This document shows positions 1 to 64,000 of a DNA stretch of 64,000 bases, in pieces. Below the pieces are notes generated by a model. The model saw only the letters and a list, made by a program, of their open reading frames with translations, was not told where the DNA came from and did not search any database. A program made the translations under genes and the position numbers. This DNA comes from Mumia flava (GTDB lineage: Bacteria > Actinomycetota > Actinomycetes > Propionibacteriales > Nocardioidaceae), in assembly GCF_002797495.1 (NCBI RefSeq), contig NZ_PGEZ01000002.1, forward strand, positions 744,001 through 808,000, read 5' to 3'. Every line of letters starts with the position of its first letter. Position 1 is the first letter of the stretch.

Positions 1-49
1 ACCCCAGCAACCCCACAACCCCCCACAGGATCGAGAGGGAACACTCACC

Positions 50-1297
50 ATGAAGCTGACACGACTGGCGGCCCTGGGCGTGGCCTCGGCGCTCGCCCTG
101 ACCGCGTGCGGCGGTTCGGACTCCGACGACACCGCGTCGGACACCCCGCCGGAGACCATGAAGCTCTGGCTCGCGGGCGAGACCGACACGCCCGAGGAGC
201 TCGTCAACTGGCTCGAGAGCACCTACGAGGCTGACCACGAGGGCACCGACCTCGAGATCCAGCAGATCGACTGGGGCGAGCTCATCCCGCGTCTCCAGAC
301 CGCGCTGTCGAGCGAGGACCAGACCCCGGACGTGTTCGAGGTCGGCAACACCCAGTCGCCCACCTTCACCGCGGCCGGCGCCTTCACCGACCTGAGCGAC
401 AAGATGGACGAGCTCGGCGACAACATCGGCCCGGAGGGCTTCCTCGAGGCCGGTGCGTACGAGGGCGCGCAGTACGCGGTCCCGTACTACTGGGGCTCGC
501 GCTACGTGTTCTTCAGCAAGAAGGCCTTCACCGACGCCGGGATCGAGGTCCCGACCACGCTCGAGGAGTTCAGCACCGCCGCCGCGGCGCTGAAGAAGCA
601 GGGCAACAAGGACTACTCGGGCTTCTGGCGTCCCGGCCAGGACTGGCGCAACGGCATCTCCTGGATGTTCGCCAACGGCGGCGACATCGCCACTCTCGAC
701 GGTGACACCTGGACCGGTCAGCTCTCGTCGGAGGGCTCGGTCGCCGGCCTCGAGCAGTGGCAGGCGCTCGGCGACACGACGACCGCTCCGGTCGACGGTC
801 TCGACTCCGAGGCGTGGGTGCCCTTCAACAACGGCGAGGCCGCCATGTTCATGGCGCCGAGCTGGGCCCGCTGGAGCGTCGAGGAGAAGCTCGCCGACGA
901 CCTGGGCGCGCTCGCGCTGCCCGGTGTCGACGGTGACGCCGCCCCGGTGTTCGCCGGCGGCTCCAACATCGGCATCTCGGCCAAGTCCCCGAACCAGGAC
1001 GAGGCCTTCGAGCTCCTGCAGCTGATCTACAGCGACGAGTACCAGCAGATGCTCGCCGAGAACGGCCTCGGCCCGGCCAACTCGGACTTCACCTCGGCGA
1101 TGGGTGACGACGAGTTCGCGCAGGCCGCGATCGCCGCGGCCTCCAACGCCAAGCTGACGCCCGCGTCGCCGGCGTGGACCGACATCGAGACCTCCGGTCT
1201 GATGGAGGAGTTCTTCGGCAAGATCGCCGCCGGTGGCGACGTCGCCGCGCTCGCTGCCGAGTACGACGAGAAGCTCGAGGCCGCTCTCAACGGCTGA
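50..1297 (+). CDS. Sugar ABC transporter substrate-binding lipoprotein (DasA-like)
   Basis: Extracellular family 1 solute-binding protein, 415 aa, that should capture an amino sugar or chito-oligosaccharide outside the membrane and hand it to the two permeases that follow. The N-terminus has a short basic stretch, a hydrophobic core and a lipobox LTAC with Cys20 as the predicted lipidation site, followed by a Ser/Asp-rich linker. The start is supported by the purine-rich GAGGGAAC about 8 nt upstream. The substrate is inferred from the downstream genes (GH3 hexosaminidase, ROK kinase, NagB), which point to GlcNAc or chitobiose as in the DasABC system; the protein alone does not show specificity. 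The upstream regulatory region lies mostly outside the window. Confidence 0.9.
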   Translation: MKLTRLAALGVASALALTACGGSDSDDTASDTPPETMKLWLAGETDTPEELVNWLESTYEADHEGTDLEIQQIDWGELIPRLQTALSSEDQTPDVFEVGNTQSPTFTAAGAFTDLSDKMDELGDNIGPEGFLEAGAYEGAQYAVPYYWGSRYVFFSKKAFTDAGIEVPTTLEEFSTAAAALKKQGNKDYSGFWRPGQDWRNGISWMFANGGDIATLDGDTWTGQLSSEGSVAGLEQWQALGDTTTAPVDGLDSEAWVPFNNGEAAMFMAPSWARWSVEEKLADDLGALALPGVDGDAAPVFAGGSNIGISAKSPNQDEAFELLQLIYSDEYQQMLAENGLGPANSDFTSAMGDDEFAQAAIAAASNAKLTPASPAWTDIETSGLMEEFFGKIAAGGDVAALAAEYDEKLEAALNG

Positions 1298-1305
1298 TCG
1301 AGGCT

Positions 1306-1395
1306 CGGGTCTGCCGGCCCGCACGTGATGGCCGGCCGGCAGACCCGTCCCACCGTGGGGCCCGTCGTACGCCCCCCGAGAACGACGGGCCCCAC
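1306..1395 (+). terminator. Twin stem-loops between binding protein and permease
   Basis: Two perfect hairpins lie in the 169-nt gap. The first pairs 1306-1319 with 1334-1347 (14 bp); the second pairs 1355-1368 with 1382-1395 (14 bp). Neither is followed by a strong T run. In ABC operons such structures commonly stabilise the binding-protein mRNA or partly terminate before the permeases, giving excess binding protein. That role is inferred. Confidence 0.65.
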
Positions 1396-1466
1396 CCCTT
1401 CCCTTCCTCGCTCACGGAGCCTGCTCGGGCCGTTCCGACGAGCGCACTGACCACGACAGGTGCACG

Positions 1467-2450
1467 ATGTCCCAGGCGATGACTGACGACGGAGCCGTGC
1501 GCGCCCCGCAGCAGCCGGCGGCCACGACGGCCGGTCCCGACCGCGGCGGGAAGCGCCGCACGCGACGTCGGCCCGGCGGCTACCTGCTGCTGATCCCCAC
1601 CCTCGCCGTCCTGATCCTCGGCCTCGGCTACCCGCTGGTGCGCCAGGTCATGATGTCGTTCCAGGAGTTCGGCCTCGCCCAGCAGTTCGGCACCGCCGAT
1701 CCCGGGTGGATCGGCCTCGGCAACTACGTCGAGATCCTCACCGACCCGACGACGTGGGCCGTGATCGTCCGCTCGGTCGTCTTCTGCTTCGTGTGCGCGT
1801 TCGTCACCATGACGATCGGCATGGCGGTCGCGCTGCTGATGCGGCAGGTCTCGACGGCCGCCCGCATCATCCTCCAGGTCTCGATGCTCGCCGCGTGGGC
1901 GACGCCGCTGATCGCGAGCCTCACGGTCTGGAACTGGCTGTTCGACCAGCGGTACGGGGTCGTGAACTGGCTCCTCGTCAAGGTCGGCTTCGAGCGGTTC
2001 GACGACTACAGCTGGCTCGCGAACTCCACGACGTTCTTCCTCGTCGCCGGTGTCATCGTCATCTGGATGAGCGTCCCGTTCGTCGTCTTCAGCCTGTACG
2101 CGGCGCTGACCCAGGTGCCCGAGGAGACGATCGAGGCCGCGCAGCTCGACGGCGCGTCGCGGACGCAGCGCTTCCGGCACATCATCCTGCCGACGATCCG
2201 GCCCGTGCTGTCGATCGTCATGCTGCTCCAGATCGTCTGGGACCTGCGCGTCTTCGCCCAGATCAACTACCTCCAGAGCGCCGGCGGGATCCGGAGCGAG
2301 ACCCACCTGCTCGGCACGTACCTGTACCAGCTCGGCATCGGCCAGAGCGCGTACGGCGTCGCCTCGGCCGTCGCCATGGTGATGCTCGCCCTGACGCTGG
2401 CGCTGACCTTCGGCTACGTCCGCTCGCTGCTGCGTGAGGAGCGCGCATGA
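1467..2450 (+). CDS. Sugar ABC transporter permease (DasB-like, MalF type)
   Basis: Inner-membrane permease subunit of 327 aa. A basic, Pro/Ala-rich cytoplasmic N-terminus (about 45 residues) precedes roughly six membrane spans. The EAA loop that contacts the ATPase is visible as EAAQLDGASRTQRFRHIILP near residue 225. The gene follows the binding protein and overlaps the next permease by four bases, so the two permeases are translationally coupled. It should form the heterodimeric channel with the downstream product and be energised by the MsiK-type ATPase encoded on the other strand at 6692-7768, because no ATPase is present in this operon. Confidence 0.9.
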   Translation: MSQAMTDDGAVRAPQQPAATTAGPDRGGKRRTRRRPGGYLLLIPTLAVLILGLGYPLVRQVMMSFQEFGLAQQFGTADPGWIGLGNYVEILTDPTTWAVIVRSVVFCFVCAFVTMTIGMAVALLMRQVSTAARIILQVSMLAAWATPLIASLTVWNWLFDQRYGVVNWLLVKVGFERFDDYSWLANSTTFFLVAGVIVIWMSVPFVVFSLYAALTQVPEETIEAAQLDGASRTQRFRHIILPTIRPVLSIVMLLQIVWDLRVFAQINYLQSAGGIRSETHLLGTYLYQLGIGQSAYGVASAVAMVMLALTLALTFGYVRSLLREERA

Positions 2451-3301
2451 CCACCACCACCGTCCGCCGCCGGCGCAGGACCGGGCGCCGCGCGCTCTCC
2501 GCGTTCGCGATCGTGCTCGCCCTCGTGTGGGCGTTCCCCGTCTACTGGATGGTCAACAGCTCGTTCCAGCCCGTCGGCAAGCTCCGAGCCCCGACCCCGG
2601 CGTGGGTCCCGTTCGGCAGCGGCACCAGCGGCGAGGCGTACGGGCGGGTGCTCGACGCCGACTTCTGGGACTCGATGCAGCTGTCGCTGACCGTCACGTT
2701 CCTCTCGGTCGCGGCGGGGCTGGTGTTCGCGTTCCTCGCGGCGCTCGCGATCTCGCGCTTCCGGATCCGCGGCAAGGCGACGTTCATCGTGGTGATCCTG
2801 GTGGTCCAGATGATCCCCGCGGAGGCGCTGTTCATCAGCCAGTACAAGATGCTGTCCGGGTGGGGTCTGTTCAACTCCGTCGCCGGCCTGACGCTGCTCT
2901 ACCTCGCGATGATCCTGCCGTTCACGGTCTGGATGCTGCGCGGGTTCGTCGCCGGCGTCCCCGCTGAGCTGGAGGAGGCAGCGATGGTCGACGGCTGCAG
3001 CCGCTTCCGCGCCTTCTTCACCATCACCTTCCCGCTGCTGGCGCCCGGCCTGGTCGCCGCCGGCGTGTACGGGTTCCTCCAGTGCTGGAACGAGATCACG
3101 CTCGCGACCGTCGTGATGGACCCGTCGAACCGTACGGTGCCCCTGTGGCTCCAGGGCATGACGACGGTCTCCAACGAGGCGATCGACTGGCCGGCCGTGA
3201 TGGCGGGCGCGACGCTGGTCGCGGTCCCGGTGATCGGGCTGTTCATGTTCGTCCAGAACAGGATGACCTCGGGCATGGTCTCCGGAGCGGTCAAGGGATG
3301 A
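2447..3301 (+). CDS. Sugar ABC transporter permease (DasC-like, MalG type)
   Basis: Second permease, 284 aa, with about six membrane spans. The EAA motif is EEAAMVDGCSRFRAFFTITF around residues 175-195. The ATG overlaps the TGA of the preceding permease (ATGA), and its own stop overlaps the start of the GH3 gene the same way. Length and topology fit carbohydrate-uptake family 1 permeases. Together with the upstream permease it forms the transmembrane channel for the amino-sugar importer. Confidence 0.9.
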   Translation: MTTTTVRRRRRTGRRALSAFAIVLALVWAFPVYWMVNSSFQPVGKLRAPTPAWVPFGSGTSGEAYGRVLDADFWDSMQLSLTVTFLSVAAGLVFAFLAALAISRFRIRGKATFIVVILVVQMIPAEALFISQYKMLSGWGLFNSVAGLTLLYLAMILPFTVWMLRGFVAGVPAELEEAAMVDGCSRFRAFFTITFPLLAPGLVAAGVYGFLQCWNEITLATVVMDPSNRTVPLWLQGMTTVSNEAIDWPAVMAGATLVAVPVIGLFMFVQNRMTSGMVSGAVKG

Positions 3302-4803
3302 GCTCTGCGACCTCCGACTCGGTGCGCCGCGACGCGCTCCGGGTGATCATGGGTGCCTTCGAGGGCGAGGCGATCCCGGAATGGCTGCCGGCGCTCGTCG
3401 ACGACGGCCTCGGCGGGATCTGCTTGTACGGCAACAACCTCGGCGACTCGAGCGAGTCGGTGCTCGACCTCGCGCGGCGGGTCGGGGCGCTGTCCGACGG
3501 GCTCGTGCTCACGCTCGACGAGGAGGGTGGGGACGTCACGCGGCTGCACTACGGCCACGGCAGCCCGTACCCGGGCAACGCCGTCCTCGGCCGCCACGAC
3601 GACGTGGAGACGACCGCGCAGGTCGCCCGTGGGATCGGCGAGGAGCTGAAGTCGGGCGGGATCTGGCTCGACCTGGCGCCCGACGCCGACGTGAACTCCA
3701 ACCCGCGCAACCCGGTGATCGGGACCCGCAGCTTCGGCGCCGACCCTGCACTGGTCGCGCGGCACACCGCGGCGTGGGTGACGGGGCTCCAGGCCGCCGG
3801 GGTGGCCGCGTGCGTGAAGCACTTCCCCGGCCATGGCGACACGGAGGCGGACTCGCACCTCGCGCTCCCCCGCGTCGACGCCGACGCCGCGACGCTGCGC
3901 GAGCGCGAGCTCGTCCCGTTCACAGCGGCCGCCCGGGCCGGCGCCGCCGCGGTGATGACCTCGCACATCGTGCTGCCCGCGCTCGACGCCGAGAACCCGG
4001 CGACGATGAGCCGGGCGGTCCTGACGGGCCTGCTGCGCGACGAGCTCGCGTACGAAGGGCTGATCGTCACCGACGCCCTCGACATGGCGGGCGCCAGCGC
4101 GACGATCGGCGTCCCGGCGGCAGCCGTACGCGCGCTCGCGGCCGGAGCGGACCTGCTGTGCATCGGCCCGAACCTGCGGGGCCGCGGTGTCGAGGACATC
4201 GTCGACGTCGTGGATGCGATCGTCGCCGCCGTCGACGACGGTTCGTTGGCGCGCGACCGGCTGCGTGACGCCGCCGCCCGCGTGGACGCCCTCGCCGCGA
4301 CGTACGGGACGGGCGCACGCGCGGCCGACGCCGACGTGGTCGCTGCCGGGCTCGCGGCCGGTGAGGTGGCCGCGGCTGCGGTCCAGGACGCGCTCGGCCC
4401 GCTCCCGCAGGGGACGCCGCGGGTCCTGCAGGTCCGCGCGCACGCGAACCTCGCCGTCGGAGAGGCGGCCTGGGGCGACCTCGGCCTGGAGGGTGTCGTG
4501 CCACGCGTCGTGGACGCCGACACGCTGCCTGCGGCCGACGAGTTGGCTGCCGGCGACGGCCCGCTGGTCGTCGTGACCCGCGGCGCGACCAACGTCGCTC
4601 TCGTGTGGGACTGGCTGCGTGCCGTCACCGAGCGTCGGCCCGACGCGGTCGTCGTCGAGACCGCCTGGCCGTCGCCGGACCTGCACGCGCTGCCCCGCGT
4701 GCTGCGCACCTGGGGCTCGTCCGTCACCGCGACCCGGGCCGCCGGGCACGTGATCGCGGAGGCGCTGGCCGGAGCGGTCGACACCACGGGAGCGCACCGA
4801 TGA
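3298..4803 (+). CDS. GH3 beta-N-acetylhexosaminidase (NagZ-like)
   Basis: Glycoside hydrolase family 3 enzyme of 501 aa, expected to release GlcNAc from imported chito-oligosaccharides or muropeptides. The family signature KHFPGHGDTEADSH begins at Lys174 and contains the His/Asp general-base dyad of NagZ enzymes. Asp259 in the TDALDMAG segment is the likely nucleophile. No signal peptide is seen, so it should be cytoplasmic. The start ATG overlaps the TGA of the upstream permease; an upstream extension of the frame runs through the permease and is rejected. After the roughly 340-residue catalytic domain there is a 150-residue C-terminal extension, seen in some actinobacterial members. In Streptomyces das operons a GH20 enzyme takes this place. 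Confidence 0.85.
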   Translation: MSSATSDSVRRDALRVIMGAFEGEAIPEWLPALVDDGLGGICLYGNNLGDSSESVLDLARRVGALSDGLVLTLDEEGGDVTRLHYGHGSPYPGNAVLGRHDDVETTAQVARGIGEELKSGGIWLDLAPDADVNSNPRNPVIGTRSFGADPALVARHTAAWVTGLQAAGVAACVKHFPGHGDTEADSHLALPRVDADAATLRERELVPFTAAARAGAAAVMTSHIVLPALDAENPATMSRAVLTGLLRDELAYEGLIVTDALDMAGASATIGVPAAAVRALAAGADLLCIGPNLRGRGVEDIVDVVDAIVAAVDDGSLARDRLRDAAARVDALAATYGTGARAADADVVAAGLAAGEVAAAAVQDALGPLPQGTPRVLQVRAHANLAVGEAAWGDLGLEGVVPRVVDADTLPAADELAAGDGPLVVVTRGATNVALVWDWLRAVTERRPDAVVVETAWPSPDLHALPRVLRTWGSSVTATRAAGHVIAEALAGAVDTTGAHR

Positions 4804-5777
4804 GCGCGCCGCGGACCGCCGTACGGATCGGGCTCGACATCGGCGGCACGAAGATCCACGGGGTCGCCGCCGACGCCGCGACCGGTGCGGTGCTCGCGGA
4901 GACGCGAACGGCCTCGCGCCGGGGACCGGGCGGCGTGGTCGCCTCCGCCCTCGACATCGTCAAGCGGCTCGTCGACGAGCTCCCCGACGACACGAGCCTG
5001 CTGTCGGTCGGCGTCGGGGTGCCCGGAGCCGTCGACGCACGCGGCGTGCTGACGAACGCCGTCAATCTCGACGTCACCGCGCCGCTCGACCTCGCCGGCG
5101 AGCTCACCTCGGCCCTGTCCGTGCCGGTCACCGTGAACAACGACGTGAACGCCGCGGCACGCGGTGCGGCGACCTGGCTGGCCGGTCTCGGTGAGCCGGA
5201 GGACGTCGCGCTGCTGTCGGTCGGCACCGGGCTCGCAGCGGGGTTCGTGCTCGGCGGACGGGTCCGCCGCGGCGCGAGCGGCCTGGTCGGCGAGATCGGG
5301 CACCTCTCCGTACAGCCCGACGGGCCGCGCTGCTCGTGCGGCCAGAACGGCTGCCTCGAGCTGTACGCGTCGGGCAGCGGCCTGGCGCGGCAGTGGCCGT
5401 ACGACGGGTCGGTCCCGGCGCCGGTCGCGCTGTTCGACGCCGCCGACACCGGGGACGAGGCCGCGATCGCGATCCGCAGCTCGTTCATCGGCTGGTTGTC
5501 CGAGGCGATCCGGATCGCGACGCTGTCGGTCGATCCGGCGCGGGTCGTCCTCACCGGCGGCGTGATGCGCCTCGGCGACCGGATCATGGAGCCGCTGTTC
5601 GAGCGGCTCGACGTCGACGAGACCGCCTCGCCGTTCGTCGCGAGCCTGCGGCTGCGCGAGCGGACCATCGCTCTGCCGCCGGACCACCCGGCGGCCGCGC
5701 TCGGAGCGGCCGAGCTGTCGGTCGGCTCGGACCGCGACGACACCACAACCGAAGGAGAGTCCCCGTGGAGGTCGTGA
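4800..5777 (+). CDS. ROK-family sugar kinase (probable N-acetylglucosamine kinase)
   Basis: 325-aa cytoplasmic kinase. The ATP-binding phosphate-1 motif is visible as GLDIGGTKIHGV at the N-terminus, the catalytic Asp sits in VNNDVNAA, and the ROK zinc site reads CSCGQNGCLE. It would phosphorylate GlcNAc released by the upstream GH3 enzyme to GlcNAc-6-P for NagB. ATG overlaps the upstream TGA, so translation is coupled. The C-terminus overlaps the start of nagB by 13 nt. No N-terminal DNA-binding domain is present, so it is a kinase and not a NagC/Mlc-type regulator. Specificity for GlcNAc rather than glucose is inferred from context. Confidence 0.85.
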   Translation: MSAPRTAVRIGLDIGGTKIHGVAADAATGAVLAETRTASRRGPGGVVASALDIVKRLVDELPDDTSLLSVGVGVPGAVDARGVLTNAVNLDVTAPLDLAGELTSALSVPVTVNNDVNAAARGAATWLAGLGEPEDVALLSVGTGLAAGFVLGGRVRRGASGLVGEIGHLSVQPDGPRCSCGQNGCLELYASGSGLARQWPYDGSVPAPVALFDAADTGDEAAIAIRSSFIGWLSEAIRIATLSVDPARVVLTGGVMRLGDRIMEPLFERLDVDETASPFVASLRLRERTIALPPDHPAAALGAAELSVGSDRDDTTTEGESPWRS

Positions 5778-6544
5778 TCTGCTCGTCGGCCGAGCAGATC
5801 GGTGCGCACGTCGCCGACGTGTACGCCGAGGTGCTGCGCGGAGACGACCCGGTGATCGGGCTGGCGACGGGCTCGTCGCCGCTGGTCGCGTACGGCGAGC
5901 TGATCCGCCGGCACCGTGAGGACGGGCTGTCGTTCGCGCACGCGACCGCGTTCCTGCTCGACGAGTACGCAGGGCTCGCGCGGTCGCACCCCGAGTCGTA
6001 CCACGCGGTGATCCGGCGCGAGCTCGTCGACCACGTCGACATCGACCCGGCACGGGTGCATTCCCCCGACGGCGAGGCTCACGACCTCGCCGAGGAGTGC
6101 CGGCGCTACGACGCGGCGATCGAGGCCGTCGGCGGCGTCGACGTGCAGCTGCTGGGGATCGGGACGGACGGCCACATCGGGTTCAACGAGCCGATGTCGT
6201 CGCTGTCGTCACGGACCCGCCCGAAGACCCTGACGCAGCAGACCCGCGAGGACAACGCACGGTTCTTCGACTCGATCGACGACGTGCCGCACCACGTGCT
6301 GACGCAAGGCCTCGGGACCATCCGTACGGCCCATCACCTGCTCCTGGTCGCGACCGGCGCCGGCAAGGCCGACGCGGTCGCCGCAGCGGTCGAGGGTCCG
6401 CTCGCAGCGCGGTGCCCTGCATCGATCCTCCAGCTGCACCCGCACGCGACGGTGTTCGTGGACGAGGCAGCGGCATCGGGACTGGAGTACGCCGACTACT
6501 ACCGCTACGCGTACGCCCACAAGCCCGCCTGGCAGACCTTCTGA
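5765..6544 (+). CDS. nagB: Glucosamine-6-phosphate deaminase
   Basis: 259-aa enzyme converting glucosamine-6-phosphate to fructose-6-phosphate and ammonia, the step that feeds amino sugars into glycolysis. Visible family motifs are GLATGSSP near the N-terminus, the LDEYAGL segment, and LLGIGTDGHIGFNEP with the active-site Asp/His. A GTG start is chosen because a GGAGAG ribosome site lies about 6 nt upstream and the product then has the usual length. The start lies inside the end of the ROK gene. A nagA deacetylase, needed between the kinase and this enzyme, is not in the window. Confidence 0.93.
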   Translation: MEVVICSSAEQIGAHVADVYAEVLRGDDPVIGLATGSSPLVAYGELIRRHREDGLSFAHATAFLLDEYAGLARSHPESYHAVIRRELVDHVDIDPARVHSPDGEAHDLAEECRRYDAAIEAVGGVDVQLLGIGTDGHIGFNEPMSSLSSRTRPKTLTQQTREDNARFFDSIDDVPHHVLTQGLGTIRTAHHLLLVATGAGKADAVAAAVEGPLAARCPASILQLHPHATVFVDEAAASGLEYADYYRYAYAHKPAWQTF

Positions 6545-6611
6545 CACAGTGGCCGCCACTCCGCGATGTGGCGTGATCGCGCGCCTGAAGTAGGCAAGCA
6601 CCGTACTGCCC

Positions 6612-6669
6612 GATTCGACGGGTTCGCCACCGAAAGCAGAGTCCGGATCGGTGGGGAACCCGTCGAATC
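6612..6669. terminator. Long-arm hairpin between convergent nagB and the ATPase gene
   Basis: A 20-bp inverted repeat with one mismatch pairs 6612-6631 with 6650-6669 around an 18-nt loop. It sits between two convergent genes and can fold on either strand, so a bidirectional terminator is likely. There is no T run. The inner part (CCACCGAA, loop, CCGGATCGGTGG) is shared with the hairpin at 23050-23115 while the outer arms differ. Confidence 0.65.
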
Positions 6670-6691
6670 GCGGGCGCGGACCGGGTCGGGG

Positions 6692-7768
<1,077 letters not shown>

Positions 7769-7826
7769 GACAAAACCATTCCCTTCACCGGCAGGTACGT
7801 GCCGGACGATCCGTTGTGAAGTGGAC

Positions 7827-7842
7827 GGCTCGGGTTCGAGCC
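7827..7842. promoter_or_regulatory. Short inverted repeat upstream of msiK
   Basis: GGCTCG and CGAGCC flank four bases about 60 nt upstream of the ATPase start. It could be an operator for a sugar-responsive repressor or part of the 5' leader. No consensus for DasR is recognisable. Evidence is limited to symmetry and position. Confidence 0.3.
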
Positions 7843-7889
7843 ACGCTTATTGTTGCCGAGGACGACATATCCCGTCCAGGGTTCGTCCG

Positions 7890-7930
7890 GATCGTGATCC
7901 GACCGAGATCGCCGCGGCCGGATCACGATC
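7890..7930 (-). terminator. Hairpin after the collagen-like protein gene
   Basis: An 11-bp perfect stem (7890-7900 with 7920-7930) lies just downstream of the minus-strand stop at 7939. It is a plausible terminator without a T run. Confidence 0.5.
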
Positions 7931-7938
7931 GCGGCCGC

Positions 7939-8481
7939 TCAGGGCACGACCAGGCTGAACCCCAGTGGCTCGGCCCCTGCCCCGACGGAGTCGAGCAGCC
8001 AGGTCGACACGTCGAACCACCCCGCAGGGCAGTTCGGCGCGCCGAGCCCGACGTACGCGACGGTCCCCGGGCCCCCGAGGGCCCGCACCTGCGCGGCCCG
8101 CAGCCGGGTCACCGGCAGCGAGACCGCGGGCTGGACGCAGAACTGGTGCGCCGCGTTCGGCTTCGTGACCGCCTTGATCCGGTACGACCCGGAGGCGATC
8201 GTGCCGTCCTCCGCGACCACACCCCACATCGACGAGGTCCCGGGGGCGCCCCGCGGGCCCCTCGGTCCACGCGGGCCCGCGGGACCGCGTACGGCGATGG
8301 CCTTCTTCGTCGTCCTTCTCGGGCACGTGCCGTTCTTGTTCGCCGAGCGCACGACCTTGGACTTGGTGACGCAGACCTTCACGGTCTTCTGCGAGGACAC
8401 CGCGTACGTCGCGGTGCCCCCGACCAGCAGCCCGCACACCACTCCGGCGGCGAGGAGAACGACTCCGTGCTTCGTGACCAT
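7939..8481 (-). CDS. Secreted or anchored protein with short collagen-like segment
   Basis: 180-aa protein of unknown function. The chosen ATG gives an N-terminus with a short basic start and a hydrophobic segment (about residues 5-25), a signal peptide or membrane anchor. After a Lys/Arg-rich stretch there are Gly-X-Y triplets (GPAGPRGPRGPRGAPG) around residues 65-80, then a globular C-terminal domain of about 95 residues with two Cys. Collagen-like triplets in actinobacterial exported proteins usually act as stalks. Longer upstream starts are possible but would precede the signal sequence, so they are not chosen. Confidence 0.7.
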   Translation of the reverse strand: MVTKHGVVLLAAGVVCGLLVGGTATYAVSSQKTVKVCVTKSKVVRSANKNGTCPRRTTKKAIAVRGPAGPRGPRGPRGAPGTSSMWGVVAEDGTIASGSYRIKAVTKPNAAHQFCVQPAVSLPVTRLRAAQVRALGGPGTVAYVGLGAPNCPAGWFDVSTWLLDSVGAGAEPLGFSLVVP

Positions 8482-8540
8482 CCTTGATTGTCGGCCCGCG
8501 GGAGGGCCCTCCAGGGACGCATTGTTCTCGCCACGGTCGA

Positions 8541-8546
8541 TAGGGT
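8541..8546 (+). promoter_or_regulatory. -10 element for leaderless PH-domain gene
   Basis: TAGGGT lies exactly 7 nt before the GTG at 8554, which places the transcription start at the start codon. This helps choose the GTG over upstream codons. Confidence 0.5.
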
Positions 8547-8553
8547 CGAGAGT

Positions 8554-9042
8554 GTGGAAGCGATCTTCTCCCCCGGCGCGGCCTGGCACCCGGTCTCCGA
8601 ACGACTGCGCACGATGCGGCGGGTCCTGATCCTCGTGTGGTCGGCCGTCCTCGGGATCACGGCAGCTGTGGCGATCGGCCTGCTGCTCGGCTGGTGGTGG
8701 CTCTCGGCGATCATCGTGCTGGTGTCGGCCGGCTCAGCGGTCTGGGGGTGGTTCTGGGCGGCCCGCAACCAGCGCGCATGGGGCTACGCCGAGAACGACG
8801 ACGACCTCTACGTCCGCAGCGGCGTCGCGTGGCGGCGCATCGTCGCGGTCCCGTACGGGCGGGTGCAGTTCGTCGACGTGGAAGCCGGCCCGCTCGAGCG
8901 TGCGTACGGGATCGCGACCGTGAGCCTCCACACAGCCAGCTCCGAGACGTCCGCGCAGATCCCCGGCGTCCCGGCCGACGAGGCGTCGCGGCTCCGCGAC
9001 CGGCTGACCGAGCTCGGGAAGACGCATGGCGCCGGGATCTGA
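8554..9042 (+). CDS. PH domain-containing membrane protein (YdbS-like)
   Basis: 162-aa protein with two membrane spans (roughly residues 25-70), then a bacterial PH (DUF304/bPH2) domain. The family is usually found as a pair, YdbS and YdbT, encoded together, as here: the next gene starts 17 nt before this one ends. Bacillus YdbS/YdbT have been tied to resistance to certain bacteriocins; the role in actinobacteria is not established. The GTG start is set by a -10 hexamer 7 nt upstream. Confidence 0.8.
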   Translation: MEAIFSPGAAWHPVSERLRTMRRVLILVWSAVLGITAAVAIGLLLGWWWLSAIIVLVSAGSAVWGWFWAARNQRAWGYAENDDDLYVRSGVAWRRIVAVPYGRVQFVDVEAGPLERAYGIATVSLHTASSETSAQIPGVPADEASRLRDRLTELGKTHGAGI

Positions 9043-10495
9043 TCCGTCGCCCGAGGCCGGAGCCCCGACCGTGCCGCCGACGAGCCAGGGCCTGCGCACC
9101 CATCCGGCGAGCGCGCTCGTCCGGGTGTGGATCTGGATCGTCGCGGGCCTCGTGGCGTTCGGCCGCAACGTCCTCGAGGAGCAGACCGCGTTCGGCCAGG
9201 TCATCGTGTCCTTGCTCGCGATCGTCGCCGTCGCTGCCGTCGTCGGGGTCGCGTTCGGTTACCTGACCTGGTGGTTCACGCGGTTCACGATCGACGGGCG
9301 CGAGATCCGCCTCGAGTCGGGCATCCTCACCCGCCGCTCCCGGCGGGCGCCGTACGAGCGGATCCAGTCGGTCGACATCAACGAGCCCTTCGTGGCGCGC
9401 ATCTTCGGTCTCTGCGAGCTGACACTCGAGCTGGCCGGCGGGTCGGACTCGCAGCTCAAGCTCCAGTACCTCAAGCGCCCGGAGGCCGAGCGCCTCCGGG
9501 GCGTGCTGCTCGAGCGTGCACAGGAGGCGACCGGAGAGCCGGGCGCGGCCACCGATCCGGCGTACGGCGGTCCGGCCGCCGACCTCGGCACGTCCGCGGT
9601 CGGCACCCCCAGGGACGGCGCGTCCGAGCTCGGCACGTCCGCACCGGCGGATCCGGCTGCGCAGCCCGGGCAGCCGAGCGGCCCCTACTCCCCCGACCTC
9701 GCTCCGCCGATCGTCGTGGTGAAGCCCGGGCGGCTGGTCCTGGCGACGCTCCTGTCGGCCGAGTTCCTGATCCCGGCCGTCCTGACGCTGGGCGTGCTCG
9801 CGGTGGGCGTCTTCGCCCCCGGCATCGTGATCGGGCTCGTGCCGTTCCTGTTCTGGATGGGACAGGTCGTCTTCAACCGCGTGGTCGCGCAGTGGGAGTT
9901 CACCCTGCGGCGCCACCCTCGGGGACTGCACGTGACGCGCGGGTTGCTGACGCGGGTCTCGCAGACCATCCCGTACGACCGGGTGCAGGCGTTCGTGGAG
10001 CACCAGGCCGCGCTGTGGCGGCCGTGGGGTCTGGTCCGGGTCGAGGTCACGGTCGCCGGGCGTCCGACCGACTCCGACGGGCGTCAGTCCACCGCGACGC
10101 TGCTGCCCGTCGCGACGTCCGCCGAGACGCAGATGGTGATCGCTCAGCTCTCGTCGCGGGTCGACCCGCCGTCGGTCCCCCGGGTCGCTGCGCCTCGGCG
10201 CTCGGCGTGGCTGGCGCCGATCGGGTGGCGGTTCCGGGCTGCTGGTTCGGACGAGGCCGCGTTCGTCGCCGACCGTGGCTGGGTCTCCCACCGCACGGAC
10301 GTGGTCCCGCACGCGAAGACGCAGTCGGTCTCGGTCACCCAGGGTCCGCTGCAGCGGCTCCTCGGCGTCGCCGACCTGCGCGTGCACACCCCGAACGGCC
10401 CCGTCGACGCGCACGGTCGCAACCTCGCTGCGGACGACGCTGCGGAGCTCGCGCGGCAGCAGGTCGCGCACGCCCGGGCGGCCCGCACGGACTGA
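9026..10495 (+). CDS. PH domain-containing membrane protein (YdbT-like)
   Basis: 489-aa integral membrane protein with two pairs of hydrophobic spans (about residues 30-75 and 230-280) and repeated bPH2 domains, each following a span pair. A Pro/Gly/Ala-rich linker (about residues 175-225) separates the halves. Length and repeated arrangement match YdbT. The gene overlaps its YdbS-like partner, so the two products probably form one membrane complex. The exact function is unknown. Confidence 0.8.
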   Translation: MAPGSDPSPEAGAPTVPPTSQGLRTHPASALVRVWIWIVAGLVAFGRNVLEEQTAFGQVIVSLLAIVAVAAVVGVAFGYLTWWFTRFTIDGREIRLESGILTRRSRRAPYERIQSVDINEPFVARIFGLCELTLELAGGSDSQLKLQYLKRPEAERLRGVLLERAQEATGEPGAATDPAYGGPAADLGTSAVGTPRDGASELGTSAPADPAAQPGQPSGPYSPDLAPPIVVVKPGRLVLATLLSAEFLIPAVLTLGVLAVGVFAPGIVIGLVPFLFWMGQVVFNRVVAQWEFTLRRHPRGLHVTRGLLTRVSQTIPYDRVQAFVEHQAALWRPWGLVRVEVTVAGRPTDSDGRQSTATLLPVATSAETQMVIAQLSSRVDPPSVPRVAAPRRSAWLAPIGWRFRAAGSDEAAFVADRGWVSHRTDVVPHAKTQSVSVTQGPLQRLLGVADLRVHTPNGPVDAHGRNLAADDAAELARQQVAHARAARTD

Positions 10496-10536
10496 CTCGG
10501 CGGCCGCCCGCTGCACGTTGGGCCTGGCTGTGGCCG

Positions 10537-10700
10537 CGGGTTTGCGTTGCCGGCAACGCAAACCCGATCTGGGCACCGCGGAATCACGCGTGTCTTCGGT
10601 GCCCTGAACCAGGCTGCGTTGCCGGCAACGCAATCGCGCAGACGTGACGCGGGTGGCACCGCCACAGATGACTCGCGACGCCGCCACGGCTGACTCGCGA
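10537..10700. repeat. Palindrome-rich intergenic block
   Basis: Between convergent genes lies a perfect 30-nt palindrome (10537-10566) whose core TGCGTTGCCGGCAACGCA recurs perfectly at 10615-10632. Between them GGCACCG and CGGTGCC can pair. The rest (10660-10715) holds imperfect direct repeats around TGACTCGCGA. No gene is seen here. The palindromes may terminate both genes or be binding or mobile repeats. Confidence 0.7.
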
Positions 10701-10719
10701 GGGCGCCGGCGGTGACTCG

Positions 10720-11862
10720 TCAGCCGCCGGACGTGGCGTCCTCGGCGGCGGCGTCGATCGCGTCGACCTCGCGGGAGCTGAGCCAACCGTCCGGGAGAGC
10801 GACGCGCTTGGCGCTCCCCTGACGGCCGCGGGGCTTGCCGAGCTCTTCGAGCGGGTACGGCTCGTCGGGGTCCAGATCGGCGAGGAGAGCGTCGAGCTCG
10901 GGCAGCGAGCTGATCGTCGCGAGCGCGTGCCGCATCCGACCACCGGCGCGGAAGCCCTTGAGGTACCACGCGACGTGCTTGCGGAACTCCACGCAGCCGC
11001 GCTCCTCCCCCAGGTGCTCGGCCAGCAGCTCGGCGTGACGACGCATCCGCGCGGCGACCTCACCGAGCGTCGGCAGGGCCGTCACCGGCTCTCCGGCGAA
11101 GGCCGCAGCGAGATCCCGGAACAGCCACGGCCGGCCCAGGCACCCGCGCCCGACGACGACGCCGTCGCAGCCGGTCTGCTCGACCATCGCGATCGCGTCG
11201 GACGCCTCCCAGATGTCGCCGTTGCCGAGCACCGGGATGTCGACGGCGTCCTTGAGCGTCGCGATCGACTCCCAGTCCGCCGTGCCCGAGTAGTGCTGCG
11301 CGGCCGTCCGGCCGTGCAGCGCGATCGCCGCGCAGCCCGCCTCCTGGGCGATCCGGCCGGCGTCGAGGAACGTCAGGTGGTCCTCGTCGATCCCCTTGCG
11401 GGTCTTCATCGTCACCGGAACGCCGTACGGCTCCGCGGCGCCGACCGCCTCGTGCAGGATCGCGCCGAGAAGCGTCGCCTTCCACGGCAGCGCGGCGCCA
11501 CCACCCTTGCGGGTGATCTTCGGGACCGGGCAGCCGAAGTTCAGGTCCACGTGCGCCACCCCGTACTCCTCGCACAGGATCCGCACCGCCTTGCCGATGT
11601 AGACCGGGTCCACGCCGTACAGCTGGACCGAGCGCGTCGTCTCCGTCGCGTCGAACGTCAGCATCCGCAGGCTGATCGGATCGCCCTCGACGATCCCGCG
11701 GGACGTGATCATCTCGCACACGTACAGCCCCGCGCCCTCCTCGGCGCACAGCCGCCGGAACGCCGCGTTCGTGACCCCGGCCATCGGCGCGAGCACGACC
11801 GGCGTCGGGACCTCGAGGTCCCCGAGACGCAACGGACGGGCGGGAGCAGTGGTCGCGGACAT
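10720..11862 (-). CDS. dusB: tRNA-dihydrouridine synthase B
   Basis: 380-aa flavoenzyme that reduces uridines in the tRNA D-loop using NADPH and FMN. The TIM-barrel starts with VLAPMAGVTNAAFR; NFGCPVPKITRKGGG contains the catalytic Cys; the C-terminal helical domain includes RKHVAWYLKG, typical of DusB/NifR3. The ATG at 11862 is preferred to the one at 11871 because GACAAT lies 7 nt upstream of it, consistent with a leaderless transcript. The C-terminal extension of about 40 residues beyond the RNA-binding domain is ordinary for actinobacteria. Confidence 0.92.
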   Translation of the reverse strand: MSATTAPARPLRLGDLEVPTPVVLAPMAGVTNAAFRRLCAEEGAGLYVCEMITSRGIVEGDPISLRMLTFDATETTRSVQLYGVDPVYIGKAVRILCEEYGVAHVDLNFGCPVPKITRKGGGAALPWKATLLGAILHEAVGAAEPYGVPVTMKTRKGIDEDHLTFLDAGRIAQEAGCAAIALHGRTAAQHYSGTADWESIATLKDAVDIPVLGNGDIWEASDAIAMVEQTGCDGVVVGRGCLGRPWLFRDLAAAFAGEPVTALPTLGEVAARMRRHAELLAEHLGEERGCVEFRKHVAWYLKGFRAGGRMRHALATISSLPELDALLADLDPDEPYPLEELGKPRGRQGSAKRVALPDGWLSSREVDAIDAAAEDATSGG

Positions 11863-11869
11863 GGCGTCC

Positions 11870-11875
11870 ATTGTC
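11870..11875 (-). promoter_or_regulatory. -10 element for leaderless dusB
   Basis: GACAAT on the minus strand, 7 nt before the ATG at 11862. Confidence 0.45.
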
Positions 11876-11890
11876 CCAGGGGCGCGCAAG

Positions 11891-12035
11891 AGGGTCTCGA
11901 TCACTCGCTGCGCTCGCGCCTCGACCACCGAGGAATCACTCGCTGCGCTCGCGCCTCGACCCCCGGGGAATCACTCGCTGCGCTCGCGCCTCGACCACCG
12001 AGGAATCACTCGCTGCGCTCGCGCCTCGACCCCCG
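11891..12035. repeat. Tandem REP-like array, 35-bp period (four copies)
   Basis: Copies begin at 11901, 11936, 11971 and 12006, exactly 35 bp apart. The core carries TCACTCGCTGCGCTCGCG, with GAGCGCAGCGAG-type symmetry, and CCTCGACC. The first copy is preceded by GGTCTCGA. Related single or inverted copies occur at 14524, 18532 and 26728. No spacers are present, so it is not CRISPR. The last copy supplies the stop codon of the next gene. Confidence 0.85.
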
Positions 12036-12569
12036 CACGCGCGACAAGCCCCAGGCGACCAGACCGACGACGGCGCCGACCAGCACGCCGGTGAACAGAC
12101 TGCTCACGAACGCCGCCGCCCGGGTCACGATGGCGTGGGTGCTGTCCGACACGTCGCTCAGGTTGCCTCCGAGCCGAGGCGGGTCGTCGCCCCACACCGA
12201 GTCCCAGAACAGCTGGTGCCCGACCGCGAGCAGCACCCCGTACAGCGCTCCGATCACCAGGACGGTGAGGAAGGGGTTCGGTACGCGTGCCGCCAGCACG
12301 ACCACGACCCAGATCACCGGTGGCAGCACCGCCAGCAGCACGGTCAGCACGCCCTGCGGCGGAGCGAGGTCGAGATCGTGGACGACGACCCGCGGGAACG
12401 CGAGCGCGGCGAGCCCGAGGAGGGCCAGGAACGGCAGGCCGAGTCCGCGGCGCGCCGGCCGCGGGTTGGCCGGGTACGACGGGTTCGGCGGGTACGACGG
12501 GTTCGACGGGTTGGGCGGGTACGACGGGTTGGGTGGGTTCGACGGGTTGGGCGGGTTCGACGGGTTCAT
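12006..12569 (-). CDS. Membrane protein with Asn-Pro-rich N-terminal repeats
   Basis: 187-aa protein of unknown function. The first 35 or so residues are low-complexity NPSNPP/NPSYPP repeats encoded by degenerate 9-15-bp DNA repeats (12465-12565). About four hydrophobic segments follow. The ATG at 12569 is the first that excludes implausible upstream sequence. The C-terminal residues RGSRRERSE and the TGA stop lie in the REP-like array, so the present C-terminus was probably set by repeat insertion. It is divergent from the two-component system. Reality of the gene is likely because of the membrane segments, but its function is unknown. Confidence 0.65.
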   Translation of the reverse strand: MNPSNPPNPSNPPNPSYPPNPSNPSYPPNPSYPANPRPARRGLGLPFLALLGLAALAFPRVVVHDLDLAPPQGVLTVLLAVLPPVIWVVVVLAARVPNPFLTVLVIGALYGVLLAVGHQLFWDSVWGDDPPRLGGNLSDVSDSTHAIVTRAAAFVSSLFTGVLVGAVVGLVAWGLSRVRGSRRERSE

Positions 12570-12657
12570 GACGTCGACGCTACGAACGCCGCGCAGGGCT
12601 CGGGAGCGTCGCGCGTCCCTCGTCGGATCGCCCGCGGGCGACGCCGGCGTCGCCGGT

Positions 12658-12693
12658 GAGCGTACGCACGGAGGCGCCCGCGCCCGTACGCTC
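12658..12693. promoter_or_regulatory. Inverted repeat over the histidine-kinase promoter
   Basis: GAGCGTAC (12658-12665) and GTACGCTC (12686-12693) form a perfect 8-bp inverted repeat. The right half contains TACGCT (12687-12692), a -10 hexamer 6 nt before the ATG at 12699, so a protein bound here would control a leaderless transcript. The response regulator encoded at 13826 is the natural candidate; that is inference. Confidence 0.45.
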
Positions 12694-12698
12694 GGACC

Positions 12699-13829
12699 AT
12701 GTCCCGGTTCGCGGATCGCCCCGTGCTGGTCGACGCCGCGCTCGGCACCGGGGTCGCGCTGGTGATGTCCTTGGTGATCAGCTCCGGGCAGGCCGGGGAC
12801 CCGCACCCGGTCGCGTACTTCTGGGCGGTCGGCCTCGGCGCGCTCATGCTCGCCCGCCGGCGCTACCCGGTGATCGTGCTCGCGGTGACGGTGCTCGGCC
12901 TGTTCGCCTACTACGCCGCCGGCTACGCGGCCGTCGGAGTCGCGCTCCCGGTCGTCGCCGCCCTGTACTCGGCGGCCGAGGCGGGACGGACGTGGGCCGC
13001 CGTGATCGCGGCCGCCGTCGTGCTCGCCACGTCGCTGACCTTCCGGCTCGCCGTCGGACAGGACGCGGCGTACGTCGTGGGGTACGAGCTGGCGTCGCAC
13101 GTCGCGCTGATCGCGGCCGCGATCGCACTGGGTGACAGCGTACGCAGCCGCCGCCGGCTCCAGCAGAAACAGTCCGTGCTCGACGACCTGGACGAGGCTC
13201 GCCACGCCGCCGACGCCGAGCACCGTCTTCAGGACCAGCGCCTGGCTCTCGCCCGGGAGCTGCACGACTCCCTCGGCCACCAGATCACCGTGGTCAGCCT
13301 CCAGGCCGAGGTCGCGCGCGAGGCGCTGCGCGACGACCCGGATGCCGCCGAGGCGGCCGTCGGACGGATCCGGCAGGCCTCGTCGGCGATGCTGGGCGAG
13401 CTGCGCCGGACCGTGCGGGTGCTCCGCAGAGCCGCGGAGCCGAGGCCCGGTGGTTCACTGGCCGCCGCCAGCGACGTACTCGACGCTGCCCGGGGCACGG
13501 GACTCGAGGTGAACCTCGAGGTCGACGGCGACCTGGCAGCGCTGCGCAGCGACGTCGACTCCGCGGCGTACCGCGTGCTCCAGGAGGCGGTGACGAACAC
13601 CCTGCGGCACGCCGGCGCGGCCACCATCTCCGTCCGGATGGCCGTGGACGCCGGGACCCTGCGGCTGCACGTCGTCGACGACGGCGGCTCATTCGAGGGT
13701 CCCGTGGTCGCGAGCGGCGGGCTCGCGGGCATGGAGGACCGGGCCCGCGCGGTCGGCGGGAGCCTGGCCGCGCGGCGCGGGACGGACGGCTTCGAGGTCG
13801 ATCTGGTGGTCCCGGAGGCAGTCCGATGA
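12699..13829 (+). CDS. Two-component sensor histidine kinase (NarL/DesK class)
   Basis: 376-aa membrane sensor. About four to five membrane spans fill residues 10-150. The HisKA_3 dimerisation domain has the phospho-acceptor His189 in ARELHDSLGHQ, followed by an HATPase_c domain with N-box EAVTNTLRHA and G-box DDGG. No separate extracellular sensing domain is visible, so the stimulus may be membrane stress or lipid state. It is coupled to the response regulator by an ATGA overlap. Target genes cannot be read from the sequence. Confidence 0.9.
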   Translation: MSRFADRPVLVDAALGTGVALVMSLVISSGQAGDPHPVAYFWAVGLGALMLARRRYPVIVLAVTVLGLFAYYAAGYAAVGVALPVVAALYSAAEAGRTWAAVIAAAVVLATSLTFRLAVGQDAAYVVGYELASHVALIAAAIALGDSVRSRRRLQQKQSVLDDLDEARHAADAEHRLQDQRLALARELHDSLGHQITVVSLQAEVAREALRDDPDAAEAAVGRIRQASSAMLGELRRTVRVLRRAAEPRPGGSLAAASDVLDAARGTGLEVNLEVDGDLAALRSDVDSAAYRVLQEAVTNTLRHAGAATISVRMAVDAGTLRLHVVDDGGSFEGPVVASGGLAGMEDRARAVGGSLAARRGTDGFEVDLVVPEAVR

Positions 13830-14491
13830 TCCGGGTGCTGCTCGCCGACGACCAGGAGCTCGTCCGTACGGGCCTGCGCGCGCTGCTCGCGCGCGACCGC
13901 GACGTGGAGGTCGTCGGGGAGGCCGCGGACGGTCGCGCCGCGATCCGCCAGGCCGTCGCGCTGCGGCCCGACGTGATCCTCATGGACCTGCGGATGCCGC
14001 TCGTCGACGGCATCGCCGCGACCGAACGCATCACGGGCGATCCCGCGCTCGCGTCGACGCGCGTGCTCGTGCTGACCACCTTCGACGACGCGGACGAGAT
14101 CGCCGACGCCGTCGCCGCAGGCGCCGCCGGCTACCTCCTCAAGGACACCGGCGCCGACGAGCTCCGTACGGCCGTGCGCACCGTCGCGGACGGCGGCAAC
14201 GTGCTCTCCCCGACCGTGGCGAGGCTCGTCATGGAACGGATGGCGCGCACACCGGTGGCGGCCCCCGACCCGCGGATCGCCGACCTGACCGTGCGCGAAC
14301 GTGACGTGCTCGCGCGGGTCGGGCTCGGCGAGTCCAACGACGAGATCGGCCGCGCGCTGCACCTCAGCCCGGCGACCGCCCGTACCTACGTCAGCCGGCT
14401 GCTCGGGCACTTCGACCTCCGCGACCGCACCCAGCTCGCGCTCCTCGCGCAGCGGTCGGGCGTGTCGGCGGGCGACGCGGACGCCGGCTGA
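13826..14491 (+). CDS. LuxR/NarL-family response regulator
   Basis: 221-aa cytoplasmic regulator, partner of the upstream kinase. The receiver domain has acidic pair Asp8-Asp9, phospho-acceptor Asp54 in MDLRMPLVDG, the conserved Thr in LTTFDD and Lys in YLLKDTG. The C-terminal helix-turn-helix of LuxR type begins with LTVRERDVLARV and includes the recognition region SPATARTYVSRLLG. The start overlaps the kinase stop (ATGA). Confidence 0.92.
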   Translation: MIRVLLADDQELVRTGLRALLARDRDVEVVGEAADGRAAIRQAVALRPDVILMDLRMPLVDGIAATERITGDPALASTRVLVLTTFDDADEIADAVAAGAAGYLLKDTGADELRTAVRTVADGGNVLSPTVARLVMERMARTPVAAPDPRIADLTVRERDVLARVGLGESNDEIGRALHLSPATARTYVSRLLGHFDLRDRTQLALLAQRSGVSAGDADAG

Positions 14492-14523
14492 GCCGGTGTG
14501 CCTCCCCCGGTCGTCGGCGACCA

Positions 14524-14642
14524 GGGGTCTCGATCACTCGCTGCGCTCGCGCCTCGACCCTCGGCATCGCCGAGCGGAGCGAGGATCGAGACGCGACCTT
14601 CCCCCGGCCGTCGAGGCCGAGCGGAGCGAGGATCGAGACGCG
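14524..14642. repeat. REP-like repeats, one direct and two inverted copies
   Basis: GGTCTCGATCACTCGCTGCG begins one copy at 14525; two copies in the opposite orientation (GAGCGGAGCGAGGATCGAGA type) end near 14600 and 14640. Opposed copies can pair into a long hairpin between two convergent genes, which may act as a terminator. Confidence 0.8.
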
Positions 14643-14647
14643 GGGGG

Positions 14648-15856
14648 TCAGGTCCAGGTCGACAGGAACGACGCGATGCGCTCGATCGCGTCCTCGAGGT
14701 CCTCGACACGGGGCAGGGTCACGAGCCGGAAGTGGTCGGGGTCGGGCCAGTTGAAGCCGGTCCCCTGCACCACGAGCAGCTTCTCCTGACGGAGCAGCTC
14801 GAGCGCGAACTGCTCGTCGTCCTTGATCGGGTACACGTCCGGGTCGAGCCGCGGAAACATGTACAGCGCGCCCTTCGGCTTGACCACCGACACCCCGGGG
14901 ATGTCGGTCAGCAGCTCGTACGCGCGGTTGCGCTGCTCGAGCAGGCGCCCGCCCGGCAGGATCAGGTCGTGGATCGACTGCCGGCCGCCGAGTGCCGTGG
15001 CGATGGCGTACTGGCTCGGGACGTTGGGGCACAGCCGCATGTTCGCGAGCATGTTGAGGCCCTCGACGTAGCTGTGCGCGTGATGCTTCGGGCCGGACAG
15101 CATCATCCAGCCGGTCCGGAACCCGGCCACGCGGTACGCCTTCGACAGACCGTTGAACGTCACGCACAGCAGGTCGGGCGCGAGCGAGGCGATGCAGGTG
15201 TGCTCCGCGTCGTCGTACAGGATCTTGTCGTAGATCTCGTCGGCGAACACGATGAGGTCGCGCTCGCGGGCGACGGCCACGATCTGCTCGAGGACCGCCT
15301 TGTCGTAGACCGCGCCGGTCGGGTTGTTCGGGTTGATCACGACGATCGCCTTCGTGCGGTCGGTGATCTTGGAGCGGATGTCGTCGAGGTCAGGGTTCCA
15401 GTCCGCGGCCTCGTCGCAGCGGTAGTGCACCGCGGTGCCGCCGGACAGGCTGACCGCCGCCGTCCACAGCGGGTAGTCCGGCATCGGGATCAGGATCTCG
15501 TCGCCGTCGTCGAGCAGCGCCTGCATCGCCATCACGATCAGCTCGGAGACACCGTTGCCGATGTAGACGTCGTCGACGTCGATCCCGTCGATCCGCTCCT
15601 CGTAGTGCTGCACGATCGCGCGCCGGGCCGGCATCAGGCCCTTGGAGTCGCTGTAGCCCTGGGCCTGGTGGAGGTTCGCGATGATGTCGACGAGGATCTC
15701 GTCGGGGGCGTCGAAGCCGAACGGGGCGGGGTTGCCGATGTTGAGCTTGAGGACCCGGTGGCCCTCCTCCTCCAGCCGCTTGGCCTCGTCGAGCACCGGC
15801 CCACGGATGTCGTAGAGGACCTCGGCCAGCTTCGTCGACTGCATCACCTCGCGCAT
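14648..15856 (-). CDS. PLP-dependent alanine-type aminotransferase (AlaA-like)
   Basis: 402-aa fold-type I aminotransferase, likely making alanine from pyruvate and glutamate. Visible features are the N-terminal QSTKLAEVLYDIRGPVLDEA block typical of the actinobacterial AlaA group, the NPNNPTG segment binding PLP phosphate, and the Schiff-base Lys in FNGLSKAYRVAGFRTGW. The start at 15856 is chosen because CATCCT (15864-15869) lies 7 nt upstream, a leaderless arrangement; the ATG at 15844 is an alternative. Exact amino acid specificity is inferred from family. Confidence 0.85.
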   Translation of the reverse strand: MREVMQSTKLAEVLYDIRGPVLDEAKRLEEEGHRVLKLNIGNPAPFGFDAPDEILVDIIANLHQAQGYSDSKGLMPARRAIVQHYEERIDGIDVDDVYIGNGVSELIVMAMQALLDDGDEILIPMPDYPLWTAAVSLSGGTAVHYRCDEAADWNPDLDDIRSKITDRTKAIVVINPNNPTGAVYDKAVLEQIVAVARERDLIVFADEIYDKILYDDAEHTCIASLAPDLLCVTFNGLSKAYRVAGFRTGWMMLSGPKHHAHSYVEGLNMLANMRLCPNVPSQYAIATALGGRQSIHDLILPGGRLLEQRNRAYELLTDIPGVSVVKPKGALYMFPRLDPDVYPIKDDEQFALELLRQEKLLVVQGTGFNWPDPDHFRLVTLPRVEDLEDAIERIASFLSTWT

Positions 15857-15863
15857 GCGCCCA

Positions 15864-15869
15864 AGGATG
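15864..15869 (-). promoter_or_regulatory. -10 element for leaderless aminotransferase gene
   Basis: CATCCT on the minus strand ends 7 nt before the ATG at 15856. Confidence 0.4.
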
Positions 15870-15926
15870 CCAGGCGGCGGATCGGGTGGGCGAACGAGAT
15901 TCGGGTCGACCCGTACGGTCGGCGCC

Positions 15927-16538
15927 TCAGCCGCGCAGGGTCCAGGACACCGGCGCCGCCAGGTCGTCGGTGCGGACCTGGATGCTGGTGAATGGCTTGC
16001 CCGGCTGCGTGAGGAAGACGTAGCACCGCTTCGCGACGTCGCCCTGGGCGAACGGCTTCGGCAGCGCACCGCCGGCACACTTCGTGAACGTCCCGCCCTT
16101 GAACGACGTCGGCGCCACGTACGTGTCCCCCGGATCGGCCGCGAAGACCGGAACCTTCGCGCCGCCGAGCGGGTCCGGTCCGTCGTTGCGGACGGTGACG
16201 TCGACGAGGTACGGCGTCGCCGCGGCGGTCTTGCCCGGCAGCGCCCACCCGTCGAGGTCGGCAGCCGTGCCCTTGCGGACCTTCGTCACGGTGACGGTGA
16301 TCGCACTTGCCTTGTCACCGACCGGGTAGCCGATCGTCGCCGGCTTCCCGACGGCGACCGCGGTCCCCGCCTCGGTCAGCGTGACGCCGTCGGGCAGGTC
16401 GACCAACGACGTGGAGGTCGGGGTGTTCGCGTCGGCAGGCTCGGCGTCGTCGCTGCCGCTGCAGGCCGCGGTCACGGTGACGAGCGCGCCGACGAGCGCG
16501 ACGGCCGCTGCGGGCCGCCGCCAGGTCGCCCACCTCAC
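15927..16538 (-). CDS. Predicted lipoprotein with Ig-like (DUF4352-type) fold
   Basis: 203-aa exported protein of unknown function. N-terminus: Arg-rich start, hydrophobic core and a lipobox ending at Cys26 in TAACSG. After an Asp/Thr-rich linker the mature part has alternating beta-strand patterns ([19 protein letters not shown]) typical of DUF4352-like domains that protrude from the membrane. Two further Cys (in KCAGG and RCYVF) could form a disulfide. The GTG start overlaps the glyS stop by four bases, so it is co-transcribed with glyS. Confidence 0.75.
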
Positions 16539-17923
16539 GCGCCGACCAGCCGGGTGGCGAGGTAGGCCGGAACCTGGTCCAGCGAGACGCGCTCCTGGGT
16601 CATCGTGTCGCGCTCGCGCACGGTGACGGCCTGGTCGTCGAGGGTGTCGAAGTCGACCGTGATGCAGAACGGCGTGCCGATCTCGTCCTGGCGGCGGTAG
16701 CGGCGACCGATCGCGCCGGCGTCGTCGAAGTCGACGTTCCACGCCGTACGGAGCTCGGCCGCGAGGTCGCGCGCGGCCGGGCTGAGCTTCTCGTTGCGCG
16801 ACAGCGGCAGCACGGCGGCCTTGACCGGGGCGAGCCGCGGGTCGAGCGCGAGCATCGTGCGCTTGTCGACGCCGCCCTTGGCGTTCGGGGCCTCGTCCTC
16901 GCGGTACGCGTCGACGAGGAACGCCATCATCGAACGGTTCACACCTGCTGCGGGCTCGATGACGTACGGGGTCCAGCGCTCGCCGAGCTCCTGGTCGAAG
17001 TACGTGAGGTCGCTGCCGGAGTGCTTCGCGTGCGTGCCGAGGTCGAAGTCGGTGCGGTTGGCGACGCCCTCGAGCTCGCCCCACTCCGAGCCGGCGAACC
17101 GGAAGCGGTACTCGATGTCCACGGTGCGCTTGGAGTAGTGCGACAGCTTCTCGGCCGGGTGCTCGTACAGCCGCAGATTGTCGGCGGAGACGCCGAGGTC
17201 GGTGTACCAGCGCATCCGCTCGTCGATCCAGTACTGGTGCCACTCCTCGTCGCTGCCCGGCTTGACGAAGAACTCCATCTCCATCTGCTCGAACTCGCGC
17301 GTCCGGAAGATGAAGTTGCCCGGCGTGATCTCGTTGCGGAAGCTCTTGCCCATCTGGGCGATGCCGAACGGCGGCTTCTTGCGGGCCGCGGCCATCACGA
17401 GCGCGAAGTTCACGAAGATGCCCTGCGCGGTCTCCGGGCGCAGGTAGTGCAGCCCCTCCTCGGAGTCCACGGCGCCGAGGTACGTCTTGAGCAGGCCGGA
17501 GAACTGGCGCGGCTCGGTCCACTGGCCCCGGGTGCCGCAGTTCGGGCACGCCACGTCGGTCAGTGCCACGTCGTCGGGGTTGTCGATCCCCTTCTTCTCC
17601 GCGTACGCCTCCTGGAGGTGGTCCTCACGGAACCGCTTGTGGCAGTGCTGGCACTCGATCAGCGGATCGGTGAACACGTCCACGTGCCCGGACGCCTCCC
17701 ACACCTGGCGCGGAAGGATCACCGACGAGTCGAGACCGACCACGTCGTCGCGCCGCTGCACCATCGCACGCCACCACTGGCGCTTGATGTTCTCCTTCAG
17801 CTCGACGCCCAGCGGACCGTAGTCCCAGGCGGAGCGGGTGCCTCCGTAGATCTCGCCGCTGGGGAAGACGAATCCCCGACGCTTGGAGAGGCTGACGATC
17901 TGGTCGATGGTGGAGGCAGGCAC
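16535..17923 (-). CDS. glyS: Glycyl-tRNA synthetase (class II, alpha2 type)
   Basis: 462-aa enzyme charging tRNA-Gly. N-terminal [20 protein letters not shown] is the hallmark of the dimeric GlyRS; Cys pairs in CQHCHKRF and ACPNCGTR probably hold zinc; motif 2 is [19 protein letters not shown]; motif 3 is near [10 protein letters not shown]. The C-terminal anticodon-binding domain follows. A GTG start is preferred because an AGGAAG ribosome site precedes it and the protein then begins with the conserved [17 protein letters not shown]. Longer upstream reading is open but has no family support. Confidence 0.95.
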
Positions 17924-18220
17924 GGGGGTGCTTCCTTTCCGGCTGGGTTGTCGGCGGGCATCCGCGGGTCGCCGTGGCGTCCCGCGCCCGAAGGCCGGTC
18001 CAGGGTATCCGACCACGCCAGCACCCCCGTACGGACCGGTGCGGCTCTGGCGGTCTTCCCAGCCGGCTACGCAACCTGCCACCTGGCGCGGATGGTTTCC
18101 CCAGCCCGGCGGAGATCTGCGTTGCCAGGTGTGCGCCCACGGCGGGCCGTCCGATCCGGACGGCTCGAACGCAGGCACCTACGGCGGGGTGCGTGCGACA
18201 GCGGTGGGAGTACGGCGACA
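17924..18220. other. Noncoding gap upstream of glyS with short repeats
   Basis: About 300 bp with no supported gene. It contains an inverted repeat GCCGTCCG/CGGACGGC near 18147-18165 and one copy of the GAACGCAGGCAC motif near 18168 that recurs several times at 33355-33545. Its left end carries the glyS ribosome site (GGAAAGGAAG). A glyS promoter must lie here but no clear consensus was found. No T-box was recognised. Confidence 0.5.
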
Positions 18221-18511
18221 TCAGCTGATGTCGCGAATCTCCTCGGTGTACGCAGTGGGCTCGTCGAGCGCCCGGGCGTACAACGGCGCCGCGTCGACCT
18301 TGACGGCGTACGCCGACAGCGCCCGCCGGTACGCGCCCACGCTCTCCCACCGGGTCGTGAAGGTCCACAGCGTCGGGTCGTCGAGGTTGCGCCCGAAGTA
18401 CGCGTCGACGAACCCTCGCTGGGCGGACAGCGCCGTACGGGCGGCCGCGGCCTCCTCGACGACGGCGTCGGCGTCGGACGCGGGGACGCGCAGACGGGTG
18501 ATCACCAGCAT
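18221..18511 (-). CDS. ABM-like (antibiotic biosynthesis monooxygenase fold) protein
   Basis: 96-aa protein of the small dimeric alpha/beta-barrel type. Sequence pattern: LVITRLRVP strand, helix with AVVEEAAAARTAL, GFVDAYFGRNLDDPTLWTFTTRWES, then a helix ending in tyrosine-rich residues. Such proteins are mono-oxygenases, heme-degrading enzymes or of unknown role. The start at 18511 rather than 18520 is supported by TACGAT (18519-18524) 7 nt upstream. It lies alone, so no pathway can be assigned. Confidence 0.75.
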   Translation of the reverse strand: MLVITRLRVPASDADAVVEEAAAARTALSAQRGFVDAYFGRNLDDPTLWTFTTRWESVGAYRRALSAYAVKVDAAPLYARALDEPTAYTEEIRDIS

Positions 18512-18518
18512 GCGCCGC

Positions 18519-18524
18519 ATCGTA
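18519..18524 (-). promoter_or_regulatory. -10 element for leaderless ABM-like gene
   Basis: TACGAT on the minus strand, 7 nt before the ATG at 18511. Confidence 0.45.
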
Positions 18525-18531
18525 CGAGCTG

Positions 18532-18715
18532 GGGTCTCGATCGCTCGCTCCGCTCGCGCCTCGACCGACGGGATGCAGGCCGAGCGAAGCCCACACCGCT
18601 CGTCGAGGCCGAGCGGAGCGAGGATCGAGACGCGACCATGGCCGGGGGTCTCGATCGCTCGCTCCGCTCGCGCCTCGACCGACGGAAAGGTCAGCACCCT
18701 CGCGCCTCGACCAGC
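18532..18715. repeat. REP-like repeat cluster
   Basis: Two direct copies starting GGTCTCGATCGCTCGCTCCG (near 18534 and 18648) flank an inverted copy (near 18600-18632); a shortened copy follows near 18700. This variant has GCTCCG where the 11.9-kb array has GCTGCG. It sits between divergent genes. Confidence 0.8.
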
Positions 18716-18742
18716 AGACGGGCGCGCTGGCAGGATGACGCC

Positions 18743-19009
18743 ATGCCGGACTCCCCGTCGTCGCTGCAGATCTTCCTCGCCACCCGCGCGGCGCGCATCA
18801 TCGTGCCGATCGCCGCAGCGGTGCTGTTGATCGTGGGGCTCGCGGGGCCGGCGCTGCTCGGTGTCGTGGCGCTCGCGACGCTGGTCGCGGGGATCGCCTG
18901 GTGGTCGTCCACGCAGCCGGCGTCGGCGGGTACGGCGCGGCTGCGGGCCTTCGTGCTCGGGATCCTGGTCGCGCTGCTGGTCGCACGGTTGCTGACCTGG
19001 CTGCTGTGA
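18743..19009 (+). CDS. Small membrane protein
   Basis: 88-aa protein of unknown function with three hydrophobic segments (about residues 18-35, 36-50 and 68-86). The ATG at 18743 follows CAGGAT by 6 nt (18731-18736), consistent with a leaderless transcript, and gives a compact protein; the frame is open far upstream but without coding character. It ends just before the zinc operon promoter and is probably not part of that operon. Confidence 0.6.
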   Translation: MPDSPSSLQIFLATRAARIIVPIAAAVLLIVGLAGPALLGVVALATLVAGIAWWSSTQPASAGTARLRAFVLGILVALLVARLLTWLL

Positions 19010-19031
19010 GGCCATCGCGACCGGACCGTTT

Positions 19032-19060
19032 TTGATAATGGTTCTCAGTACCAATAGACT
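19032..19060 (+). promoter_or_regulatory. znuA promoter with Zur box
   Basis: TGATAATGGTTCTCA (19033-19047) matches the actinobacterial Zur consensus (TGAnAATnnTTnTCA type). It overlaps a near-ideal promoter: -35 TTGATA at 19032-19037, 17-bp spacer, -10 TAGACT at 19055-19060, then 6 nt to the GTG at 19067. Zinc-loaded Zur would block -35 recognition; the zur gene is the fourth gene of the operon. Confidence 0.85.
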
Positions 19061-19066
19061 GCTCCC

Positions 19067-20065
19067 GTGAAGATCCGCACTGCCGCGCTCGCCGCCACCG
19101 CTGCCCTGACCGTTCCCGCCCTCGCCGCCTGCGGCTCCGACGGCTCCGCCGACGACGGCACGATCGACGTCGTCGCCGGCGCCTACCCCTTCGCCTGGGT
19201 GACCGAGCAGATCGGGGGGACCATGGTGGACGTGGACAACCTCACGCAGCCGGGGGTGGAGCCGCACGACCTGGAGCTGACTCCGAAGCAGGTCGGCGCG
19301 GTCAACGACGCGGACCTCGTGGTGTTCCTGCACGGCTTCCAGCCGCCGGTCGACGACGCGCTCGACCAGTCCGCGCTGTCCGACGAGGCGCGCCTCGACG
19401 TCGCGGACGTCGTCGACCTGCTCACGATGGACTCCGACGGCCACGAGCACGAGGCCGAGGTGGGCGAGCACGGCGAGGAGGAGCACGGCGAGGAGGAGCA
19501 CGGCGAGGAGGAGCACGGCGCCGACGACGGGCACGACCACGGCTCCCTCGACCCGCACGTCTGGCTCGACCCGGCCCGGACCGCGCAGATCGCCGAGGCC
19601 GTACGAGACCGCCTGAGCGAGATCGACCCGGACAACGCCGCCGCCTACGACACGAACGCCACGAAGCTCCTCGACCGGCTCACCCGGCTCGACACCGACT
19701 TCTCCGACGGCCTCGCCTCCTGCACGCTCCGGACGTTCGTGACGAGCCACGCCGCGTTCGGCTACCTCGCGGACGCGTACGACCTCGAGCAGGTCCCGAT
19801 CGCCGGGATCGAGCCGAACACCGAGCCGTCCCCGCAGGACCTCGTCGACATCGCCGATACGGTGGAGGCAGAAGGTGTCACGACGATCTTCACCGAGTCG
19901 CTGACGAGCCCGAAGATCGCCGAGACGGTCGCGAGCGAGACCGGAGCGACCACCGCGGTGCTCGACCCGATCGAAGGGCTCACCGACGACACCGCGGACG
20001 AGGACTACCTCTCCCTGATGCGCAGCAACCTCACGGCGCTGCAGAAGGCGAACGACTGCTCATGA
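19067..20065 (+). CDS. znuA: Zinc ABC transporter substrate-binding lipoprotein
   Basis: 332-aa cluster A-I metal-binding protein. Lipobox LAAC with Cys22. Metal ligands of ZnuA proteins are visible as His in EPHDLELTP, in DPHVWLDP and in TSHAAFGYLA, with a C-terminal acidic ligand. Between the first two lies a His/Glu/Asp-rich loop with three tandem GEEEH units (15-bp DNA repeats around 19460-19520), a typical zinc-gathering loop. The GTG start coincides with the predicted transcription start, so the mRNA is probably leaderless. It overlaps znuC by 4 nt. Confidence 0.93.
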   Translation: MKIRTAALAATAALTVPALAACGSDGSADDGTIDVVAGAYPFAWVTEQIGGTMVDVDNLTQPGVEPHDLELTPKQVGAVNDADLVVFLHGFQPPVDDALDQSALSDEARLDVADVVDLLTMDSDGHEHEAEVGEHGEEEHGEEEHGEEEHGADDGHDHGSLDPHVWLDPARTAQIAEAVRDRLSEIDPDNAAAYDTNATKLLDRLTRLDTDFSDGLASCTLRTFVTSHAAFGYLADAYDLEQVPIAGIEPNTEPSPQDLVDIADTVEAEGVTTIFTESLTSPKIAETVASETGATTAVLDPIEGLTDDTADEDYLSLMRSNLTALQKANDCS

Positions 20066-20880
20066 CCGACCACCCCCGTACGAGCCCGGTCGAGGCCTCC
20101 TCGGCTCAGCCGCTCGCGATCTCCGACCTGCGGGTGGCACTCGGCGGGCGCACGGTCGTACGGGGGGTCGACCTGACCGTGCGGCGCGGCGAGTTCGTCG
20201 TGCTGCTCGGCAGCAACGGGTCCGGCAAGTCCACGCTGATGCGCGCCGCCCTGGGGCTGCTGCCGACGCACGGAGGGGAGGTGCGGCTGTTCGGGACGCC
20301 GCTGCGGTCGTTCCGCGACCACGCCCGGATCGGCTACGTGCCCCAGCGCTCCACCGCTGCCTCGGGCGTCCCGTCGACCGTCAGGGAGGTCGTGATGAGC
20401 GGGCGGCTCGCACGGCGCCGGTTCGTCGGCGTCGCCGGTCGCGCCGACCGTGGAGCCGTCGCCGAGGCGATCAGCGCGGTGGGGATGGGGGCGTACGCGC
20501 ACGCACCCGCCGCGGAGCTCTCCGGCGGCCAGCAGCAGCGCGTGATGATCGCCCGCGGGCTCGTCGGCGACCCGGACCTGCTCGTGCTCGACGAGCCGAC
20601 CGCCGGCGTCGACCTCGCGCACCAGGTCTCGCTCGCGACCCTGTTCGGGCAGCTGCTCGCCGAGGGACGGTCGATCTTCATGATCGCGCACGAGCTCGGG
20701 CCGTTCGAGCCGCTGATCAACCGCGCCGTCGTGCTGCGCGACGGACGCGTGGCGTACGACGGGCCGTGCTCCGACGAACGCGTCGGCGCTTCCTCCGAGC
20801 CGCACAGCCAGCACCACCCGCACCTCGACGAGCCGCCGGGGTTCGTCGGCGTCGAGGGGACGGGGGCGTGGCCGTCGTGA
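20062..20880 (+). CDS. znuC: Zinc ABC transporter ATP-binding protein
   Basis: 272-aa ATPase. Walker A GSNGSGKST, signature LSGGQQQRVMIARG, Walker B LLVLDEPTAGVD, switch His in FMIAHELG. The C-terminus is His-rich (SQHHPHLDE), common in ZnuC. It is translationally coupled to znuA and znuB by four-base overlaps and is controlled by the Zur box upstream of znuA. Confidence 0.93.
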   Translation: MTDHPRTSPVEASSAQPLAISDLRVALGGRTVVRGVDLTVRRGEFVVLLGSNGSGKSTLMRAALGLLPTHGGEVRLFGTPLRSFRDHARIGYVPQRSTAASGVPSTVREVVMSGRLARRRFVGVAGRADRGAVAEAISAVGMGAYAHAPAAELSGGQQQRVMIARGLVGDPDLLVLDEPTAGVDLAHQVSLATLFGQLLAEGRSIFMIAHELGPFEPLINRAVVLRDGRVAYDGPCSDERVGASSEPHSQHHPHLDEPPGFVGVEGTGAWPS

Positions 20881-21770
20881 CCGAGATCCTGTCGTACGAC
20901 TTCATGCAGCGCGCCCTGATCGCCGCCCTGCTGACCGGTCTGACCGCGCCCGCGATCGGGATGTACCTGGTCCAGCGTCGACTCTCCCTGCTCGGCGACG
21001 GGATCGGCCACATCGCGCTGACCGGCGTCGCCGTCGGGCTGATCACGAACACCCAGCCGCTGATCACCGCGGTGATCGTCAGCATCCTGGGGGCGGTGAC
21101 GATCGAGCTGCTCCGGATGTACGGGCGGACCAGCGGCGACGTCGCGCTCGCGCTGCTGTTCTACGGCGGCATCGCCGGGGGCGTCATGCTGACGAACCTC
21201 GCCGGCGGGTCCGCAGCGACCTTGAACTCCTACCTCTTCGGGTCGATCACGACCGTCTCCGCCGGCGACCTCGCGGTCGTCGGTGCGCTCGCGGTCGTCG
21301 TGCTGGTGCTCGCCGTCGGGCTGTCGCCGCAGCTGTTCGCGGTCTGCCAGGACGAGGACCACGCCCGCGTCTCCGGCGTGCCGGTGCGGGCGTACGCGAT
21401 GCTGATCGCGGTGCTCGCGGCCGTCACGGTGACCGTCTCCATGCGCACGGTCGGGCTGCTGCTCGTCTCGGCGCTGATGGTGGTCCCGGTCGCGACGGCA
21501 CAGCAGGTGACGCGAAGCTTCCGCGGCACGTTCGCTCTCGCGATGGCGATCGGCACCCTCGCGGCCATCGCCGGGGTGTTCGGGAGCTACGAGATCAGCA
21601 CCCAACCCGGGCCGACGATCGTGATCATCGCGCTCGCGCTGTTCCTCGTGGTGGCGCCGCTGGGCGGGCTCGCACGGCGGCTCCGACGCCGGCGGCGGTC
21701 GGGCACAGCACCGCCGGGCTCGGCACCGCCGGGACCCCCCGTACCGGCCGCCCCGGGGGGTGCAGCATGA
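20877..21770 (+). CDS. znuB: Zinc ABC transporter permease
   Basis: 297-aa ABC-3 family permease with about eight membrane spans. Conserved LSLLGDGIGHIALTGVAVG (loop contacting ZnuC) appears near residue 35. The GTG at 20877 overlaps the znuC TGA; a GTG nine bases upstream is a less likely alternative. The C-terminus is a cytoplasmic Arg/Pro-rich tail of about 35 residues. Confidence 0.92.
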   Translation: MTEILSYDFMQRALIAALLTGLTAPAIGMYLVQRRLSLLGDGIGHIALTGVAVGLITNTQPLITAVIVSILGAVTIELLRMYGRTSGDVALALLFYGGIAGGVMLTNLAGGSAATLNSYLFGSITTVSAGDLAVVGALAVVVLVLAVGLSPQLFAVCQDEDHARVSGVPVRAYAMLIAVLAAVTVTVSMRTVGLLLVSALMVVPVATAQQVTRSFRGTFALAMAIGTLAAIAGVFGSYEISTQPGPTIVIIALALFLVVAPLGGLARRLRRRRRSGTAPPGSAPPGPPVPAAPGGAA

Positions 21771-22159
21771 CCGAGCAGCCCGTCCGGACCACCCGGCAGC
21801 GCCGCGCCGTCGCCGCGGTGATGGCCGACCTCGACACGTTCTCCAGCGCCCGTGAGGTCCACGAGGCACTGCGGGACCGCGGCGAGTCCGTCGGCCTCGC
21901 GACCGTCTACCGCAACCTCCAGGCGCTCGCGGACGCCGACGAGATCGACCAGCTGCGCAACGACGACGGCGAGGTGCTCTACCGCCGCTGCGCGACCGAG
22001 CAGCACCACCACCACCTCGTGTGTCGGGTCTGCGGACGCACCGTCGAGGTCCTCGGCCCCGCGGTCGAGCGCTGGGCGGACCAGGTCGCGGCCGACCACG
22101 GGTTCCGCGACGTCGCGCACACCCTCGAGATCTCCGGGACCTGTGACCGTTGTTCGTGA
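21767..22159 (+). CDS. zur: Zinc uptake regulator, Fur family
   Basis: 130-aa metalloregulator. Winged-helix DNA-binding half includes ATVYRNLQALADADEI; the dimerisation half has HHHHLVCRVCGRTVEV and a C-terminal CDRC, giving the two CxxC pairs of the structural zinc site plus His ligands for the regulatory site. Location inside the znu operon and the Zur box upstream of znuA indicate autoregulated zinc repression. Confidence 0.92.
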   Translation: MTEQPVRTTRQRRAVAAVMADLDTFSSAREVHEALRDRGESVGLATVYRNLQALADADEIDQLRNDDGEVLYRRCATEQHHHHLVCRVCGRTVEVLGPAVERWADQVAADHGFRDVAHTLEISGTCDRCS

Positions 22160-23046
22160 CGCTGCCCGAGTCCGACTGGACGGCCCGCGCCGCCGCGTAC
22201 CGCGAACGCGCCGAGCCGTACGTCCGCGGGCGGCTCGAGCGTCGGGCGCGGGGTGAGAGGCACCCGGTCGACGACTTCCTGTTCGAGTACTACGGCTACT
22301 CCCCCGCACGCCTGACCCGCTGGCACCCGGGAGTCGGGACGCTGCTCGCCGGCGACGCGGCGGACGCGTACCTCGAGCTCGGCGCCTACCGTCGGTTCGA
22401 CGCGTACGGGGGCGCTGCGTACGGGGGCGCGGTCGGGGCGGATCCGGCCCGGCTCGCGCACCGCGTCGATGGGCTGCGCTGGATCCGCGACCTGCTCGCG
22501 CTGACCGCGACGCGACCAGCGAAGCTCGACTGCTTCGGACTGCACGAGTGGGCGATGGTCTACCGCCAGCCGGCCGACGCCGTACGGCACGAGGCGTGGC
22601 CGCTGCGGCTCGGCTCCGCCGGCACGGACACGGTCGTCGAGACGCACCAGATCCGCTGCACGCACCACGACGCGTACCGCTTCTTCACCGACGACGCCGC
22701 CCCGCGCAACGCCCTGCGGCCGACCCGCGCGAACCAGCACGACCTCGAGCAGCCCGGCTGTCTGCACGCGGGGATGGACCTCTACAAGTACGCCGCGAAG
22801 CTCGTGCCGTACGGCGACTCGGACCTGATGCTGGACTGCTTCGACCTCGCGCGCGACCTGCGCGACCTGGACATGCGCGCGTCGCCGTACGACCTGGGCG
22901 ACCTGGGGTACGAGCCGGTGCGGATCGAGACCGCCGACGGCAAGGCCGCGTACGTCCGTGAGCAGCGCGCGCTCGCCGACCGCGCGGCCCTCCTGCGGCG
23001 GCGCCTGCTCGCCGACGTCGAGCGTGTGCTCGCGTGGTGCCCCTGA
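22156..23046 (+). CDS. Uncharacterised actinobacterial protein
   Basis: 296-aa cytoplasmic protein rich in Arg, Asp and Tyr. Relatives in actinobacteria are often labelled 3-methyladenine DNA glycosylase, but I see no helix-hairpin-helix or AlkA/Mpg motif, so I do not rely on that label. Conserved-looking blocks are HPVDDFLFEYYGYSPARLTRWHPG near the start, QIRCTHHDAYRFFT and QPGCLHAGMDLYKYA in the middle. The last two carry Cys and His that could bind metal, which would fit the zinc operon. The GTG at 22156 overlaps the zur TGA; a TTG at 22150 is an alternative. Confidence 0.75.
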   Translation: MTLPESDWTARAAAYRERAEPYVRGRLERRARGERHPVDDFLFEYYGYSPARLTRWHPGVGTLLAGDAADAYLELGAYRRFDAYGGAAYGGAVGADPARLAHRVDGLRWIRDLLALTATRPAKLDCFGLHEWAMVYRQPADAVRHEAWPLRLGSAGTDTVVETHQIRCTHHDAYRFFTDDAAPRNALRPTRANQHDLEQPGCLHAGMDLYKYAAKLVPYGDSDLMLDCFDLARDLRDLDMRASPYDLGDLGYEPVRIETADGKAAYVREQRALADRAALLRRRLLADVERVLAWCP

Positions 23047-23049
23047 TCG

Positions 23050-23115
23050 CCCCGATCTGACGCGTTTCCCACCGAACGGGCCAGCCGGATCGGTGGGCAA
23101 CGCGTCAGATCGGGG
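23050..23115. terminator. Long-arm hairpin ending the zinc operon and cimA
   Basis: A 26-bp stem with one mismatch pairs 23050-23075 with 23090-23115 around a 14-nt loop, between the convergent 3' ends of the zinc operon and cimA. It is similar in design to 6612-6669 and shares its inner CCACCGAA...CCGGATCGGTGG core. Confidence 0.7.
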
Positions 23116-23135
23116 GCGCAACGTGCGCCGGCGGG

Positions 23136-24764
23136 TCAGGCGCCGTGGTGGCGCAGCCCGTACGTGACCGACGCGAGCAGGGCCTCCCAGGACGCCTCGA
23201 CGATGTTGTGCCCGACCCCGACCGTGGTCCAGGACGTCGCGCCGTCGGAGGTCTCGATCAGCACGCGGATCCCGGCGTCGGTGCCGCTGGACTCGTCGAG
23301 GATGCGCACCCGGTAGTCGGTGAGGTGGAACGACGCGACGTCGGGGAACGCCCGCTCGATCGCCTGCCGCAGCGCGTGGTCGAGCGCGGCGACCGGACCG
23401 TTGCCCTCGCCGGTCGCGACGATCCGGTGGCCGCCGGCGTGGAGCTTCACGGTCGCCTCGCTCGGCGCCTCCTCGCCGGCCGCGTGGTGCGACTCGGTGA
23501 TGACGCGCCACGACTCGACGTCGAAGAACGACGGCGGCGTGCCCTCGACCTCGGCGGCGAGCAGCAGCTCGAACGACGCGTCCGCGGCCTCGTACGTGTA
23601 GCCGGCCTGCTCGCGCTGCTTGACCAGGTCGGTGACCCGCGCGAGGGTCTCGGGGTCGTCGGTCAGGTCGAACCCGAGCTCCTTGCCCTTGAGCTCGATC
23701 GACGCCCGCCCGGCCATCTCCGAGACGAGCAGGCGCATGTCGTTGCCGACGTCGACCGGGTCGATGTGCTGGTACAGACCCGGGTCGACGCGGATCGCCG
23801 ACGCGTGCAGCCCGGCCTTGTGCGCGAAGGCCGAGACGCCCGTGTACGGCTGGCGGGCCGACGGCGGGTAGTTCGTGACTTCCGCGATCGCGTGGGCGAT
23901 CCGGCTCGCCTCGCGCAGCGCACCCGCGGGCATGACCTTCTGGCCGAGCTTGAGCTCGAGGTTCGCGACGGACGTGACGAGGTCGGCGTTGCCGGTCCGC
24001 TCCCCGTACCCGTTGATGCAGCCTTGGAGGTGCGTCGCACCCGCGGCGACCGCCGCGAGCGAGTTCGCGACGGCGCAGCCGGTGTCGTTGTGCGCGTGGA
24101 TCCCGAGCCGCGCGCCGGTCGACTCCGCCACGTCGGCGACGATCTCGCTGACCCAGTGCGGGAGCATCCCGCCGTTCGTGTCGCACAGGACGACCACCTC
24201 GGCGCCCGCGTCGGCCGCGGTCCGGACCACCTCGAGGGCGTACGCGCGGTTGGCGCGGTAGCCGTCGAAGAAGTGCTCGCAGTCGAGGAAGACGCGCTGC
24301 CCGTGCTCGCGCAGGTACGAGACGGTGTCCCGGATCATCGCGAGGTTCTCCTCGAGCGTGGTGCGCAGCGCGAGCTCGACGTGACGGTCGTGGCTCTTCG
24401 CGACCAGGGTGACGACGGAGGCGCCGGAGTCGCGGAGCGCGGCCACCAGCGGGTCGTCGGCGGCGGCCGTACCGGCCCTCCGCGTCGCGCCGAATGCCGC
24501 GAGCGTCGCGTGCTTCAGCTCCAGCTCGGCCCGGGCGCGGGCGAAGAACGTGGTGTCCTTCGGGTTCGAGCCCGGCCAGCCGCCCTCGATGTAGCCGACG
24601 CCGAGGTCGTCGAGGTGGCGTGCGATCACGAGCTTGTCGGCGACCGAGAGGTTGAGCCCCTCCTGCTGGGCACCGTCGCGCATCGTCGTGTCGTACACGT
24701 GGAACGAGGGATCCGGCTGCGTGTCCGGCTGACGGCTCGTCTGGGCGTTCGTCTGGACGTTCAT
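23136..24764 (-). CDS. cimA: (R)-citramalate synthase
   Basis: 542-aa enzyme condensing acetyl-CoA with pyruvate, the first step of the threonine-independent isoleucine route. The DRE-TIM metallolyase barrel starts with VYDTTMRDGAQQEGLNLS; metal ligands include the His pair in GIHAHNDTG; FLDCEHFFDGYRAN is typical of CimA rather than LeuA or homocitrate synthase. The C-terminal 130 residues form the LeuA-type allosteric domain (DYRVRILDESSGTDA), the site of isoleucine feedback. ATG is preceded by AGGAAGAACG. A leader peptide and terminator upstream indicate attenuation by branched-chain amino acids. Confidence 0.92.
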   Translation of the reverse strand: MNVQTNAQTSRQPDTQPDPSFHVYDTTMRDGAQQEGLNLSVADKLVIARHLDDLGVGYIEGGWPGSNPKDTTFFARARAELELKHATLAAFGATRRAGTAAADDPLVAALRDSGASVVTLVAKSHDRHVELALRTTLEENLAMIRDTVSYLREHGQRVFLDCEHFFDGYRANRAYALEVVRTAADAGAEVVVLCDTNGGMLPHWVSEIVADVAESTGARLGIHAHNDTGCAVANSLAAVAAGATHLQGCINGYGERTGNADLVTSVANLELKLGQKVMPAGALREASRIAHAIAEVTNYPPSARQPYTGVSAFAHKAGLHASAIRVDPGLYQHIDPVDVGNDMRLLVSEMAGRASIELKGKELGFDLTDDPETLARVTDLVKQREQAGYTYEAADASFELLLAAEVEGTPPSFFDVESWRVITESHHAAGEEAPSEATVKLHAGGHRIVATGEGNGPVAALDHALRQAIERAFPDVASFHLTDYRVRILDESSGTDAGIRVLIETSDGATSWTTVGVGHNIVEASWEALLASVTYGLRHHGA

Positions 24765-24830
24765 CGTTCGTTCTTCCTGCGGTGCGGGTGCGCGGTTGAG
24801 GCGTGCAGGGTGGGACGCCGTCGTCAGGCC

Positions 24831-24861
24831 AACAAAAAAGCCCCTCGGGGTACGAGAGGCT
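24831..24861 (-). terminator. cimA attenuator terminator
   Basis: On the minus strand a 9-bp stem (24853-24861 with 24839-24847, one G-U type mismatch) is followed by a run of six T residues (24834-24839 read in reverse). It lies between the leader peptide and cimA, about 70 nt before the cimA start. This is the classical intrinsic terminator half of a ribosome-mediated attenuator. Confidence 0.8.
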
Positions 24862-24884
24862 GCGCGTCGGACTCGGGTCTCGAG

Positions 24885-24935
24885 TCAGACGCGCTCGGGA
24901 ATGATGAGGACCGTGACGGCCGCCGCGCGTGGCAT
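24885..24935 (-). CDS. cimA leader peptide
   Basis: 16-residue peptide MPRAAAVTVLIIPERV followed by TGA. The run V-T-V-L-I-I would stall ribosomes when Val, Leu or Ile tRNAs are uncharged, which would prevent the downstream terminator from forming and allow cimA expression. Position, composition and the terminator after it fit amino acid attenuation. The ATG sits 7 nt after TAGGAT, so the message probably starts at the leader ATG itself; a longer 19-residue version from 24944 is possible but less consistent with that promoter. Confidence 0.8.
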   Translation of the reverse strand: MPRAAAVTVLIIPERV

Positions 24936-24942
24936 GGCGCCC

Positions 24943-24952
24943 ATCCTAGACT
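24943..24952. promoter_or_regulatory. Overlapping divergent -10 elements
   Basis: Minus strand: TAGGAT (24943-24948), 7 nt before the cimA leader ATG at 24935. Plus strand: TAGACT (24947-24952), 9 nt before the ATG at 24962. The hexamers share two bases, so the two promoters cannot be occupied at once. Confidence 0.6.
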
Positions 24953-24961
24953 GGCGACACC

Positions 24962-26029
24962 ATGACTTCCACCACAGCCCCCGTTGACGCGTCCACCACC
25001 AACCGCACCGTCCGCCTCGCCAGCCGCCCCACCGGCGAGCCCAGCGCCGAGAACTTCCGGATCGCCGACGAGCCCCTCCCCACCCCCGGTGACGGCGAGG
25101 TCCTGCTCCGCACGATCTACCTGTCGCTCGACCCCTACATGCGGGGCCGGATGTCCGACGCCGAGTCGTACGCCGCCCCGGTGCCGGTCGACGGCGTGAT
25201 GGAGGGCGGCACGGTCTGCGAGGTGGTCGAGTCGCGGTCCGAGGCCCTGGAGCCGGGTGACATCGTGCTCGCGTACGGCGGCTGGCAGACGTACGTCGTG
25301 GCGCCCGCCAACCAGGTGCGCAGGCTCGACCCGACCCGCGCACCGATCTCGACGGCCGTCGGCGTGCTCGGCATGCCCGGCTTCACCGCGTACGCGGGGC
25401 TCCTCGAGATCGGCAAGCCGCAGGCCGGCGAGACCGTGGTGGTCGCGGCTGCGTCCGGACCGGTCGGCTCGGCCGTCGGGCAGATCGCGATGGTCAAGGG
25501 CGCCCGCGCCGTCGGGATCGCCGGCGGCCCGGAGAAGTGCGCGCACGTGAAGGACGAGCTCGGGTTCGACGCGGTGATCGACCACCGCGACCCCGAGTTC
25601 AAGGCGAAGCTGAAGGAGGCCACGCCGGACGGCATCGACGTCTACTTCGAGAACGTCGGCGGCAAGGTCTTCGACGCGGTCCTGCCGCGGATGAACACGT
25701 ACGGCCGGATCCCGCTGTGCGGCCTGGTCTCGCAGTACAACCTGACCCGCCTCCCCGACGGCCCGAACCGCGTCCCGTCGGTGATGCAGCGGATCCTCAC
25801 CAAGAGCCTGACGGTGCGGGGATTCATCCAGAACGAGTTCGTGAAGGCGCACTACAAGCAGTTCCAGGCCGACATGGCGCAGTGGATCGCCGACGGCGCG
25901 GTGCGCTACCGCGAGGACGTCGTCGAGGGGCTCGACAACGCGCCCGAGGCGTTCCTCGGCATGCTGCGCGGGACCAACTTCGGCAAGCTCGTCATCCAGG
26001 TCGGCGCCGACCCGACGCAGTCCGCGTGA
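24962..26029 (+). CDS. NADP-dependent oxidoreductase, MDR family (CurA/prostaglandin reductase type)
   Basis: 355-aa zinc-independent medium-chain reductase that reduces activated alkenes. N-terminal GroES-like half contains LSLDPYMRGRM, typical of the leukotriene B4 dehydrogenase/CurA branch; the Rossmann half has VVVAAASGPVGSAVGQIA and the DVYFENVGG segment. No structural-zinc Cys cluster is present. The substrate is not evident. It is divergent from cimA with only 26 bp between the start codons, and its stop overlaps the start of the next gene (GTGA). Confidence 0.88.
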   Translation: MTSTTAPVDASTTNRTVRLASRPTGEPSAENFRIADEPLPTPGDGEVLLRTIYLSLDPYMRGRMSDAESYAAPVPVDGVMEGGTVCEVVESRSEALEPGDIVLAYGGWQTYVVAPANQVRRLDPTRAPISTAVGVLGMPGFTAYAGLLEIGKPQAGETVVVAAASGPVGSAVGQIAMVKGARAVGIAGGPEKCAHVKDELGFDAVIDHRDPEFKAKLKEATPDGIDVYFENVGGKVFDAVLPRMNTYGRIPLCGLVSQYNLTRLPDGPNRVPSVMQRILTKSLTVRGFIQNEFVKAHYKQFQADMAQWIADGAVRYREDVVEGLDNAPEAFLGMLRGTNFGKLVIQVGADPTQSA

Positions 26030-26724
26030 CCGGCGAGCGGCCCGTCGACGTCCCGGACTCGGTCACGGCGCTCTACGTCGTCCTCACCGACGAGCCGCTG
26101 GAGTCCGACCTGCCCGCTCCCCCGGTGCCGCCGCCCAGCCTGCTGCTCGCGCGCGGGTCGTCGCCGAAGGCGGTCGCGTACGCGGAGGGCCTGGTGCACG
26201 CGATCGCCGTGACCGAGGAGGGTCCGACGGCCGACGCGCTCGGCGTCCACCGCCGGGCGCAGGAGCGGGCCCGGGCTCTGGCGGCGGAGCACGTCGGCGC
26301 GGCGGTCGACGTCGCGGTCCCGCGGCTCGTCGGCGGGTCGGTCCCGCACCCGGACCAGGTGCGGGCGACCGACTGGTTCGTGCTGGAGCACCCCGACGAC
26401 GCCACCACGACCACGCACGGGATCGCTCGGGTCGGGGTGCCCGAGCTCGTGGCGGCGCAGGTGCCGCCCGGGCAGCTGCCGATGTACGACGCGGTGCTGA
26501 CCGGGCTCGCGCAGCGCGTGCTCGAGGAGTGGCCGGACCACGACCCCGTCGGTCCCGCCACGATCACGCTGCGCGACGTCGCCCGGGGGTACGGCGACGC
26601 GTCCGCCGGCGGGGAGGACCCGACCCTCGCGCGGAGCATCGACGTGACCCTCGCGTACGACGAGGACGCCGACCTCCTCGCCGTCACGCTGCACGACGAC
26701 CCCGCGACCGCTCTCTTCGCGTAG
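26026..26724 (+). CDS. Hypothetical protein coupled to the MDR reductase
   Basis: 232-aa soluble, acidic protein that I do not recognise. It begins with GERPVDVPDSVTALYVVLTD, continues through a Pro-rich segment (PAPPVPPPSLLLAR) and an Ala/Arg-rich helix, and ends in a segment rich in Asp. No signal peptide, membrane span or catalytic motif stands out. The GTG start overlaps the reductase TGA, so it is translated from the same message. Codon use looks normal for the region. Confidence 0.65.
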   Translation: MTGERPVDVPDSVTALYVVLTDEPLESDLPAPPVPPPSLLLARGSSPKAVAYAEGLVHAIAVTEEGPTADALGVHRRAQERARALAAEHVGAAVDVAVPRLVGGSVPHPDQVRATDWFVLEHPDDATTTTHGIARVGVPELVAAQVPPGQLPMYDAVLTGLAQRVLEEWPDHDPVGPATITLRDVARGYGDASAGGEDPTLARSIDVTLAYDEDADLLAVTLHDDPATALFA

Positions 26725-26727
26725 GCG

Positions 26728-26888
26728 GGGTCTCGATCACTCGCTTCGCTCGCGCCTCGACCAGCGGAGCGGGAAACGCAGCAGCACAACCACGCTCGTC
26801 GAGGCCGAGCGCAGCACAACCACGCTCGTCGAGGCCGAGCGCAGCACAACCACGCTCGTCGAGGCCGAGCGCAGCGAGGATCGAGACG
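26728..26888. repeat. REP-like locus with three 30-bp tandem repeats
   Basis: A direct REP-like copy starts near 26729 (GGTCTCGATCACTCGCTTCG) and an inverted one ends near 26887. Between them a 30-bp unit, starting CAGCACAACCACGCTCGTCG, is tandemly repeated at 26782, 26812 and 26842. Each unit contains the GTCGAGGCCGAGCG half of the REP-like element, so the array looks like slippage within one element. Confidence 0.8.
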
Positions 26889-26922
26889 GCGCCCACCCCC
26901 GACCAGCGGGGTACGGCAGGGA

Positions 26923-28023
26923 TCAGGCGATGCGGTGCATCCAGCCGTGGGGGTCGTCCGCCCGACCGTACTGCAGGTCGATCAGCGCCTCGCGGATCGC
27001 CATCGTGACCTTGCCGCCCTCACCGTCGCTGGACACGGCCTCGCCGTCGGGCCAGCGCAGCGCGCCGACCGGCGTGACGACCGCGGCCGTCCCGCAGGCG
27101 AACACCTCGGTGACCCGCCCGGAGGTGACGCCGTCGATCCACTCGTCGATGCTGAACCGCCGCTGCTCGACCGTGTGCCCGAGATCGGCGGAGATGGTCG
27201 CGATCGCGTCACGGGTGATCCCCTCGAGGATCGAGTCGCTGTGCGGCGTGACGATCGTGCCGTCGTCGTGGACGAAGTAGAGGTTCATCCCGCCGAGCTC
27301 CTCGACGTAGCGGTGCTCGCCGGAGTCCAGGAACACGACCTGCTCGCACCCGTGCTCGGCCGCGATCTGCTGCGGCAGCAGGCTGGAGGCGTAGTTGCCT
27401 CCGCACTTGGCCGCGCCCGTACCACCGGACCCTGCCCGGCCGTACTCCCGGGACAGCCAGATGTTGACCGGCTTGACGCCGCCGGAGAAGTACGCGCCGG
27501 CGGGCGAGGCGATCACGCAGTACGTGACGTGCTGGCTCGGCCGGACGCCGAGGAACACCTCGGAGGCGAACATGAACGGCCGGAGGTACAGGCTCGTCTC
27601 GCCGCCGCTGGGGACCCAGCCGCGATCGGCCTGGACGAGCGCCTCGATCGATCCGAGGAACCAGTCGGTCGGCAGCTCGGGCAGCGCCAGCCGGTGCGCG
27701 GAGCGTTGCATGCGGGCGGCATTCTCGTCCGGGCGGAACGCCCAGATCGAGCCGTCCTCGTGCGCGTACGCCTTCAGGCCCTCGAAGATCTCCTGGGCGT
27801 AGTGCAGGACCGCGGTTGCGGGGTCGACGGACAGCGGCCCGTACGGCGCGAGCCGGGCGTCGTGCCATCCGGCCTCCGGCGTCCACTCGGCGAGGAACAT
27901 GTGGTCGGTGAAGTGCTTGCCGAACCCCGGGGAGGCCAGGATCTCGGCGCGACGCTCCGCCGGCACGGGAGCAGGATTGGGCTCCGTGTCATAGGTGAAC
28001 GGGGCATCGGTGAGGTTGGTCAT
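26923..28023 (-). CDS. ilvE: Branched-chain amino acid aminotransferase
   Basis: 366-aa PLP enzyme of fold type IV (IlvE/BcaT group II length), performing the last step of Ile, Leu and Val synthesis. Features include HYAQEIFEGLKAYAHEDGSI near residue 80, the PLP Lys in GTGAAKCGGNYASSL, and VTEVFACGTAAVVTPVG toward the C-terminus. The ATG at 28023 is preferred because TAGCGT (28031-28036) ends 7 nt upstream; a GTG at 28032 is an alternative. The gene lies 48 bp downstream of leuB with its own likely promoter. Confidence 0.93.
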   Translation of the reverse strand: MTNLTDAPFTYDTEPNPAPVPAERRAEILASPGFGKHFTDHMFLAEWTPEAGWHDARLAPYGPLSVDPATAVLHYAQEIFEGLKAYAHEDGSIWAFRPDENAARMQRSAHRLALPELPTDWFLGSIEALVQADRGWVPSGGETSLYLRPFMFASEVFLGVRPSQHVTYCVIASPAGAYFSGGVKPVNIWLSREYGRAGSGGTGAAKCGGNYASSLLPQQIAAEHGCEQVVFLDSGEHRYVEELGGMNLYFVHDDGTIVTPHSDSILEGITRDAIATISADLGHTVEQRRFSIDEWIDGVTSGRVTEVFACGTAAVVTPVGALRWPDGEAVSSDGEGGKVTMAIREALIDLQYGRADDPHGWMHRIA

Positions 28024-28030
28024 ATCAGGC

Positions 28031-28036
28031 ACGCTA
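28031..28036 (-). promoter_or_regulatory. -10 element for leaderless ilvE
   Basis: TAGCGT on the minus strand, 7 nt before the ATG at 28023. Confidence 0.5.
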
Positions 28037-28071
28037 TCTAACCAATCGGTCGGTGACGAGAGGGGCTGCGG

Positions 28072-29136
28072 TCACGCCCCGGCTACGTCTCCGGCCACGC
28101 GCGCCGCGATGGCCTCCCCCACCTCCTTGGTGGTCCGGGGACCCGTCCGCTCGGTGATGTCGGCCATGATCGCGGCGTCGATCGCCGCGGCCGCCTCGGG
28201 CAGACCGAGGTGGTCGAGCATGAGCGCGACCGAGCCGATGGCGGCCGTCGGGTCCGCCTTGCCCTGACCGGCGATGTCCGGCGCCGAGCCGTGCACGGGC
28301 TCGAACATGCTGGGCGCGGTGCCGTCGGGGTTGACGTTGCCGCTGGCCGCGAGGCCGATGCCCCCGGAGATCGCGCCGGCGAGGTCGGTGATGATGTCGC
28401 CGAAGAGGTTGTCGGTGACGATCACGTCGAACCGCGCCGGGTCGGTCGTCATGAAGATCGTCGCCGCGTCGACGTGCAGGTAGTCCACGGTGACGTCCGG
28501 GAACTCCGGCGCCACCTCGTCGACGACCCGCGACCAGAGGCCGCCGGCGTGGACGAGGACGTTCGTCTTGTGCACGAGCGTGAGCTTCTTGCGGCGGGAC
28601 TGGGCGCGGCGGAACGCATCCCGCACCACCCGCTCCACCCCGTACGCGGTGTTGAGGCTGACCTCGGTGGCCACCTCGTGCCGCGTCCCTGCGCGCAGCC
28701 GGCCGCCGTTGCCCGTGTAGGGGCCCTCGGTGCCTTCGCGCACCACCACGAAGTCGACCTCGCCCGGATCACGGAGCGGAGTGGCGACGCCGGGGTAGGT
28801 CTTGGTCGGCCGCAGGTTCACGTAGTGGTCGAGCTCGAAGCGCAGACGCAGGAGCAGGTTGCGCTCCAGGAGTCCGGCGGGAATCCGGGGATCGCCCGGC
28901 CTGCCGCCGATCGCGCCGAGCAGGATCACGTCGTGACCGCGAATCTCGGCGAGAGTCTCGTCGGTCAGCACCTCCCCCGTCTCCAGGTAGCGCTCGGCGC
29001 CCAGCTCGTACGGGGTCTGCGTGAAGCTGAACCCGTGGATGCGGGCGGTCTCGTCGAGGACGCGGAGTGCCTCGGAGACCACCTCGGGGCCGATGCCGTC
29101 GCCAGGGATGACGGCCAGGGAGAAGCTGCGTGTCAT
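28072..29136 (-). CDS. leuB: 3-Isopropylmalate dehydrogenase
   Basis: 354-aa NAD-dependent beta-decarboxylating dehydrogenase of leucine synthesis. N-terminal [17 protein letters not shown], the substrate-binding [13 protein letters not shown], the catalytic Lys region [14 protein letters not shown], and the metal-binding [15 protein letters not shown] are visible. The REGTEGPY loop is the actinobacterial LeuB form and does not fit isocitrate dehydrogenase. The start at 29136 follows TAGAGT by 7 nt. It is upstream of ilvE on the same strand and near cimA, forming a branched-chain neighbourhood. Confidence 0.93.
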
Positions 29137-29143
29137 GGCTCGT

Positions 29144-29149
29144 ACTCTA
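29144..29149 (-). promoter_or_regulatory. -10 element for leaderless leuB
   Basis: TAGAGT on the minus strand, 7 nt before the ATG at 29136. Confidence 0.5.
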
Positions 29150-29193
29150 TCGTCGCCGGTCCCAGAATCTGATACCGGCATCTCGGATAATGG

Positions 29194-29331
29194 TCAGTTG
29201 TCGTCCGGGCGCGGGCCGCCGTTGTCGCGCAGATCCAGCGCGGTCTGGACAGCGTGCCAGGCGTCGCTCGACTCGGCGTGGCCGTCGCGGTGACGGCTCG
29301 GGCCCCACTCGGTGGACTGCATCTCGTACAT
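29194..29331 (-). CDS. Small hypothetical protein (45 aa)
   Basis: Short frame starting MYEMQSTEWGPSRHRDG and ending in GGPRPDDN. A strong ribosome site GGAGAAGGAAC ends right at the ATG region. The product is hydrophilic, with several Trp, His and Asp residues, and no cysteine. It lies just upstream of leuB on the same strand, 58 bp from the leuB start. Composition and the ribosome site argue that it is translated. I do not recognise it; it could be a leuB leader, but it lacks a branched-chain residue run. Confidence 0.55.
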   Translation of the reverse strand: MYEMQSTEWGPSRHRDGHAESSDAWHAVQTALDLRDNGGPRPDDN

Positions 29332-29443
29332 GTTCCTTCTCCTGTCAGCTCTCGGGACGCTGCCTGCGTCGGAACCGAGTCCCCGGAGGAGAACGGATGC
29401 GGTGTGCGGATCCTCGCTGCGGGTCGTCGGCCAACGACAAGCA

Positions 29444-29480
29444 CCGCGGCGAGGTGTCGGCCTAAGAGGCCTCGCCGCGG
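29444..29480. terminator. Perfect 11-bp stem-loop
   Basis: CCGCGGCGAGG (29444-29454) pairs with CCTCGCCGCGG (29470-29480) around 15 nt. It sits in the divergent gap between the small protein gene and the methyltransferase gene. Its role is uncertain. Confidence 0.4.
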
Positions 29481-29604
29481 CAGTCGAGGATTACGACCAG
29501 CTTCCGCATGATGGAGTCAGGCTAAGCCGGACCCGGGGTCGAGACCACCGGTTGTGCACGGATGTCCCACGATTCGAGACGCCGATCTCTCGGGGTGGGT
29601 GTGA

Positions 29605-29610
29605 AAGACT
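29605..29610 (+). promoter_or_regulatory. -10 element for leaderless methyltransferase gene
   Basis: AAGACT lies 6 nt before the GTG at 29617. Confidence 0.4.
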
Positions 29611-29616
29611 GACGCC

Positions 29617-30180
29617 GTGAGCGCCCCCACCGAAGTGCCGCCGCTCGTCGGCCGCGCCCTCGACCTCTCGCGTCGCAAGGGATTCATCACCGCGACCCGC
29701 CACGAGACGGGCCGGCTCCTGGCCGCGCTCGCCGCGTCGAAGACCGGCACGCTCGCCGAGCTCGGCACAGGCTGCGGCGTCGGGTCGGCCTGGCTGGCCA
29801 GCGGTGTCGGCAAGGGCACGCGCATCGTCAGCGCCGAGCTCGACCCGGCGCTCGCGGAGGCGGTGCAGGACCTCTTCGCGGAGTGCGGTTCGGTCGAGGT
29901 GACGGCCGGCGACTGGAGCGCGCTGGAGCAGTACGCCCCGTTCTCGCTGCTGTTCGTGGACGTACGGGACGTCAAGCGCAGCGTCGACCTGGTCGCGGAC
30001 CTGACGGAGCCGGGCGGCATCGCGGTCCTCGACGACTTCACGCCGTCGCAGACCTGGCCCCCGATCTACGAGGGTCGCGTCGACACGGTCCGCGAGCAGT
30101 GGCTCACCGACGAACGGTTCGTCGCGGTCGAGGTGATGGTCGCACCGGACGCGTCGGTCATCCTCGCCACCCGGGTCTGA
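29617..30180 (+). CDS. Class I SAM-dependent methyltransferase (O-methyltransferase-like)
   Basis: 187-aa cytoplasmic protein. SAM-binding motif I is LAELGTGCGVGSAWLASGV (about residues 46-65), motif II is IVSAELDP, and FSLLFVDVRDVKRSVDLV with LTEPGGIAVLDDF gives the later motifs. The order resembles catechol/caffeoyl-CoA-type O-methyltransferases but the protein is shorter than those. The substrate is unknown. The GTG start follows AAGACT by 6 nt, consistent with a leaderless message. Confidence 0.8.
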   Translation: MSAPTEVPPLVGRALDLSRRKGFITATRHETGRLLAALAASKTGTLAELGTGCGVGSAWLASGVGKGTRIVSAELDPALAEAVQDLFAECGSVEVTAGDWSALEQYAPFSLLFVDVRDVKRSVDLVADLTEPGGIAVLDDFTPSQTWPPIYEGRVDTVREQWLTDERFVAVEVMVAPDASVILATRV

Positions 30181-30194
30181 CCCGCGCGCCGCGC

Positions 30195-30335
30195 TCACAG
30201 GCGCGGCGTCCGGGTGTCGAAGCCGCGGTGCGTGCTCACGCGACGCGGCGCCGCCTCGATCGCCGACCACAACGTCACGATGGCGATCGACACCACGATC
30301 GCGGCGATCGCGATCGCACTCATGATCTCGTCCAT
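30195..30335 (-). CDS. Small single-span membrane protein (46 aa)
   Basis: Begins MDEIMSAIAIAAIVVSIAIV, one membrane span over about residues 5-25, then a basic tail rich in Arg, Thr and His. A GGGGGAGG ribosome site precedes the ATG by a few bases. The gene is convergent with the methyltransferase and sits 60 bp downstream of the YczE-like gene on the same strand. Such short membrane proteins are easily missed; function unknown. Confidence 0.6.
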   Translation of the reverse strand: MDEIMSAIAIAAIVVSIAIVTLWSAIEAAPRRVSTHRGFDTRTPRL

Positions 30336-30395
30336 GACCCTCCCCCTCTCCGGTGCCTGACGGTTCAGGTGGTGCGATCACCACCTGCGCCGTTC

Positions 30396-31130
30396 TCACG
30401 ACGACAGATTCGTCCTCTGAGGTACGTGCGAACCTCGGCCATCTGCCGCAGTCGCTACCTCAGATCGCGGCCGCGTCAGGGACGACGCCATCGACGGCGC
30501 GACGGCGACCCACGGCAGGAACGCCTGCACGATCGGCCCGATCGCCAGCGCGTACAGCACGGTCCCGACTCCGACCGTGCCGCCGAGCACGAACCCGATC
30601 GCCAGGACCGCCACCTCGACGCCGGTCCGCATCATCCGCACGCTCCGCCCCGTACGGCGGACGAGTCCCAGGAACAGCCCGTCACGCGGGCCGGGCCCGA
30701 GCCGCGCCCCGATGTAGAGCGCGCCGGCCAGTCCGTTGAGGACGACCCCGGCAACCAGCATCGCGGCACGGAGCGCCAGCGAGTCGGGCTGGTGGAGGAG
30801 CGCGAGGCCCTGGTCGACGGCGATCCCGATCAGTACGACGTTGAGGACCGTGCCGAGCCCGGGCGCCTGGCGCAGCGGGATCCACAGCAGCAGGACCGCG
30901 GCGCCGACGACGATCACGATCTGCCCGAACGTGAGCGGCACGATCCGGGTCAGCCCTTCGTGGAACACGTCCCACGGATCCAGCCCGAGCCCGGCCTCGA
31001 TCATCAGCGCCATCGACCAGCCGTAGAGCATCAGGCCTGAGACCAGCTGCGGCAGACGGCGCCCCAGCCCGCCGGAGCGGATCTGCGCGAGCGGGGAGAG
31101 CGTGTCAGGAACGAACGGATCGCGAGCCAT
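30396..31130 (-). CDS. YczE/YyaS-like integral membrane protein
   Basis: 244-aa protein with five or six membrane spans. Conserved blocks GLMLYGWSMALMIEAGLGLDPWDVFHEGL and LGPGPRDGLFLGLVRRTGRS are typical of the BCR/YitT-related YczE family. Its members are often next to MocR-type regulators, as here, and are proposed transporters of unknown substrate. The start at 31130 follows CATTCT (31138-31143) by 7 nt. It shares a divergent promoter region and operator with the MocR gene at 31193. Confidence 0.85.
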   Translation of the reverse strand: MARDPFVPDTLSPLAQIRSGGLGRRLPQLVSGLMLYGWSMALMIEAGLGLDPWDVFHEGLTRIVPLTFGQIVIVVGAAVLLLWIPLRQAPGLGTVLNVVLIGIAVDQGLALLHQPDSLALRAAMLVAGVVLNGLAGALYIGARLGPGPRDGLFLGLVRRTGRSVRMMRTGVEVAVLAIGFVLGGTVGVGTVLYALAIGPIVQAFLPWVAVAPSMASSLTRPRSEVATAADGRGSHVPQRTNLSS

Positions 31131-31137
31131 GCCCTCA

Positions 31138-31185
31138 AGAATGGTCCTGATTGGACTACTTTTCGATAGCCAATCATGGGATAGT
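31138..31185. promoter_or_regulatory. Divergent promoters with shared operator
   Basis: TGATTGG (31148-31154) and CCAATCA (31170-31176) form a perfect 7-bp inverted repeat spaced by 15. It sits between the minus-strand -10 CATTCT (31138-31143) and the plus-strand -10 GATAGT (31180-31185). The MocR-type regulator probably binds here to control both itself and the YczE-like gene. Confidence 0.6.
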
Positions 31186-31192
31186 GGCTTAC

Positions 31193-32692
31193 GTGACCAC
31201 TCCCACTGTGTCCGCATCGCGGCTCCGCGCCCTGCTCGACCTCGACGAGGCCGACGTGCCTGGCTACCGCGAGCTCGCCGACACGATCCGGCTCCTCGTG
31301 CTGGACGGTCGGATCGCTGCGGGGACGCGCCTGCCGAGCGAGCGCGAGCTCACGACCGCCCTGCCCGTCAGCCGCACGACGGTCACCCGGGCGTACGCGA
31401 CGCTGCGGGAGGTCGGGTTCGTGTCGTCGCGGCGTGGTTCGGGGAGCACGGTCACCCTGCCTGCCGGGCACCGCCCGCGGTCGTCGACGCCCCGCGGTAC
31501 CGCGGCGGTCGCCTGGACCGTCGCCGCGGGCCCGGCCGCCGCCGGAGTCGGACGGGCGTACGCAGCCGCGCTCGAGCGGCTGCCGGCGTACCTCCCGCAC
31601 AGCGGGTACGAGACCGCGGGCGTCGCCGTGCTGCGGGAACGGATCGCGCAGCGCTACGCCGACCGGGGCCTGCCGACCGATCCCGAGCAGATCGTCGTCA
31701 CGTCCGGCGCGATGGCGGCCTTGAACCTCGTCGCGAGGACGGTGATGTCCCGCGGCGAGCGGTGCGCGGTCGAGAGCCCGACGTACCCGAACGCCATCGA
31801 CGCCCTGCGCCGCGACGGTGTCCGGCTGCACGGCATCGCCCACGACGGCGAGCGGCTCGACGTCGACGCCCTCGCCGCGACGCTGCGGGCGGCCCCGGTC
31901 GGGTGGGCCTACCTCATCCCCGACTTCCACAACCCCACCGGCGCGCTCGCCGACGACGAGGACCGGGCCGGGTCCGCAGCGGTCCTGCGCCGGGCGTCCG
32001 CGACCCCGATCGTCGACGAGACGATGGTCGACATCGCGCTGGGTCGGCCGGGCGCCCCGAGCGGTGGACCACGAGGCGTTGGAGCGCCAGGCAGTGGAGC
32101 GCCAGGCGGTGGTGCGCCAGAGATGCCCCTCCCGTACGCGGCGCACCACCCCGGCGCGATCACGCTCGGATCCGCGAGCAAGTCGTACTGGGGCGGCCTG
32201 CGAGTCGGGTGGATCCGCGCCCCGCACGCCCTCGTACCGCGGCTCGTCGCCGCCCGCGAGACCGGCGACCTCGGGACCCCGGTGCTGGAGCAGCTCGCGG
32301 TCGCCGAGCTCCTCGACGACCGCGAGAACGTGCTGGCGGAGCGGCTCGGCCAGGCACGGCGTGCCCGAGACGCCCTGCTCGCTGCGCTCGGCGAGTCCCC
32401 GTTCGACGGATGGCGCCCGAACCGTCCCGCCGGTGGCCTCTCGCTCTGGATTCGCCTCCCCGCCCGGGCGTCGACGCGGCTCGTGCTCGCCGCCGAGCAG
32501 CACGACCTGCTGCTCACGGCCGGGCCGCGGTTCTTCGTCGACGGCGGTGGCGAGACCGCCCTGCGGCTGCCGTACGGACCCGAGTCCGGCGAACCCGACG
32601 ACGCGCTGGCCCGGCTCGCGGCGGCGTGGGAGGACGTCCGCAGCGGGCGGACCCTCCCTCCCGTCCGCCGTGCGACACCGCTCACGGCCTGA
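31193..32692 (+). CDS. MocR/PdxR-type transcriptional regulator with aminotransferase domain
   Basis: 499-aa regulator. GntR winged helix occupies about residues 20-90 (YRELADTIRLLVLDGRI...RLPSERELTTALPVSRTTVTRAY). The rest is a fold-type I aminotransferase-like domain with the PDFHNPTG segment and PLP Lys in GSASKSYWGGLRVGW. An unusual Gly/Ala/Pro-rich loop (GAPSGGPRGVGAPGSGAPGG, about residues 288-307), encoded by short DNA repeats, lies before the PLP Lys. The GTG start is 7 nt after GATAGT; an upstream start would precede the promoter. The effector may be PLP or an amino acid adduct; target inferred to be the adjacent transporter. Confidence 0.88.
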   Translation: MTTPTVSASRLRALLDLDEADVPGYRELADTIRLLVLDGRIAAGTRLPSERELTTALPVSRTTVTRAYATLREVGFVSSRRGSGSTVTLPAGHRPRSSTPRGTAAVAWTVAAGPAAAGVGRAYAAALERLPAYLPHSGYETAGVAVLRERIAQRYADRGLPTDPEQIVVTSGAMAALNLVARTVMSRGERCAVESPTYPNAIDALRRDGVRLHGIAHDGERLDVDALAATLRAAPVGWAYLIPDFHNPTGALADDEDRAGSAAVLRRASATPIVDETMVDIALGRPGAPSGGPRGVGAPGSGAPGGGAPEMPLPYAAHHPGAITLGSASKSYWGGLRVGWIRAPHALVPRLVAARETGDLGTPVLEQLAVAELLDDRENVLAERLGQARRARDALLAALGESPFDGWRPNRPAGGLSLWIRLPARASTRLVLAAEQHDLLLTAGPRFFVDGGGETALRLPYGPESGEPDDALARLAAAWEDVRSGRTLPPVRRATPLTA

Positions 32693-32718
32693 CGGCGAGT
32701 CGGTCCTGCCGCACCGCG

Positions 32719-32724
32719 TACGCT
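32719..32724 (+). promoter_or_regulatory. -10 element upstream of the membrane PH-like gene
   Basis: TACGCT, with a 5' leader of about 35 nt containing GCAGGAGAG before the ATG at 32766. Confidence 0.4.
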
Positions 32725-32765
32725 GATGCCGCCGACCGGGGGCACCCAACCGCAGGAGAGACTTC

Positions 32766-33326
32766 ATGAGTGACGTTGGGGTCTGGCGATCGCCGAGCCT
32801 GCGGTCGGACCTCGTCAAGGTGGCGACGCCCGCCGCGATCATGATGTGCTGCGCGGTCCTCGTCGTCGGTGGCCCGTTCTTCCCCGGCCGCGCCGACCTC
32901 GTCCTCCCGATCGGCGTCGTCGTCGTGGTGGTCGCGACCGCGCTCCGCGTGCGGCACTGGCACACGCGGTTCGGGGGCCGCGAGCTCGTCTCGAGCGTGA
33001 CCGCCCTCGGCATGCGGGACCGCACCGGCAAGGAGCTCGCTTCGGTCACCTGGACCGAGGTCGACTACGTCGCCGTGATCCTTCCGAACATCGGGGTCTT
33101 CCAGCTCCTCGATCTGCTGTGGGGCGCGCCCGAGTTCGGCTGGGTCTACGTACGCACCCGGGGCCGCGGGAGTGCCGAAGCGTGGGATCTGCCGATCGCA
33201 TCGAAGGGGTCCGTGGACTCCGTCGTGGGGTTCCTCCGTCACGAGGCGTGGCAGCACGGCTTGACGGTCAACGTCCTCTCGCAGTCCGAGCTGCGGCGCG
33301 CCGACTCGACGTCCGACTCGGTCTGA
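32766..33326 (+). CDS. Hypothetical membrane protein, PH-like
   Basis: 186-aa protein with two adjacent membrane spans (about residues 20-60) followed by a soluble region with strand-rich segments (LGMRDRTGKELASVTWTEVDYVAVIL) resembling a small PH-like domain. The ATG has a good ribosome site (AGGAG, 8 nt). No enzyme motif was seen. It is transcribed in the same direction as the MocR gene with a 73-bp gap. Confidence 0.7.
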   Translation: MSDVGVWRSPSLRSDLVKVATPAAIMMCCAVLVVGGPFFPGRADLVLPIGVVVVVVATALRVRHWHTRFGGRELVSSVTALGMRDRTGKELASVTWTEVDYVAVILPNIGVFQLLDLLWGAPEFGWVYVRTRGRGSAEAWDLPIASKGSVDSVVGFLRHEAWQHGLTVNVLSQSELRRADSTSDSV

Positions 33327-33354
33327 GCCGAGCCGACCGGCGCGGCACGTCCCG

Positions 33355-33545
33355 ACGTACGCGCCTGCGGTCGATACTCCTGGACGCAGGCGCCTGCGTT
33401 CCGCAGCCGCAGGCGGTTCCAACGCAGGCACGTCCGCCCGCCGCGTCCCACCGGCGACGCAGATGCCTGCAGCGCGACCGGCCTGCGGTACGGAACGCAG
33501 GCACGTCCGTGGTCGTGGACCGAACGCAGGCACGTTCCGTACGGC
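33355..33545. repeat. Cluster of GAACGCAGGCACGT-type repeats
   Basis: The motif (G/C)AACGCAGGCACGT occurs at about 33416, 33495 and 33520, with related GGACGCAGGCGCCTGCGTTCC at 33384 and a looser CGACGCAGATGCCTGC copy near 33460. Several pair with neighbouring CCTGCG segments. One more copy lies near 18168. No gene is seen in the 237 bp between 33327 and 33563. It may terminate the upstream gene and tenA, or be a mobile-type intergenic repeat. Confidence 0.7.
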
Positions 33546-33563
33546 GAACCTGGACGCCGATCG

Positions 33564-34244
33564 TCAGGCAGCTCCGCCGGCCTCCGGCCAGGTCTCCCCG
33601 CGCCAGGACGCGTCCCAGAACATCCACTCGAACCGCGTCGCCCGGACGTACGCCGCGAGCATCTCCGCGCGCCGCCCCGGGGCCGCCGCGGCCGCGAGCT
33701 TGTCGGTCCAGTCCTCCACCCGCGTGACCGCCGCGTCGAACGCGGGGTCGGAGTAGGTGTCGATCCACGCGCGGTACGGGTGGTCGGGGTCGGCGGCGCG
33801 CGCAGCGATGGCGCGTCCGACCTCGAGGTAGACCCGGAAGCACGGCAGGACGCCGGCGAGACCGACCTCCACCGGCGCGTACGCCGCGTCGGTCTGGAGC
33901 GTGCCCACGTAGGCGCGACAGGTCGGCGTCGGCTCCGCAGCGTCGGGCGAGTCGGGATCGATCCCGAGCGGTGCGAGGAACTGCTGGTGCAGCAGCCGTT
34001 CGGCGTCGACGGCCTCCGCGGCGGCGCGGGCCAGGTCCGCCGCGAGTGCGGGTTCGCCGGCGCGGGCCGACAGCATCGCCAGCGTCCCGGCGTACGACGC
34101 GAGGTAGTGCGCGTCGTCGAGCAGGTAGCGCGTGTAGACCTCGGTCGGCAGCGTCCCGTCGGCCAGCCCGCTGACGAACGGGTGGGCGAGGATCGCGTCG
34201 TACCAGTCCGCGACCTCGTCCCAGGCGTCGGCCGAGAAGCTCAT
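33564..34244 (-). CDS. tenA: Thiaminase II (TenA-type aminopyrimidine aminohydrolase)
   Basis: 226-aa all-helical enzyme that salvages thiamin degradation products to hydroxymethylpyrimidine. Visible family features: ILAHPFVSGLADGTLP and YLLDDAHYL near the start, the PCFRVYLEVGR segment in the middle with the catalytic Cys, and YRAWIDTYSDPAFDAAV near the C-terminus. It is the last gene of the riboswitch-controlled thiM-thiE-thiD-tenA operon and overlaps thiD by four bases. Confidence 0.9.
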   Translation of the reverse strand: MSFSADAWDEVADWYDAILAHPFVSGLADGTLPTEVYTRYLLDDAHYLASYAGTLAMLSARAGEPALAADLARAAAEAVDAERLLHQQFLAPLGIDPDSPDAAEPTPTCRAYVGTLQTDAAYAPVEVGLAGVLPCFRVYLEVGRAIAARAADPDHPYRAWIDTYSDPAFDAAVTRVEDWTDKLAAAAAPGRRAEMLAAYVRATRFEWMFWDASWRGETWPEAGGAA

Positions 34245-35041
34245 CGTGTCCTCCAGAGGTGGTCGACGGGCCCGTGCCCGTGCCCGATCTCGAGGTCGGC
34301 GCCGGCGTCCAGCGCGCCGTCCAGGTAGTCCTTGGCGGCCCCGACGGCGTCGCGCAGCGCGAGGCCCGAGGCGATCCCGGACGCGATCGCCGACGACAGC
34401 GTGCAGCCGGTGCCGTGGGTGTTGCGGGTCGCGACCCGCGGCGACGCGTACGCCCGCACGCCCGCGGTGTCGGCGAGCACGTCGACGCTCTCGGGACCGC
34501 CGAGGTGGCCGCCCTTGACCAGTGCCGCTGCGGCACCGGCCTCGCGCAGCGCCCGGGAGGCCGCGCCCAGGTCGTCGACGCTCCGCGCCGGCGCGACCCC
34601 GGCGAGCACCGCGGCCTCGGGGACGTTCGGGGTGACGACCGTGGCCCTCGGCACGAGCCGGTCGCGGATCGCCTCGACCGCGTCCTCCGGCACGAGCCGG
34701 TCCCCCGACGTCGCCACCATCACCGGGTCGAGCACGACGGGGACGTCGGTGCCGGCGAGGACCTCGGCGACCGCGTCGACGACGTCGGCCGTGCCGAGCA
34801 TGCCGATCTTGATCGCGCCGACCTCGAGGTCGTCCAGCACCGCGCGGACCTGGTCGGCCACGAACGCCGGCGGGACACCGTGGATCCCGGTCACGCCCCG
34901 GGTGTTCTGGACGGTGAGCGCGGTCAGCGCCGCTGCGCCGTACACCCCGAGCGCCGTGGCGGTCTTGAGGTCGGCCTGGATCCCGGCTCCGCCCGACGGG
35001 TCGGAGCCGGCGATCGACAGCATCACGGGCACGCTGGTCAT
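34241..35041 (-). CDS. thiD: Hydroxymethylpyrimidine/phosphomethylpyrimidine kinase
   Basis: 266-aa ribokinase-family enzyme that phosphorylates HMP and HMP-P. Characteristic segments are LSIAGSDPSGGAGIQADLKT at the N-terminus, GAIKIGMLGT, VVLDPVMVATSG, and the anion hole NTHGTGCTLSSAIAS with catalytic Asp/Cys near the C-terminus. It overlaps thiE and tenA by four bases on either side, so it is translationally coupled and controlled by the TPP riboswitch upstream of thiM. Confidence 0.94.
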   Translation of the reverse strand: MTSVPVMLSIAGSDPSGGAGIQADLKTATALGVYGAAALTALTVQNTRGVTGIHGVPPAFVADQVRAVLDDLEVGAIKIGMLGTADVVDAVAEVLAGTDVPVVLDPVMVATSGDRLVPEDAVEAIRDRLVPRATVVTPNVPEAAVLAGVAPARSVDDLGAASRALREAGAAAALVKGGHLGGPESVDVLADTAGVRAYASPRVATRNTHGTGCTLSSAIASGIASGLALRDAVGAAKDYLDGALDAGADLEIGHGHGPVDHLWRTR

Positions 35042-35685
35042 CGCATGCTCCTCTCGTCCAGCGCGGCATCCACGACCCGGCGCAGCCCGATCGCGGCGCC
35101 GTACGGGTCGGGGGCGGCGCAGATCGCCGACACCACGCAGATCCCGTCGGCACCGGCGTCGATCACCGACGCGGCGTTGGTCGCGTCGATGCCGCCGATC
35201 GCGAGCAGCGGCACCTCGGGCGGTACGGCGTCGCGCAATCGGCGGACGCCGTCGAGCCCCCACGGCGCGGTGGTGTCGGGCTTTGTCGGCGTCGGCCAGA
35301 CCGGGCTCACCGCGAGGTAGTCGGACGCGGCGAGCGCCTCGGCGTCGTCGAGCTGCGCGAGGTCGTGCAACGACCAACCGATCACGCGGTCGGGGCCGAG
35401 CGCTTCACGGGCGGCCGCCGGGTGCAGGTCGTCCGGGCCGACGTGCAGCCCGGCGCCCTCGACCGCCAGCGCGGCGTCGATGTCGTCGTTGACCACGAAC
35501 GTGGTGCCGATCGGAGCGAGCCGCTCGGCCGCCTCAGCGGCCCGCCGTACGCGCTCGGCGGGCGATGCGCCCTTGAGCCGGAGCTGGATCGTCGCCGCAC
35601 CGCCCAGCGCAGCCTGCTCCAGCACGTCGATCAGGTCCGAGCCTAGCGGGACGTCGCCCGAGACCAGGTAGAGCCGCAGGTCCAT
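35038..35685 (-). CDS. thiE: Thiamin-phosphate synthase
   Basis: 215-aa TIM-barrel enzyme joining HMP-PP and thiazole phosphate. LRLYLVSGD starts the first strand; AATIQLRLKG, FVVNDDIDAALAVEGAGLHVGPDDL, IGWSLHDLAQ, YLAVSPVWPTPTKPD and LLAIGGIDATNA follow in the expected order. The QxR(x)K diphosphate-binding set is present. It starts 8 bp after the thiM stop. Confidence 0.94.
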   Translation of the reverse strand: MDLRLYLVSGDVPLGSDLIDVLEQAALGGAATIQLRLKGASPAERVRRAAEAAERLAPIGTTFVVNDDIDAALAVEGAGLHVGPDDLHPAAAREALGPDRVIGWSLHDLAQLDDAEALAASDYLAVSPVWPTPTKPDTTAPWGLDGVRRLRDAVPPEVPLLAIGGIDATNAASVIDAGADGICVVSAICAAPDPYGAAIGLRRVVDAALDERSMR

Positions 35686-35693
35686 CGCGCGGC

Positions 35694-36485
35694 TCAGCGG
35701 GCCGCGACCGCGGCGGCCTCGTCGGCGCTCAGCGTCGACAGGGCGTCCAGCAGCCGCCAGCGCAGCGAGCCGGGCCCCTCGGCCTTCTCGCCGGCCTTCT
35801 CGACGGCGGCCGACAGGATCGCGAGCGCCGACGCGGACGCCTCCAGCGCGTCGTCGTGGACCGCGCAGCACGCGGCGACCAGCGCGCTCGCCGAGCAGCC
35901 CAGCGCGGTGATCATCGGCGCCCTCGGGTCACCGCCGGTGATCGTGACCGAACGGGTGCCGTCGGTGACGAGGTCGGTGGCGCCCGTCATCGCGACCACC
36001 GTGCCAAGCTTGGACGCGAGCGCCTCCGCGTCGGACCGTACGTCCTCGACCGCCGCGTCGGCGTCCACGCCGCGTCCGGCACCGGCCGAGGTGGCGATCG
36101 CCAGGATCTCGCTGGCGTTGCCGCGGATCACCGCGGGGTTGTGCTCGAGCAGCCGGTCGACCGTGTCGCGACGGAAGGTGGTGGCGCCGACCGCGACCGG
36201 GTCGAGGATCCACGGCGTCCCGTCGGCCTCGGCCTGCGCGACCGCGGCGAGCATGCCGTCGACCCACGGGTCCGACAGCGTGCCGATGTTGGCCACCACG
36301 GCGCCGGCGATCCGGGCGAACTCGCCGGACTCGTGCGCGTCGTGGACCATCGCCGGCGAGGCGCCGGCGGCGTTCAGCAGGTTGGCCGCGATGTCCATCG
36401 ACACGTAGTTCGTGATGACCTGCACCAGCGGTGACGTCTCGCGCAGACGCGTGTGGACGTGGGCGACGGTGGATGGTTCGAGCAT
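35694..36485 (-). CDS. thiM: Hydroxyethylthiazole kinase
   Basis: 263-aa ribokinase-fold enzyme phosphorylating the thiazole alcohol, a salvage step. PLVQVITNYVSMDIAANLLNAAGASPAM is the family N-terminal block; WILDPVAVGAT and VIRGNASEILAI follow; the catalytic Cys is in ITALGCSASALVAA. First gene after the TPP riboswitch. The operon is a salvage set (thiM, thiE, thiD, tenA); de novo thiC and thiG are not in the window. Confidence 0.93.
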   Translation of the reverse strand: MLEPSTVAHVHTRLRETSPLVQVITNYVSMDIAANLLNAAGASPAMVHDAHESGEFARIAGAVVANIGTLSDPWVDGMLAAVAQAEADGTPWILDPVAVGATTFRRDTVDRLLEHNPAVIRGNASEILAIATSAGAGRGVDADAAVEDVRSDAEALASKLGTVVAMTGATDLVTDGTRSVTITGGDPRAPMITALGCSASALVAACCAVHDDALEASASALAILSAAVEKAGEKAEGPGSLRWRLLDALSTLSADEAAAVAAR

Positions 36486-36491
36486 CAGTGG

Positions 36492-36560
36492 CTCCCTCTC
36501 GCCGGCATGACCCGGATCAGGTTCGGCGGGTGTGTTCTCAGCCCTGCGGGCACCCCGGCC
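36492..36560 (-). ncRNA. TPP riboswitch (thi element)
   Basis: On the minus strand the conserved thi-box elements occur in order: GGGGTGCCC, the CTGAGA motif (36536-36541), ACACACCC, GAACCTGATC (36515-36524), then GGGTCATGCCGGCGAGAGGG just before the thiM ATG. The short distance to the start codon suggests control of translation initiation by masking the ribosome site, the usual mode in actinobacteria. Bound TPP would repress the operon. Confidence 0.93.
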
Positions 36561-36616
36561 ATCGACTTCGCCGCCCACCCTACCGCCCGCACCACCCCGT
36601 ACCCAGCCCACCCATG

Positions 36617-36688
36617 CGACCGCGATTCGTCGAGTTCCGGCGCGAATCGCAGGCGCAGATCCGACCGCAACTCGACGAATCGCGGTCG
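36617..36688. terminator. Perfect 20-bp long-arm hairpin
   Basis: CGACCGCGATTCGTCGAGTT (36617-36636) pairs perfectly with 36669-36688, enclosing 32 nt. It lies after ilvC and before the thi riboswitch on the minus strand and probably terminates ilvBNC transcription. As in the hairpins at 6612 and 23050, the arm ends in GTT and the partner begins in AAC. Confidence 0.65.
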
Positions 36689-36763
36689 GGACGTACGGCG
36701 GCCCGGGCACCTGCCGTACGCAGGGGTGCCCGGGCCGTCGAGGAGGTACGGAGCCGCGTCGCG

Positions 36764-40157
<3,394 letters not shown>

Positions 40158-40237
40158 CGCTTTCCCTTCCGGCTTCGGCATCCTCGCCGCTGCTCGTTGT
40201 GCCGCTGCTCGTGGTGATGGTCGTGGGCAACAAAAAA

Positions 40238-40266
40238 CCCCTCGGCCCGGGCGGGCATTCGAGGGG
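40238..40266 (-). terminator. ilvB attenuator terminator
   Basis: On the minus strand CCCCTCG (complement of 40260-40266) pairs with CGAGGGG (40238-40244) and is followed by six T residues. It stands between the leader peptide and ilvB. An upstream competing stem (GACCGGCCACCGGTC region near 40272-40290) could act as the pause or antiterminator. Confidence 0.85.
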
Positions 40267-40294
40267 CGACGCGTGACCGGTGGCCGGTCGCGCG

Positions 40295-40324
40295 TCAGTG
40301 ACGTACGAGAATGATGTTGCGCAC
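40295..40324 (-). CDS. ilvB leader peptide
   Basis: Nine-residue peptide read as (M/V)RNIILVRH then TGA. Ile-Ile-Leu-Val in a row makes it a sensor of branched-chain aminoacyl-tRNAs. The GTG start falls 6 nt after the -10 hexamer, so translation begins at the very 5' end of the mRNA. Comparable leaders precede ilvBNC in corynebacteria. Confidence 0.85.
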
Positions 40325-40330
40325 GGAACC

Positions 40331-40359
40331 AGGGTCGCCGACGCCCCGACCCCGGTCAA
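40331..40359 (-). promoter_or_regulatory. ilvBNC promoter
   Basis: Minus strand: -35 TTGACC (40354-40359), 17-bp spacer, -10 GACCCT (40331-40336), then 6 nt to the leader peptide GTG at 40324. Confidence 0.7.
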
Positions 40360-40390
40360 GCCAGCGCCGTCTCCATCTCGCATGTCGAGA

Positions 40391-40412
40391 CCGCCGTCCC
40401 ACATCACGGCGG
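40391..40412 (-). terminator. Hairpin downstream of ilvD
   Basis: A 7-bp stem CCGCCGT/ACGGCGG with an 8-nt loop, 17 bp after the ilvD stop. It separates ilvD from the ilvB promoter. Confidence 0.4.
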
Positions 40413-40428
40413 CCTCCCCCATCGCAGG

Positions 40429-42117
40429 TCAGCCCAGCACGGCCCCGTCGGCCGCGGAGCCGACGAGCCGGGAGTACTTGGCGAGCACGCCGCGCGGCGG
40501 CACGTCGGGCAGCGTCGGCGACCAGCCCGTACGGCGGCGCTCGAGCTCGGCGTCGTCGATGTCGACGTCGAGACGGCGGTTCGCGACGTCGAGCGTGATC
40601 GGGTCGCCGTCCTCGACGAACGCGATCGGGCCGCCGTCGACCGCCTCGGGCGCCACGTGGCCGACGCACAGGCCGGTGGTGCCGCCGGAGAAGCGTCCGT
40701 CGGTGAGCAGCAGGACGTCCTTGCCGAGGCCGGCCCCCTTGATCGCACCGGTGATCGCGAGCATCTCGCGCATCCCCGGGCCGCCCTTCGGGCCCTCGTA
40801 GCGGATCACGACGACGTCGCCGCCGGTGATCGTGCCGTCGGCCAGCGCCTCCATCGCGGCCTGCTCGCCGTCGAAGACGCGCGCGGTCCCGGAGAAGACG
40901 TCGGAGTCGAACCCGGCGCTCTTCACGACCGCGCCCTCCGGTGCGAGCGTGCCGCGCAGGATCGTGAGGCCGCCGGTGGCGTGGATCGGGTTCTCGAGCT
41001 TGCGGATCACGTCGCCGTCGACCGTGGTCGTGACCAGCTCGTCGAGGTTCTCGGCCATCGTCTTGCCGGTGACCGTGAGCGTGTCGCCGTGCATCAGGCC
41101 GGCATCGAGCAGCGCCTTCATGATGACCGGGATGCCGCCGACCTTGTCGACGTCGTTCATCACGTAGCGGCCGAACGGCTTGAGGTCGCCGAGGTGCGGG
41201 ACCTTGTCGCCGATCCGGTTGAAGTCGTCGAGACTCAGGTCGACCTCGGCCTCGCGCGCGATCGCGAGCAGGTGGAGCACCGCGTTCGTCGAGCCGCCGA
41301 GCGCCATCACGACGGCGATGGCGTTCTCGAACGCCTCGCGGGTCATGATCTGGCGGGCGGTGATGCCCTGGCGGAGGAGCCCGACGACCGCCTCCCCGGA
41401 GCGGTGCGCGAACCCGTCGCGGCGCCGGTCGACCGCCGGCGGGGCGGCCGAGCCCGGCAGCGACATGCCGAGCGCCTCGGCGACGGCGGCCATGGTGTTG
41501 GCGGTGTACATGCCGCCGCAGGCGCCCTCGCCCGGGCAGATCGCCCGCTCCACGCGGTCGACCTCCTCGCGGGTGATCAGACCGCGCAGGCAGGCACCGA
41601 CGGCCTCGAACGCGTCGATGATCGTGACGTCCTTGCCGTCGACCTGGCCCGGCATGATCGACCCCGCGTACAGGAAGACGCTGGCGAGGTCGAGCCGCGC
41701 GGCCGCCATCAGCATGCCGGGCAGCGACTTGTCGCACCCGGCGAGGGTGACGGAGCCGTCGAGCCGCTCGGCCTGCATCACGACCTCGACGGAGTCGGCG
41801 ATCACCTCGCGCGAGACCAGCGAGTAGTGCATCCCCTCGTGGCCCATCGAGATGCCGTCGGAGACCGAGATCGTGCCGAACTCGAGCGGGTAGCCGCCGG
41901 CCGCGTGCACGCCGTTCTTGACCGCGTCCGCGAGCCGGTCGAGCGGCAGGTTGCACGGGGTGATCTCGTTCCAGCTCGACGCGACGCCGATCTGCGGCTT
42001 CTCCCAGTCGTCGTCGCCCATGCCGACGGCCCGGAGCATGCCGCGTGCGGCCGCCTTCTCGAGTCCGTCGGTCACGTCGCGGCTGCGGGGCTTGATGTCG
42101 GGGGTCTCGGACGCCAT
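40429..42117 (-). CDS. ilvD: Dihydroxyacid dehydratase
   Basis: 562-aa Fe-S enzyme, third common step of Ile/Val synthesis. Cluster-binding Cys are in [17 protein letters not shown] and [14 protein letters not shown]; the C-terminal [16 protein letters not shown] includes the catalytic Ser region. The ATG at 42117 follows TAGTCT by 7 nt. It lies upstream of ilvB on the same strand but separated by a hairpin and the ilvB promoter, so it is its own unit. Confidence 0.95.
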
Positions 42118-42124
42118 GCATACA

Positions 42125-42130
42125 AGACTA
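42125..42130 (-). promoter_or_regulatory. -10 element for leaderless ilvD
   Basis: TAGTCT on the minus strand, 7 nt before the ATG at 42117. Confidence 0.5.
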
Positions 42131-42250
42131 CGACCGCGCAACGTGATCTCATCCTCCGGCCACCCATGTCACGATGCGGACGCCACCCCGTACCCCTTCC
42201 GCGGTTCGTGACGCCACGCCCGTTCCGCCGCGACGGAATCGGGGCCGGTG

Positions 42251-42811
42251 TCACAGAGCGGTGAGGGGGAGCACGTACGGGGCGAGCGCGACGTAGACGC
42301 AGCCGGAGGCCCAGATCACGCTGACCATGGTGCCGATGATGAACCGCTCGGCGGTGCCGGCGGACGCGCCCGTACGGAGCTCCGGGTAGCGGCCGAGCCC
42401 CTTGACCGCGAGGACGATCGCGACCCCCTCGGGCCACCGGGCGGCCAGGGCGCCGAACACCGCGAACCGCTCCAGCGCCCCGATCCACGCGCCGCCGCGC
42501 AGCACCTGCCCCGCCGCCTGGATCCGAGGCGGCTCCCCGCCGACCTCCGTACGGCCCTGGTCGATCACGAGGAACGCGGCCGCCGTGACGACCGCACCGC
42601 CCGCGACGGCCAGCAGCAGCGCGAACAGCACCAGCACGTCCTGGGTCGTCTCACCATCGACCCGACCGTCGAACAGCGTCGCCACGATCGCCGCGGCCCA
42701 CGCCACGGTCAGCGCGCCCCCGACCAGCCGCACCCCGCGCGGGTCGCGGACGAACGCCCACCCCGGGAGCGCGAGACAGGCGGCCAGCACGACGATCACG
42801 AGCGCGGTCAT
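42251..42811 (-). CDS. Membrane protein coupled to SatD-like gene
   Basis: 186-aa integral membrane protein with about five spans. The middle shows LRGGAWIGALERFAVFGALAARWPEGVAIVLAVKGLGRYPEL, a block I recall in small membrane proteins encoded with SatD-like regulators. The C-terminus is hydrophobic (ASGCVYVALAPYVLPL). Its ATG overlaps the stop of the upstream SatD-like gene. The function is unknown; regulation together with the SatD-like protein is likely. Confidence 0.75.
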   Translation of the reverse strand: MTALVIVVLAACLALPGWAFVRDPRGVRLVGGALTVAWAAAIVATLFDGRVDGETTQDVLVLFALLLAVAGGAVVTAAAFLVIDQGRTEVGGEPPRIQAAGQVLRGGAWIGALERFAVFGALAARWPEGVAIVLAVKGLGRYPELRTGASAGTAERFIIGTMVSVIWASGCVYVALAPYVLPLTAL

Positions 42812-43416
42812 CGCGGCCCCTCCTCCGGACGGTCGGCGCGGGCGAGCAAGCGTCCGGCGAGACTACGGCCTCGGCCCTCGTCGGTCCACCCCGCGACATC
42901 GAGCCGCTGCGACATCGCCTGCGCGGAGATGCCCAGCGCCTCGGCGGCCGCAGCCTGGGTCGGGTGCACCGCGCGGACGTCGACCGCCTCCCACCCCGCG
43001 TCGCTGCGGCGCTCGAGCACGGCCGCGAGCAGCCACAGCGCGGTCTCCGCATCCTCGGCCGCCTCCGGCGCCTCGGTGGCGCGGACGCAGACGGGGTGCG
43101 CGGCACGCTTCGCAGCCTCGACCGCGTCACGGGCATCGACGTACGCGGGGCCGCGGCCGGCGCGGACCACGTCGGGGAGCGGCTCCTCGGTCGGGCCGAC
43201 CCCGATCCCGATCGACCACCGACCCGTACGGAGAGCGCGGACGACGACGTCGAGGACCGCGGCAGGGTCGTCGAGCAGCCCCTGCACCTCGTCGCCGGCG
43301 GTGCGGTCGAAGGGCAGGACCGTACGGAGGCCGTCGTCGGCGAGCGCCGCGAGCAGGTCCGGCACCGCATCCGGCTCCCGCCGGCTGCGCCGCTGATCGA
43401 GCGTCATCACGAACAC
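42808..43416 (-). CDS. SatD-like protein with C-terminal helix-turn-helix
   Basis: 202-aa protein. The first half resembles SatD-family or phage-repressor-associated proteins: TLDQRRSRR, then LPFDRTAGDEVQGLLDDP and a GRWSIGIGVG strand. The C-terminal part (HPTQAAAAEALGISAQAMSQRLDVAG) looks like a MarR/LuxR-style helix-turn-helix. Streptococcal SatD is linked to acid tolerance, but a role here cannot be stated. The GTG start is placed 6 nt after TATCGT (43423-43428), giving a leaderless mRNA. It is coupled by ATGA to the downstream membrane gene. Confidence 0.7.
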   Translation of the reverse strand: MFVMTLDQRRSRREPDAVPDLLAALADDGLRTVLPFDRTAGDEVQGLLDDPAAVLDVVVRALRTGRWSIGIGVGPTEEPLPDVVRAGRGPAYVDARDAVEAAKRAAHPVCVRATEAPEAAEDAETALWLLAAVLERRSDAGWEAVDVRAVHPTQAAAAEALGISAQAMSQRLDVAGWTDEGRGRSLAGRLLARADRPEEGPR

Positions 43417-43422
43417 GCTCGT

Positions 43423-43475
43423 ACGATAACAAGTTCAAGAGCCTGATTCCAGCGAATCAAGTTGGGGAACTTGAT
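43423..43475 (-). promoter_or_regulatory. Promoter and operator-like repeats of the SatD-like gene
   Basis: The -10 hexamer TATCGT is at 43423-43428. At 43456-43475 lies a perfect inverted repeat ATCAAGTT-GGGG-AACTTGAT, about 40-60 bp upstream of the start, and a related half site AAGTTCAAG at about 43430. It is AT-rich relative to its surroundings and looks like an operator, perhaps for the SatD-like protein itself. Confidence 0.5.
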
Positions 43476-43523
43476 CTTTCGTGATCCAGGGCCAGGCCCT
43501 GATGCTGCGTGAGACAGCCCGGA

Positions 43524-44612
43524 TCAGGGCAGCACAGCCGCCCGTACGCTCATCACGTCCGGCAGGTGGCTCGCGACCTGCGACCAGGTCGCCCCTTCAT
43601 CCGCGCTCGCGTAGACCGTGCCGTCGCGGGCGCCGAGGTAGAGCCCTGCCGGCAGTCCGTGCGCCGGGCCGTCGTCGGCGCGGAACGCGTCGCGCATCAC
43701 CGCCGCGTAGAACGGCTCGGGCAGTCCGTCCGACAGCTCGCGCCAGGTCTCGCCGGCGTCGTCGGAGCGCCAGACCCGGGCCTTCGCGTCCGGGGGCATC
43801 CGGTCGGAGTCCGCGACGAGCGGGAAGACGTAGACGGTGTCCGGGTTCGACGGGTGCACCACGATCGGGAACCCGAAGTCGCTCGGCAGCCCGTCCGCGA
43901 TCGACGTCCACGTGTCGCCCCCGTCGTCGGAGCGGTAGACGCCGTGGTGATTCTGGGCGTAGAACCGCTCGGGCTTGTCCGGGTGCGCCGCGACCTTGTG
44001 CACGCACTGGCCGAACTCGGGCCACGGGTCGGGGAAGAAGTACGCCTTGATCCCCTTGTTGCTCGGCGCCCAGCTCGCACCGGCGTCGGCGGTCCGGTAG
44101 ACCCCGCCGGTCGACATCGCGACCAGCATCGCGTCGGGGTCCTTGGGATCCGGCACGATCGTGTGGATCGCCTGCCCGCCGTACCCCGCGCCCCACTCCG
44201 GCCGGTGCGGGTGGTCCCACAGCGCCCGCACGATCTCGTACGTCTCGCCGCGGTCGTCGGAGCGGAACAGTGCCGAGGGCTGGGTCCCGGCCCACACCAC
44301 GCCCGGCTCCGTGCCCGGGGTCAGCTGCCAGACCTGCTCCAGCGCCGTCTCCGTGTCCTCGGGGAACCGGATCCCGCCCTCGGGCGTCGACGACCACGTC
44401 TCCCCCAGGTCGTCGGACCAGCTGACCTGGGGCCCGAAGTGCTCGTTCATCGTGCCGGCGAGCAGCCGCGGCCCCGGCTCGCGCGTGTCGATGCAGGCCG
44501 CGTAGACCGCCGTCATCGGGAAGTGCGGGCCCGTCAGCGTCCACTCCCGACGGTCGGGCGACCGCCCGATCCACATCCCCTTGCGCGTGCCGATGAGCAG
44601 CATCGTCTCCAT
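43524..44612 (-). CDS. Asp-box (BNR) beta-propeller protein, sialidase/Vps10-like
   Basis: 362-aa cytoplasmic protein without a signal peptide. At least six Asp-box motifs of the S-x-D-x-G-x-T-W type are visible: SDDLGETW, SDDRGETY, TADAGASW, SDDGGDTW, SDDAGETW and SADEGATW, spaced about 50-60 residues. They form propeller blades. No sialidase Arg triad is obvious, so an enzymatic label is unsafe. The ATG at 44612 gives METMLLIGTRKGMWIG, the usual start of this family; upstream in-frame ATG codons lack support. Confidence 0.85.
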   Translation of the reverse strand: METMLLIGTRKGMWIGRSPDRREWTLTGPHFPMTAVYAACIDTREPGPRLLAGTMNEHFGPQVSWSDDLGETWSSTPEGGIRFPEDTETALEQVWQLTPGTEPGVVWAGTQPSALFRSDDRGETYEIVRALWDHPHRPEWGAGYGGQAIHTIVPDPKDPDAMLVAMSTGGVYRTADAGASWAPSNKGIKAYFFPDPWPEFGQCVHKVAAHPDKPERFYAQNHHGVYRSDDGGDTWTSIADGLPSDFGFPIVVHPSNPDTVYVFPLVADSDRMPPDAKARVWRSDDAGETWRELSDGLPEPFYAAVMRDAFRADDGPAHGLPAGLYLGARDGTVYASADEGATWSQVASHLPDVMSVRAAVLP

Positions 44613-44750
44613 CGCAGTCCCCCAGCTCCATCCGTCGAAGAGTCTCGTCCTCATCAGACCGGGCGCGGCACCCGAACTCATCGGACCTCTCGGACGCTAG
44701 GGAGCGGCCCGCACGGTGTCAACGCGCTGGCAACGTGCGGGGTCGGCGCG

Positions 44751-44791
44751 GGGCGCGACCGGGGCGCGACCGGCTCGCGACCGGCTCGCGG
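44751..44791. repeat. 11-bp tandem repeats
   Basis: Four units of an 11-bp motif (GGGCGCGACCG, GGGCGCGACCG, GCTCGCGACCG, then a partial GCTCGCGG) lie in the divergent gap before the ATP-grasp gene. They are about 70 bp upstream of a possible -10 TAGCGT at 44822-44827. Confidence 0.65.
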
Positions 44792-44858
44792 ACCTTCCAG
44801 GGAACTGACAGGGCGATGCCGTAGCGTGGACGGGCTGCCCACCGACGAGAGGAAGCCC

Positions 44859-45761
44859 GTGGCCCTGATCGCGCTCGCCAGCTCCGCCGACCTGCACGAC
44901 CACCCCGAGGTGAAGCTGCTCGCCGAGGCGCTCGCCGGACTCGGCCACGAGGCGAGTGTCGAGACCTGGGACGACGAGAGCGTCGACTGGCACCGCTACG
45001 CGCTCACCGTGGTCCGCACGACGTGGGACTACACCGCGCGGCGCGACGAGTTCCTGGCCTGGGCGCGAGCCGTCCCGCGACTGCGCAACCGCGCCGACGT
45101 GCTCGCCTGGAACACCGACAAGACCTACCTGCGCGACCTCGACCAGTACGAGTGCCCGGTCGTCCCGACGGCGTGGGACGTCGACGACTCCGCCACCGTC
45201 GAGGCGCTGGCCGACCACCTCGGTGTCTCCGTCGACGAGCAGGAGTGGGTGGTGAAGCCGACGATCTCGGCCGGCTCGCGCGACACCGGCCGGTGGAGCA
45301 GCATCGATGACGCCGTCGCGCACAGCCGCGAGCTGCTGGCTGCCGGTCGCCCCACGATGCTGCAGCCGTACGTCGAGGCCGTCGACGCCGAGGGCGAGAC
45401 CGCCCTGCTGTACGTCGGGGGCACGCTCTCGCACACGATGAACAAGTCGCCCCTGCTGGCGCCGGGCGAGGGCGTCCCTGCCGAACGGGAGGCCCGGAAG
45501 CGGATCACCACCAGCGCTGCGAGCCCCACCCAGACGAAGGTCGCCGAGAAGGCGCTGCGCGCGGCGCGCAAGACGCTCGGCGGCGGGCTCGACCTGCTGT
45601 ACGCACGGGTGGACGTCGTCACCGGGCCCGACGGGTCGCCGCAGGTGCTGGAGCTCGAGCTGACCGAGCCGTCGATGTTCGTCGCGGAGGCCGGCCCGGA
45701 GGCGGCCGAGCGCCTCGCCGGCGCGATCTCGACCGCCCTCACGTCCGTCGGCCGAGCCTGA
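44859..45761 (+). CDS. ATP-grasp domain protein
   Basis: 300-aa cytoplasmic ATP-dependent carboxylate-amine ligase-like enzyme. The pattern is that of RimK/glutathione synthetase-like actinobacterial proteins: N-terminal ALIALASSADLHDHPEVKLLAEAL, TTWDYTARRDEFLAWA, NTDKTYLRDL, VVKPTISAGSRDTGR (ATP grasp), MLQPYVEAVDAEGETALLYVGG and the metal-binding LELELTEPSMF. The acceptor substrate is unknown. The GTG start has GAGAGGAAG upstream. It is a single gene, convergent with the phosphoesterase gene. Confidence 0.85.
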   Translation: MALIALASSADLHDHPEVKLLAEALAGLGHEASVETWDDESVDWHRYALTVVRTTWDYTARRDEFLAWARAVPRLRNRADVLAWNTDKTYLRDLDQYECPVVPTAWDVDDSATVEALADHLGVSVDEQEWVVKPTISAGSRDTGRWSSIDDAVAHSRELLAAGRPTMLQPYVEAVDAEGETALLYVGGTLSHTMNKSPLLAPGEGVPAEREARKRITTSAASPTQTKVAEKALRAARKTLGGGLDLLYARVDVVTGPDGSPQVLELELTEPSMFVAEAGPEAAERLAGAISTALTSVGRA

Positions 45762-45800
45762 GGTCCCCCCCGACGAGACCCACCTCGGGCGGCCGGGCGC

Positions 45801-46694
45801 TCACGAACCCGGCGACGCGACCTCCGCGGGATCGCCGACGGCTCCGCACACGATCGACCGCGCCACGAAGGGTCGTCCGCGGGCGCGCCACTCCCGGGGG
45901 TAGCCCAGGGACACCTCTTCGACGGCCACACCGTCGTAGACCGAAGACCGCGGCATGTGCAGGTGCCCGTGGACGATGGTGTGGATGGGGAAACGCTGGT
46001 GCCAGTCAGAGGTGAGGCGGGTTCCGCACCACATCGGGAGGTGGGGCGAGAACATCCGGCGCGCCGGCTCCTCGATGAGGGGGTAGTGGCCGACCACGAC
46101 CAGCCGTACGCCCGGGCCGACCTCGGCCAGCCGCTTCTCCGTCAGCTCGACACGAGCGCGGCACCACGCCTGACGTGTCGGGTAGGGGTCGGGGTGCAGC
46201 AGGAGCTCGTCGGTGAAGACGTGCCCCGCGTCCCACGCCGCGCGGAGCGCGGTGTCCAGATCGACCGCAGGGTCCCGGAAGGAGTAGTCGTACAGCAGGT
46301 GGACCGGGGCGACCACGAGATCGTGCGCCGGGCCCCGCCACGTCGCGTACTCGTCCTCGGGCGTCAGCACATCGATCGCCCGGCACCTGCGCACGAGGCT
46401 CTCGTAGCGCGCCACCCCACGACTCTGGTCCTCGTCGTGCGGATGCGTCCAGAGCTCATGGTTGCCAGGAGCCCAGATCACCCGGTCGAACCGTCGACGG
46501 AGACCTGCCAGCACCTCCTGGGTGCGTGACGGCGACTCGGACACGTCACCGGCCACGAGCAGCCAGTCGCCCGGGTGCTGCGCTCTCAGCGAGTCGACGA
46601 CGCGCTGGTTCGCCTCGTGCCCGACGTGCAGGTCGCTCACCGCCCACACGTGGGGATGAGTCGGGTCGAGACAGCCCTCACGTGGATCGCTCAC
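45801..46694 (-). CDS. Calcineurin-like metallophosphoesterase
   Basis: 297-aa enzyme. The metal-binding signature is complete: AVSDLHVGHE, LLVAGDVSES, IWAPGNHELW, VVVGHYP and IVHGHLHMP. No signal peptide. Substrate unknown; the family includes DNA, nucleotide and phospholipid hydrolases. The GTG start has an excellent ribosome site, GGAGGGAG, at 6 nt. It follows the glycosylase gene on the same strand with a 64-bp gap and may be co-transcribed with it, which would fit a repair role, but that is only suggestive. Confidence 0.88.
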   Translation of the reverse strand: MSDPREGCLDPTHPHVWAVSDLHVGHEANQRVVDSLRAQHPGDWLLVAGDVSESPSRTQEVLAGLRRRFDRVIWAPGNHELWTHPHDEDQSRGVARYESLVRRCRAIDVLTPEDEYATWRGPAHDLVVAPVHLLYDYSFRDPAVDLDTALRAAWDAGHVFTDELLLHPDPYPTRQAWCRARVELTEKRLAEVGPGVRLVVVGHYPLIEEPARRMFSPHLPMWCGTRLTSDWHQRFPIHTIVHGHLHMPRSSVYDGVAVEEVSLGYPREWRARGRPFVARSIVCGAVGDPAEVASPGS

Positions 46695-46758
46695 GTGTCT
46701 CCCTCCGTCGTCGTCCGTGCCGTCGTCGTCCGTGCCGCAGCCGACGGCACGGGATGGC

Positions 46759-47859
46759 TCAGGACCGTACGACGGGCAGCGCCAGCCACGCCCCCAGCGC
46801 GTCGACCTCCGCATCGACCGCCGCCGCCATCGCGTCGGTGAACGCCTCGTCCTCGTGCACAGCGTTGACACGCAACACCCCTGCCTTCTGGTCCGCGACC
46901 GCGTCGAGCTTCCCGACCAGGCGGTCGTCGAACAGGATCGGGAGGGCGAAGTAGCCCCACCGACGCTTCGCGGCGGGCTTGTACATCTCGAGGCCGTACT
47001 CGAAGTCGAACAGCTCGGTAGCCCGCTTGCGGTCGTGGATCAGCCGGTCGAACGGTGACAGCAGAGCGGCGCGCCCCTCGAACGAGCGCCCGAGATAGAC
47101 CGGGTCGACGCGCCACTCGCCCTTGACCCCCTCCACGACGGCTGCCTCGCCTGCCTCACCGACGTCGTAGGGCTCGACCGGCACCTTCGTCGACTTGGTG
47201 CGCGCGATCCCCAGGGAACGCAGCCGCCGCTCGTTGCGCGAGCGCGCCGCCTCCTCCTCGGCCGGGATGGGATCGTCCGGATACACCCGGCCGGCCAGGT
47301 CCCACAGCCGATCGCGGCCCCGCCGGCCCGCGATCGCCACCTCCCCCAGCTCCGCCATGATCCCGAGCAGGCGGATGACGTTCTGGTCGTTCGTCCAGCC
47401 GGTGGACTTCCACGGAACGACGCAGGTGTCCGGGATGTCGCGTGACGGCAGCGGGCCGTTCGTCGCCAGTCGCTCGAGGATGTCCTGCCGGCATGCGTCG
47501 TTGGCGTGGAGCCAGGCGCGGAACCGCTTCTCCCAGTCGGCGACGGGCGGCCGGTCACGCAAGCACAGCATCTCGGCCCGGTACAGGGCCACGTCCTCCG
47601 CGGGGCGGATCGTCGACCCGACCTCGATGAGCTCGCGGTCGTCCAGGGCCCGGAGCAGGTCTTGTGGCGAGTACGCGCTCCCGAGCCTGCTCCAGGACAC
47701 GAGATCAGCCGACGGGGCGATGGCCGAGGTCGGGTCCAGCTGAAGGAGGGTCAGGTGGCGAACCATGTCGACCAGCTCGGACGGTCGTTCGCGCTGCAGG
47801 AGCTGCGCGCAGATCGCAATCTGCTGCGCATCCGCACGGCTGAGCTTGTGAACGCTCAT
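46759..47859 (-). CDS. HTH_42-fold DNA glycosylase, AlkX/YcaQ type
   Basis: 366-aa protein of the winged-helix DNA-binding family (AlkZ/YcaQ, PF06224). Residues 40-42 read QLD; the QxD triad marks the E. coli YcaQ (AlkX) subgroup that unhooks interstrand crosslinks, while QxQ marks the AlkZ self-resistance subgroup. Other blocks are SWSRLGSAY, the central RLWDLAGRVYP winged-helix part, LLSPFDRLIHDRKRATELFDFEY, and KRRWGYFALPILFDDRLVGKLDA. A GGGAG ribosome site precedes the ATG. It is divergent from the biosynthetic operon, so a protective role for the producer is possible but the QLD type fits general repair better. Confidence 0.85.
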   Translation of the reverse strand: MSVHKLSRADAQQIAICAQLLQRERPSELVDMVRHLTLLQLDPTSAIAPSADLVSWSRLGSAYSPQDLLRALDDRELIEVGSTIRPAEDVALYRAEMLCLRDRPPVADWEKRFRAWLHANDACRQDILERLATNGPLPSRDIPDTCVVPWKSTGWTNDQNVIRLLGIMAELGEVAIAGRRGRDRLWDLAGRVYPDDPIPAEEEAARSRNERRLRSLGIARTKSTKVPVEPYDVGEAGEAAVVEGVKGEWRVDPVYLGRSFEGRAALLSPFDRLIHDRKRATELFDFEYGLEMYKPAAKRRWGYFALPILFDDRLVGKLDAVADQKAGVLRVNAVHEDEAFTDAMAAAVDAEVDALGAWLALPVVRS

Positions 47860-48091
47860 CAGGCTCCCTCTCCGACTACGCAGTCAACCATCACACGTGG
47901 GCACGTCACCGCGGTTCGGTCGTCGACCGGTGTGCTCGAGCAGCCGCCTGAGGCAGCAGGCCGACTGACGGGCTCGACCCGTCGCCGGCGAGACGGCACC
48001 CCTGAGCAGATCGTCGCGCTGCCGCACCGCCCCGTCATGCCGCCCGTTCGGGTGACTACCCCGCGCCAGTCCTGCGAGGTGCGCTAGCGGC
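47860..48091. other. Divergent gap before the biosynthetic operon
   Basis: About 230 bp without a supported gene. It must hold the promoters for the glycosylase gene (minus) and the biosynthetic operon (plus). I see CACACGTG near 47893 but no convincing -10 at 6-7 nt from the ATG at 48092, unlike many genes in the window, so the operon probably has a real 5' leader. Confidence 0.5.
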
Positions 48092-49237
48092 ATGCGCACC
48101 GAGGCACTCGAGCGGGTCACGGTCGACCTTCTCGAGGAGCTCGGTGTCGCCGCGCCCGTCTACCGGCTGGGTGAGCTGGAGCGTCACCACGTACTCGAGC
48201 GCCGCCGCGGGTCCCTCGTCTCCTACGTCGTGGCACGCGACGCGACCGACGGCGCCGTCGGTCTGCTGCCCGTCTACCGGTCGCCGCGACCGTTCGAGCC
48301 CTCGCTGGATCCGGACGCCCTCTTCCCCGGCACCGGTGCCGGAGCGGACGCGACGAGCTCCCCGTTCTCCACGTTGTGCTCGGCCGGCGGCGCCGGGGGC
48401 TACGCGAACCACCTGATGCTCAGGGCAGGGCTCGCGGCCCCTCGCACCGCCCTGGCCGCGCACGCGTTGATCGACGCCGCCCGCGACATCGCCGCGGCAG
48501 CCGGCTGTGCCCGCCTCCTGGTCCCCGACCTCGACCGGACGCAGGCGCGCTGGCTCGCGGAGATCGAGGCCGAGGCGACGGCCGCGTCCACACGGGAGAA
48601 GGCCGTCCTGCCGATCGACTGGAACGACTTCGCCGGCTATCTCGCCGCCCTCCCCCGCAAGCGCAGGTGGCAGGTCCGCCAGGAGCGCCTCGCCTTCGCC
48701 GAGGGCGGCACCGAGGTCCGCGACGAACCGCTGGCGGCGGTGGCGGTCACGCTCGCCCCGCTGCTGGCGCAGACCCAGCGGCGCCACGGCGAGGCCGTGG
48801 ACCCGGCCGCCGCGGAGTTCTACCTCACCATGCTCGCGATGACACCGGGCGCCGTGACGCGCGCACTGGTCGGCTACCGGAAGGGTGAGCCCGTGGCGTT
48901 CTCCGCCGTGGTCCGCTGCGCCGACACCTGGACGGTGCGTGCGGTCGGGCGCGACTACGCCGCTCCGGACCACGCAGAGTACTTCAACCTGACGTACTAC
49001 GAGCCCATCGCGCGCGCGGCCGCCTCGGGCGCCCGCGCGATCGACTTCGGCGTCGGATCGCTGGCGGCGAAGCGGTTCCGCGGATGCCGCCTGCAACCTC
49101 TACGGTCGTTGCTCATCCGCTCCGCGTCGCACAGGCAGCGGAAGTCGCCGCTTTCGGCGACACGACCAACGCTCGGCCGCGCCGTAGCGTCCGAGTCCTC
49201 GCAGGTCGCCGACCGAGGAGGCATCAATGGACCTTGA
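48092..49237 (+). CDS. GNAT/FemAB-like protein at head of biosynthetic operon
   Basis: 381-aa protein of the FemAB-like/peptidogalycan biosynthesis (DUF482-type) GNAT superfamily. Key parts: LDWNDFAGYLAALPRKRRWQVRQE-like block near residues 185-205 (IDWNDFAGYLAALPRKRRWQ), and the C-terminal YYEPIARAAASGARAIDFG and GSLAAKRFRGCRLQPLRS typical of the family. These proteins transfer acyl or aminoacyl groups, some from aminoacyl-tRNA. It overlaps the PKS gene by 11 nt and so belongs to the operon. The C-terminal 25 residues beyond the core are Ser/Arg-rich and may only be a run-on into the PKS ribosome site. Confidence 0.75.
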   Translation: MRTEALERVTVDLLEELGVAAPVYRLGELERHHVLERRRGSLVSYVVARDATDGAVGLLPVYRSPRPFEPSLDPDALFPGTGAGADATSSPFSTLCSAGGAGGYANHLMLRAGLAAPRTALAAHALIDAARDIAAAAGCARLLVPDLDRTQARWLAEIEAEATAASTREKAVLPIDWNDFAGYLAALPRKRRWQVRQERLAFAEGGTEVRDEPLAAVAVTLAPLLAQTQRRHGEAVDPAAAEFYLTMLAMTPGAVTRALVGYRKGEPVAFSAVVRCADTWTVRAVGRDYAAPDHAEYFNLTYYEPIARAAASGARAIDFGVGSLAAKRFRGCRLQPLRSLLIRSASHRQRKSPLSATRPTLGRAVASESSQVADRGGINGP

Positions 49238-52200
49238 CGATGCGATCGCGGTGGTCGGAGTCGCGGCGAACGTCCCCGGCGCGTCCGACGTCGACGCGTT
49301 CTGGATGAACCTCGCGCGCGGCGTGGAGTCCGTGACGGTGCTGAGCGACGAGCAGCTGCGAGACCACGGCGTCCCGGAGGAACGGCTGGCGGACCCGGCG
49401 TACGTGAAGGCGGCCGCCATGGTGGAGGACGCCGCGGGGTTCGATGCGGACCTGTTCGGCATGACGGCTCGCGAGGCACAGGCGTGCGACCCCCAGATCC
49501 GGCTGTTCCTCGAGGCCGCCCACGCGGCGATCGAGAGCGCCGGCTACGACCCGACGACGATCAGCGCCGGCACCGGCGTCTTCGCGTCCTCCGGCGCGCC
49601 GCTGTACCACGAGCACCACCTCCGGCCCCAGGCGGACGCGGCAGGCTTCCCGCTCTCGGGTCTGGTGACGCTCAACCACGGCGGCTACATCGCCACGATG
49701 GCCTCGTACACCCTCGACCTGCACGGCCCCAGCGTGACCGTGCAGACCGCGTGCTCGAGCACCCTCGTCGCGGTGCACCTGGCCTGCCAGTCGCTGCGGA
49801 CCGGTGACTGCGACACCGCGATCGTCGGCGGAGCCAGCATCGACTTCCCCCTCGGCCACGGCTACCTCTGGTCCGACGGGGGGGTCCAGTCGCGCAGCGG
49901 ACACTGCCGCCCGTTCGACGCCGACGCCGACGGCACCGTGTTCGGTGCAGGGGCGTGCGCCGTGGTGCTGAAGCCGCTGGCCGACGCGCTCGCGGACCAC
50001 GACCACGTGCGTGCCGTGATCCGCGGCAGCGCGGTCAACAACGACGGCGCCGACAAGGTGAGCTTCGGTGCCCCGAGCGCCGCAGCCCAGCGCGCCGTCG
50101 TCATGGAGGCGCTGTCGGTCGCCGACGTGGATCCGGGCGAGATCTCTTACGTCGAGACCCACGGCACGGGGACGGTCGTCGGCGACCCGATCGAGGTCCG
50201 CGCGCTGGCCGATGCCTTCACCGGTCTCGCGGACGAGCCGCTTCCCGCCGGCAACTGTGCGATCGGGTCGGTCAAGGGCAACATCGGGCACCTGGGCCCG
50301 GTCGCCGGGCTGGCCGGCTTCATCAAGACCGTGCTCGCGCTGGAGCACGAACAGCTGCCGGCGAGCATCAACGTCCGCGCCCCCAACCCGCGGCTGGACC
50401 TGCCGTCCACCCCGTTCCGGATCCAGGACCGCCTCGCCACCTGGGCGCGAGACCCGCAACGGCCACGGCGCGCGGCCGTGACCTCGACGGGGATCGGCGG
50501 CGCGAACGCCCACGTCGTGCTGGAGGAAGCGCCGCCGCGGGCCACGTCCCGTCACGAGGAGGAGCCCCGCCTGGTGGTGTGGTCGGGTCCGACCCTCGAC
50601 GCCGAGCGCGAGGTGCGCGCCGAGCTCGCCGAGTCGTTCGTCCAGCAGGGCGAGGCGACGTTCGCCGACGCGGTGGCCACCCTGCAGCACGGCCGCCAGA
50701 CCCACTCGGTCCGGGCGGCCGCGGTGTGCACCAGCGCCCACGACGGTGCCGCAACCCTGAGGGAGGACGACGGCGAGAGGATCGTCGTCTCGCGACAGCC
50801 GGTGACCGACGCGCCATCGGTCTGTCTGCTGTTTCCCGGCCAGGGCTCCCAGCAGGTGACGATGGCCCGGGGCCTCTACCGCCGGGTGCCGGTGTTCGCA
50901 CACGCCCTCGACGAGTGGTTGGAGCGGCTCGACTCGCCCGACCTGCGGCTCCGGGAGTGCTGGCTCGGGAACGCCGGGCTCGACATCACCGACACCGCCC
51001 GCGCCCAACCGCTGCTGTTCGCCGTCGAGCTCGCCCTGGCGCACCTGTGGCAACGGGCGGGCGTCCGCCCTGCCGCGCTGCTCGGGCACAGCCTCGGCGA
51101 GCTGTCCGCCGCGACCGTCGCGGGGATCTTCGAGCCCGACGACGCCGCCTCCGTCGTCCTCGCCCGCGGGGCCGCGATGCGCGACCACGCGGCGGGCGGC
51201 GGCATGCTGGCCGCCGCTGTCGGTGCCGATGCCGTGGACGACCTCCTCGCCGGCACGGTCACGGTCGCCGTGATCAACCGGGACGACCAGGTCGTGCTGT
51301 CGGGGTCCGACGACGATCTCGCCGACGTGGCCGCCGAGCTCACCGATCGCGGCGTCGCGTGCACGCGGCTGCCCACCTCCGGGGCGTTCCACACCCCCTT
51401 GCTCCGCGACGCCGCTGTCGCGTTCGGGAAGGCCTTCGACGGCGTGTCCCTCGCTCCCCCGTCGCTACCCGTCTACTCGGCCGCCAGCGGCCGGCTGATC
51501 TCGGCGGAGGAGGCCGTCGAGCCGGCCTTCTGGCTCGACCAGCTCACCGAGCCCGTGCGGTTCGCCACCGCGTTCGACGCACTCGTGGAGACGCCGCCCG
51601 GCGTCCTGCTGGAGGTCGGCCCCGGACAGGTGCTCACCGACCTCGCCCGCCGCCACCCACACGTGCGCGACGGCTCGGTCGACGTCGTGCCGACGCTGCC
51701 GCGCCGGAGCGGGACCGCCGCCGGCGACCCGGACGAGGACGTGGTGGCGGCGCTGGCCGCCGCGGCACGACTCTGGACGGCCGGGACCGACCTCTCGTGG
51801 GAGGCGCTGGGGCAGTCGCCGCTGCGGCACCGGGTCCCGCTCCCGGGATACCCGTACCAGCGCGCGCGCCACTGGGTCGACGCGCCGGCGGCCCCGGCGA
51901 CCCCGTCGACCGCCGCCCCCGTCGTACAGGCGCCCGCTCCCGCGCCCCGTCCCGCGGCCGCCGCCGAGCCCGCCACCCCGTTCTCGATGATCTCGTGGCT
52001 GCCGTCGGCCGGCGGCCCGCCGCACCTCACCCGCGCCGGCACGACGGCCGTCGTCTTCCTCCCGGCGGACGACGTTCGCGCCGACGACGTGCTGGCGGCG
52101 CTGGAGCGTGCCGAGGTGCGCACGGTCCCGGTCCGCGCGACGCCCTCCTCCGGGCAGGAGGGGCCCGACCTCGTCGCCCGGCCCGGCAACGCGGCCGACG

Positions 52201-54644
52201 TCCGGCGCGTGTTCGACGAGCTGGCCGACCGCGGCACGGACGTCGACCTGATCGTGCACGCCACCGCTGCCGCCCCCTGGTCGCCCGCCTCCACGGCCAC
52301 CGTCGACGAGCAGCTCGAGGCGAGCTTCTTCGACGTGCTCGCGGTGGTCCAGCACGGGCTGCGCACCGGCGCGACGGGCCGCGCGCCGGAGCTCGTCGCA
52401 CTCACGTCGGGCGCAGTCGACGTGTCCGGCGCCGAGGCCGTCGACCCCGTGAAGGCGAGCATCCACGGCCTGGTCCGGACCCTGGCCGCCGAGCTGCCGT
52501 GGCAGCGGTGCAAGGTCGTCGACGTCTCTGCGACGACTCCCGTCGACGAGCTGCGTGAGGAGCTCTGCCGCACCGACGAGCACGGCGTCGTCGCACTGCG
52601 CGGGCGGCACCGCTGGGTGCCGGTGGAGACACCGCTGCAGGTCGCACCGAGCCGTCCGTCGATCCTGCGCTCGGGCGGCGTGTACGTCCTCACGGGCGGG
52701 ATGGGCGGCCTCGGCCTCACGATCGCGAGAGGGCTGGCGGCCACCGGGACCCGCCCGAGGATCGCGCTGCTCGGCCGCCGCGTCCCCCCGGACGGCGAGC
52801 CCGTCGACACGTGGTCCGCCGAGGTCGCGGACGCCGTCACGGAGGCCACCTCGCGGGGTGCGGAGGTCCGGCTCCTCTCCTGCGACGTCGGCGATCCGCG
52901 CGATGTGCGCCGCGCCCTCGACGTCGTCGCCGCCACCCTCGGGCCGGTCCGGGGTCTCCTCCATCTCGCCGGGGTCGCGGGCGACGGGATCCTCCAGGTC
53001 CGCGACCCGCAGCGAGCCGCGGAGGTGCTGCGCCCGAAGGTGCGCGGCACCTTCGCCCTCGCCGAGGCGCTCGCGGACCGGGCCCCGCTCGACTGGGTCG
53101 CGCTGTTCTCCAGCCGCGCGGCCGTCGACGGGCTCGTCGGGAGCGGCGACTACGCCGCCGCGAACGCCGTCCTGGAACGGTGCGCGAGCGTCGACCTGTT
53201 CCCCGCCGAGCGGGTGCTGAGCATCGGCTACCCGAGCTGGACGACCGTCGGCATGGCGAGCCGTCCCGGGGGCGCGTCGGGCGTCGGCGAGCTCCGCCGG
53301 ACCACCCGCCTCGCCGCGGAGGACACGTGGGCGCTCGACGAGCACCGGCTCGACGGCACCCCCGTCCTTCCAGGCACGGCCACCCTCGACCTCGTCGTGC
53401 GCGCCGCCGCGCAGACCCTGCCCTCGGACGACGACCAGGCGCTGGTGCTGTCCGACGTGGCCTTCGTCGCGCCCCTGGTCGCACGCCAGGCGCGACGCGT
53501 CGACGTCGTCCTCGTCGCCGAGGACGGCCGTCATCGCTTCGAGGTGCGCTCCCAGCCCGAGCACGACACGACGGCACCGTGGGTCACGCATGCCACGGGC
53601 GGGGTCGGGCGGCGGGCCGCGGAGCCGGCGACGTGCGACCTCGCAGCGCTGCGGGAGGCGACCCGGCCGGTGACGGAGCCCGGCCCCGGGAGGTTCTCGC
53701 TCGGCCCGCGGTGGGACTCGGTCCACGAGGTCCGCGACGGCGAGCACGAGCGGCTCGTCGGCCTGCGGCTCTCAGCACCCTTCGCCGCCGACCTCGACGC
53801 GCACCCGCTTCACCCGGCCCTGCTCGACCTGGCCACCTCCGCCGCGCGCGGCTGCCCCGGCCCGGGCCCGGCCGACGACCCCGACGAGCCGTACGTGCCG
53901 TTCCACTACCGCTCGCTCACGGTCTTCGCGCCGCTGCAGGCCGAGGTCGTCGCCCACGTCCGCAGCCAGGGCGTCCGCCCCGGGCACCTGGTGGCAGACG
54001 TCGACGTGTTCGGGACCGACGGCCGCATCCTGGTCGCCGTCGAGGGCTTCACGATGCGGCGGGTCGACCGGGACGCCTTCGCCGACGGCCTCGACGCGAC
54101 GTCGGCCGACTCCCCCGAGCCCGTCGGGATCGACCCCGAGGTCGGGATCGACATGCTGATGACCCTGCTGGCGTCGCGGACGCCGGAGAACGTGATCGTC
54201 CGCCCGCACCGCGGCGGCCGACCCGTCCCGCTGAGCGGGTCGGAGTCACCGGCGGCGCCCGCCGTCCCGCGCCCCGTCACTCCGCCGGCGCCTGCGGTGC
54301 CCGCGGCCCCGGCCGCCGACGCTCCTGCCGTCACGGCCCCCGCCGCCTCGCCACCCGCCGCCGCGCCACCCGCCGCTGCGCCACCCGCCTCCACGCCTCC
54401 CGCCGCCGAGCCCGCGCGCTCGACGTCGGATCGCCTGCGCGAGCTGTGGGCGCACACCCTGGGCAACGACCGGATCGAGCTCGACGACGACTTCTTCGAC
54501 CTCGGCGGGAACTCGCTCACCGCGATCGAGCTGATGTCGCAGATCCGGGAGCGGTTCGAGGTCGAGCTGAGCGTCGGGTTCCTCTTCGAGGCCCCCACCC
54601 TCGCCGAGCTCAGCGACGTGATCGACGAGCGGCTGCGACGATGA
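49227..54644 (+). CDS. Type I polyketide synthase, KS-AT-KR-DH-ACP
   Basis: 1805-aa multidomain enzyme. KS (about 5-430): Cys176 in TACSST, His312 in HGTGT, His355 in GNIGH, all present. AT (about 535-830): Ser622 in GHSLGE; the specificity motif is GAFH (His722), which suggests malonyl-CoA. A pseudo-Rossmann structural region (about 915-1140) precedes KR (about 1150-1345; TGGMGGLG, Tyr1309, Asn1313). A DH-like double hotdog (about 1360-1620) follows, with His1373 in HRLDGTPVLP and Asp1534 in HPALLD. After a long Pro/Ala linker comes the ACP with Ser1763 in GGNSL. Order KR before DH is unusual for modular PKS. No TE. ATG has GAGGAGG upstream. Confidence 0.93.
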   Translation: MDLDDAIAVVGVAANVPGASDVDAFWMNLARGVESVTVLSDEQLRDHGVPEERLADPAYVKAAAMVEDAAGFDADLFGMTAREAQACDPQIRLFLEAAHAAIESAGYDPTTISAGTGVFASSGAPLYHEHHLRPQADAAGFPLSGLVTLNHGGYIATMASYTLDLHGPSVTVQTACSSTLVAVHLACQSLRTGDCDTAIVGGASIDFPLGHGYLWSDGGVQSRSGHCRPFDADADGTVFGAGACAVVLKPLADALADHDHVRAVIRGSAVNNDGADKVSFGAPSAAAQRAVVMEALSVADVDPGEISYVETHGTGTVVGDPIEVRALADAFTGLADEPLPAGNCAIGSVKGNIGHLGPVAGLAGFIKTVLALEHEQLPASINVRAPNPRLDLPSTPFRIQDRLATWARDPQRPRRAAVTSTGIGGANAHVVLEEAPPRATSRHEEEPRLVVWSGPTLDAEREVRAELAESFVQQGEATFADAVATLQHGRQTHSVRAAAVCTSAHDGAATLREDDGERIVVSRQPVTDAPSVCLLFPGQGSQQVTMARGLYRRVPVFAHALDEWLERLDSPDLRLRECWLGNAGLDITDTARAQPLLFAVELALAHLWQRAGVRPAALLGHSLGELSAATVAGIFEPDDAASVVLARGAAMRDHAAGGGMLAAAVGADAVDDLLAGTVTVAVINRDDQVVLSGSDDDLADVAAELTDRGVACTRLPTSGAFHTPLLRDAAVAFGKAFDGVSLAPPSLPVYSAASGRLISAEEAVEPAFWLDQLTEPVRFATAFDALVETPPGVLLEVGPGQVLTDLARRHPHVRDGSVDVVPTLPRRSGTAAGDPDEDVVAALAAAARLWTAGTDLSWEALGQSPLRHRVPLPGYPYQRARHWVDAPAAPATPSTAAPVVQAPAPAPRPAAAAEPATPFSMISWLPSAGGPPHLTRAGTTAVVFLPADDVRADDVLAALERAEVRTVPVRATPSSGQEGPDLVARPGNAADVRRVFDELADRGTDVDLIVHATAAAPWSPASTATVDEQLEASFFDVLAVVQHGLRTGATGRAPELVALTSGAVDVSGAEAVDPVKASIHGLVRTLAAELPWQRCKVVDVSATTPVDELREELCRTDEHGVVALRGRHRWVPVETPLQVAPSRPSILRSGGVYVLTGGMGGLGLTIARGLAATGTRPRIALLGRRVPPDGEPVDTWSAEVADAVTEATSRGAEVRLLSCDVGDPRDVRRALDVVAATLGPVRGLLHLAGVAGDGILQVRDPQRAAEVLRPKVRGTFALAEALADRAPLDWVALFSSRAAVDGLVGSGDYAAANAVLERCASVDLFPAERVLSIGYPSWTTVGMASRPGGASGVGELRRTTRLAAEDTWALDEHRLDGTPVLPGTATLDLVVRAAAQTLPSDDDQALVLSDVAFVAPLVARQARRVDVVLVAEDGRHRFEVRSQPEHDTTAPWVTHATGGVGRRAAEPATCDLAALREATRPVTEPGPGRFSLGPRWDSVHEVRDGEHERLVGLRLSAPFAADLDAHPLHPALLDLATSAARGCPGPGPADDPDEPYVPFHYRSLTVFAPLQAEVVAHVRSQGVRPGHLVADVDVFGTDGRILVAVEGFTMRRVDRDAFADGLDATSADSPEPVGIDPEVGIDMLMTLLASRTPENVIVRPHRGGRPVPLSGSESPAAPAVPRPVTPPAPAVPAAPAADAPAVTAPAASPPAAAPPAAAPPASTPPAAEPARSTSDRLRELWAHTLGNDRIELDDDFFDLGGNSLTAIELMSQIRERFEVELSVGFLFEAPTLAELSDVIDERLRR

Positions 54645-56938
54645 CGGCCGCAGCGCAAGCGTTCGCCCTCGACGGCCCGTCCTCCGACGCCGAGCCCGGC
54701 CACCGGATCGCGCTGCGCGACGGCTGGTCGCTGTGGCGGCTCGCCGCGCTGCGCAGCGCGGGCATGCCGATGGCGTGGCTCGAGGCGTTCGCCGTGCCCG
54801 ACGCCGCGGACGACGAGTCGGACCTGCGCAGTCGGGAGACCTCGGCGGCGGCGGTGCGTCACGTCGTCGGGCAGCCGGCGTTCGTCGAGGCCGTCACCTG
54901 GCAGAACCCCGCCCTGGTGCGGAACTGGCTGGGCCGCTTCGCCGCGGACCTCGCCGCCGGTGGGGACGGCCGCCTCTCACGCCGCGACCAGCGCGAGGCG
55001 CTCGTCGCCTTCCTCGCCCAGCGTTACTGCGCGAAGAACGAGACCATCGGGTTCTTCGGGCCGGTCGCATGGGCGCGGTTCGGCGAGGACCACGAGGACG
55101 TCCGCACCAGCGGCACCGCCCGGCTCCGGAGCCGCACCCTGTTCCGGGAGCAGTGGGCCGTCGACGCGATCGCCCGCACGTTCGCGGCCCGGCCGGAGCT
55201 GCGTCCGCACCTGGTCGCGCGACGCCACCCGGCGTGCTCCTTCGACGGCGGTGTGCTTCGCCGACCGCGCCGCCGTCCGCAGCCCCTGGACGCCGACGAG
55301 GCCGTGGTCGCGGCCGCCCTCGCCCGGCCCCGCCAGGTCGGCGAGCTCCTGACGGCCTGCGGGACGCCCGAGGCGCTGGACCGGCTCGTGACGGCGGGAG
55401 CCGTCCTGGTCGGGCTGCCGATCCCGGTCACCGACCGGCCGGAGGACGTGCTGCGCGGCCACGTCGCACGGATCGACGACGACAGGCTCCGCGCCGGCCT
55501 GGCGGCGGAGCTCGACCGCATCGACGACGCGGCCGCCGTGGTCGCGGCCTCGGCGGGCGACCCGGTCGCGCTGCGCGACGCCCTCGAGCGTCTGGGGGAG
55601 GAGTTCCGGTCGCTGACCGGCGTCGGCGACCAGCGCGCCAAGACCGATCGCGACCTCGGACGCTGCATCGTCTACGAGGACTGCCGGCGCGACCTCGACG
55701 TCGACATCGGCGCCGACCTGGTCGACGACCTGCGCGCGCCGCTCGCGCTCCTGCTGGACACGGCGCGCTGGCTCGTCGCCGAGACCGGAGCGGAGGTGGA
55801 GCGGGACCTCGCCGCCCGCGAGGCGTCGCTGAGGGAGGCCTCCGGACGACCGGTGGCCCTGTGCGACCTGGTGATGGCGTCCGGCGACGTCCTCGGCGGG
55901 CTGCCCGGCACCGCCGTCTCGCGGGTGGCCGCCGACTTCCGGGCCCGCTGGGCCGAGCTGCTCGCGACGGCAACCGATGCGTCCCGGCTCACGACCGCGA
56001 GGCTGACGCCGCTGGTGCGGCTCCTGTTCCCCTCCGGCCCGGTGCGGTGGCGGGCGGCCCGCCAGCACAGCCCGGACATGATGCTGCGCGAACGCCCCGG
56101 CGACCGTCCGCAGTGGGTGCTCGGCGAGCTGCACCTCGCCGTGAACACGCTGGAGAATCGCGCCTTCGCCACCCAGGCCGACGACCGCGCCGAGCTGGTC
56201 GCCGCCACCGCGGCCGACTTCCCGGACGGCCGCTTCGTCCCCGTCCTCCCCGCCCGGTCACCGGACGTGACCTCGCGCACCTATCCCCCCCTCGCGCTCG
56301 ACCTGCCCGATCGCTACCGATACTGGTCGTGGACCGACGACGAGGGCCATCCGTCGGGGCGCCCGACGCTCCCCGGTGCCGGCCTGCTCGTGGAGCGCGA
56401 CGGCGACCGGCTCGTGGTGCGCTCCCCCGACGACGGCTGGCACGCCCCGCTGGTCGAGGTGCTCGGAGAGTTCCTCACCGCGCTCGTCGCCGACCGCTTC
56501 AGCCTCCGTGGCCCGGCGCCGCACCACCCGCGCCTGATGCTCGACGACGTGGTCGTCGCGCGCGAGGCCTGGCACCTGCCGGTGACGGAGCTCCCCGATG
56601 CCCCGGGCGACTACCGCCACCGCGCGCTGCGCGCGCGGCTCGGCGAGCTGGGCATGCCGCGCTGGGTCTTCGCCCGGACCCCGGATCAGCCGAAGCCGTA
56701 CCTCGTCGACCGCGACGCGCCGCTGTCGCTGCGCAACCTCGCGCGCGGCCTGCGGCGCAGCGCCGGCTCCGATCCCGACGCCACCATCACGTTCACCGAG
56801 ATGCTCCCCGCGCCCGACGAGCTTTGGATGGCGGGACCCGGCGGCGAGCCCCACACCAGCGAGCTGCGGATCGTCGTGCATGACGACGGGCAGCCCCGCT
56901 CCCCCCTGACGGCCCCCGATCGGACGGAACGCGGATGA
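54641..56938 (+). CDS. Lantibiotic dehydratase-like protein (short LanB, no elimination domain)
   Basis: 765-aa protein matching the LanB N-terminal (glutamylation) domain. Landmarks: QRYCAKNETIGFFGPVAWAR near residue 127, GRCIVYEDCRRDLDVDIG near 340, ELHLAVNTLENR near 495, GMPRWVFARTPDQPKPYLVD near 670-690 and FTEMLPAPDELW near 720. The C-terminal elimination domain of full-length LanB (about 300 residues) is absent. Short LanBs include peptide aminoacyl-tRNA ligases (PEARLs) that add amino acids to a peptide end. The ATG overlaps the PKS stop and the stop overlaps the thioesterase start, placing it inside an assembly-line operon. No precursor peptide gene is seen. Role inferred: tRNA-dependent aminoacylation or dehydration of a carrier-bound chain. 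Confidence 0.85.
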   Translation: MTAAAQAFALDGPSSDAEPGHRIALRDGWSLWRLAALRSAGMPMAWLEAFAVPDAADDESDLRSRETSAAAVRHVVGQPAFVEAVTWQNPALVRNWLGRFAADLAAGGDGRLSRRDQREALVAFLAQRYCAKNETIGFFGPVAWARFGEDHEDVRTSGTARLRSRTLFREQWAVDAIARTFAARPELRPHLVARRHPACSFDGGVLRRPRRRPQPLDADEAVVAAALARPRQVGELLTACGTPEALDRLVTAGAVLVGLPIPVTDRPEDVLRGHVARIDDDRLRAGLAAELDRIDDAAAVVAASAGDPVALRDALERLGEEFRSLTGVGDQRAKTDRDLGRCIVYEDCRRDLDVDIGADLVDDLRAPLALLLDTARWLVAETGAEVERDLAAREASLREASGRPVALCDLVMASGDVLGGLPGTAVSRVAADFRARWAELLATATDASRLTTARLTPLVRLLFPSGPVRWRAARQHSPDMMLRERPGDRPQWVLGELHLAVNTLENRAFATQADDRAELVAATAADFPDGRFVPVLPARSPDVTSRTYPPLALDLPDRYRYWSWTDDEGHPSGRPTLPGAGLLVERDGDRLVVRSPDDGWHAPLVEVLGEFLTALVADRFSLRGPAPHHPRLMLDDVVVAREAWHLPVTELPDAPGDYRHRALRARLGELGMPRWVFARTPDQPKPYLVDRDAPLSLRNLARGLRRSAGSDPDATITFTEMLPAPDELWMAGPGGEPHTSELRIVVHDDGQPRSPLTAPDRTERG

Positions 56939-57732
56939 CCTCCTTCTCCTCGGCGTGGTTCAGCGACGTGCTCAACCCGGACGGGGACGGACCCGTCGTG
57001 GTCGGGCTCCCCTACGCCGGCGGATCGGGCCGCGCGTTCCGGGCGGTGCACCCGTACCTGTCCGACGACAGCGTGCTGGCGCTCGTCGACCTGCCCGGCC
57101 ACGGCACCCGGCTGGCCGAGCCGTGCGTGCGCGACGCGGACGACGTCGTCGTCGAGCTGCTCGGGACGCTCGACGCGCTGCCGACGGAGCGACTCGTGCT
57201 GCTGGGCTACAGCATGGGCGGGTGGCTCGCGTACGACGCGGCTGCGCGGCTCGTCGACGCCGGTGCCCCGCCGCTCGGGCTCGTGGTGTGCGGGAGCCGT
57301 GCGCCGCAGACCGGCCTCGGGCACCCGTCCCTCGCTCGTCACCCCGTCGGGCCCGAGTTCCTCCGCGAGGCGGTGTCGATGGGACTCGCAGCCCCGGAGA
57401 TGATCGAGGTTCCCGGGATGGCCGAGCTCTTCGCGCCGGCGCTGCACGCGGACTTCGCCGTCGTGCAGAGCTTCCGCTACCGATCACGTCCGCCGCTGCC
57501 TGTGCCCGCCTGCGTCATCGGCTTCGACTCCGACTGGCTGGTCCCGGAGCCGTCGCTGCGGGCCTGGGACGACGTCTGCGTGCGCCCGCTGCAGCGCCGC
57601 GTCGTCGGCCCGCACCTCGGGCTGCACGAGGACGAGGCGGCGTTCGGCACCGCGGTGGCGGCCGGGGTGGCGCACGCACGCGACGCCCACGCCCACGCCC
57701 GTACCGCGGCGACGACGGGACTCGTCCGATGA
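56935..57732 (+). CDS. Type II thioesterase
   Basis: 265-aa alpha/beta hydrolase of the GrsT family, which clears misprimed or stalled acyl groups from carrier proteins. N-terminal VVGLPYAGGSGRAFRAVHPYL; nucleophile Ser93 in GYSMGG; catalytic His227 in GPHLGLH. Typical length. No integral TE domain is found in the visible assembly-line genes, so release of the product may fall to this enzyme, to the LanB-like protein, or to the gene beyond the right edge. The ATG overlaps the upstream stop. Confidence 0.92.
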   Translation: MTSFSSAWFSDVLNPDGDGPVVVGLPYAGGSGRAFRAVHPYLSDDSVLALVDLPGHGTRLAEPCVRDADDVVVELLGTLDALPTERLVLLGYSMGGWLAYDAAARLVDAGAPPLGLVVCGSRAPQTGLGHPSLARHPVGPEFLREAVSMGLAAPEMIEVPGMAELFAPALHADFAVVQSFRYRSRPPLPVPACVIGFDSDWLVPEPSLRAWDDVCVRPLQRRVVGPHLGLHEDEAAFGTAVAAGVAHARDAHAHARTAATTGLVR

Positions 57733-59882
57733 CCTCGACCCGCCCTCCCGCGGAGTGGTACGACACCGACCGGGCCTACCCGGACGGGCTCACCGCCGTC
57801 GACCTCGTCGCCCAGGCGGCGCGGCGAGCGCCGGACGCACCAGCCGTGGTCGATGCGCACGGCGTCGTCCACACGCACGGACAGCTGCACGCGCTCGCCA
57901 CCCGGCTCGCGGGGCTCCTCCACGAGCACGGGATCGGCGTCGGCGACAATGTCGCGTTCCTCGGGAGACGCCACGCCGCCTCGCTCGTGGCGATCCTGGG
58001 GGCCGGTCTCGCCGGCGCGGCGTTCGTGCCGATCGGCCACCGGTGGCCGATCGAGCGGATCGTGTACGTGATGCGGGCGACCCGGGCACGCTGCATCGTC
58101 GGTCTCGGCGAGGACGCGCCGCTGCTCGACGAGCTCGCCGCCACCTGTCCCGACCTCACCGACGTCGTGCTCCTCGACGTGGACACCGAGCACCCGTCCA
58201 TGGCGCCCGAGGCGACCGCGCGCACGGACCCGTCCGCCCCGCCGGTCGAGCCGGACGCGCTCGCGGCCGCCGTCCTGGCCGAGCGGCCACGCACCGTGCT
58301 GCAGGTCGGGCTGGGCAGGGGAGAGCTGCTGGAGCGGGTCGGGCCGTACGTCGACCTGTTCACCGCCGTCGAGCCGGATGGCGACGCGGTCGACGCCGCC
58401 GCGCGGTGGGCGAACGAGAACGACGTCTTCGCCGACCTCGTCGTCGGCGGTCCCGAACGCGTCGGCGAGCTGCCGCCCGCCGCCGTCGACGTGGCGGTCC
58501 TGCCCGCGGCTCCGTCGCCGGCACAGCTCGCGGCCGTCGCGGCCGCGGTCCGTCCAGGCGGCGCTGCGATCGTCCCGGGACCGGCCGCGCCGGTGGAGGA
58601 CCGCGTCTGGGCGGCGGCGGCGGCCGCGCCCGACGTCGGCGCGACCGTGCTGCGCCGGACGGACCTCCCGCCCGGCGTCGCGGGCGGCCGCGGACCCCGT
58701 GTGCACACCGGATGGCACCTCGCCCGGCAGCCCGCCGTCGACCCGCCCCGGGCCCTCGCCCCGGGCGACGTCGCGTACGTGATCTTCACCTCCGGCTCCA
58801 CCGGCCGCCCCAAGGGGGTCGCGGTCAGCCACGGCGCGCTGGTGAACACGCTGTGGAGCTGCTCCGAGCTGTTCCCGTTCCGGGCGAGCGACCGGCTGCT
58901 GCAGGTGGTGTCGTTCTGCTTCGACCTCTCGATCTACGACGTCTTCGGCGTGCTGTCGGCCGGCGGAGCCCTGCGCATCGCCGACGAGGACGAGCTCGCC
59001 GAGCCCGCGCTGCTGGCGCGCGTGCTGCTCGAGGAGGGCATCACGTTGTGGAACTCGGCGCCCCCGATGTTCGCCTGGGTGCTCCCCTTCCTCACCGAGG
59101 CCGACGCGCCGCCGGAGCGCAGCTCGTCGCTGCGCCTGATGTTCCTCGCGGGCGACTGGATCCCGCTGTCGATGCCCGACGAGACGCGGGCCGTCTTCCC
59201 CGACCTGAGGATCGTGAACCTCGGCGGCGCGACCGAGACGGCCGTGTGGTCGTGCTGGTACGAGATCGGCAGGGTCGAGGCCGACTGGCCGAGCATCCCG
59301 TACGGGCGACCCCTCGCGAACACCCGCTACTACATCCTCGACGAGCATCGCGAGCCCACGCCGATCGGCGAGGCCGGCCAGATCTACACGGCGGGCACGT
59401 CGCTGGCGCTCGGGTACCACGGCGACCCGGTCCAGACCGCGCAGGTCTTCGTCCCGGACCCGTTCCGGCCCGGGCAGCGCATGTACGCGAGCGGTGACCG
59501 CGGGCGCTGGCTCCCGGACGGGCAGATGCAGCTGCTCGGCCGGATCGACCACCAGGTGAAGGTCCGCGGCTACCGCGTCGAGCTGGGGGAGATCGAGTCC
59601 GTGATGGCCGCGGCGACGAACGTCCGGTCGGCCGCCGTCGTCACCGTCGACCGCGTCGGCAGCCTGGCGCTGGTCGGCTTCTACACCTGCCGCGAGCCGG
59701 GGGTCCCGGTCGAAACGTTGCGCGAGCTGCTCGCAGCGACGCTCCCGGACTACATGGTCCCGACGCATCTCGCGTGCGTGGGCGAGCTGCCGCTCACCAC
59801 GAACGGCAAGGTGGACCGGGCGGCACTGGCCGGGCTCGCGGCCCCGGCGACGGCGGCCAGCGGAAGCGAGGGACGCCGGTGA
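57729..59882 (+). CDS. Stand-alone adenylation enzyme interrupted by a methyltransferase-like insert
   Basis: 717-aa NRPS A domain without a fused carrier. A1/A2 lie in residues 20-110. About residues 185-325 are an insert with methyltransferase-like features: VLQVGLGRGELL (motif I), FTAVEPDGDAVD (motif II), VRPGGAAIVPGPA. A3 is FTSGSTGRPKG near 353, A5 is LGGATE near 498, A7 ASGDRGRW, A8 GRIDHQVKVRGYRVELGEIE, A10 NGKVDR with Lys694. Specificity residues read Asp399, Leu400, Tyr403, Asn442, Phe472, Ala474, Leu498, Val506, Trp507, Lys694; the nearest code I know is cysteine (DLYNLSLIWK). It is coupled to the next gene, whose N-terminal PCP it probably loads. Confidence 0.88.
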   Translation: MTSTRPPAEWYDTDRAYPDGLTAVDLVAQAARRAPDAPAVVDAHGVVHTHGQLHALATRLAGLLHEHGIGVGDNVAFLGRRHAASLVAILGAGLAGAAFVPIGHRWPIERIVYVMRATRARCIVGLGEDAPLLDELAATCPDLTDVVLLDVDTEHPSMAPEATARTDPSAPPVEPDALAAAVLAERPRTVLQVGLGRGELLERVGPYVDLFTAVEPDGDAVDAAARWANENDVFADLVVGGPERVGELPPAAVDVAVLPAAPSPAQLAAVAAAVRPGGAAIVPGPAAPVEDRVWAAAAAAPDVGATVLRRTDLPPGVAGGRGPRVHTGWHLARQPAVDPPRALAPGDVAYVIFTSGSTGRPKGVAVSHGALVNTLWSCSELFPFRASDRLLQVVSFCFDLSIYDVFGVLSAGGALRIADEDELAEPALLARVLLEEGITLWNSAPPMFAWVLPFLTEADAPPERSSSLRLMFLAGDWIPLSMPDETRAVFPDLRIVNLGGATETAVWSCWYEIGRVEADWPSIPYGRPLANTRYYILDEHREPTPIGEAGQIYTAGTSLALGYHGDPVQTAQVFVPDPFRPGQRMYASGDRGRWLPDGQMQLLGRIDHQVKVRGYRVELGEIESVMAAATNVRSAAVVTVDRVGSLALVGFYTCREPGVPVETLRELLAATLPDYMVPTHLACVGELPLTTNGKVDRAALAGLAAPATAASGSEGRR

Positions 59883-62800
59883 CCGACTCCGAGGGCACCC
59901 TGGCCGAGCGCGTGCGGGCCATCTGGACCGACACGCTCGGCGAGACCGACCCGGACGCCCGGTTCCTCAGCGCGGGCGGCCACTCCGTCCTCGCCGCCAA
60001 GCTCATCGCCCGCATCGGCACCGAGCTCGGCGCCACCCTGAGCCTGGCGACCTTCCTCGGCGAGGACCGGTCCGTCGGCGACCTCGTCGACCTGGTCGAG
60101 CGTGCCCGGAGCTCTCCCGCCGCCGACCCGGGTGCGGGTCCCGCGGCCGCGGTCGGTGGCACGGGGACCGACCCGCACGGCGACCCGGCGAGCGGCACGG
60201 GCTCGGCGCCGATCTCGCCGGCGATGCGGCGGATCTGGACGTGGCACCGGATCCACCCCGACTCCCCCGCCTACAACGTGGTCCGCGTGCTCGAGGTCGA
60301 CGGTCGGGTGCAGCCCGCCCCCCTGCGCTCCGCCCTGGCCGACCTCGCCGACCGGCACGAGGCCCTGCGCTGCCACGTCGACGAGCCGTCTCCCGCGCAG
60401 CCCGAGGTGGTCGTCGCCGCGCCGGCGCCGGTGCCGCTCACGATCGAGGTCGTCCGGGGCGAGTCGGACGCCGACGTCGACGCCCAGGTCGGGGCCGCCC
60501 TGCGCCGGGTGGCCGAGCAGCCGATCCCGATGGACGCCGCGCCGCTGTGGCGCTGCGGGCTGGTCTGGTCGCCGAGCACCGGGCGCTCGTGGATCGCCGT
60601 GGTGATGCACCACCTGATCAGCGACCTGCGGGCGTCGGACATCGTGCTCGACGACCTCGCCACCGCGTACGCGGCGCGCCGCACGGGGTCCGCGCCGGAC
60701 CTGCCGGGCTCGGCCGGTCTCCTCGACCACCTCCGCCATCAGGCCACGATCCCCGGCTCCCCGCGCTGGCACACCGACCTCGACTGGTGGCGCGGCCGAC
60801 TCGAGGGCCGGTCCCGCACGATGGTGTCGCCGACGGCGGCGAGCGACGACGAGCACCGCGCCGGCACCGTCTCCGTCGACCTGCCGCCCCACGTCGGTCA
60901 CGCGGTCGACGCGATGCTGCGCACCGCTGGGATCACGCCGGCCGTGCTCTTCCTGACCCTCGCCACCGCGGTCCTCTCCGCACGCTCCGGCGGCGAGGCG
61001 GGCGTGATCGGCGTCCCCAGCGCGCGCGCCGCGCGGCCCGCCGACGAGCGGACCGTCACCTTCCTGCTCGACACGCTGCTGCTCACGACCGGCGATCCCG
61101 GCGCCGACGAGCGCACCGTCCTCCAGGCGTGCGCCGCCACGCGGCTGGCCCTCCTCGACGCCGTCGACCACGCGAGCCCCACCTACGACGAGATCCTCGG
61201 CCGGCTGCAGCTGCCGCGCAGCGGCCGCAGCCCGCTGATCCGCCTGTGGTTCAACGACCTCACCGGCGCCGCCCCGCCGGCGCGCTTCGGCGAGCACCCG
61301 AGCGTCGAGCACGACCTCGCGCCCGGCTGGGCGCTCTTTGACCTCGGCGTGTACGTCGTGCGCCCCCCGACGGGCTACCGCCTGCACGTCGTCGCCCCGC
61401 AAGCCTCGGCGCCCGACGACGTCGCCGCGTTCGCCGAGCAGCTGCTGCAGGTGTGCTCGGCCGCCGCGGCCGATCCGCACCGCCGGCTCGCCGACCTCGT
61501 TCCAGCGCGGACGGGGGCGCCCGAGGACGGCTCGCCCCGCACGACGCCCGGCCCCGGGGAGGTCGCGTCGACGGTGGAGGCCCTCGCCGGTGCGGCCGCC
61601 GAGCACCCCGCCGCCGCGGCCCTCGTCACAGCCGACGGCGTCGTCGACCGCCGCACGCTCGACGACGCCGTGACCGACCGCGCCGACCGGCTGCGCGCCG
61701 CGGTCGCACCCGGCGTCCTCGTCGCCCTCCCCGCCCGCCGCGACCGGCTCTACCTCGAGCGGCTGCTCGCATGCATGCGCGCCGGCGCCGTCCCGGTCCT
61801 GATCGACGCCGCGTGGCCGCGAGCCCGCCGGGACGCGGCGATCCGGAGCAGCGGCGCCACCTATGCGTTCCCCGACGACGACGGGCCCCTGCGGACCCTC
61901 ACCGAGGGCGCGACGAAGCCGGCTGTCGCGACCGAGCCCGCGCACGTCCTGTTCACCTCCGGCACGACCGCCGACCCGCTGCCCGTGCTGGTGCCGACGG
62001 CGGTCACCGACGCCGCCGTCGCCGACCTGGCCGCCTGGCTCGAGGTCGGCGCCCACGACCGGATCGCGCTGCTCAGCGGACCCGCCCACGACCCTGCCCT
62101 CCGCGACCTCGGCCTCGCGCTGCGCACGGGAGCCAGCCTGCACGTGCCCGCACCGACCGAGCAGGCCGACGTCACCCGGCTCGCGCACTGGCTGCGCACG
62201 GAGCGCGTCAGCGTCCTCAGCTCGACCCCGACGCTGCTCACGCTCGTCCTCGGCGCCGACCCCGGCGCGCAGCCCCTGCCCGACCTGCGGGTCGTGGTCT
62301 GCGGCGGCGCCCCGCTCACCAGCGCGACGGCGGCACTGATCCGGTCGCGGGCACCGGGTGCGGTGATCGTCAACGGCTACGGGTGCGTCGAGACCCCGCA
62401 GCTGGTGGTCGCGCACCGGCTCGAGCCCGACGACCTCGTCCCCACGTCGCCGCACGTGCCGCTCGGACGTCCGCTTCCGGGTCGACGGATCGAGCTCCTC
62501 ACCGCCGACGGGCAGCCGTGCGCCGACGGGGAACGGGGCGAGATCTGGGTCGGCGCGCCATGGATCGCGTCGCGCTACCTCACCGACGGTCCCGCCCGGT
62601 TCGTCGCCGAGCCCGATCGGCTCGTGCGCACCGGCGATCTCGCCCACCGCGACCGGGCCGGGCTGCTCCACCTCGTCGGACGAGCCGACCGGCAGGTCCT
62701 CGTCAACTCCTACCGCGTGCTCCTCGACGAGGTCGAGGCCGCTGCGCGCGGGTGCAACGGGGTCGCCGATGCCGTCGCCGAGCTGGTCGGCAACGAGCAC

Positions 62801-63385
62801 CACCAGGGGCTTCGGCTCTGGGTGCAGCCCTCGGCCTCGGGCGAGAGCGTGGACGAGGCGACCGTGCGGGCCCACCTCGCCGACGTGCTCGCTCCGCCGG
62901 CCGTCCCCACCAAGATCCTCCTCGTCGATCGGCTGGGGCTGTCGGCGAACCTCAAGCCCCTGGTCCCCACCGCCGCGACCAAGCCGCAGACGGCCGCCGC
63001 CGCGTCCGCTGCTCCGGTCGACGCCCGGCTCACCGACACCGCGGCGTCGGTCCTCGGTCGCCCGGTGGGTCCCACGGCGAACTTCTTCGACGCCGGCTTC
63101 ACCTCGATCACGCTGCTGCGCCTCGGCGCCGAGCTCACCGCCGTCCTCGACCGCCCGGTCGAGCCACTCTGGCTGTTCCAGCACCCGAACCTGCGGGCGC
63201 TCGCCTCCGCTCTTGAGCTCGTGGCCGCGCCCGAGGGGGAGGCGGACACGACAGGTCGCGCCGGGCCCGCGCCTCGCACGCAACGCGACCCCGCCCGCCG
63301 CCGGGAGAGCCCCGGACGCATGCGGGACACCCGTCGGCTGGCCCGGCAGCGTGTCCGCGAGTCCCGCGAGGACACCGACGGCTGA
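59879..63385 (+). CDS. Nonribosomal peptide synthetase, T-C-A*-T
   Basis: 1168-aa protein. PCP1 (about 5-75) has Ser36 in AGGHSVL. The condensation domain (about 100-520) has HHLISD at 244-249, i.e. HHxxxD with Leu in place of the usual Gly. The third domain (about 560-1040) is an adenylation fold with eroded motifs: A3 is FTSGTTADPLPV (no Lys), A5 is NGYGCVE, A8 ends QVLVNSYRV, and A10 lacks NGKVDR; it is probably inactive. PCP2 (about 1045-1115) has Ser1076 in DAGFTSITL. An Arg-rich tail of about 45 residues follows. No TE. The GTG overlaps the stop of the A enzyme. Confidence 0.9.
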   Translation: MTDSEGTLAERVRAIWTDTLGETDPDARFLSAGGHSVLAAKLIARIGTELGATLSLATFLGEDRSVGDLVDLVERARSSPAADPGAGPAAAVGGTGTDPHGDPASGTGSAPISPAMRRIWTWHRIHPDSPAYNVVRVLEVDGRVQPAPLRSALADLADRHEALRCHVDEPSPAQPEVVVAAPAPVPLTIEVVRGESDADVDAQVGAALRRVAEQPIPMDAAPLWRCGLVWSPSTGRSWIAVVMHHLISDLRASDIVLDDLATAYAARRTGSAPDLPGSAGLLDHLRHQATIPGSPRWHTDLDWWRGRLEGRSRTMVSPTAASDDEHRAGTVSVDLPPHVGHAVDAMLRTAGITPAVLFLTLATAVLSARSGGEAGVIGVPSARAARPADERTVTFLLDTLLLTTGDPGADERTVLQACAATRLALLDAVDHASPTYDEILGRLQLPRSGRSPLIRLWFNDLTGAAPPARFGEHPSVEHDLAPGWALFDLGVYVVRPPTGYRLHVVAPQASAPDDVAAFAEQLLQVCSAAAADPHRRLADLVPARTGAPEDGSPRTTPGPGEVASTVEALAGAAAEHPAAAALVTADGVVDRRTLDDAVTDRADRLRAAVAPGVLVALPARRDRLYLERLLACMRAGAVPVLIDAAWPRARRDAAIRSSGATYAFPDDDGPLRTLTEGATKPAVATEPAHVLFTSGTTADPLPVLVPTAVTDAAVADLAAWLEVGAHDRIALLSGPAHDPALRDLGLALRTGASLHVPAPTEQADVTRLAHWLRTERVSVLSSTPTLLTLVLGADPGAQPLPDLRVVVCGGAPLTSATAALIRSRAPGAVIVNGYGCVETPQLVVAHRLEPDDLVPTSPHVPLGRPLPGRRIELLTADGQPCADGERGEIWVGAPWIASRYLTDGPARFVAEPDRLVRTGDLAHRDRAGLLHLVGRADRQVLVNSYRVLLDEVEAAARGCNGVADAVAELVGNEHHQGLRLWVQPSASGESVDEATVRAHLADVLAPPAVPTKILLVDRLGLSANLKPLVPTAATKPQTAAAASAAPVDARLTDTAASVLGRPVGPTANFFDAGFTSITLLRLGAELTAVLDRPVEPLWLFQHPNLRALASALELVAAPEGEADTTGRAGPAPRTQRDPARRRESPGRMRDTRRLARQRVRESREDTDG

Positions 63386-63397
63386 CCCGACGACCGC

Positions 63398-64000
63398 TCA
63401 GGGGTGGTGCGCGGCCTGCGACTCCAGGACGCTCAAGAGTGCCTCGACGTCGTCGGCACGCGCCTGCTGCGCCTGCCGGACGGCGATCCGCTGCGCGAGC
63501 ATCTCGACGGTCGCCGACGCGAAGATGTCCCGCAGCGCGAGGTCGACGTGGACGGTCTCGCGGATCCGGATGTTCAGCTGCGTCGCGAGCAGGGAGAAGC
63601 CGCCCAGCTCGAAGAAGCTGTCGTGGATGCCGACCCGGTCCACGCCGAGGAGGCCCGCGAGGATCTCGACGAGCTGCTCCTCCAGCGGCGTCCGCGGGGG
63701 CGCGTAGCGGTCGGCGGTCGCGCTCGGCTCCGGCCGCGGGAGCGCCGCCAGGTCGTACCGGCCGGCGGGAGTCAGCGGCAGCCGCTCGAGCACGACGAGC
63801 TGCGTCGGCAGCAGCGCGTCCACCAGCCGTGCCGCGAGTTGCGGCTGAGCCGCCGCGGGGTCGAAGTCGGCGCCGGCGGTGGCGACGTAGGCGACGAGCT
63901 CGGTGCCGCCCTCGTCGTCCGGCAGCTCCACGACCAGCGCGTCGACGACGTCGGGCAGCTCGCGCAGCGCGCCCACGGTCTGCAGGGTGGCGGCGCCCGG
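63398..64000 (-). CDS. NRPS C-terminal part (A-domain end plus PCP), runs off the right edge
   Basis: The frame is open to the window edge, so only the last 200 codons are seen. First comes the end of an adenylation domain (LRELPDVVDALVVELPDD, then LERLPLTPAGRYDLAAL, which corresponds to A10 with the catalytic Lys position reading Arg). Then a PCP with Ser in FFELGGFSLLATQL and a short tail. No C-terminal TE follows the PCP. It converges with the operon; the two stop codons are only 12 bp apart. This gene shows that the cluster extends beyond the window. Confidence 0.88.
   Translation of the reverse strand, partial: PGAATLQTVGALRELPDVVDALVVELPDDEGGTELVAYVATAGADFDPAAAQPQLAARLVDALLPTQLVVLERLPLTPAGRYDLAALPRPEPSATADRYAPPRTPLEEQLVEILAGLLGVDRVGIHDSFFELGGFSLLATQLNIRIRETVHVDLALRDIFASATVEMLAQRIAVRQAQQARADDVEALLSVLESQAAHHP

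Follow-up and report, generated by a model that had tools for sequence, protein, structure and literature searches.

The gene at 54641..56938 (+) in the analyzed 64,000-nucleotide stretch of Mumia flava DNA (the window) encodes a 765-aa protein which has the LanB fold without an elimination domain. Its retained ATP-site residues suggest that it is probably a PEARL-type ligase, and we consider it rather probable that this ligase extends a small-molecule NRPS-PKS intermediate by one tRNA-derived amino acid. The ligase chemistry is not new in kind, as SnaE was described earlier (passages of PMC11212132), and the type of pathway differs from that of SnaE.

Gene organization and predicted structure

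The ORF 54641-56938 starts with ATG, and its third-position G+C is 0.91-0.96 along the gene (300-base windows, starts 54641 to 56641). The stop of the upstream PKS gene and the start of the ligase gene share ATGA at 54641-54644, while the stop of the ligase gene and the start of the thioesterase gene share ATGA at 56935-56938, each a four-base overlap. PF04738 (Lant_dehydr_N) was the sole domain in the Pfam scan (68 bits, cut-off 28), and the elimination domain PF14028 was absent from the protein. The initial annotation had described a short LanB-like gene overlapping a PKS and a thioesterase gene by four bases and lacking the elimination domain, and both points were confirmed by the ORF and Pfam analyses. 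Structure prediction, the check which it had proposed, gave an AlphaFold2 model with pLDDT 84.1 and pTM 0.84. All 11 PDB matches of this model (E<=0.001) were of the LanB fold, namely MibB, TbtB, MadB, NisB and GodF, with TM by query length of 0.51-0.67. The sequence profile of the protein also retrieved TbtB and GodF, and a weak PqqD-like match was located at profile positions 198-259 (E 0.003).

Conserved residues and the probable PEARL assignment

The ATP site of BhaBC-Trp is formed by Asp558, Glu575, His577, Glu813 and Arg815, according to passages of PMC11962472 and PMC12945691. In the 765-aa protein D479, E496 and H498 together with E741 and R743 have the same within-motif spacing, the matching being based on published numbering and spacing rather than on an aligned BhaB, TglB or SnaE sequence. 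These residues were compared with four split LanBs having an adjacent PF14028 gene (L049, L050, L052 and L053) and with proteins having no elimination partner, which here means none found in the fetched stretch by a profile built from four known partners. Proteins under 640 aa (2/56 matched) and two duplicates were dropped from this test. L093 duplicates L054. All five positions were kept in 48 of the 49 proteins without a partner, the 765-aa protein included, as against 0/4 split LanBs. D479, H498, E741 and R743 were each kept in 49/49 of these non-duplicate proteins, and the E496 position held E in 45, D in 3 and R in 1. In the split LanBs D479, E496 and R743 were kept in 0/4, H498 in 1/4 and E741 in 4/4. 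As the full set of five ATP-site positions is kept in nearly all proteins without a partner and in none of the split LanBs, the 765-aa protein is probably a PEARL-type ligase, an assignment drawn from PF04738, the model, the fold search, the residue test and the tree.

Other residues of interest are R38, R128, K132, R641, F677 and K685. R128 was conserved in all 53 proteins of the residue test, split LanBs among them, and K132 in 4/4 split LanBs; R128, K132, R641, K685 and E741 are all present in the four split LanBs. The CCA-binding Arg208 of BhaBC-Trp is stated to be completely conserved among characterized PEARLs. K132 is probably its counterpart, with Lys replacing Arg, as the spacing of Y129 and K132 fits that of Tyr205 and Arg208; Gln201 and Arg197 of BhaBC-Trp had no counterpart by spacing. 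Like TglB, BhaBC and AmmB, which the literature describes as PEARLs working on RiPP scaffolds, the present protein is of the LanB glutamylation type with ATP-site residues. It differs from them in the Lys at the probable Arg208 position and in the lack of a scaffold peptide recognized in the cluster gaps. With split LanBs, including TbtB and GodF, it shares the fold and the absence of a fused elimination domain, whereas L049, L050, L052 and L053 differ in lacking D479, E496 and R743 and in carrying an adjacent PF14028 gene.

Search for an elimination partner and a precursor peptide

In the profile search the source genome had one PF04738 gene with two matched stretches and no PF14028 match; the control genomes were also without a match, and the same PF14028 model does score the partner genes at L049, L050, L052 and L053. 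An ordinary split LanB with its partner was therefore rejected, D479, E496 and R743 being present and no PF14028 being found in the genome.

Further, the cluster gaps longer than 60 bases were searched for a precursor. They contain 74 open segments of at least 20 residues, several of which can be aligned in multiple frames with two Streptomyces loci. No precursor-like gene was recognized in the cluster gaps inside or outside the window, short matches remaining at gaps 46650, 66695, 93105 and 98689, and MbtH was the only recognized small gene. The aligned stretch at 87690-87785 seems to be the N-terminus of the thioesterase next to it. The earlier statement that the operon holds no precursor gene is supported by this search of the gaps. 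The two findings named in advance as contrary to the earlier interpretation, a precursor just outside the window and a split LanB with a partner, were not made: the outer cluster gaps gave no recognized precursor-like gene, no genomic PF14028 was seen (control genomes being silent too), and the protein stands apart from split LanBs in the tree.

Phylogeny and related loci

Orthologues with 77-78% identity to the 765-aa protein occur in Streptomyces HmicA12 and NBC_01306. In the tree the three proteins form a deep lineage of their own, with a stem of about 1.0 changes per column, inside a 39-row clade (100/99) which is apart from the split LanBs and from the loci with four LanB-type genes. Within this clade the lineage falls outside a well-supported 34-row group (98/97), its nearest relatives being unsupported. 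The loci used for the residue test, tree, neighbor count and ureido scan were picked by hand among search matches, not at random, and comprised 20 + 20 regions, 4/15 plasmid records and the two Streptomyces orthologue loci; scaffold-peptide PEARLs were also sought on plasmids, with 3 records and none having 80% coverage.

An adenylation-domain-like neighbor was present in 28 of the 32 other loci of the clade and in 0/8 loci outside it, all hand-chosen. The count was made by BLAST against the domains of the 64-kb window (E<=1e-6), without L044 and L048, which have no full-length tree row, and without the query locus L006. The four clade loci without such a neighbor were L036 (poor gene calls), L046, L057 and L096 (a 6.7-kb contig). 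Four actinomycete loci, L041, L042, L043 and L106, resemble the present locus in having a KS-AT-KR-DH-ACP PKS, a PEARL-type gene and an A-T-C NRPS, whereas their ligases show 33-35% identity, form a separate branch (96/95) and stand in a different gene order. In L041-L043 the gene immediately upstream of the PEARL-type gene is a weak match to a thioesterase (28-31%), E 1e-6 being passed only by L043; unlike the present locus, L041-L043 also have an extra KS, and L041 a DUF6002 gene.

Genomic island and neighboring genes

The ligase gene lies in an island of 54.7 kb which is missing at the same site in 5/5 same-genus genomes; beyond the window the cluster continues to about 99742 (window numbering). 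Gene order around the ligase gene is conserved in the two Streptomyces genomes, and since the protein is 77-78% identical there, its placement is not due to chance. This, with the NRPS and PKS neighbors, bears out the earlier view that the gene belongs to an assembly-line pathway. A cluster end at 63385, suggested by 10-kb flanks, was rejected as wider flanks showed the genes between 63398 and 98688 to be common to the Streptomyces loci too, in different order.

Upstream of the ligase lies a type I PKS, KS-AT-KR-DH-ACP (49227..54644, +; Pfam and motifs), with 70-71% identity in the two Streptomyces and with the KS Cys, AT GHSLG, KR Tyr, DH H...G....P and ACP Ser motifs present. Downstream, the thioesterase (56935..57732, +; PF00975, GYSMG) is followed by an adenylation domain without its own T domain (57729..59882, +; PF00501), the two being fused in both Streptomyces orthologues. 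This A domain has an insertion of ~170 aa between A2 and A3 with weak methyltransferase similarity (PF08241 E 0.049, below cut-off). The next gene, identified by domain and motif search, encodes a T-C-A-T NRPS (59879..63385, +), whose C motif is MHHLISDL and not EHHxxHDG, and whose unusual A3 motif FTSGTTADPLPV is retained in both orthologues. The 3' part of a T-C-A*-T NRPS gene, assigned by domain search and synteny, occupies 63398..64000 (-) and extends to 66694 beyond the window. Further cluster thioesterases are at 66886, 86173, 87015 and the TE end of 77471.

The island also contains VioC/VioD-type, FAAL-like, MbtH and P450 genes, and includes genes for a cyclic arginine-derived residue. 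Its left end is a metallophosphoesterase gene (45801..46649, -; PF00149 scored on the longer ORF 45801-46871) with 75-77% orthologues. The FemAB/GNAT-like protein (48092..49237, +; PF13480 and PF04339 above cut-off) is possibly a second aminoacyl-tRNA-dependent transferase; its model was poor (pLDDT 56.1) and too weak for fold search.

The AlkZ-like (HTH_42) DNA glycosylase gene (46759..47859, -; PF06224 148.8 bits) lies within the part of the island conserved in both Streptomyces. Close relatives (52-67%) occur in 17/38 other genomes, in two cases as fragments; six of their loci were viewed (L108-L113), and no phosphoesterase or cluster gene adjoins there. Its QLD motif fits the YcaQ-like class QPhiD and not (Q/H)PhiQ, the AlkZ-like class enriched in biosynthetic gene clusters (passages of PMC9040887), which argues against a dedicated role in self-resistance. 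A chance neighbor was considered on these grounds and rejected. Self-resistance is kept as possible because the gene is inside the conserved island in both Streptomyces and because close relatives are lacking in the five same-genus genomes (best 32-35%). The glycosylase hints at a DNA-damaging product.

Among the literature matches listed, from a search with most subscription journals outside it, no report on the present cluster or its product was found. VioC/VioD genes were mined in the cyclofaulknamycin study, and its main text contains neither the name 'HmicA12' nor any word starting with 'lanti' (PMC8399532).

Proposed mechanism and alternative explanations

For ATP and tRNA use, amide formation, the nature and timing of the acceptor and the amino acid identity, we infer the following scheme. 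The ligase would phosphorylate a free carboxylate using ATP, the amino group of an aminoacyl-tRNA would attack the acyl phosphate, and the tRNA would then be cleaved off, leaving one added amino acid in amide linkage. The substrate would be a small-molecule intermediate of the hybrid NRPS-PKS pathway and not a ribosomal peptide, and no dehydration would occur. Given the four-base overlaps that join the ligase gene to the PKS and thioesterase genes, the free carboxylate would most likely come from hydrolysis of the carrier-bound chain by the adjacent thioesterase, a link which is positional in a cluster with other thioesterases. Alternatively, the peptide part may supply the acceptor through a carboxylate at its terminus or on a side chain. 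The initial annotation had suggested action on a carrier-bound polyketide-peptide; direct action on a carrier thioester found no support, as the conserved ATP site suggests that a free carboxylate is activated by ATP, while the rest of the substrate may be on or off a carrier.

The closest precedent is SnaE of Stackebrandtia nassauensis, which was annotated as a lantibiotic dehydratase and on which formation of an amide bond in an NRPS-PKS pathway depends; its inactivation leads to loss of the threonine amide of threopeptin, and such clusters number about 2,000 (passages of PMC11212132, Yu and van der Donk 2024). The proposal of a new kind of bridge between RiPP and assembly-line chemistry therefore found no support. 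Both systems have a PEARL-type enzyme in an NRPS-PKS cluster without a precursor or elimination gene, and share an A-T-C-A-T line, a KS-AT PKS, a stand-alone thioesterase and MbtH. The present cluster differs in its PKS with KR and DH, in lacking the ureido C-domain signature, and in the added FAAL-like starter, VioC/VioD-type genes, FemAB-like protein, P450s and AlkZ-like glycosylase. Among the proteins compared, which did not include SnaE, the 765-aa protein belongs to a deep lineage of its own.

The free carboxylate of SnaE arises by ureido chain reversal, with a C domain of signature EHHXXHDG (passages of PMC11212132). It is very unlikely that this chemistry operates here in detail, with a ureido-forming C domain reversing the chain and the enzyme capping the exposed amino-acid carboxylate. 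The gene set does come near to sna (split A plus T-C-A-T, KS-AT-containing PKS, TE, MbtH and PEARL-type gene), but the C domain reads MHHLISDL, and scans of 136 kb of the source contig and of 97 and 95 kb at the two Streptomyces loci gave no EHHxxHDG. The acceptor carboxylate must therefore have another origin. The ureido signature was found in only 2/16 extended, hand-chosen loci scanned over 31-60 kb, and a second acceptor logic may therefore be the commoner one; the other 19 loci gave 0/19 over 6.7-26 kb, where a distant ureido domain could escape. One such logic, which we put forward tentatively and hold to be less than likely, is that the PKS-ligase-thioesterase unit performs a tRNA-dependent off-loading without ureido reversal, in which the thioesterase would free an enoyl polyketide-peptide acid and the ligase would cap it at once with an amino acid from aminoacyl-tRNA, in a pathway leading to a DNA-reactive product.

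The remaining explanations concern the enzyme itself. As the glutamylating half of a split LanB, it would glutamylate Ser/Thr residues in a carrier-bound peptide and leave elimination to another enzyme. Its fold, its nearest solved structures (all LanBs), the retrieval of TbtB and GodF and the shared K132, R641, K685 and E741 agree with this, but the presence of D479, E496 and R743, contrary to the split-LanB state, the lack of a genomic PF14028 match (shared by the control genomes) and the tree position speak against it, and we regard it as highly improbable. Under pearlin logic, a classical PEARL would extend a ribosomal scaffold peptide from another locus by an amino acid, which would be modified and released to feed the assembly line. 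We regard this as unlikely: the kept PEARL residues, the weak PqqD-like stretch, as expected for a RiPP recognition element, and the 3-thiaglutamate and ammosamide precedents (passages of PMC11962472 and PMC12945691) are offset by MbtH as the sole recognized small gene in the gaps and by the tree, in which the loci with four LanB-type genes, apparently scaffold-peptide systems, lie elsewhere. There is also little likelihood of a PEARL relative with other chemistry, such as ammosamide-type transfer of glycyl-tRNA nitrogen to a ring or use of a non-tRNA amine. The deep separate branch would suit it, and PEARL homologues attaching Gly to indole are described in passages of PMC12945691, but no independent sign of such a step was seen and all five ATP-site positions are kept.

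Conclusion

LanB-fold enzymes are common in assembly-line clusters, but in the literature searched SnaE is the only one for which a function was found reported. The present cluster adds an independent case, conserved and with sharp boundaries, which ureido chain reversal does not fit, and it can show which other carboxylates are used by LanB-fold enzymes of assembly lines. Moreover, the residue rule which separated PEARL-type proteins from split LanBs among the proteins sampled could aid the re-annotation of 'lantibiotic dehydratases'.

The LanB-like gene and its protein

The gene at 54641-56938 (+) begins with ATG, encodes 765 aa and carries strong third-position G+C throughout, and its start overlaps the PKS gene and its end the thioesterase gene by four bases (ATGA at both junctions). 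PF04738 (Lant_dehydr_N) is its only Pfam domain; the elimination domain PF14028 is missing. The AlphaFold2 model of the protein (16 sequences; pLDDT 84.1, pTM 0.84) gave 11 PDB matches at E<=0.001, all of them LanB-fold structures (MibB, TbtB, MadB, NisB and GodF). The description in the initial annotation, of a genuine, short LanB-like gene lacking the elimination domain and coupled on both sides, is thus borne out by reading frame, overlaps, base composition, domain content and the structure comparison it had proposed. It is the sole PF04738 gene found in the genome, and the partner elimination gene expected of an ordinary split LanB was absent from the genome-wide PF14028 search, in which no control genome matched either, yet the same model scores the partner genes of other loci. 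Residues about 198-259 match a PqqD/RRE-like domain weakly in the family profile (E 0.003), and this stretch is possibly a vestigial peptide-recognition domain.

ATP-site residues and family relationships

In BhaBC-Trp, carboxylate phosphorylation by PEARL enzymes (LanB-type ligases joining an amino acid from aminoacyl-tRNA) has been tied to Asp558, Glu575, His577, Glu813 and Arg815 (PMC11962472; PMC12945691). Residues D479/E496/H498 and E741/R743 of the putative ligase have, within the two motifs, the same spacing (17 and 2; 2) as the residues named in those accounts. Of 53 non-duplicate LanB-type proteins, 49 have no elimination partner within the fetched stretch, and 48 of these keep all five positions (the other one, in L104, has Arg for E496); the full set is kept in none of the four split LanBs, each of which has a PF14028 gene beside it. 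Judged from these residues, ATP-dependent ligation would be much likelier than glutamylation for this enzyme. The two groups share R128, R641 and E741, and almost share K685 (as K or R); this would fit common tRNA/adenosine binding. The CCA-binding Arg208 of PEARLs maps by spacing to K132, which counts against a plain PEARL assignment.

An IQ-TREE phylogeny of the 53 proteins, arbitrarily rooted, placed the ligase with its orthologues from two Streptomyces genomes, HmicA12 and NBC_01306, on one branch (100/100, stem about 1.0) within a 39-row clade (100/99) from which the split LanBs and the four-LanB-gene loci L104 and L105 are excluded; kinship with ordinary split LanBs, the rival placement, is accordingly disfavoured. 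The branch falls outside a 34-row group (98/97) of the clade and has no supported nearest kin, and four rows outside or at the edge of that group have long branches. The proposed neighbourhood survey found, in a hand-chosen sample and within the stretch fetched, an A-domain-like neighbour in 28 of 32 other clade loci vs 0 of 8 outside the clade. Close orthologues are rare: one of 392 Streptomyces genomes, HmicA12, has one, and 63 of 392 have some match.

L104 and L105, each with four LanB-type genes and no NRPS/PKS-domain neighbours found, resemble ammosamide-type PEARL clusters as the papers describe them. Another recurring arrangement, seen in L040, L055 and L091, is a tandem pair of PEARL-type genes separated by genes for a stand-alone A domain and a small carrier protein; in L055, which is on plasmid pSALBX2, a PLP enzyme gene also lies within the pair. 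A KS-AT-KR-DH-ACP PKS also recurs beside PEARL-type genes of a separate lineage (L041, L042, L043 and L106), the NRPS-PKS pair of L106 being flanked by two such genes.

The operon and the biosynthetic island

The operon runs from a FemAB/GNAT-like gene (48092-49237) through the PKS (49227-54644; KS-AT-KR-DH-ACP, active-site motifs present), the ligase, the thioesterase (56935-57732) and an A domain with an insertion (57729-59882) to an NRPS T-C-A-T (59879-63385). The FemAB/GNAT-like protein, whose structure model was too weak for use, is a possible second aminoacyl-tRNA-dependent enzyme of the pathway. The A domain is interrupted between core motifs A2 and A3 by ~170 aa with weak methyltransferase similarity, and the C motif (MHHLISDL) and A3 motif (FTSGTTADPLPV) of the T-C-A-T protein are off consensus, both being kept in both Streptomyces orthologues. 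Two genes diverge from the operon, one for an AlkZ-like glycosylase (46759-47859), the other for a metallophosphoesterase (45801-46649).

In both Streptomyces genomes the operon has the same order, with ligase orthologues at 77-78% and the thioesterase orthologue forming part of a TE-A fusion. All called genes at 45801-98688 have orthologues in both (61-92%), the regulator at 99125 has one in NBC_01306 only, and no gene beyond the shared block, to the left or to the right, has one in these two loci. The block has been rearranged, since the AlkZ-like and phosphoesterase genes lie mid-block in Streptomyces and at its edge here. In 5/5 same-genus genomes 25-89 positions separate the ends of the matches to the left and right flanks, which marks about 45.73-100.48 kb as an island in this strain, a clean 54.7-kb biosynthetic island at 45735-100487 (window numbering; positions past 64000 lie outside the window). 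One gene in it, 99753-100490, has no counterpart in Streptomyces.

Downstream follow an NRPS T-C-A*-T (63398-66694; A domain under its cut-off), a TE (66886), a protein with AMP-binding and DIP2-like domains, taken here as FAAL-like A-T-C (67665-71057), a Zn-dehydrogenase (71087), a VioD capreomycidine synthase (72183; TIGR03947, 523 bits, cut-off 391), a MupA/Atu3671 luciferase-like monooxygenase (73307; TIGR04020, above cut-off), MbtH (74340-74558), an MFS protein (74692), a P450 (76206), an NRPS C-A-T-TE (77471-81484), an NRPS C-A-T-C (81488-86176; order inferred), two TEs (86173 and 87015), a second P450 (87786), an A-T protein (89041), a branched-chain aminotransferase (90896), an MppP-like PLP enzyme (92010; below cut-off), a VioC arginine hydroxylase (93297; TIGR03946, 503 bits, cut-off 419; also above the GntD cut-off), an aminotransferase (94316; GntC-like below cut-off), an M28 peptidase (95717), a dienelactone-hydrolase-like protein (98122) and the LuxR-type regulator (99125).

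As had been proposed, no precursor peptide gene was recognised in the cluster gaps, where 74 open segments (gaps of at least 60 bases) were checked against both Streptomyces loci. MbtH was the one recognised small gene among them and one match resembles a thioesterase N-terminal end; several segments align with the Streptomyces loci, a few of these in multiple frames, the pattern that conserved DNA near gene ends would give.

Acceptor and expected product

The best-supported reading is that of a PEARL-type amide ligase, which would act on the free carboxylate of a pathway intermediate. Because its gene overlaps both the PKS and the thioesterase genes, the thioesterase-released acid would be the foremost acceptor candidate; a weakly matched thioesterase-like gene adjoins the PEARL-type gene upstream in L041-L043 and may be tied to the pairing seen here. 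An alternative route is offered by threopeptin biosynthesis, in which a ureido-forming C domain with the signature EHHXXHDG exposes a carboxylate and the attachment of Thr to it requires SnaE, an ATP/Thr-tRNA mechanism being proposed by homology (PMC11212132). The T-C-A-T protein has MHHLISDL instead, and EHHXXHDG was not found in 136 kb of the window's contig nor in 97 kb and 95 kb of the Streptomyces loci. The signature occurs in 2/16 extended PEARL-type loci (L038 and L092; 31-60 kb scanned) and in 0/19 scanned over 6.7-26 kb; on these counts the ureido route seems, within the limits of sampling, to account for a minority of such clusters. The same work on SnaE, which also counts some two thousand NRPS/PKS clusters containing genes annotated as lantibiotic dehydratases, means that the bridge between RiPP and assembly-line chemistry suggested in the initial annotation is already known in kind (PMC11212132); the observations behind the suggestion stand, its interpretation stands in part and its novelty does not.

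The presence of the AlkZ-like gene may point to a product that reacts with DNA, with moderate confidence at best because its QLD motif is that of the YcaQ-like class and not of the BGC-enriched class, as described in PMC9040887; another PEARL-type NRPS locus, L089 (17222), also has an AlkZ-like gene, ~6 kb from its PEARL-type gene. From the gene content of the island, the pathway is predicted to make an acylated NRP-PK that contains a cyclic residue derived from arginine.
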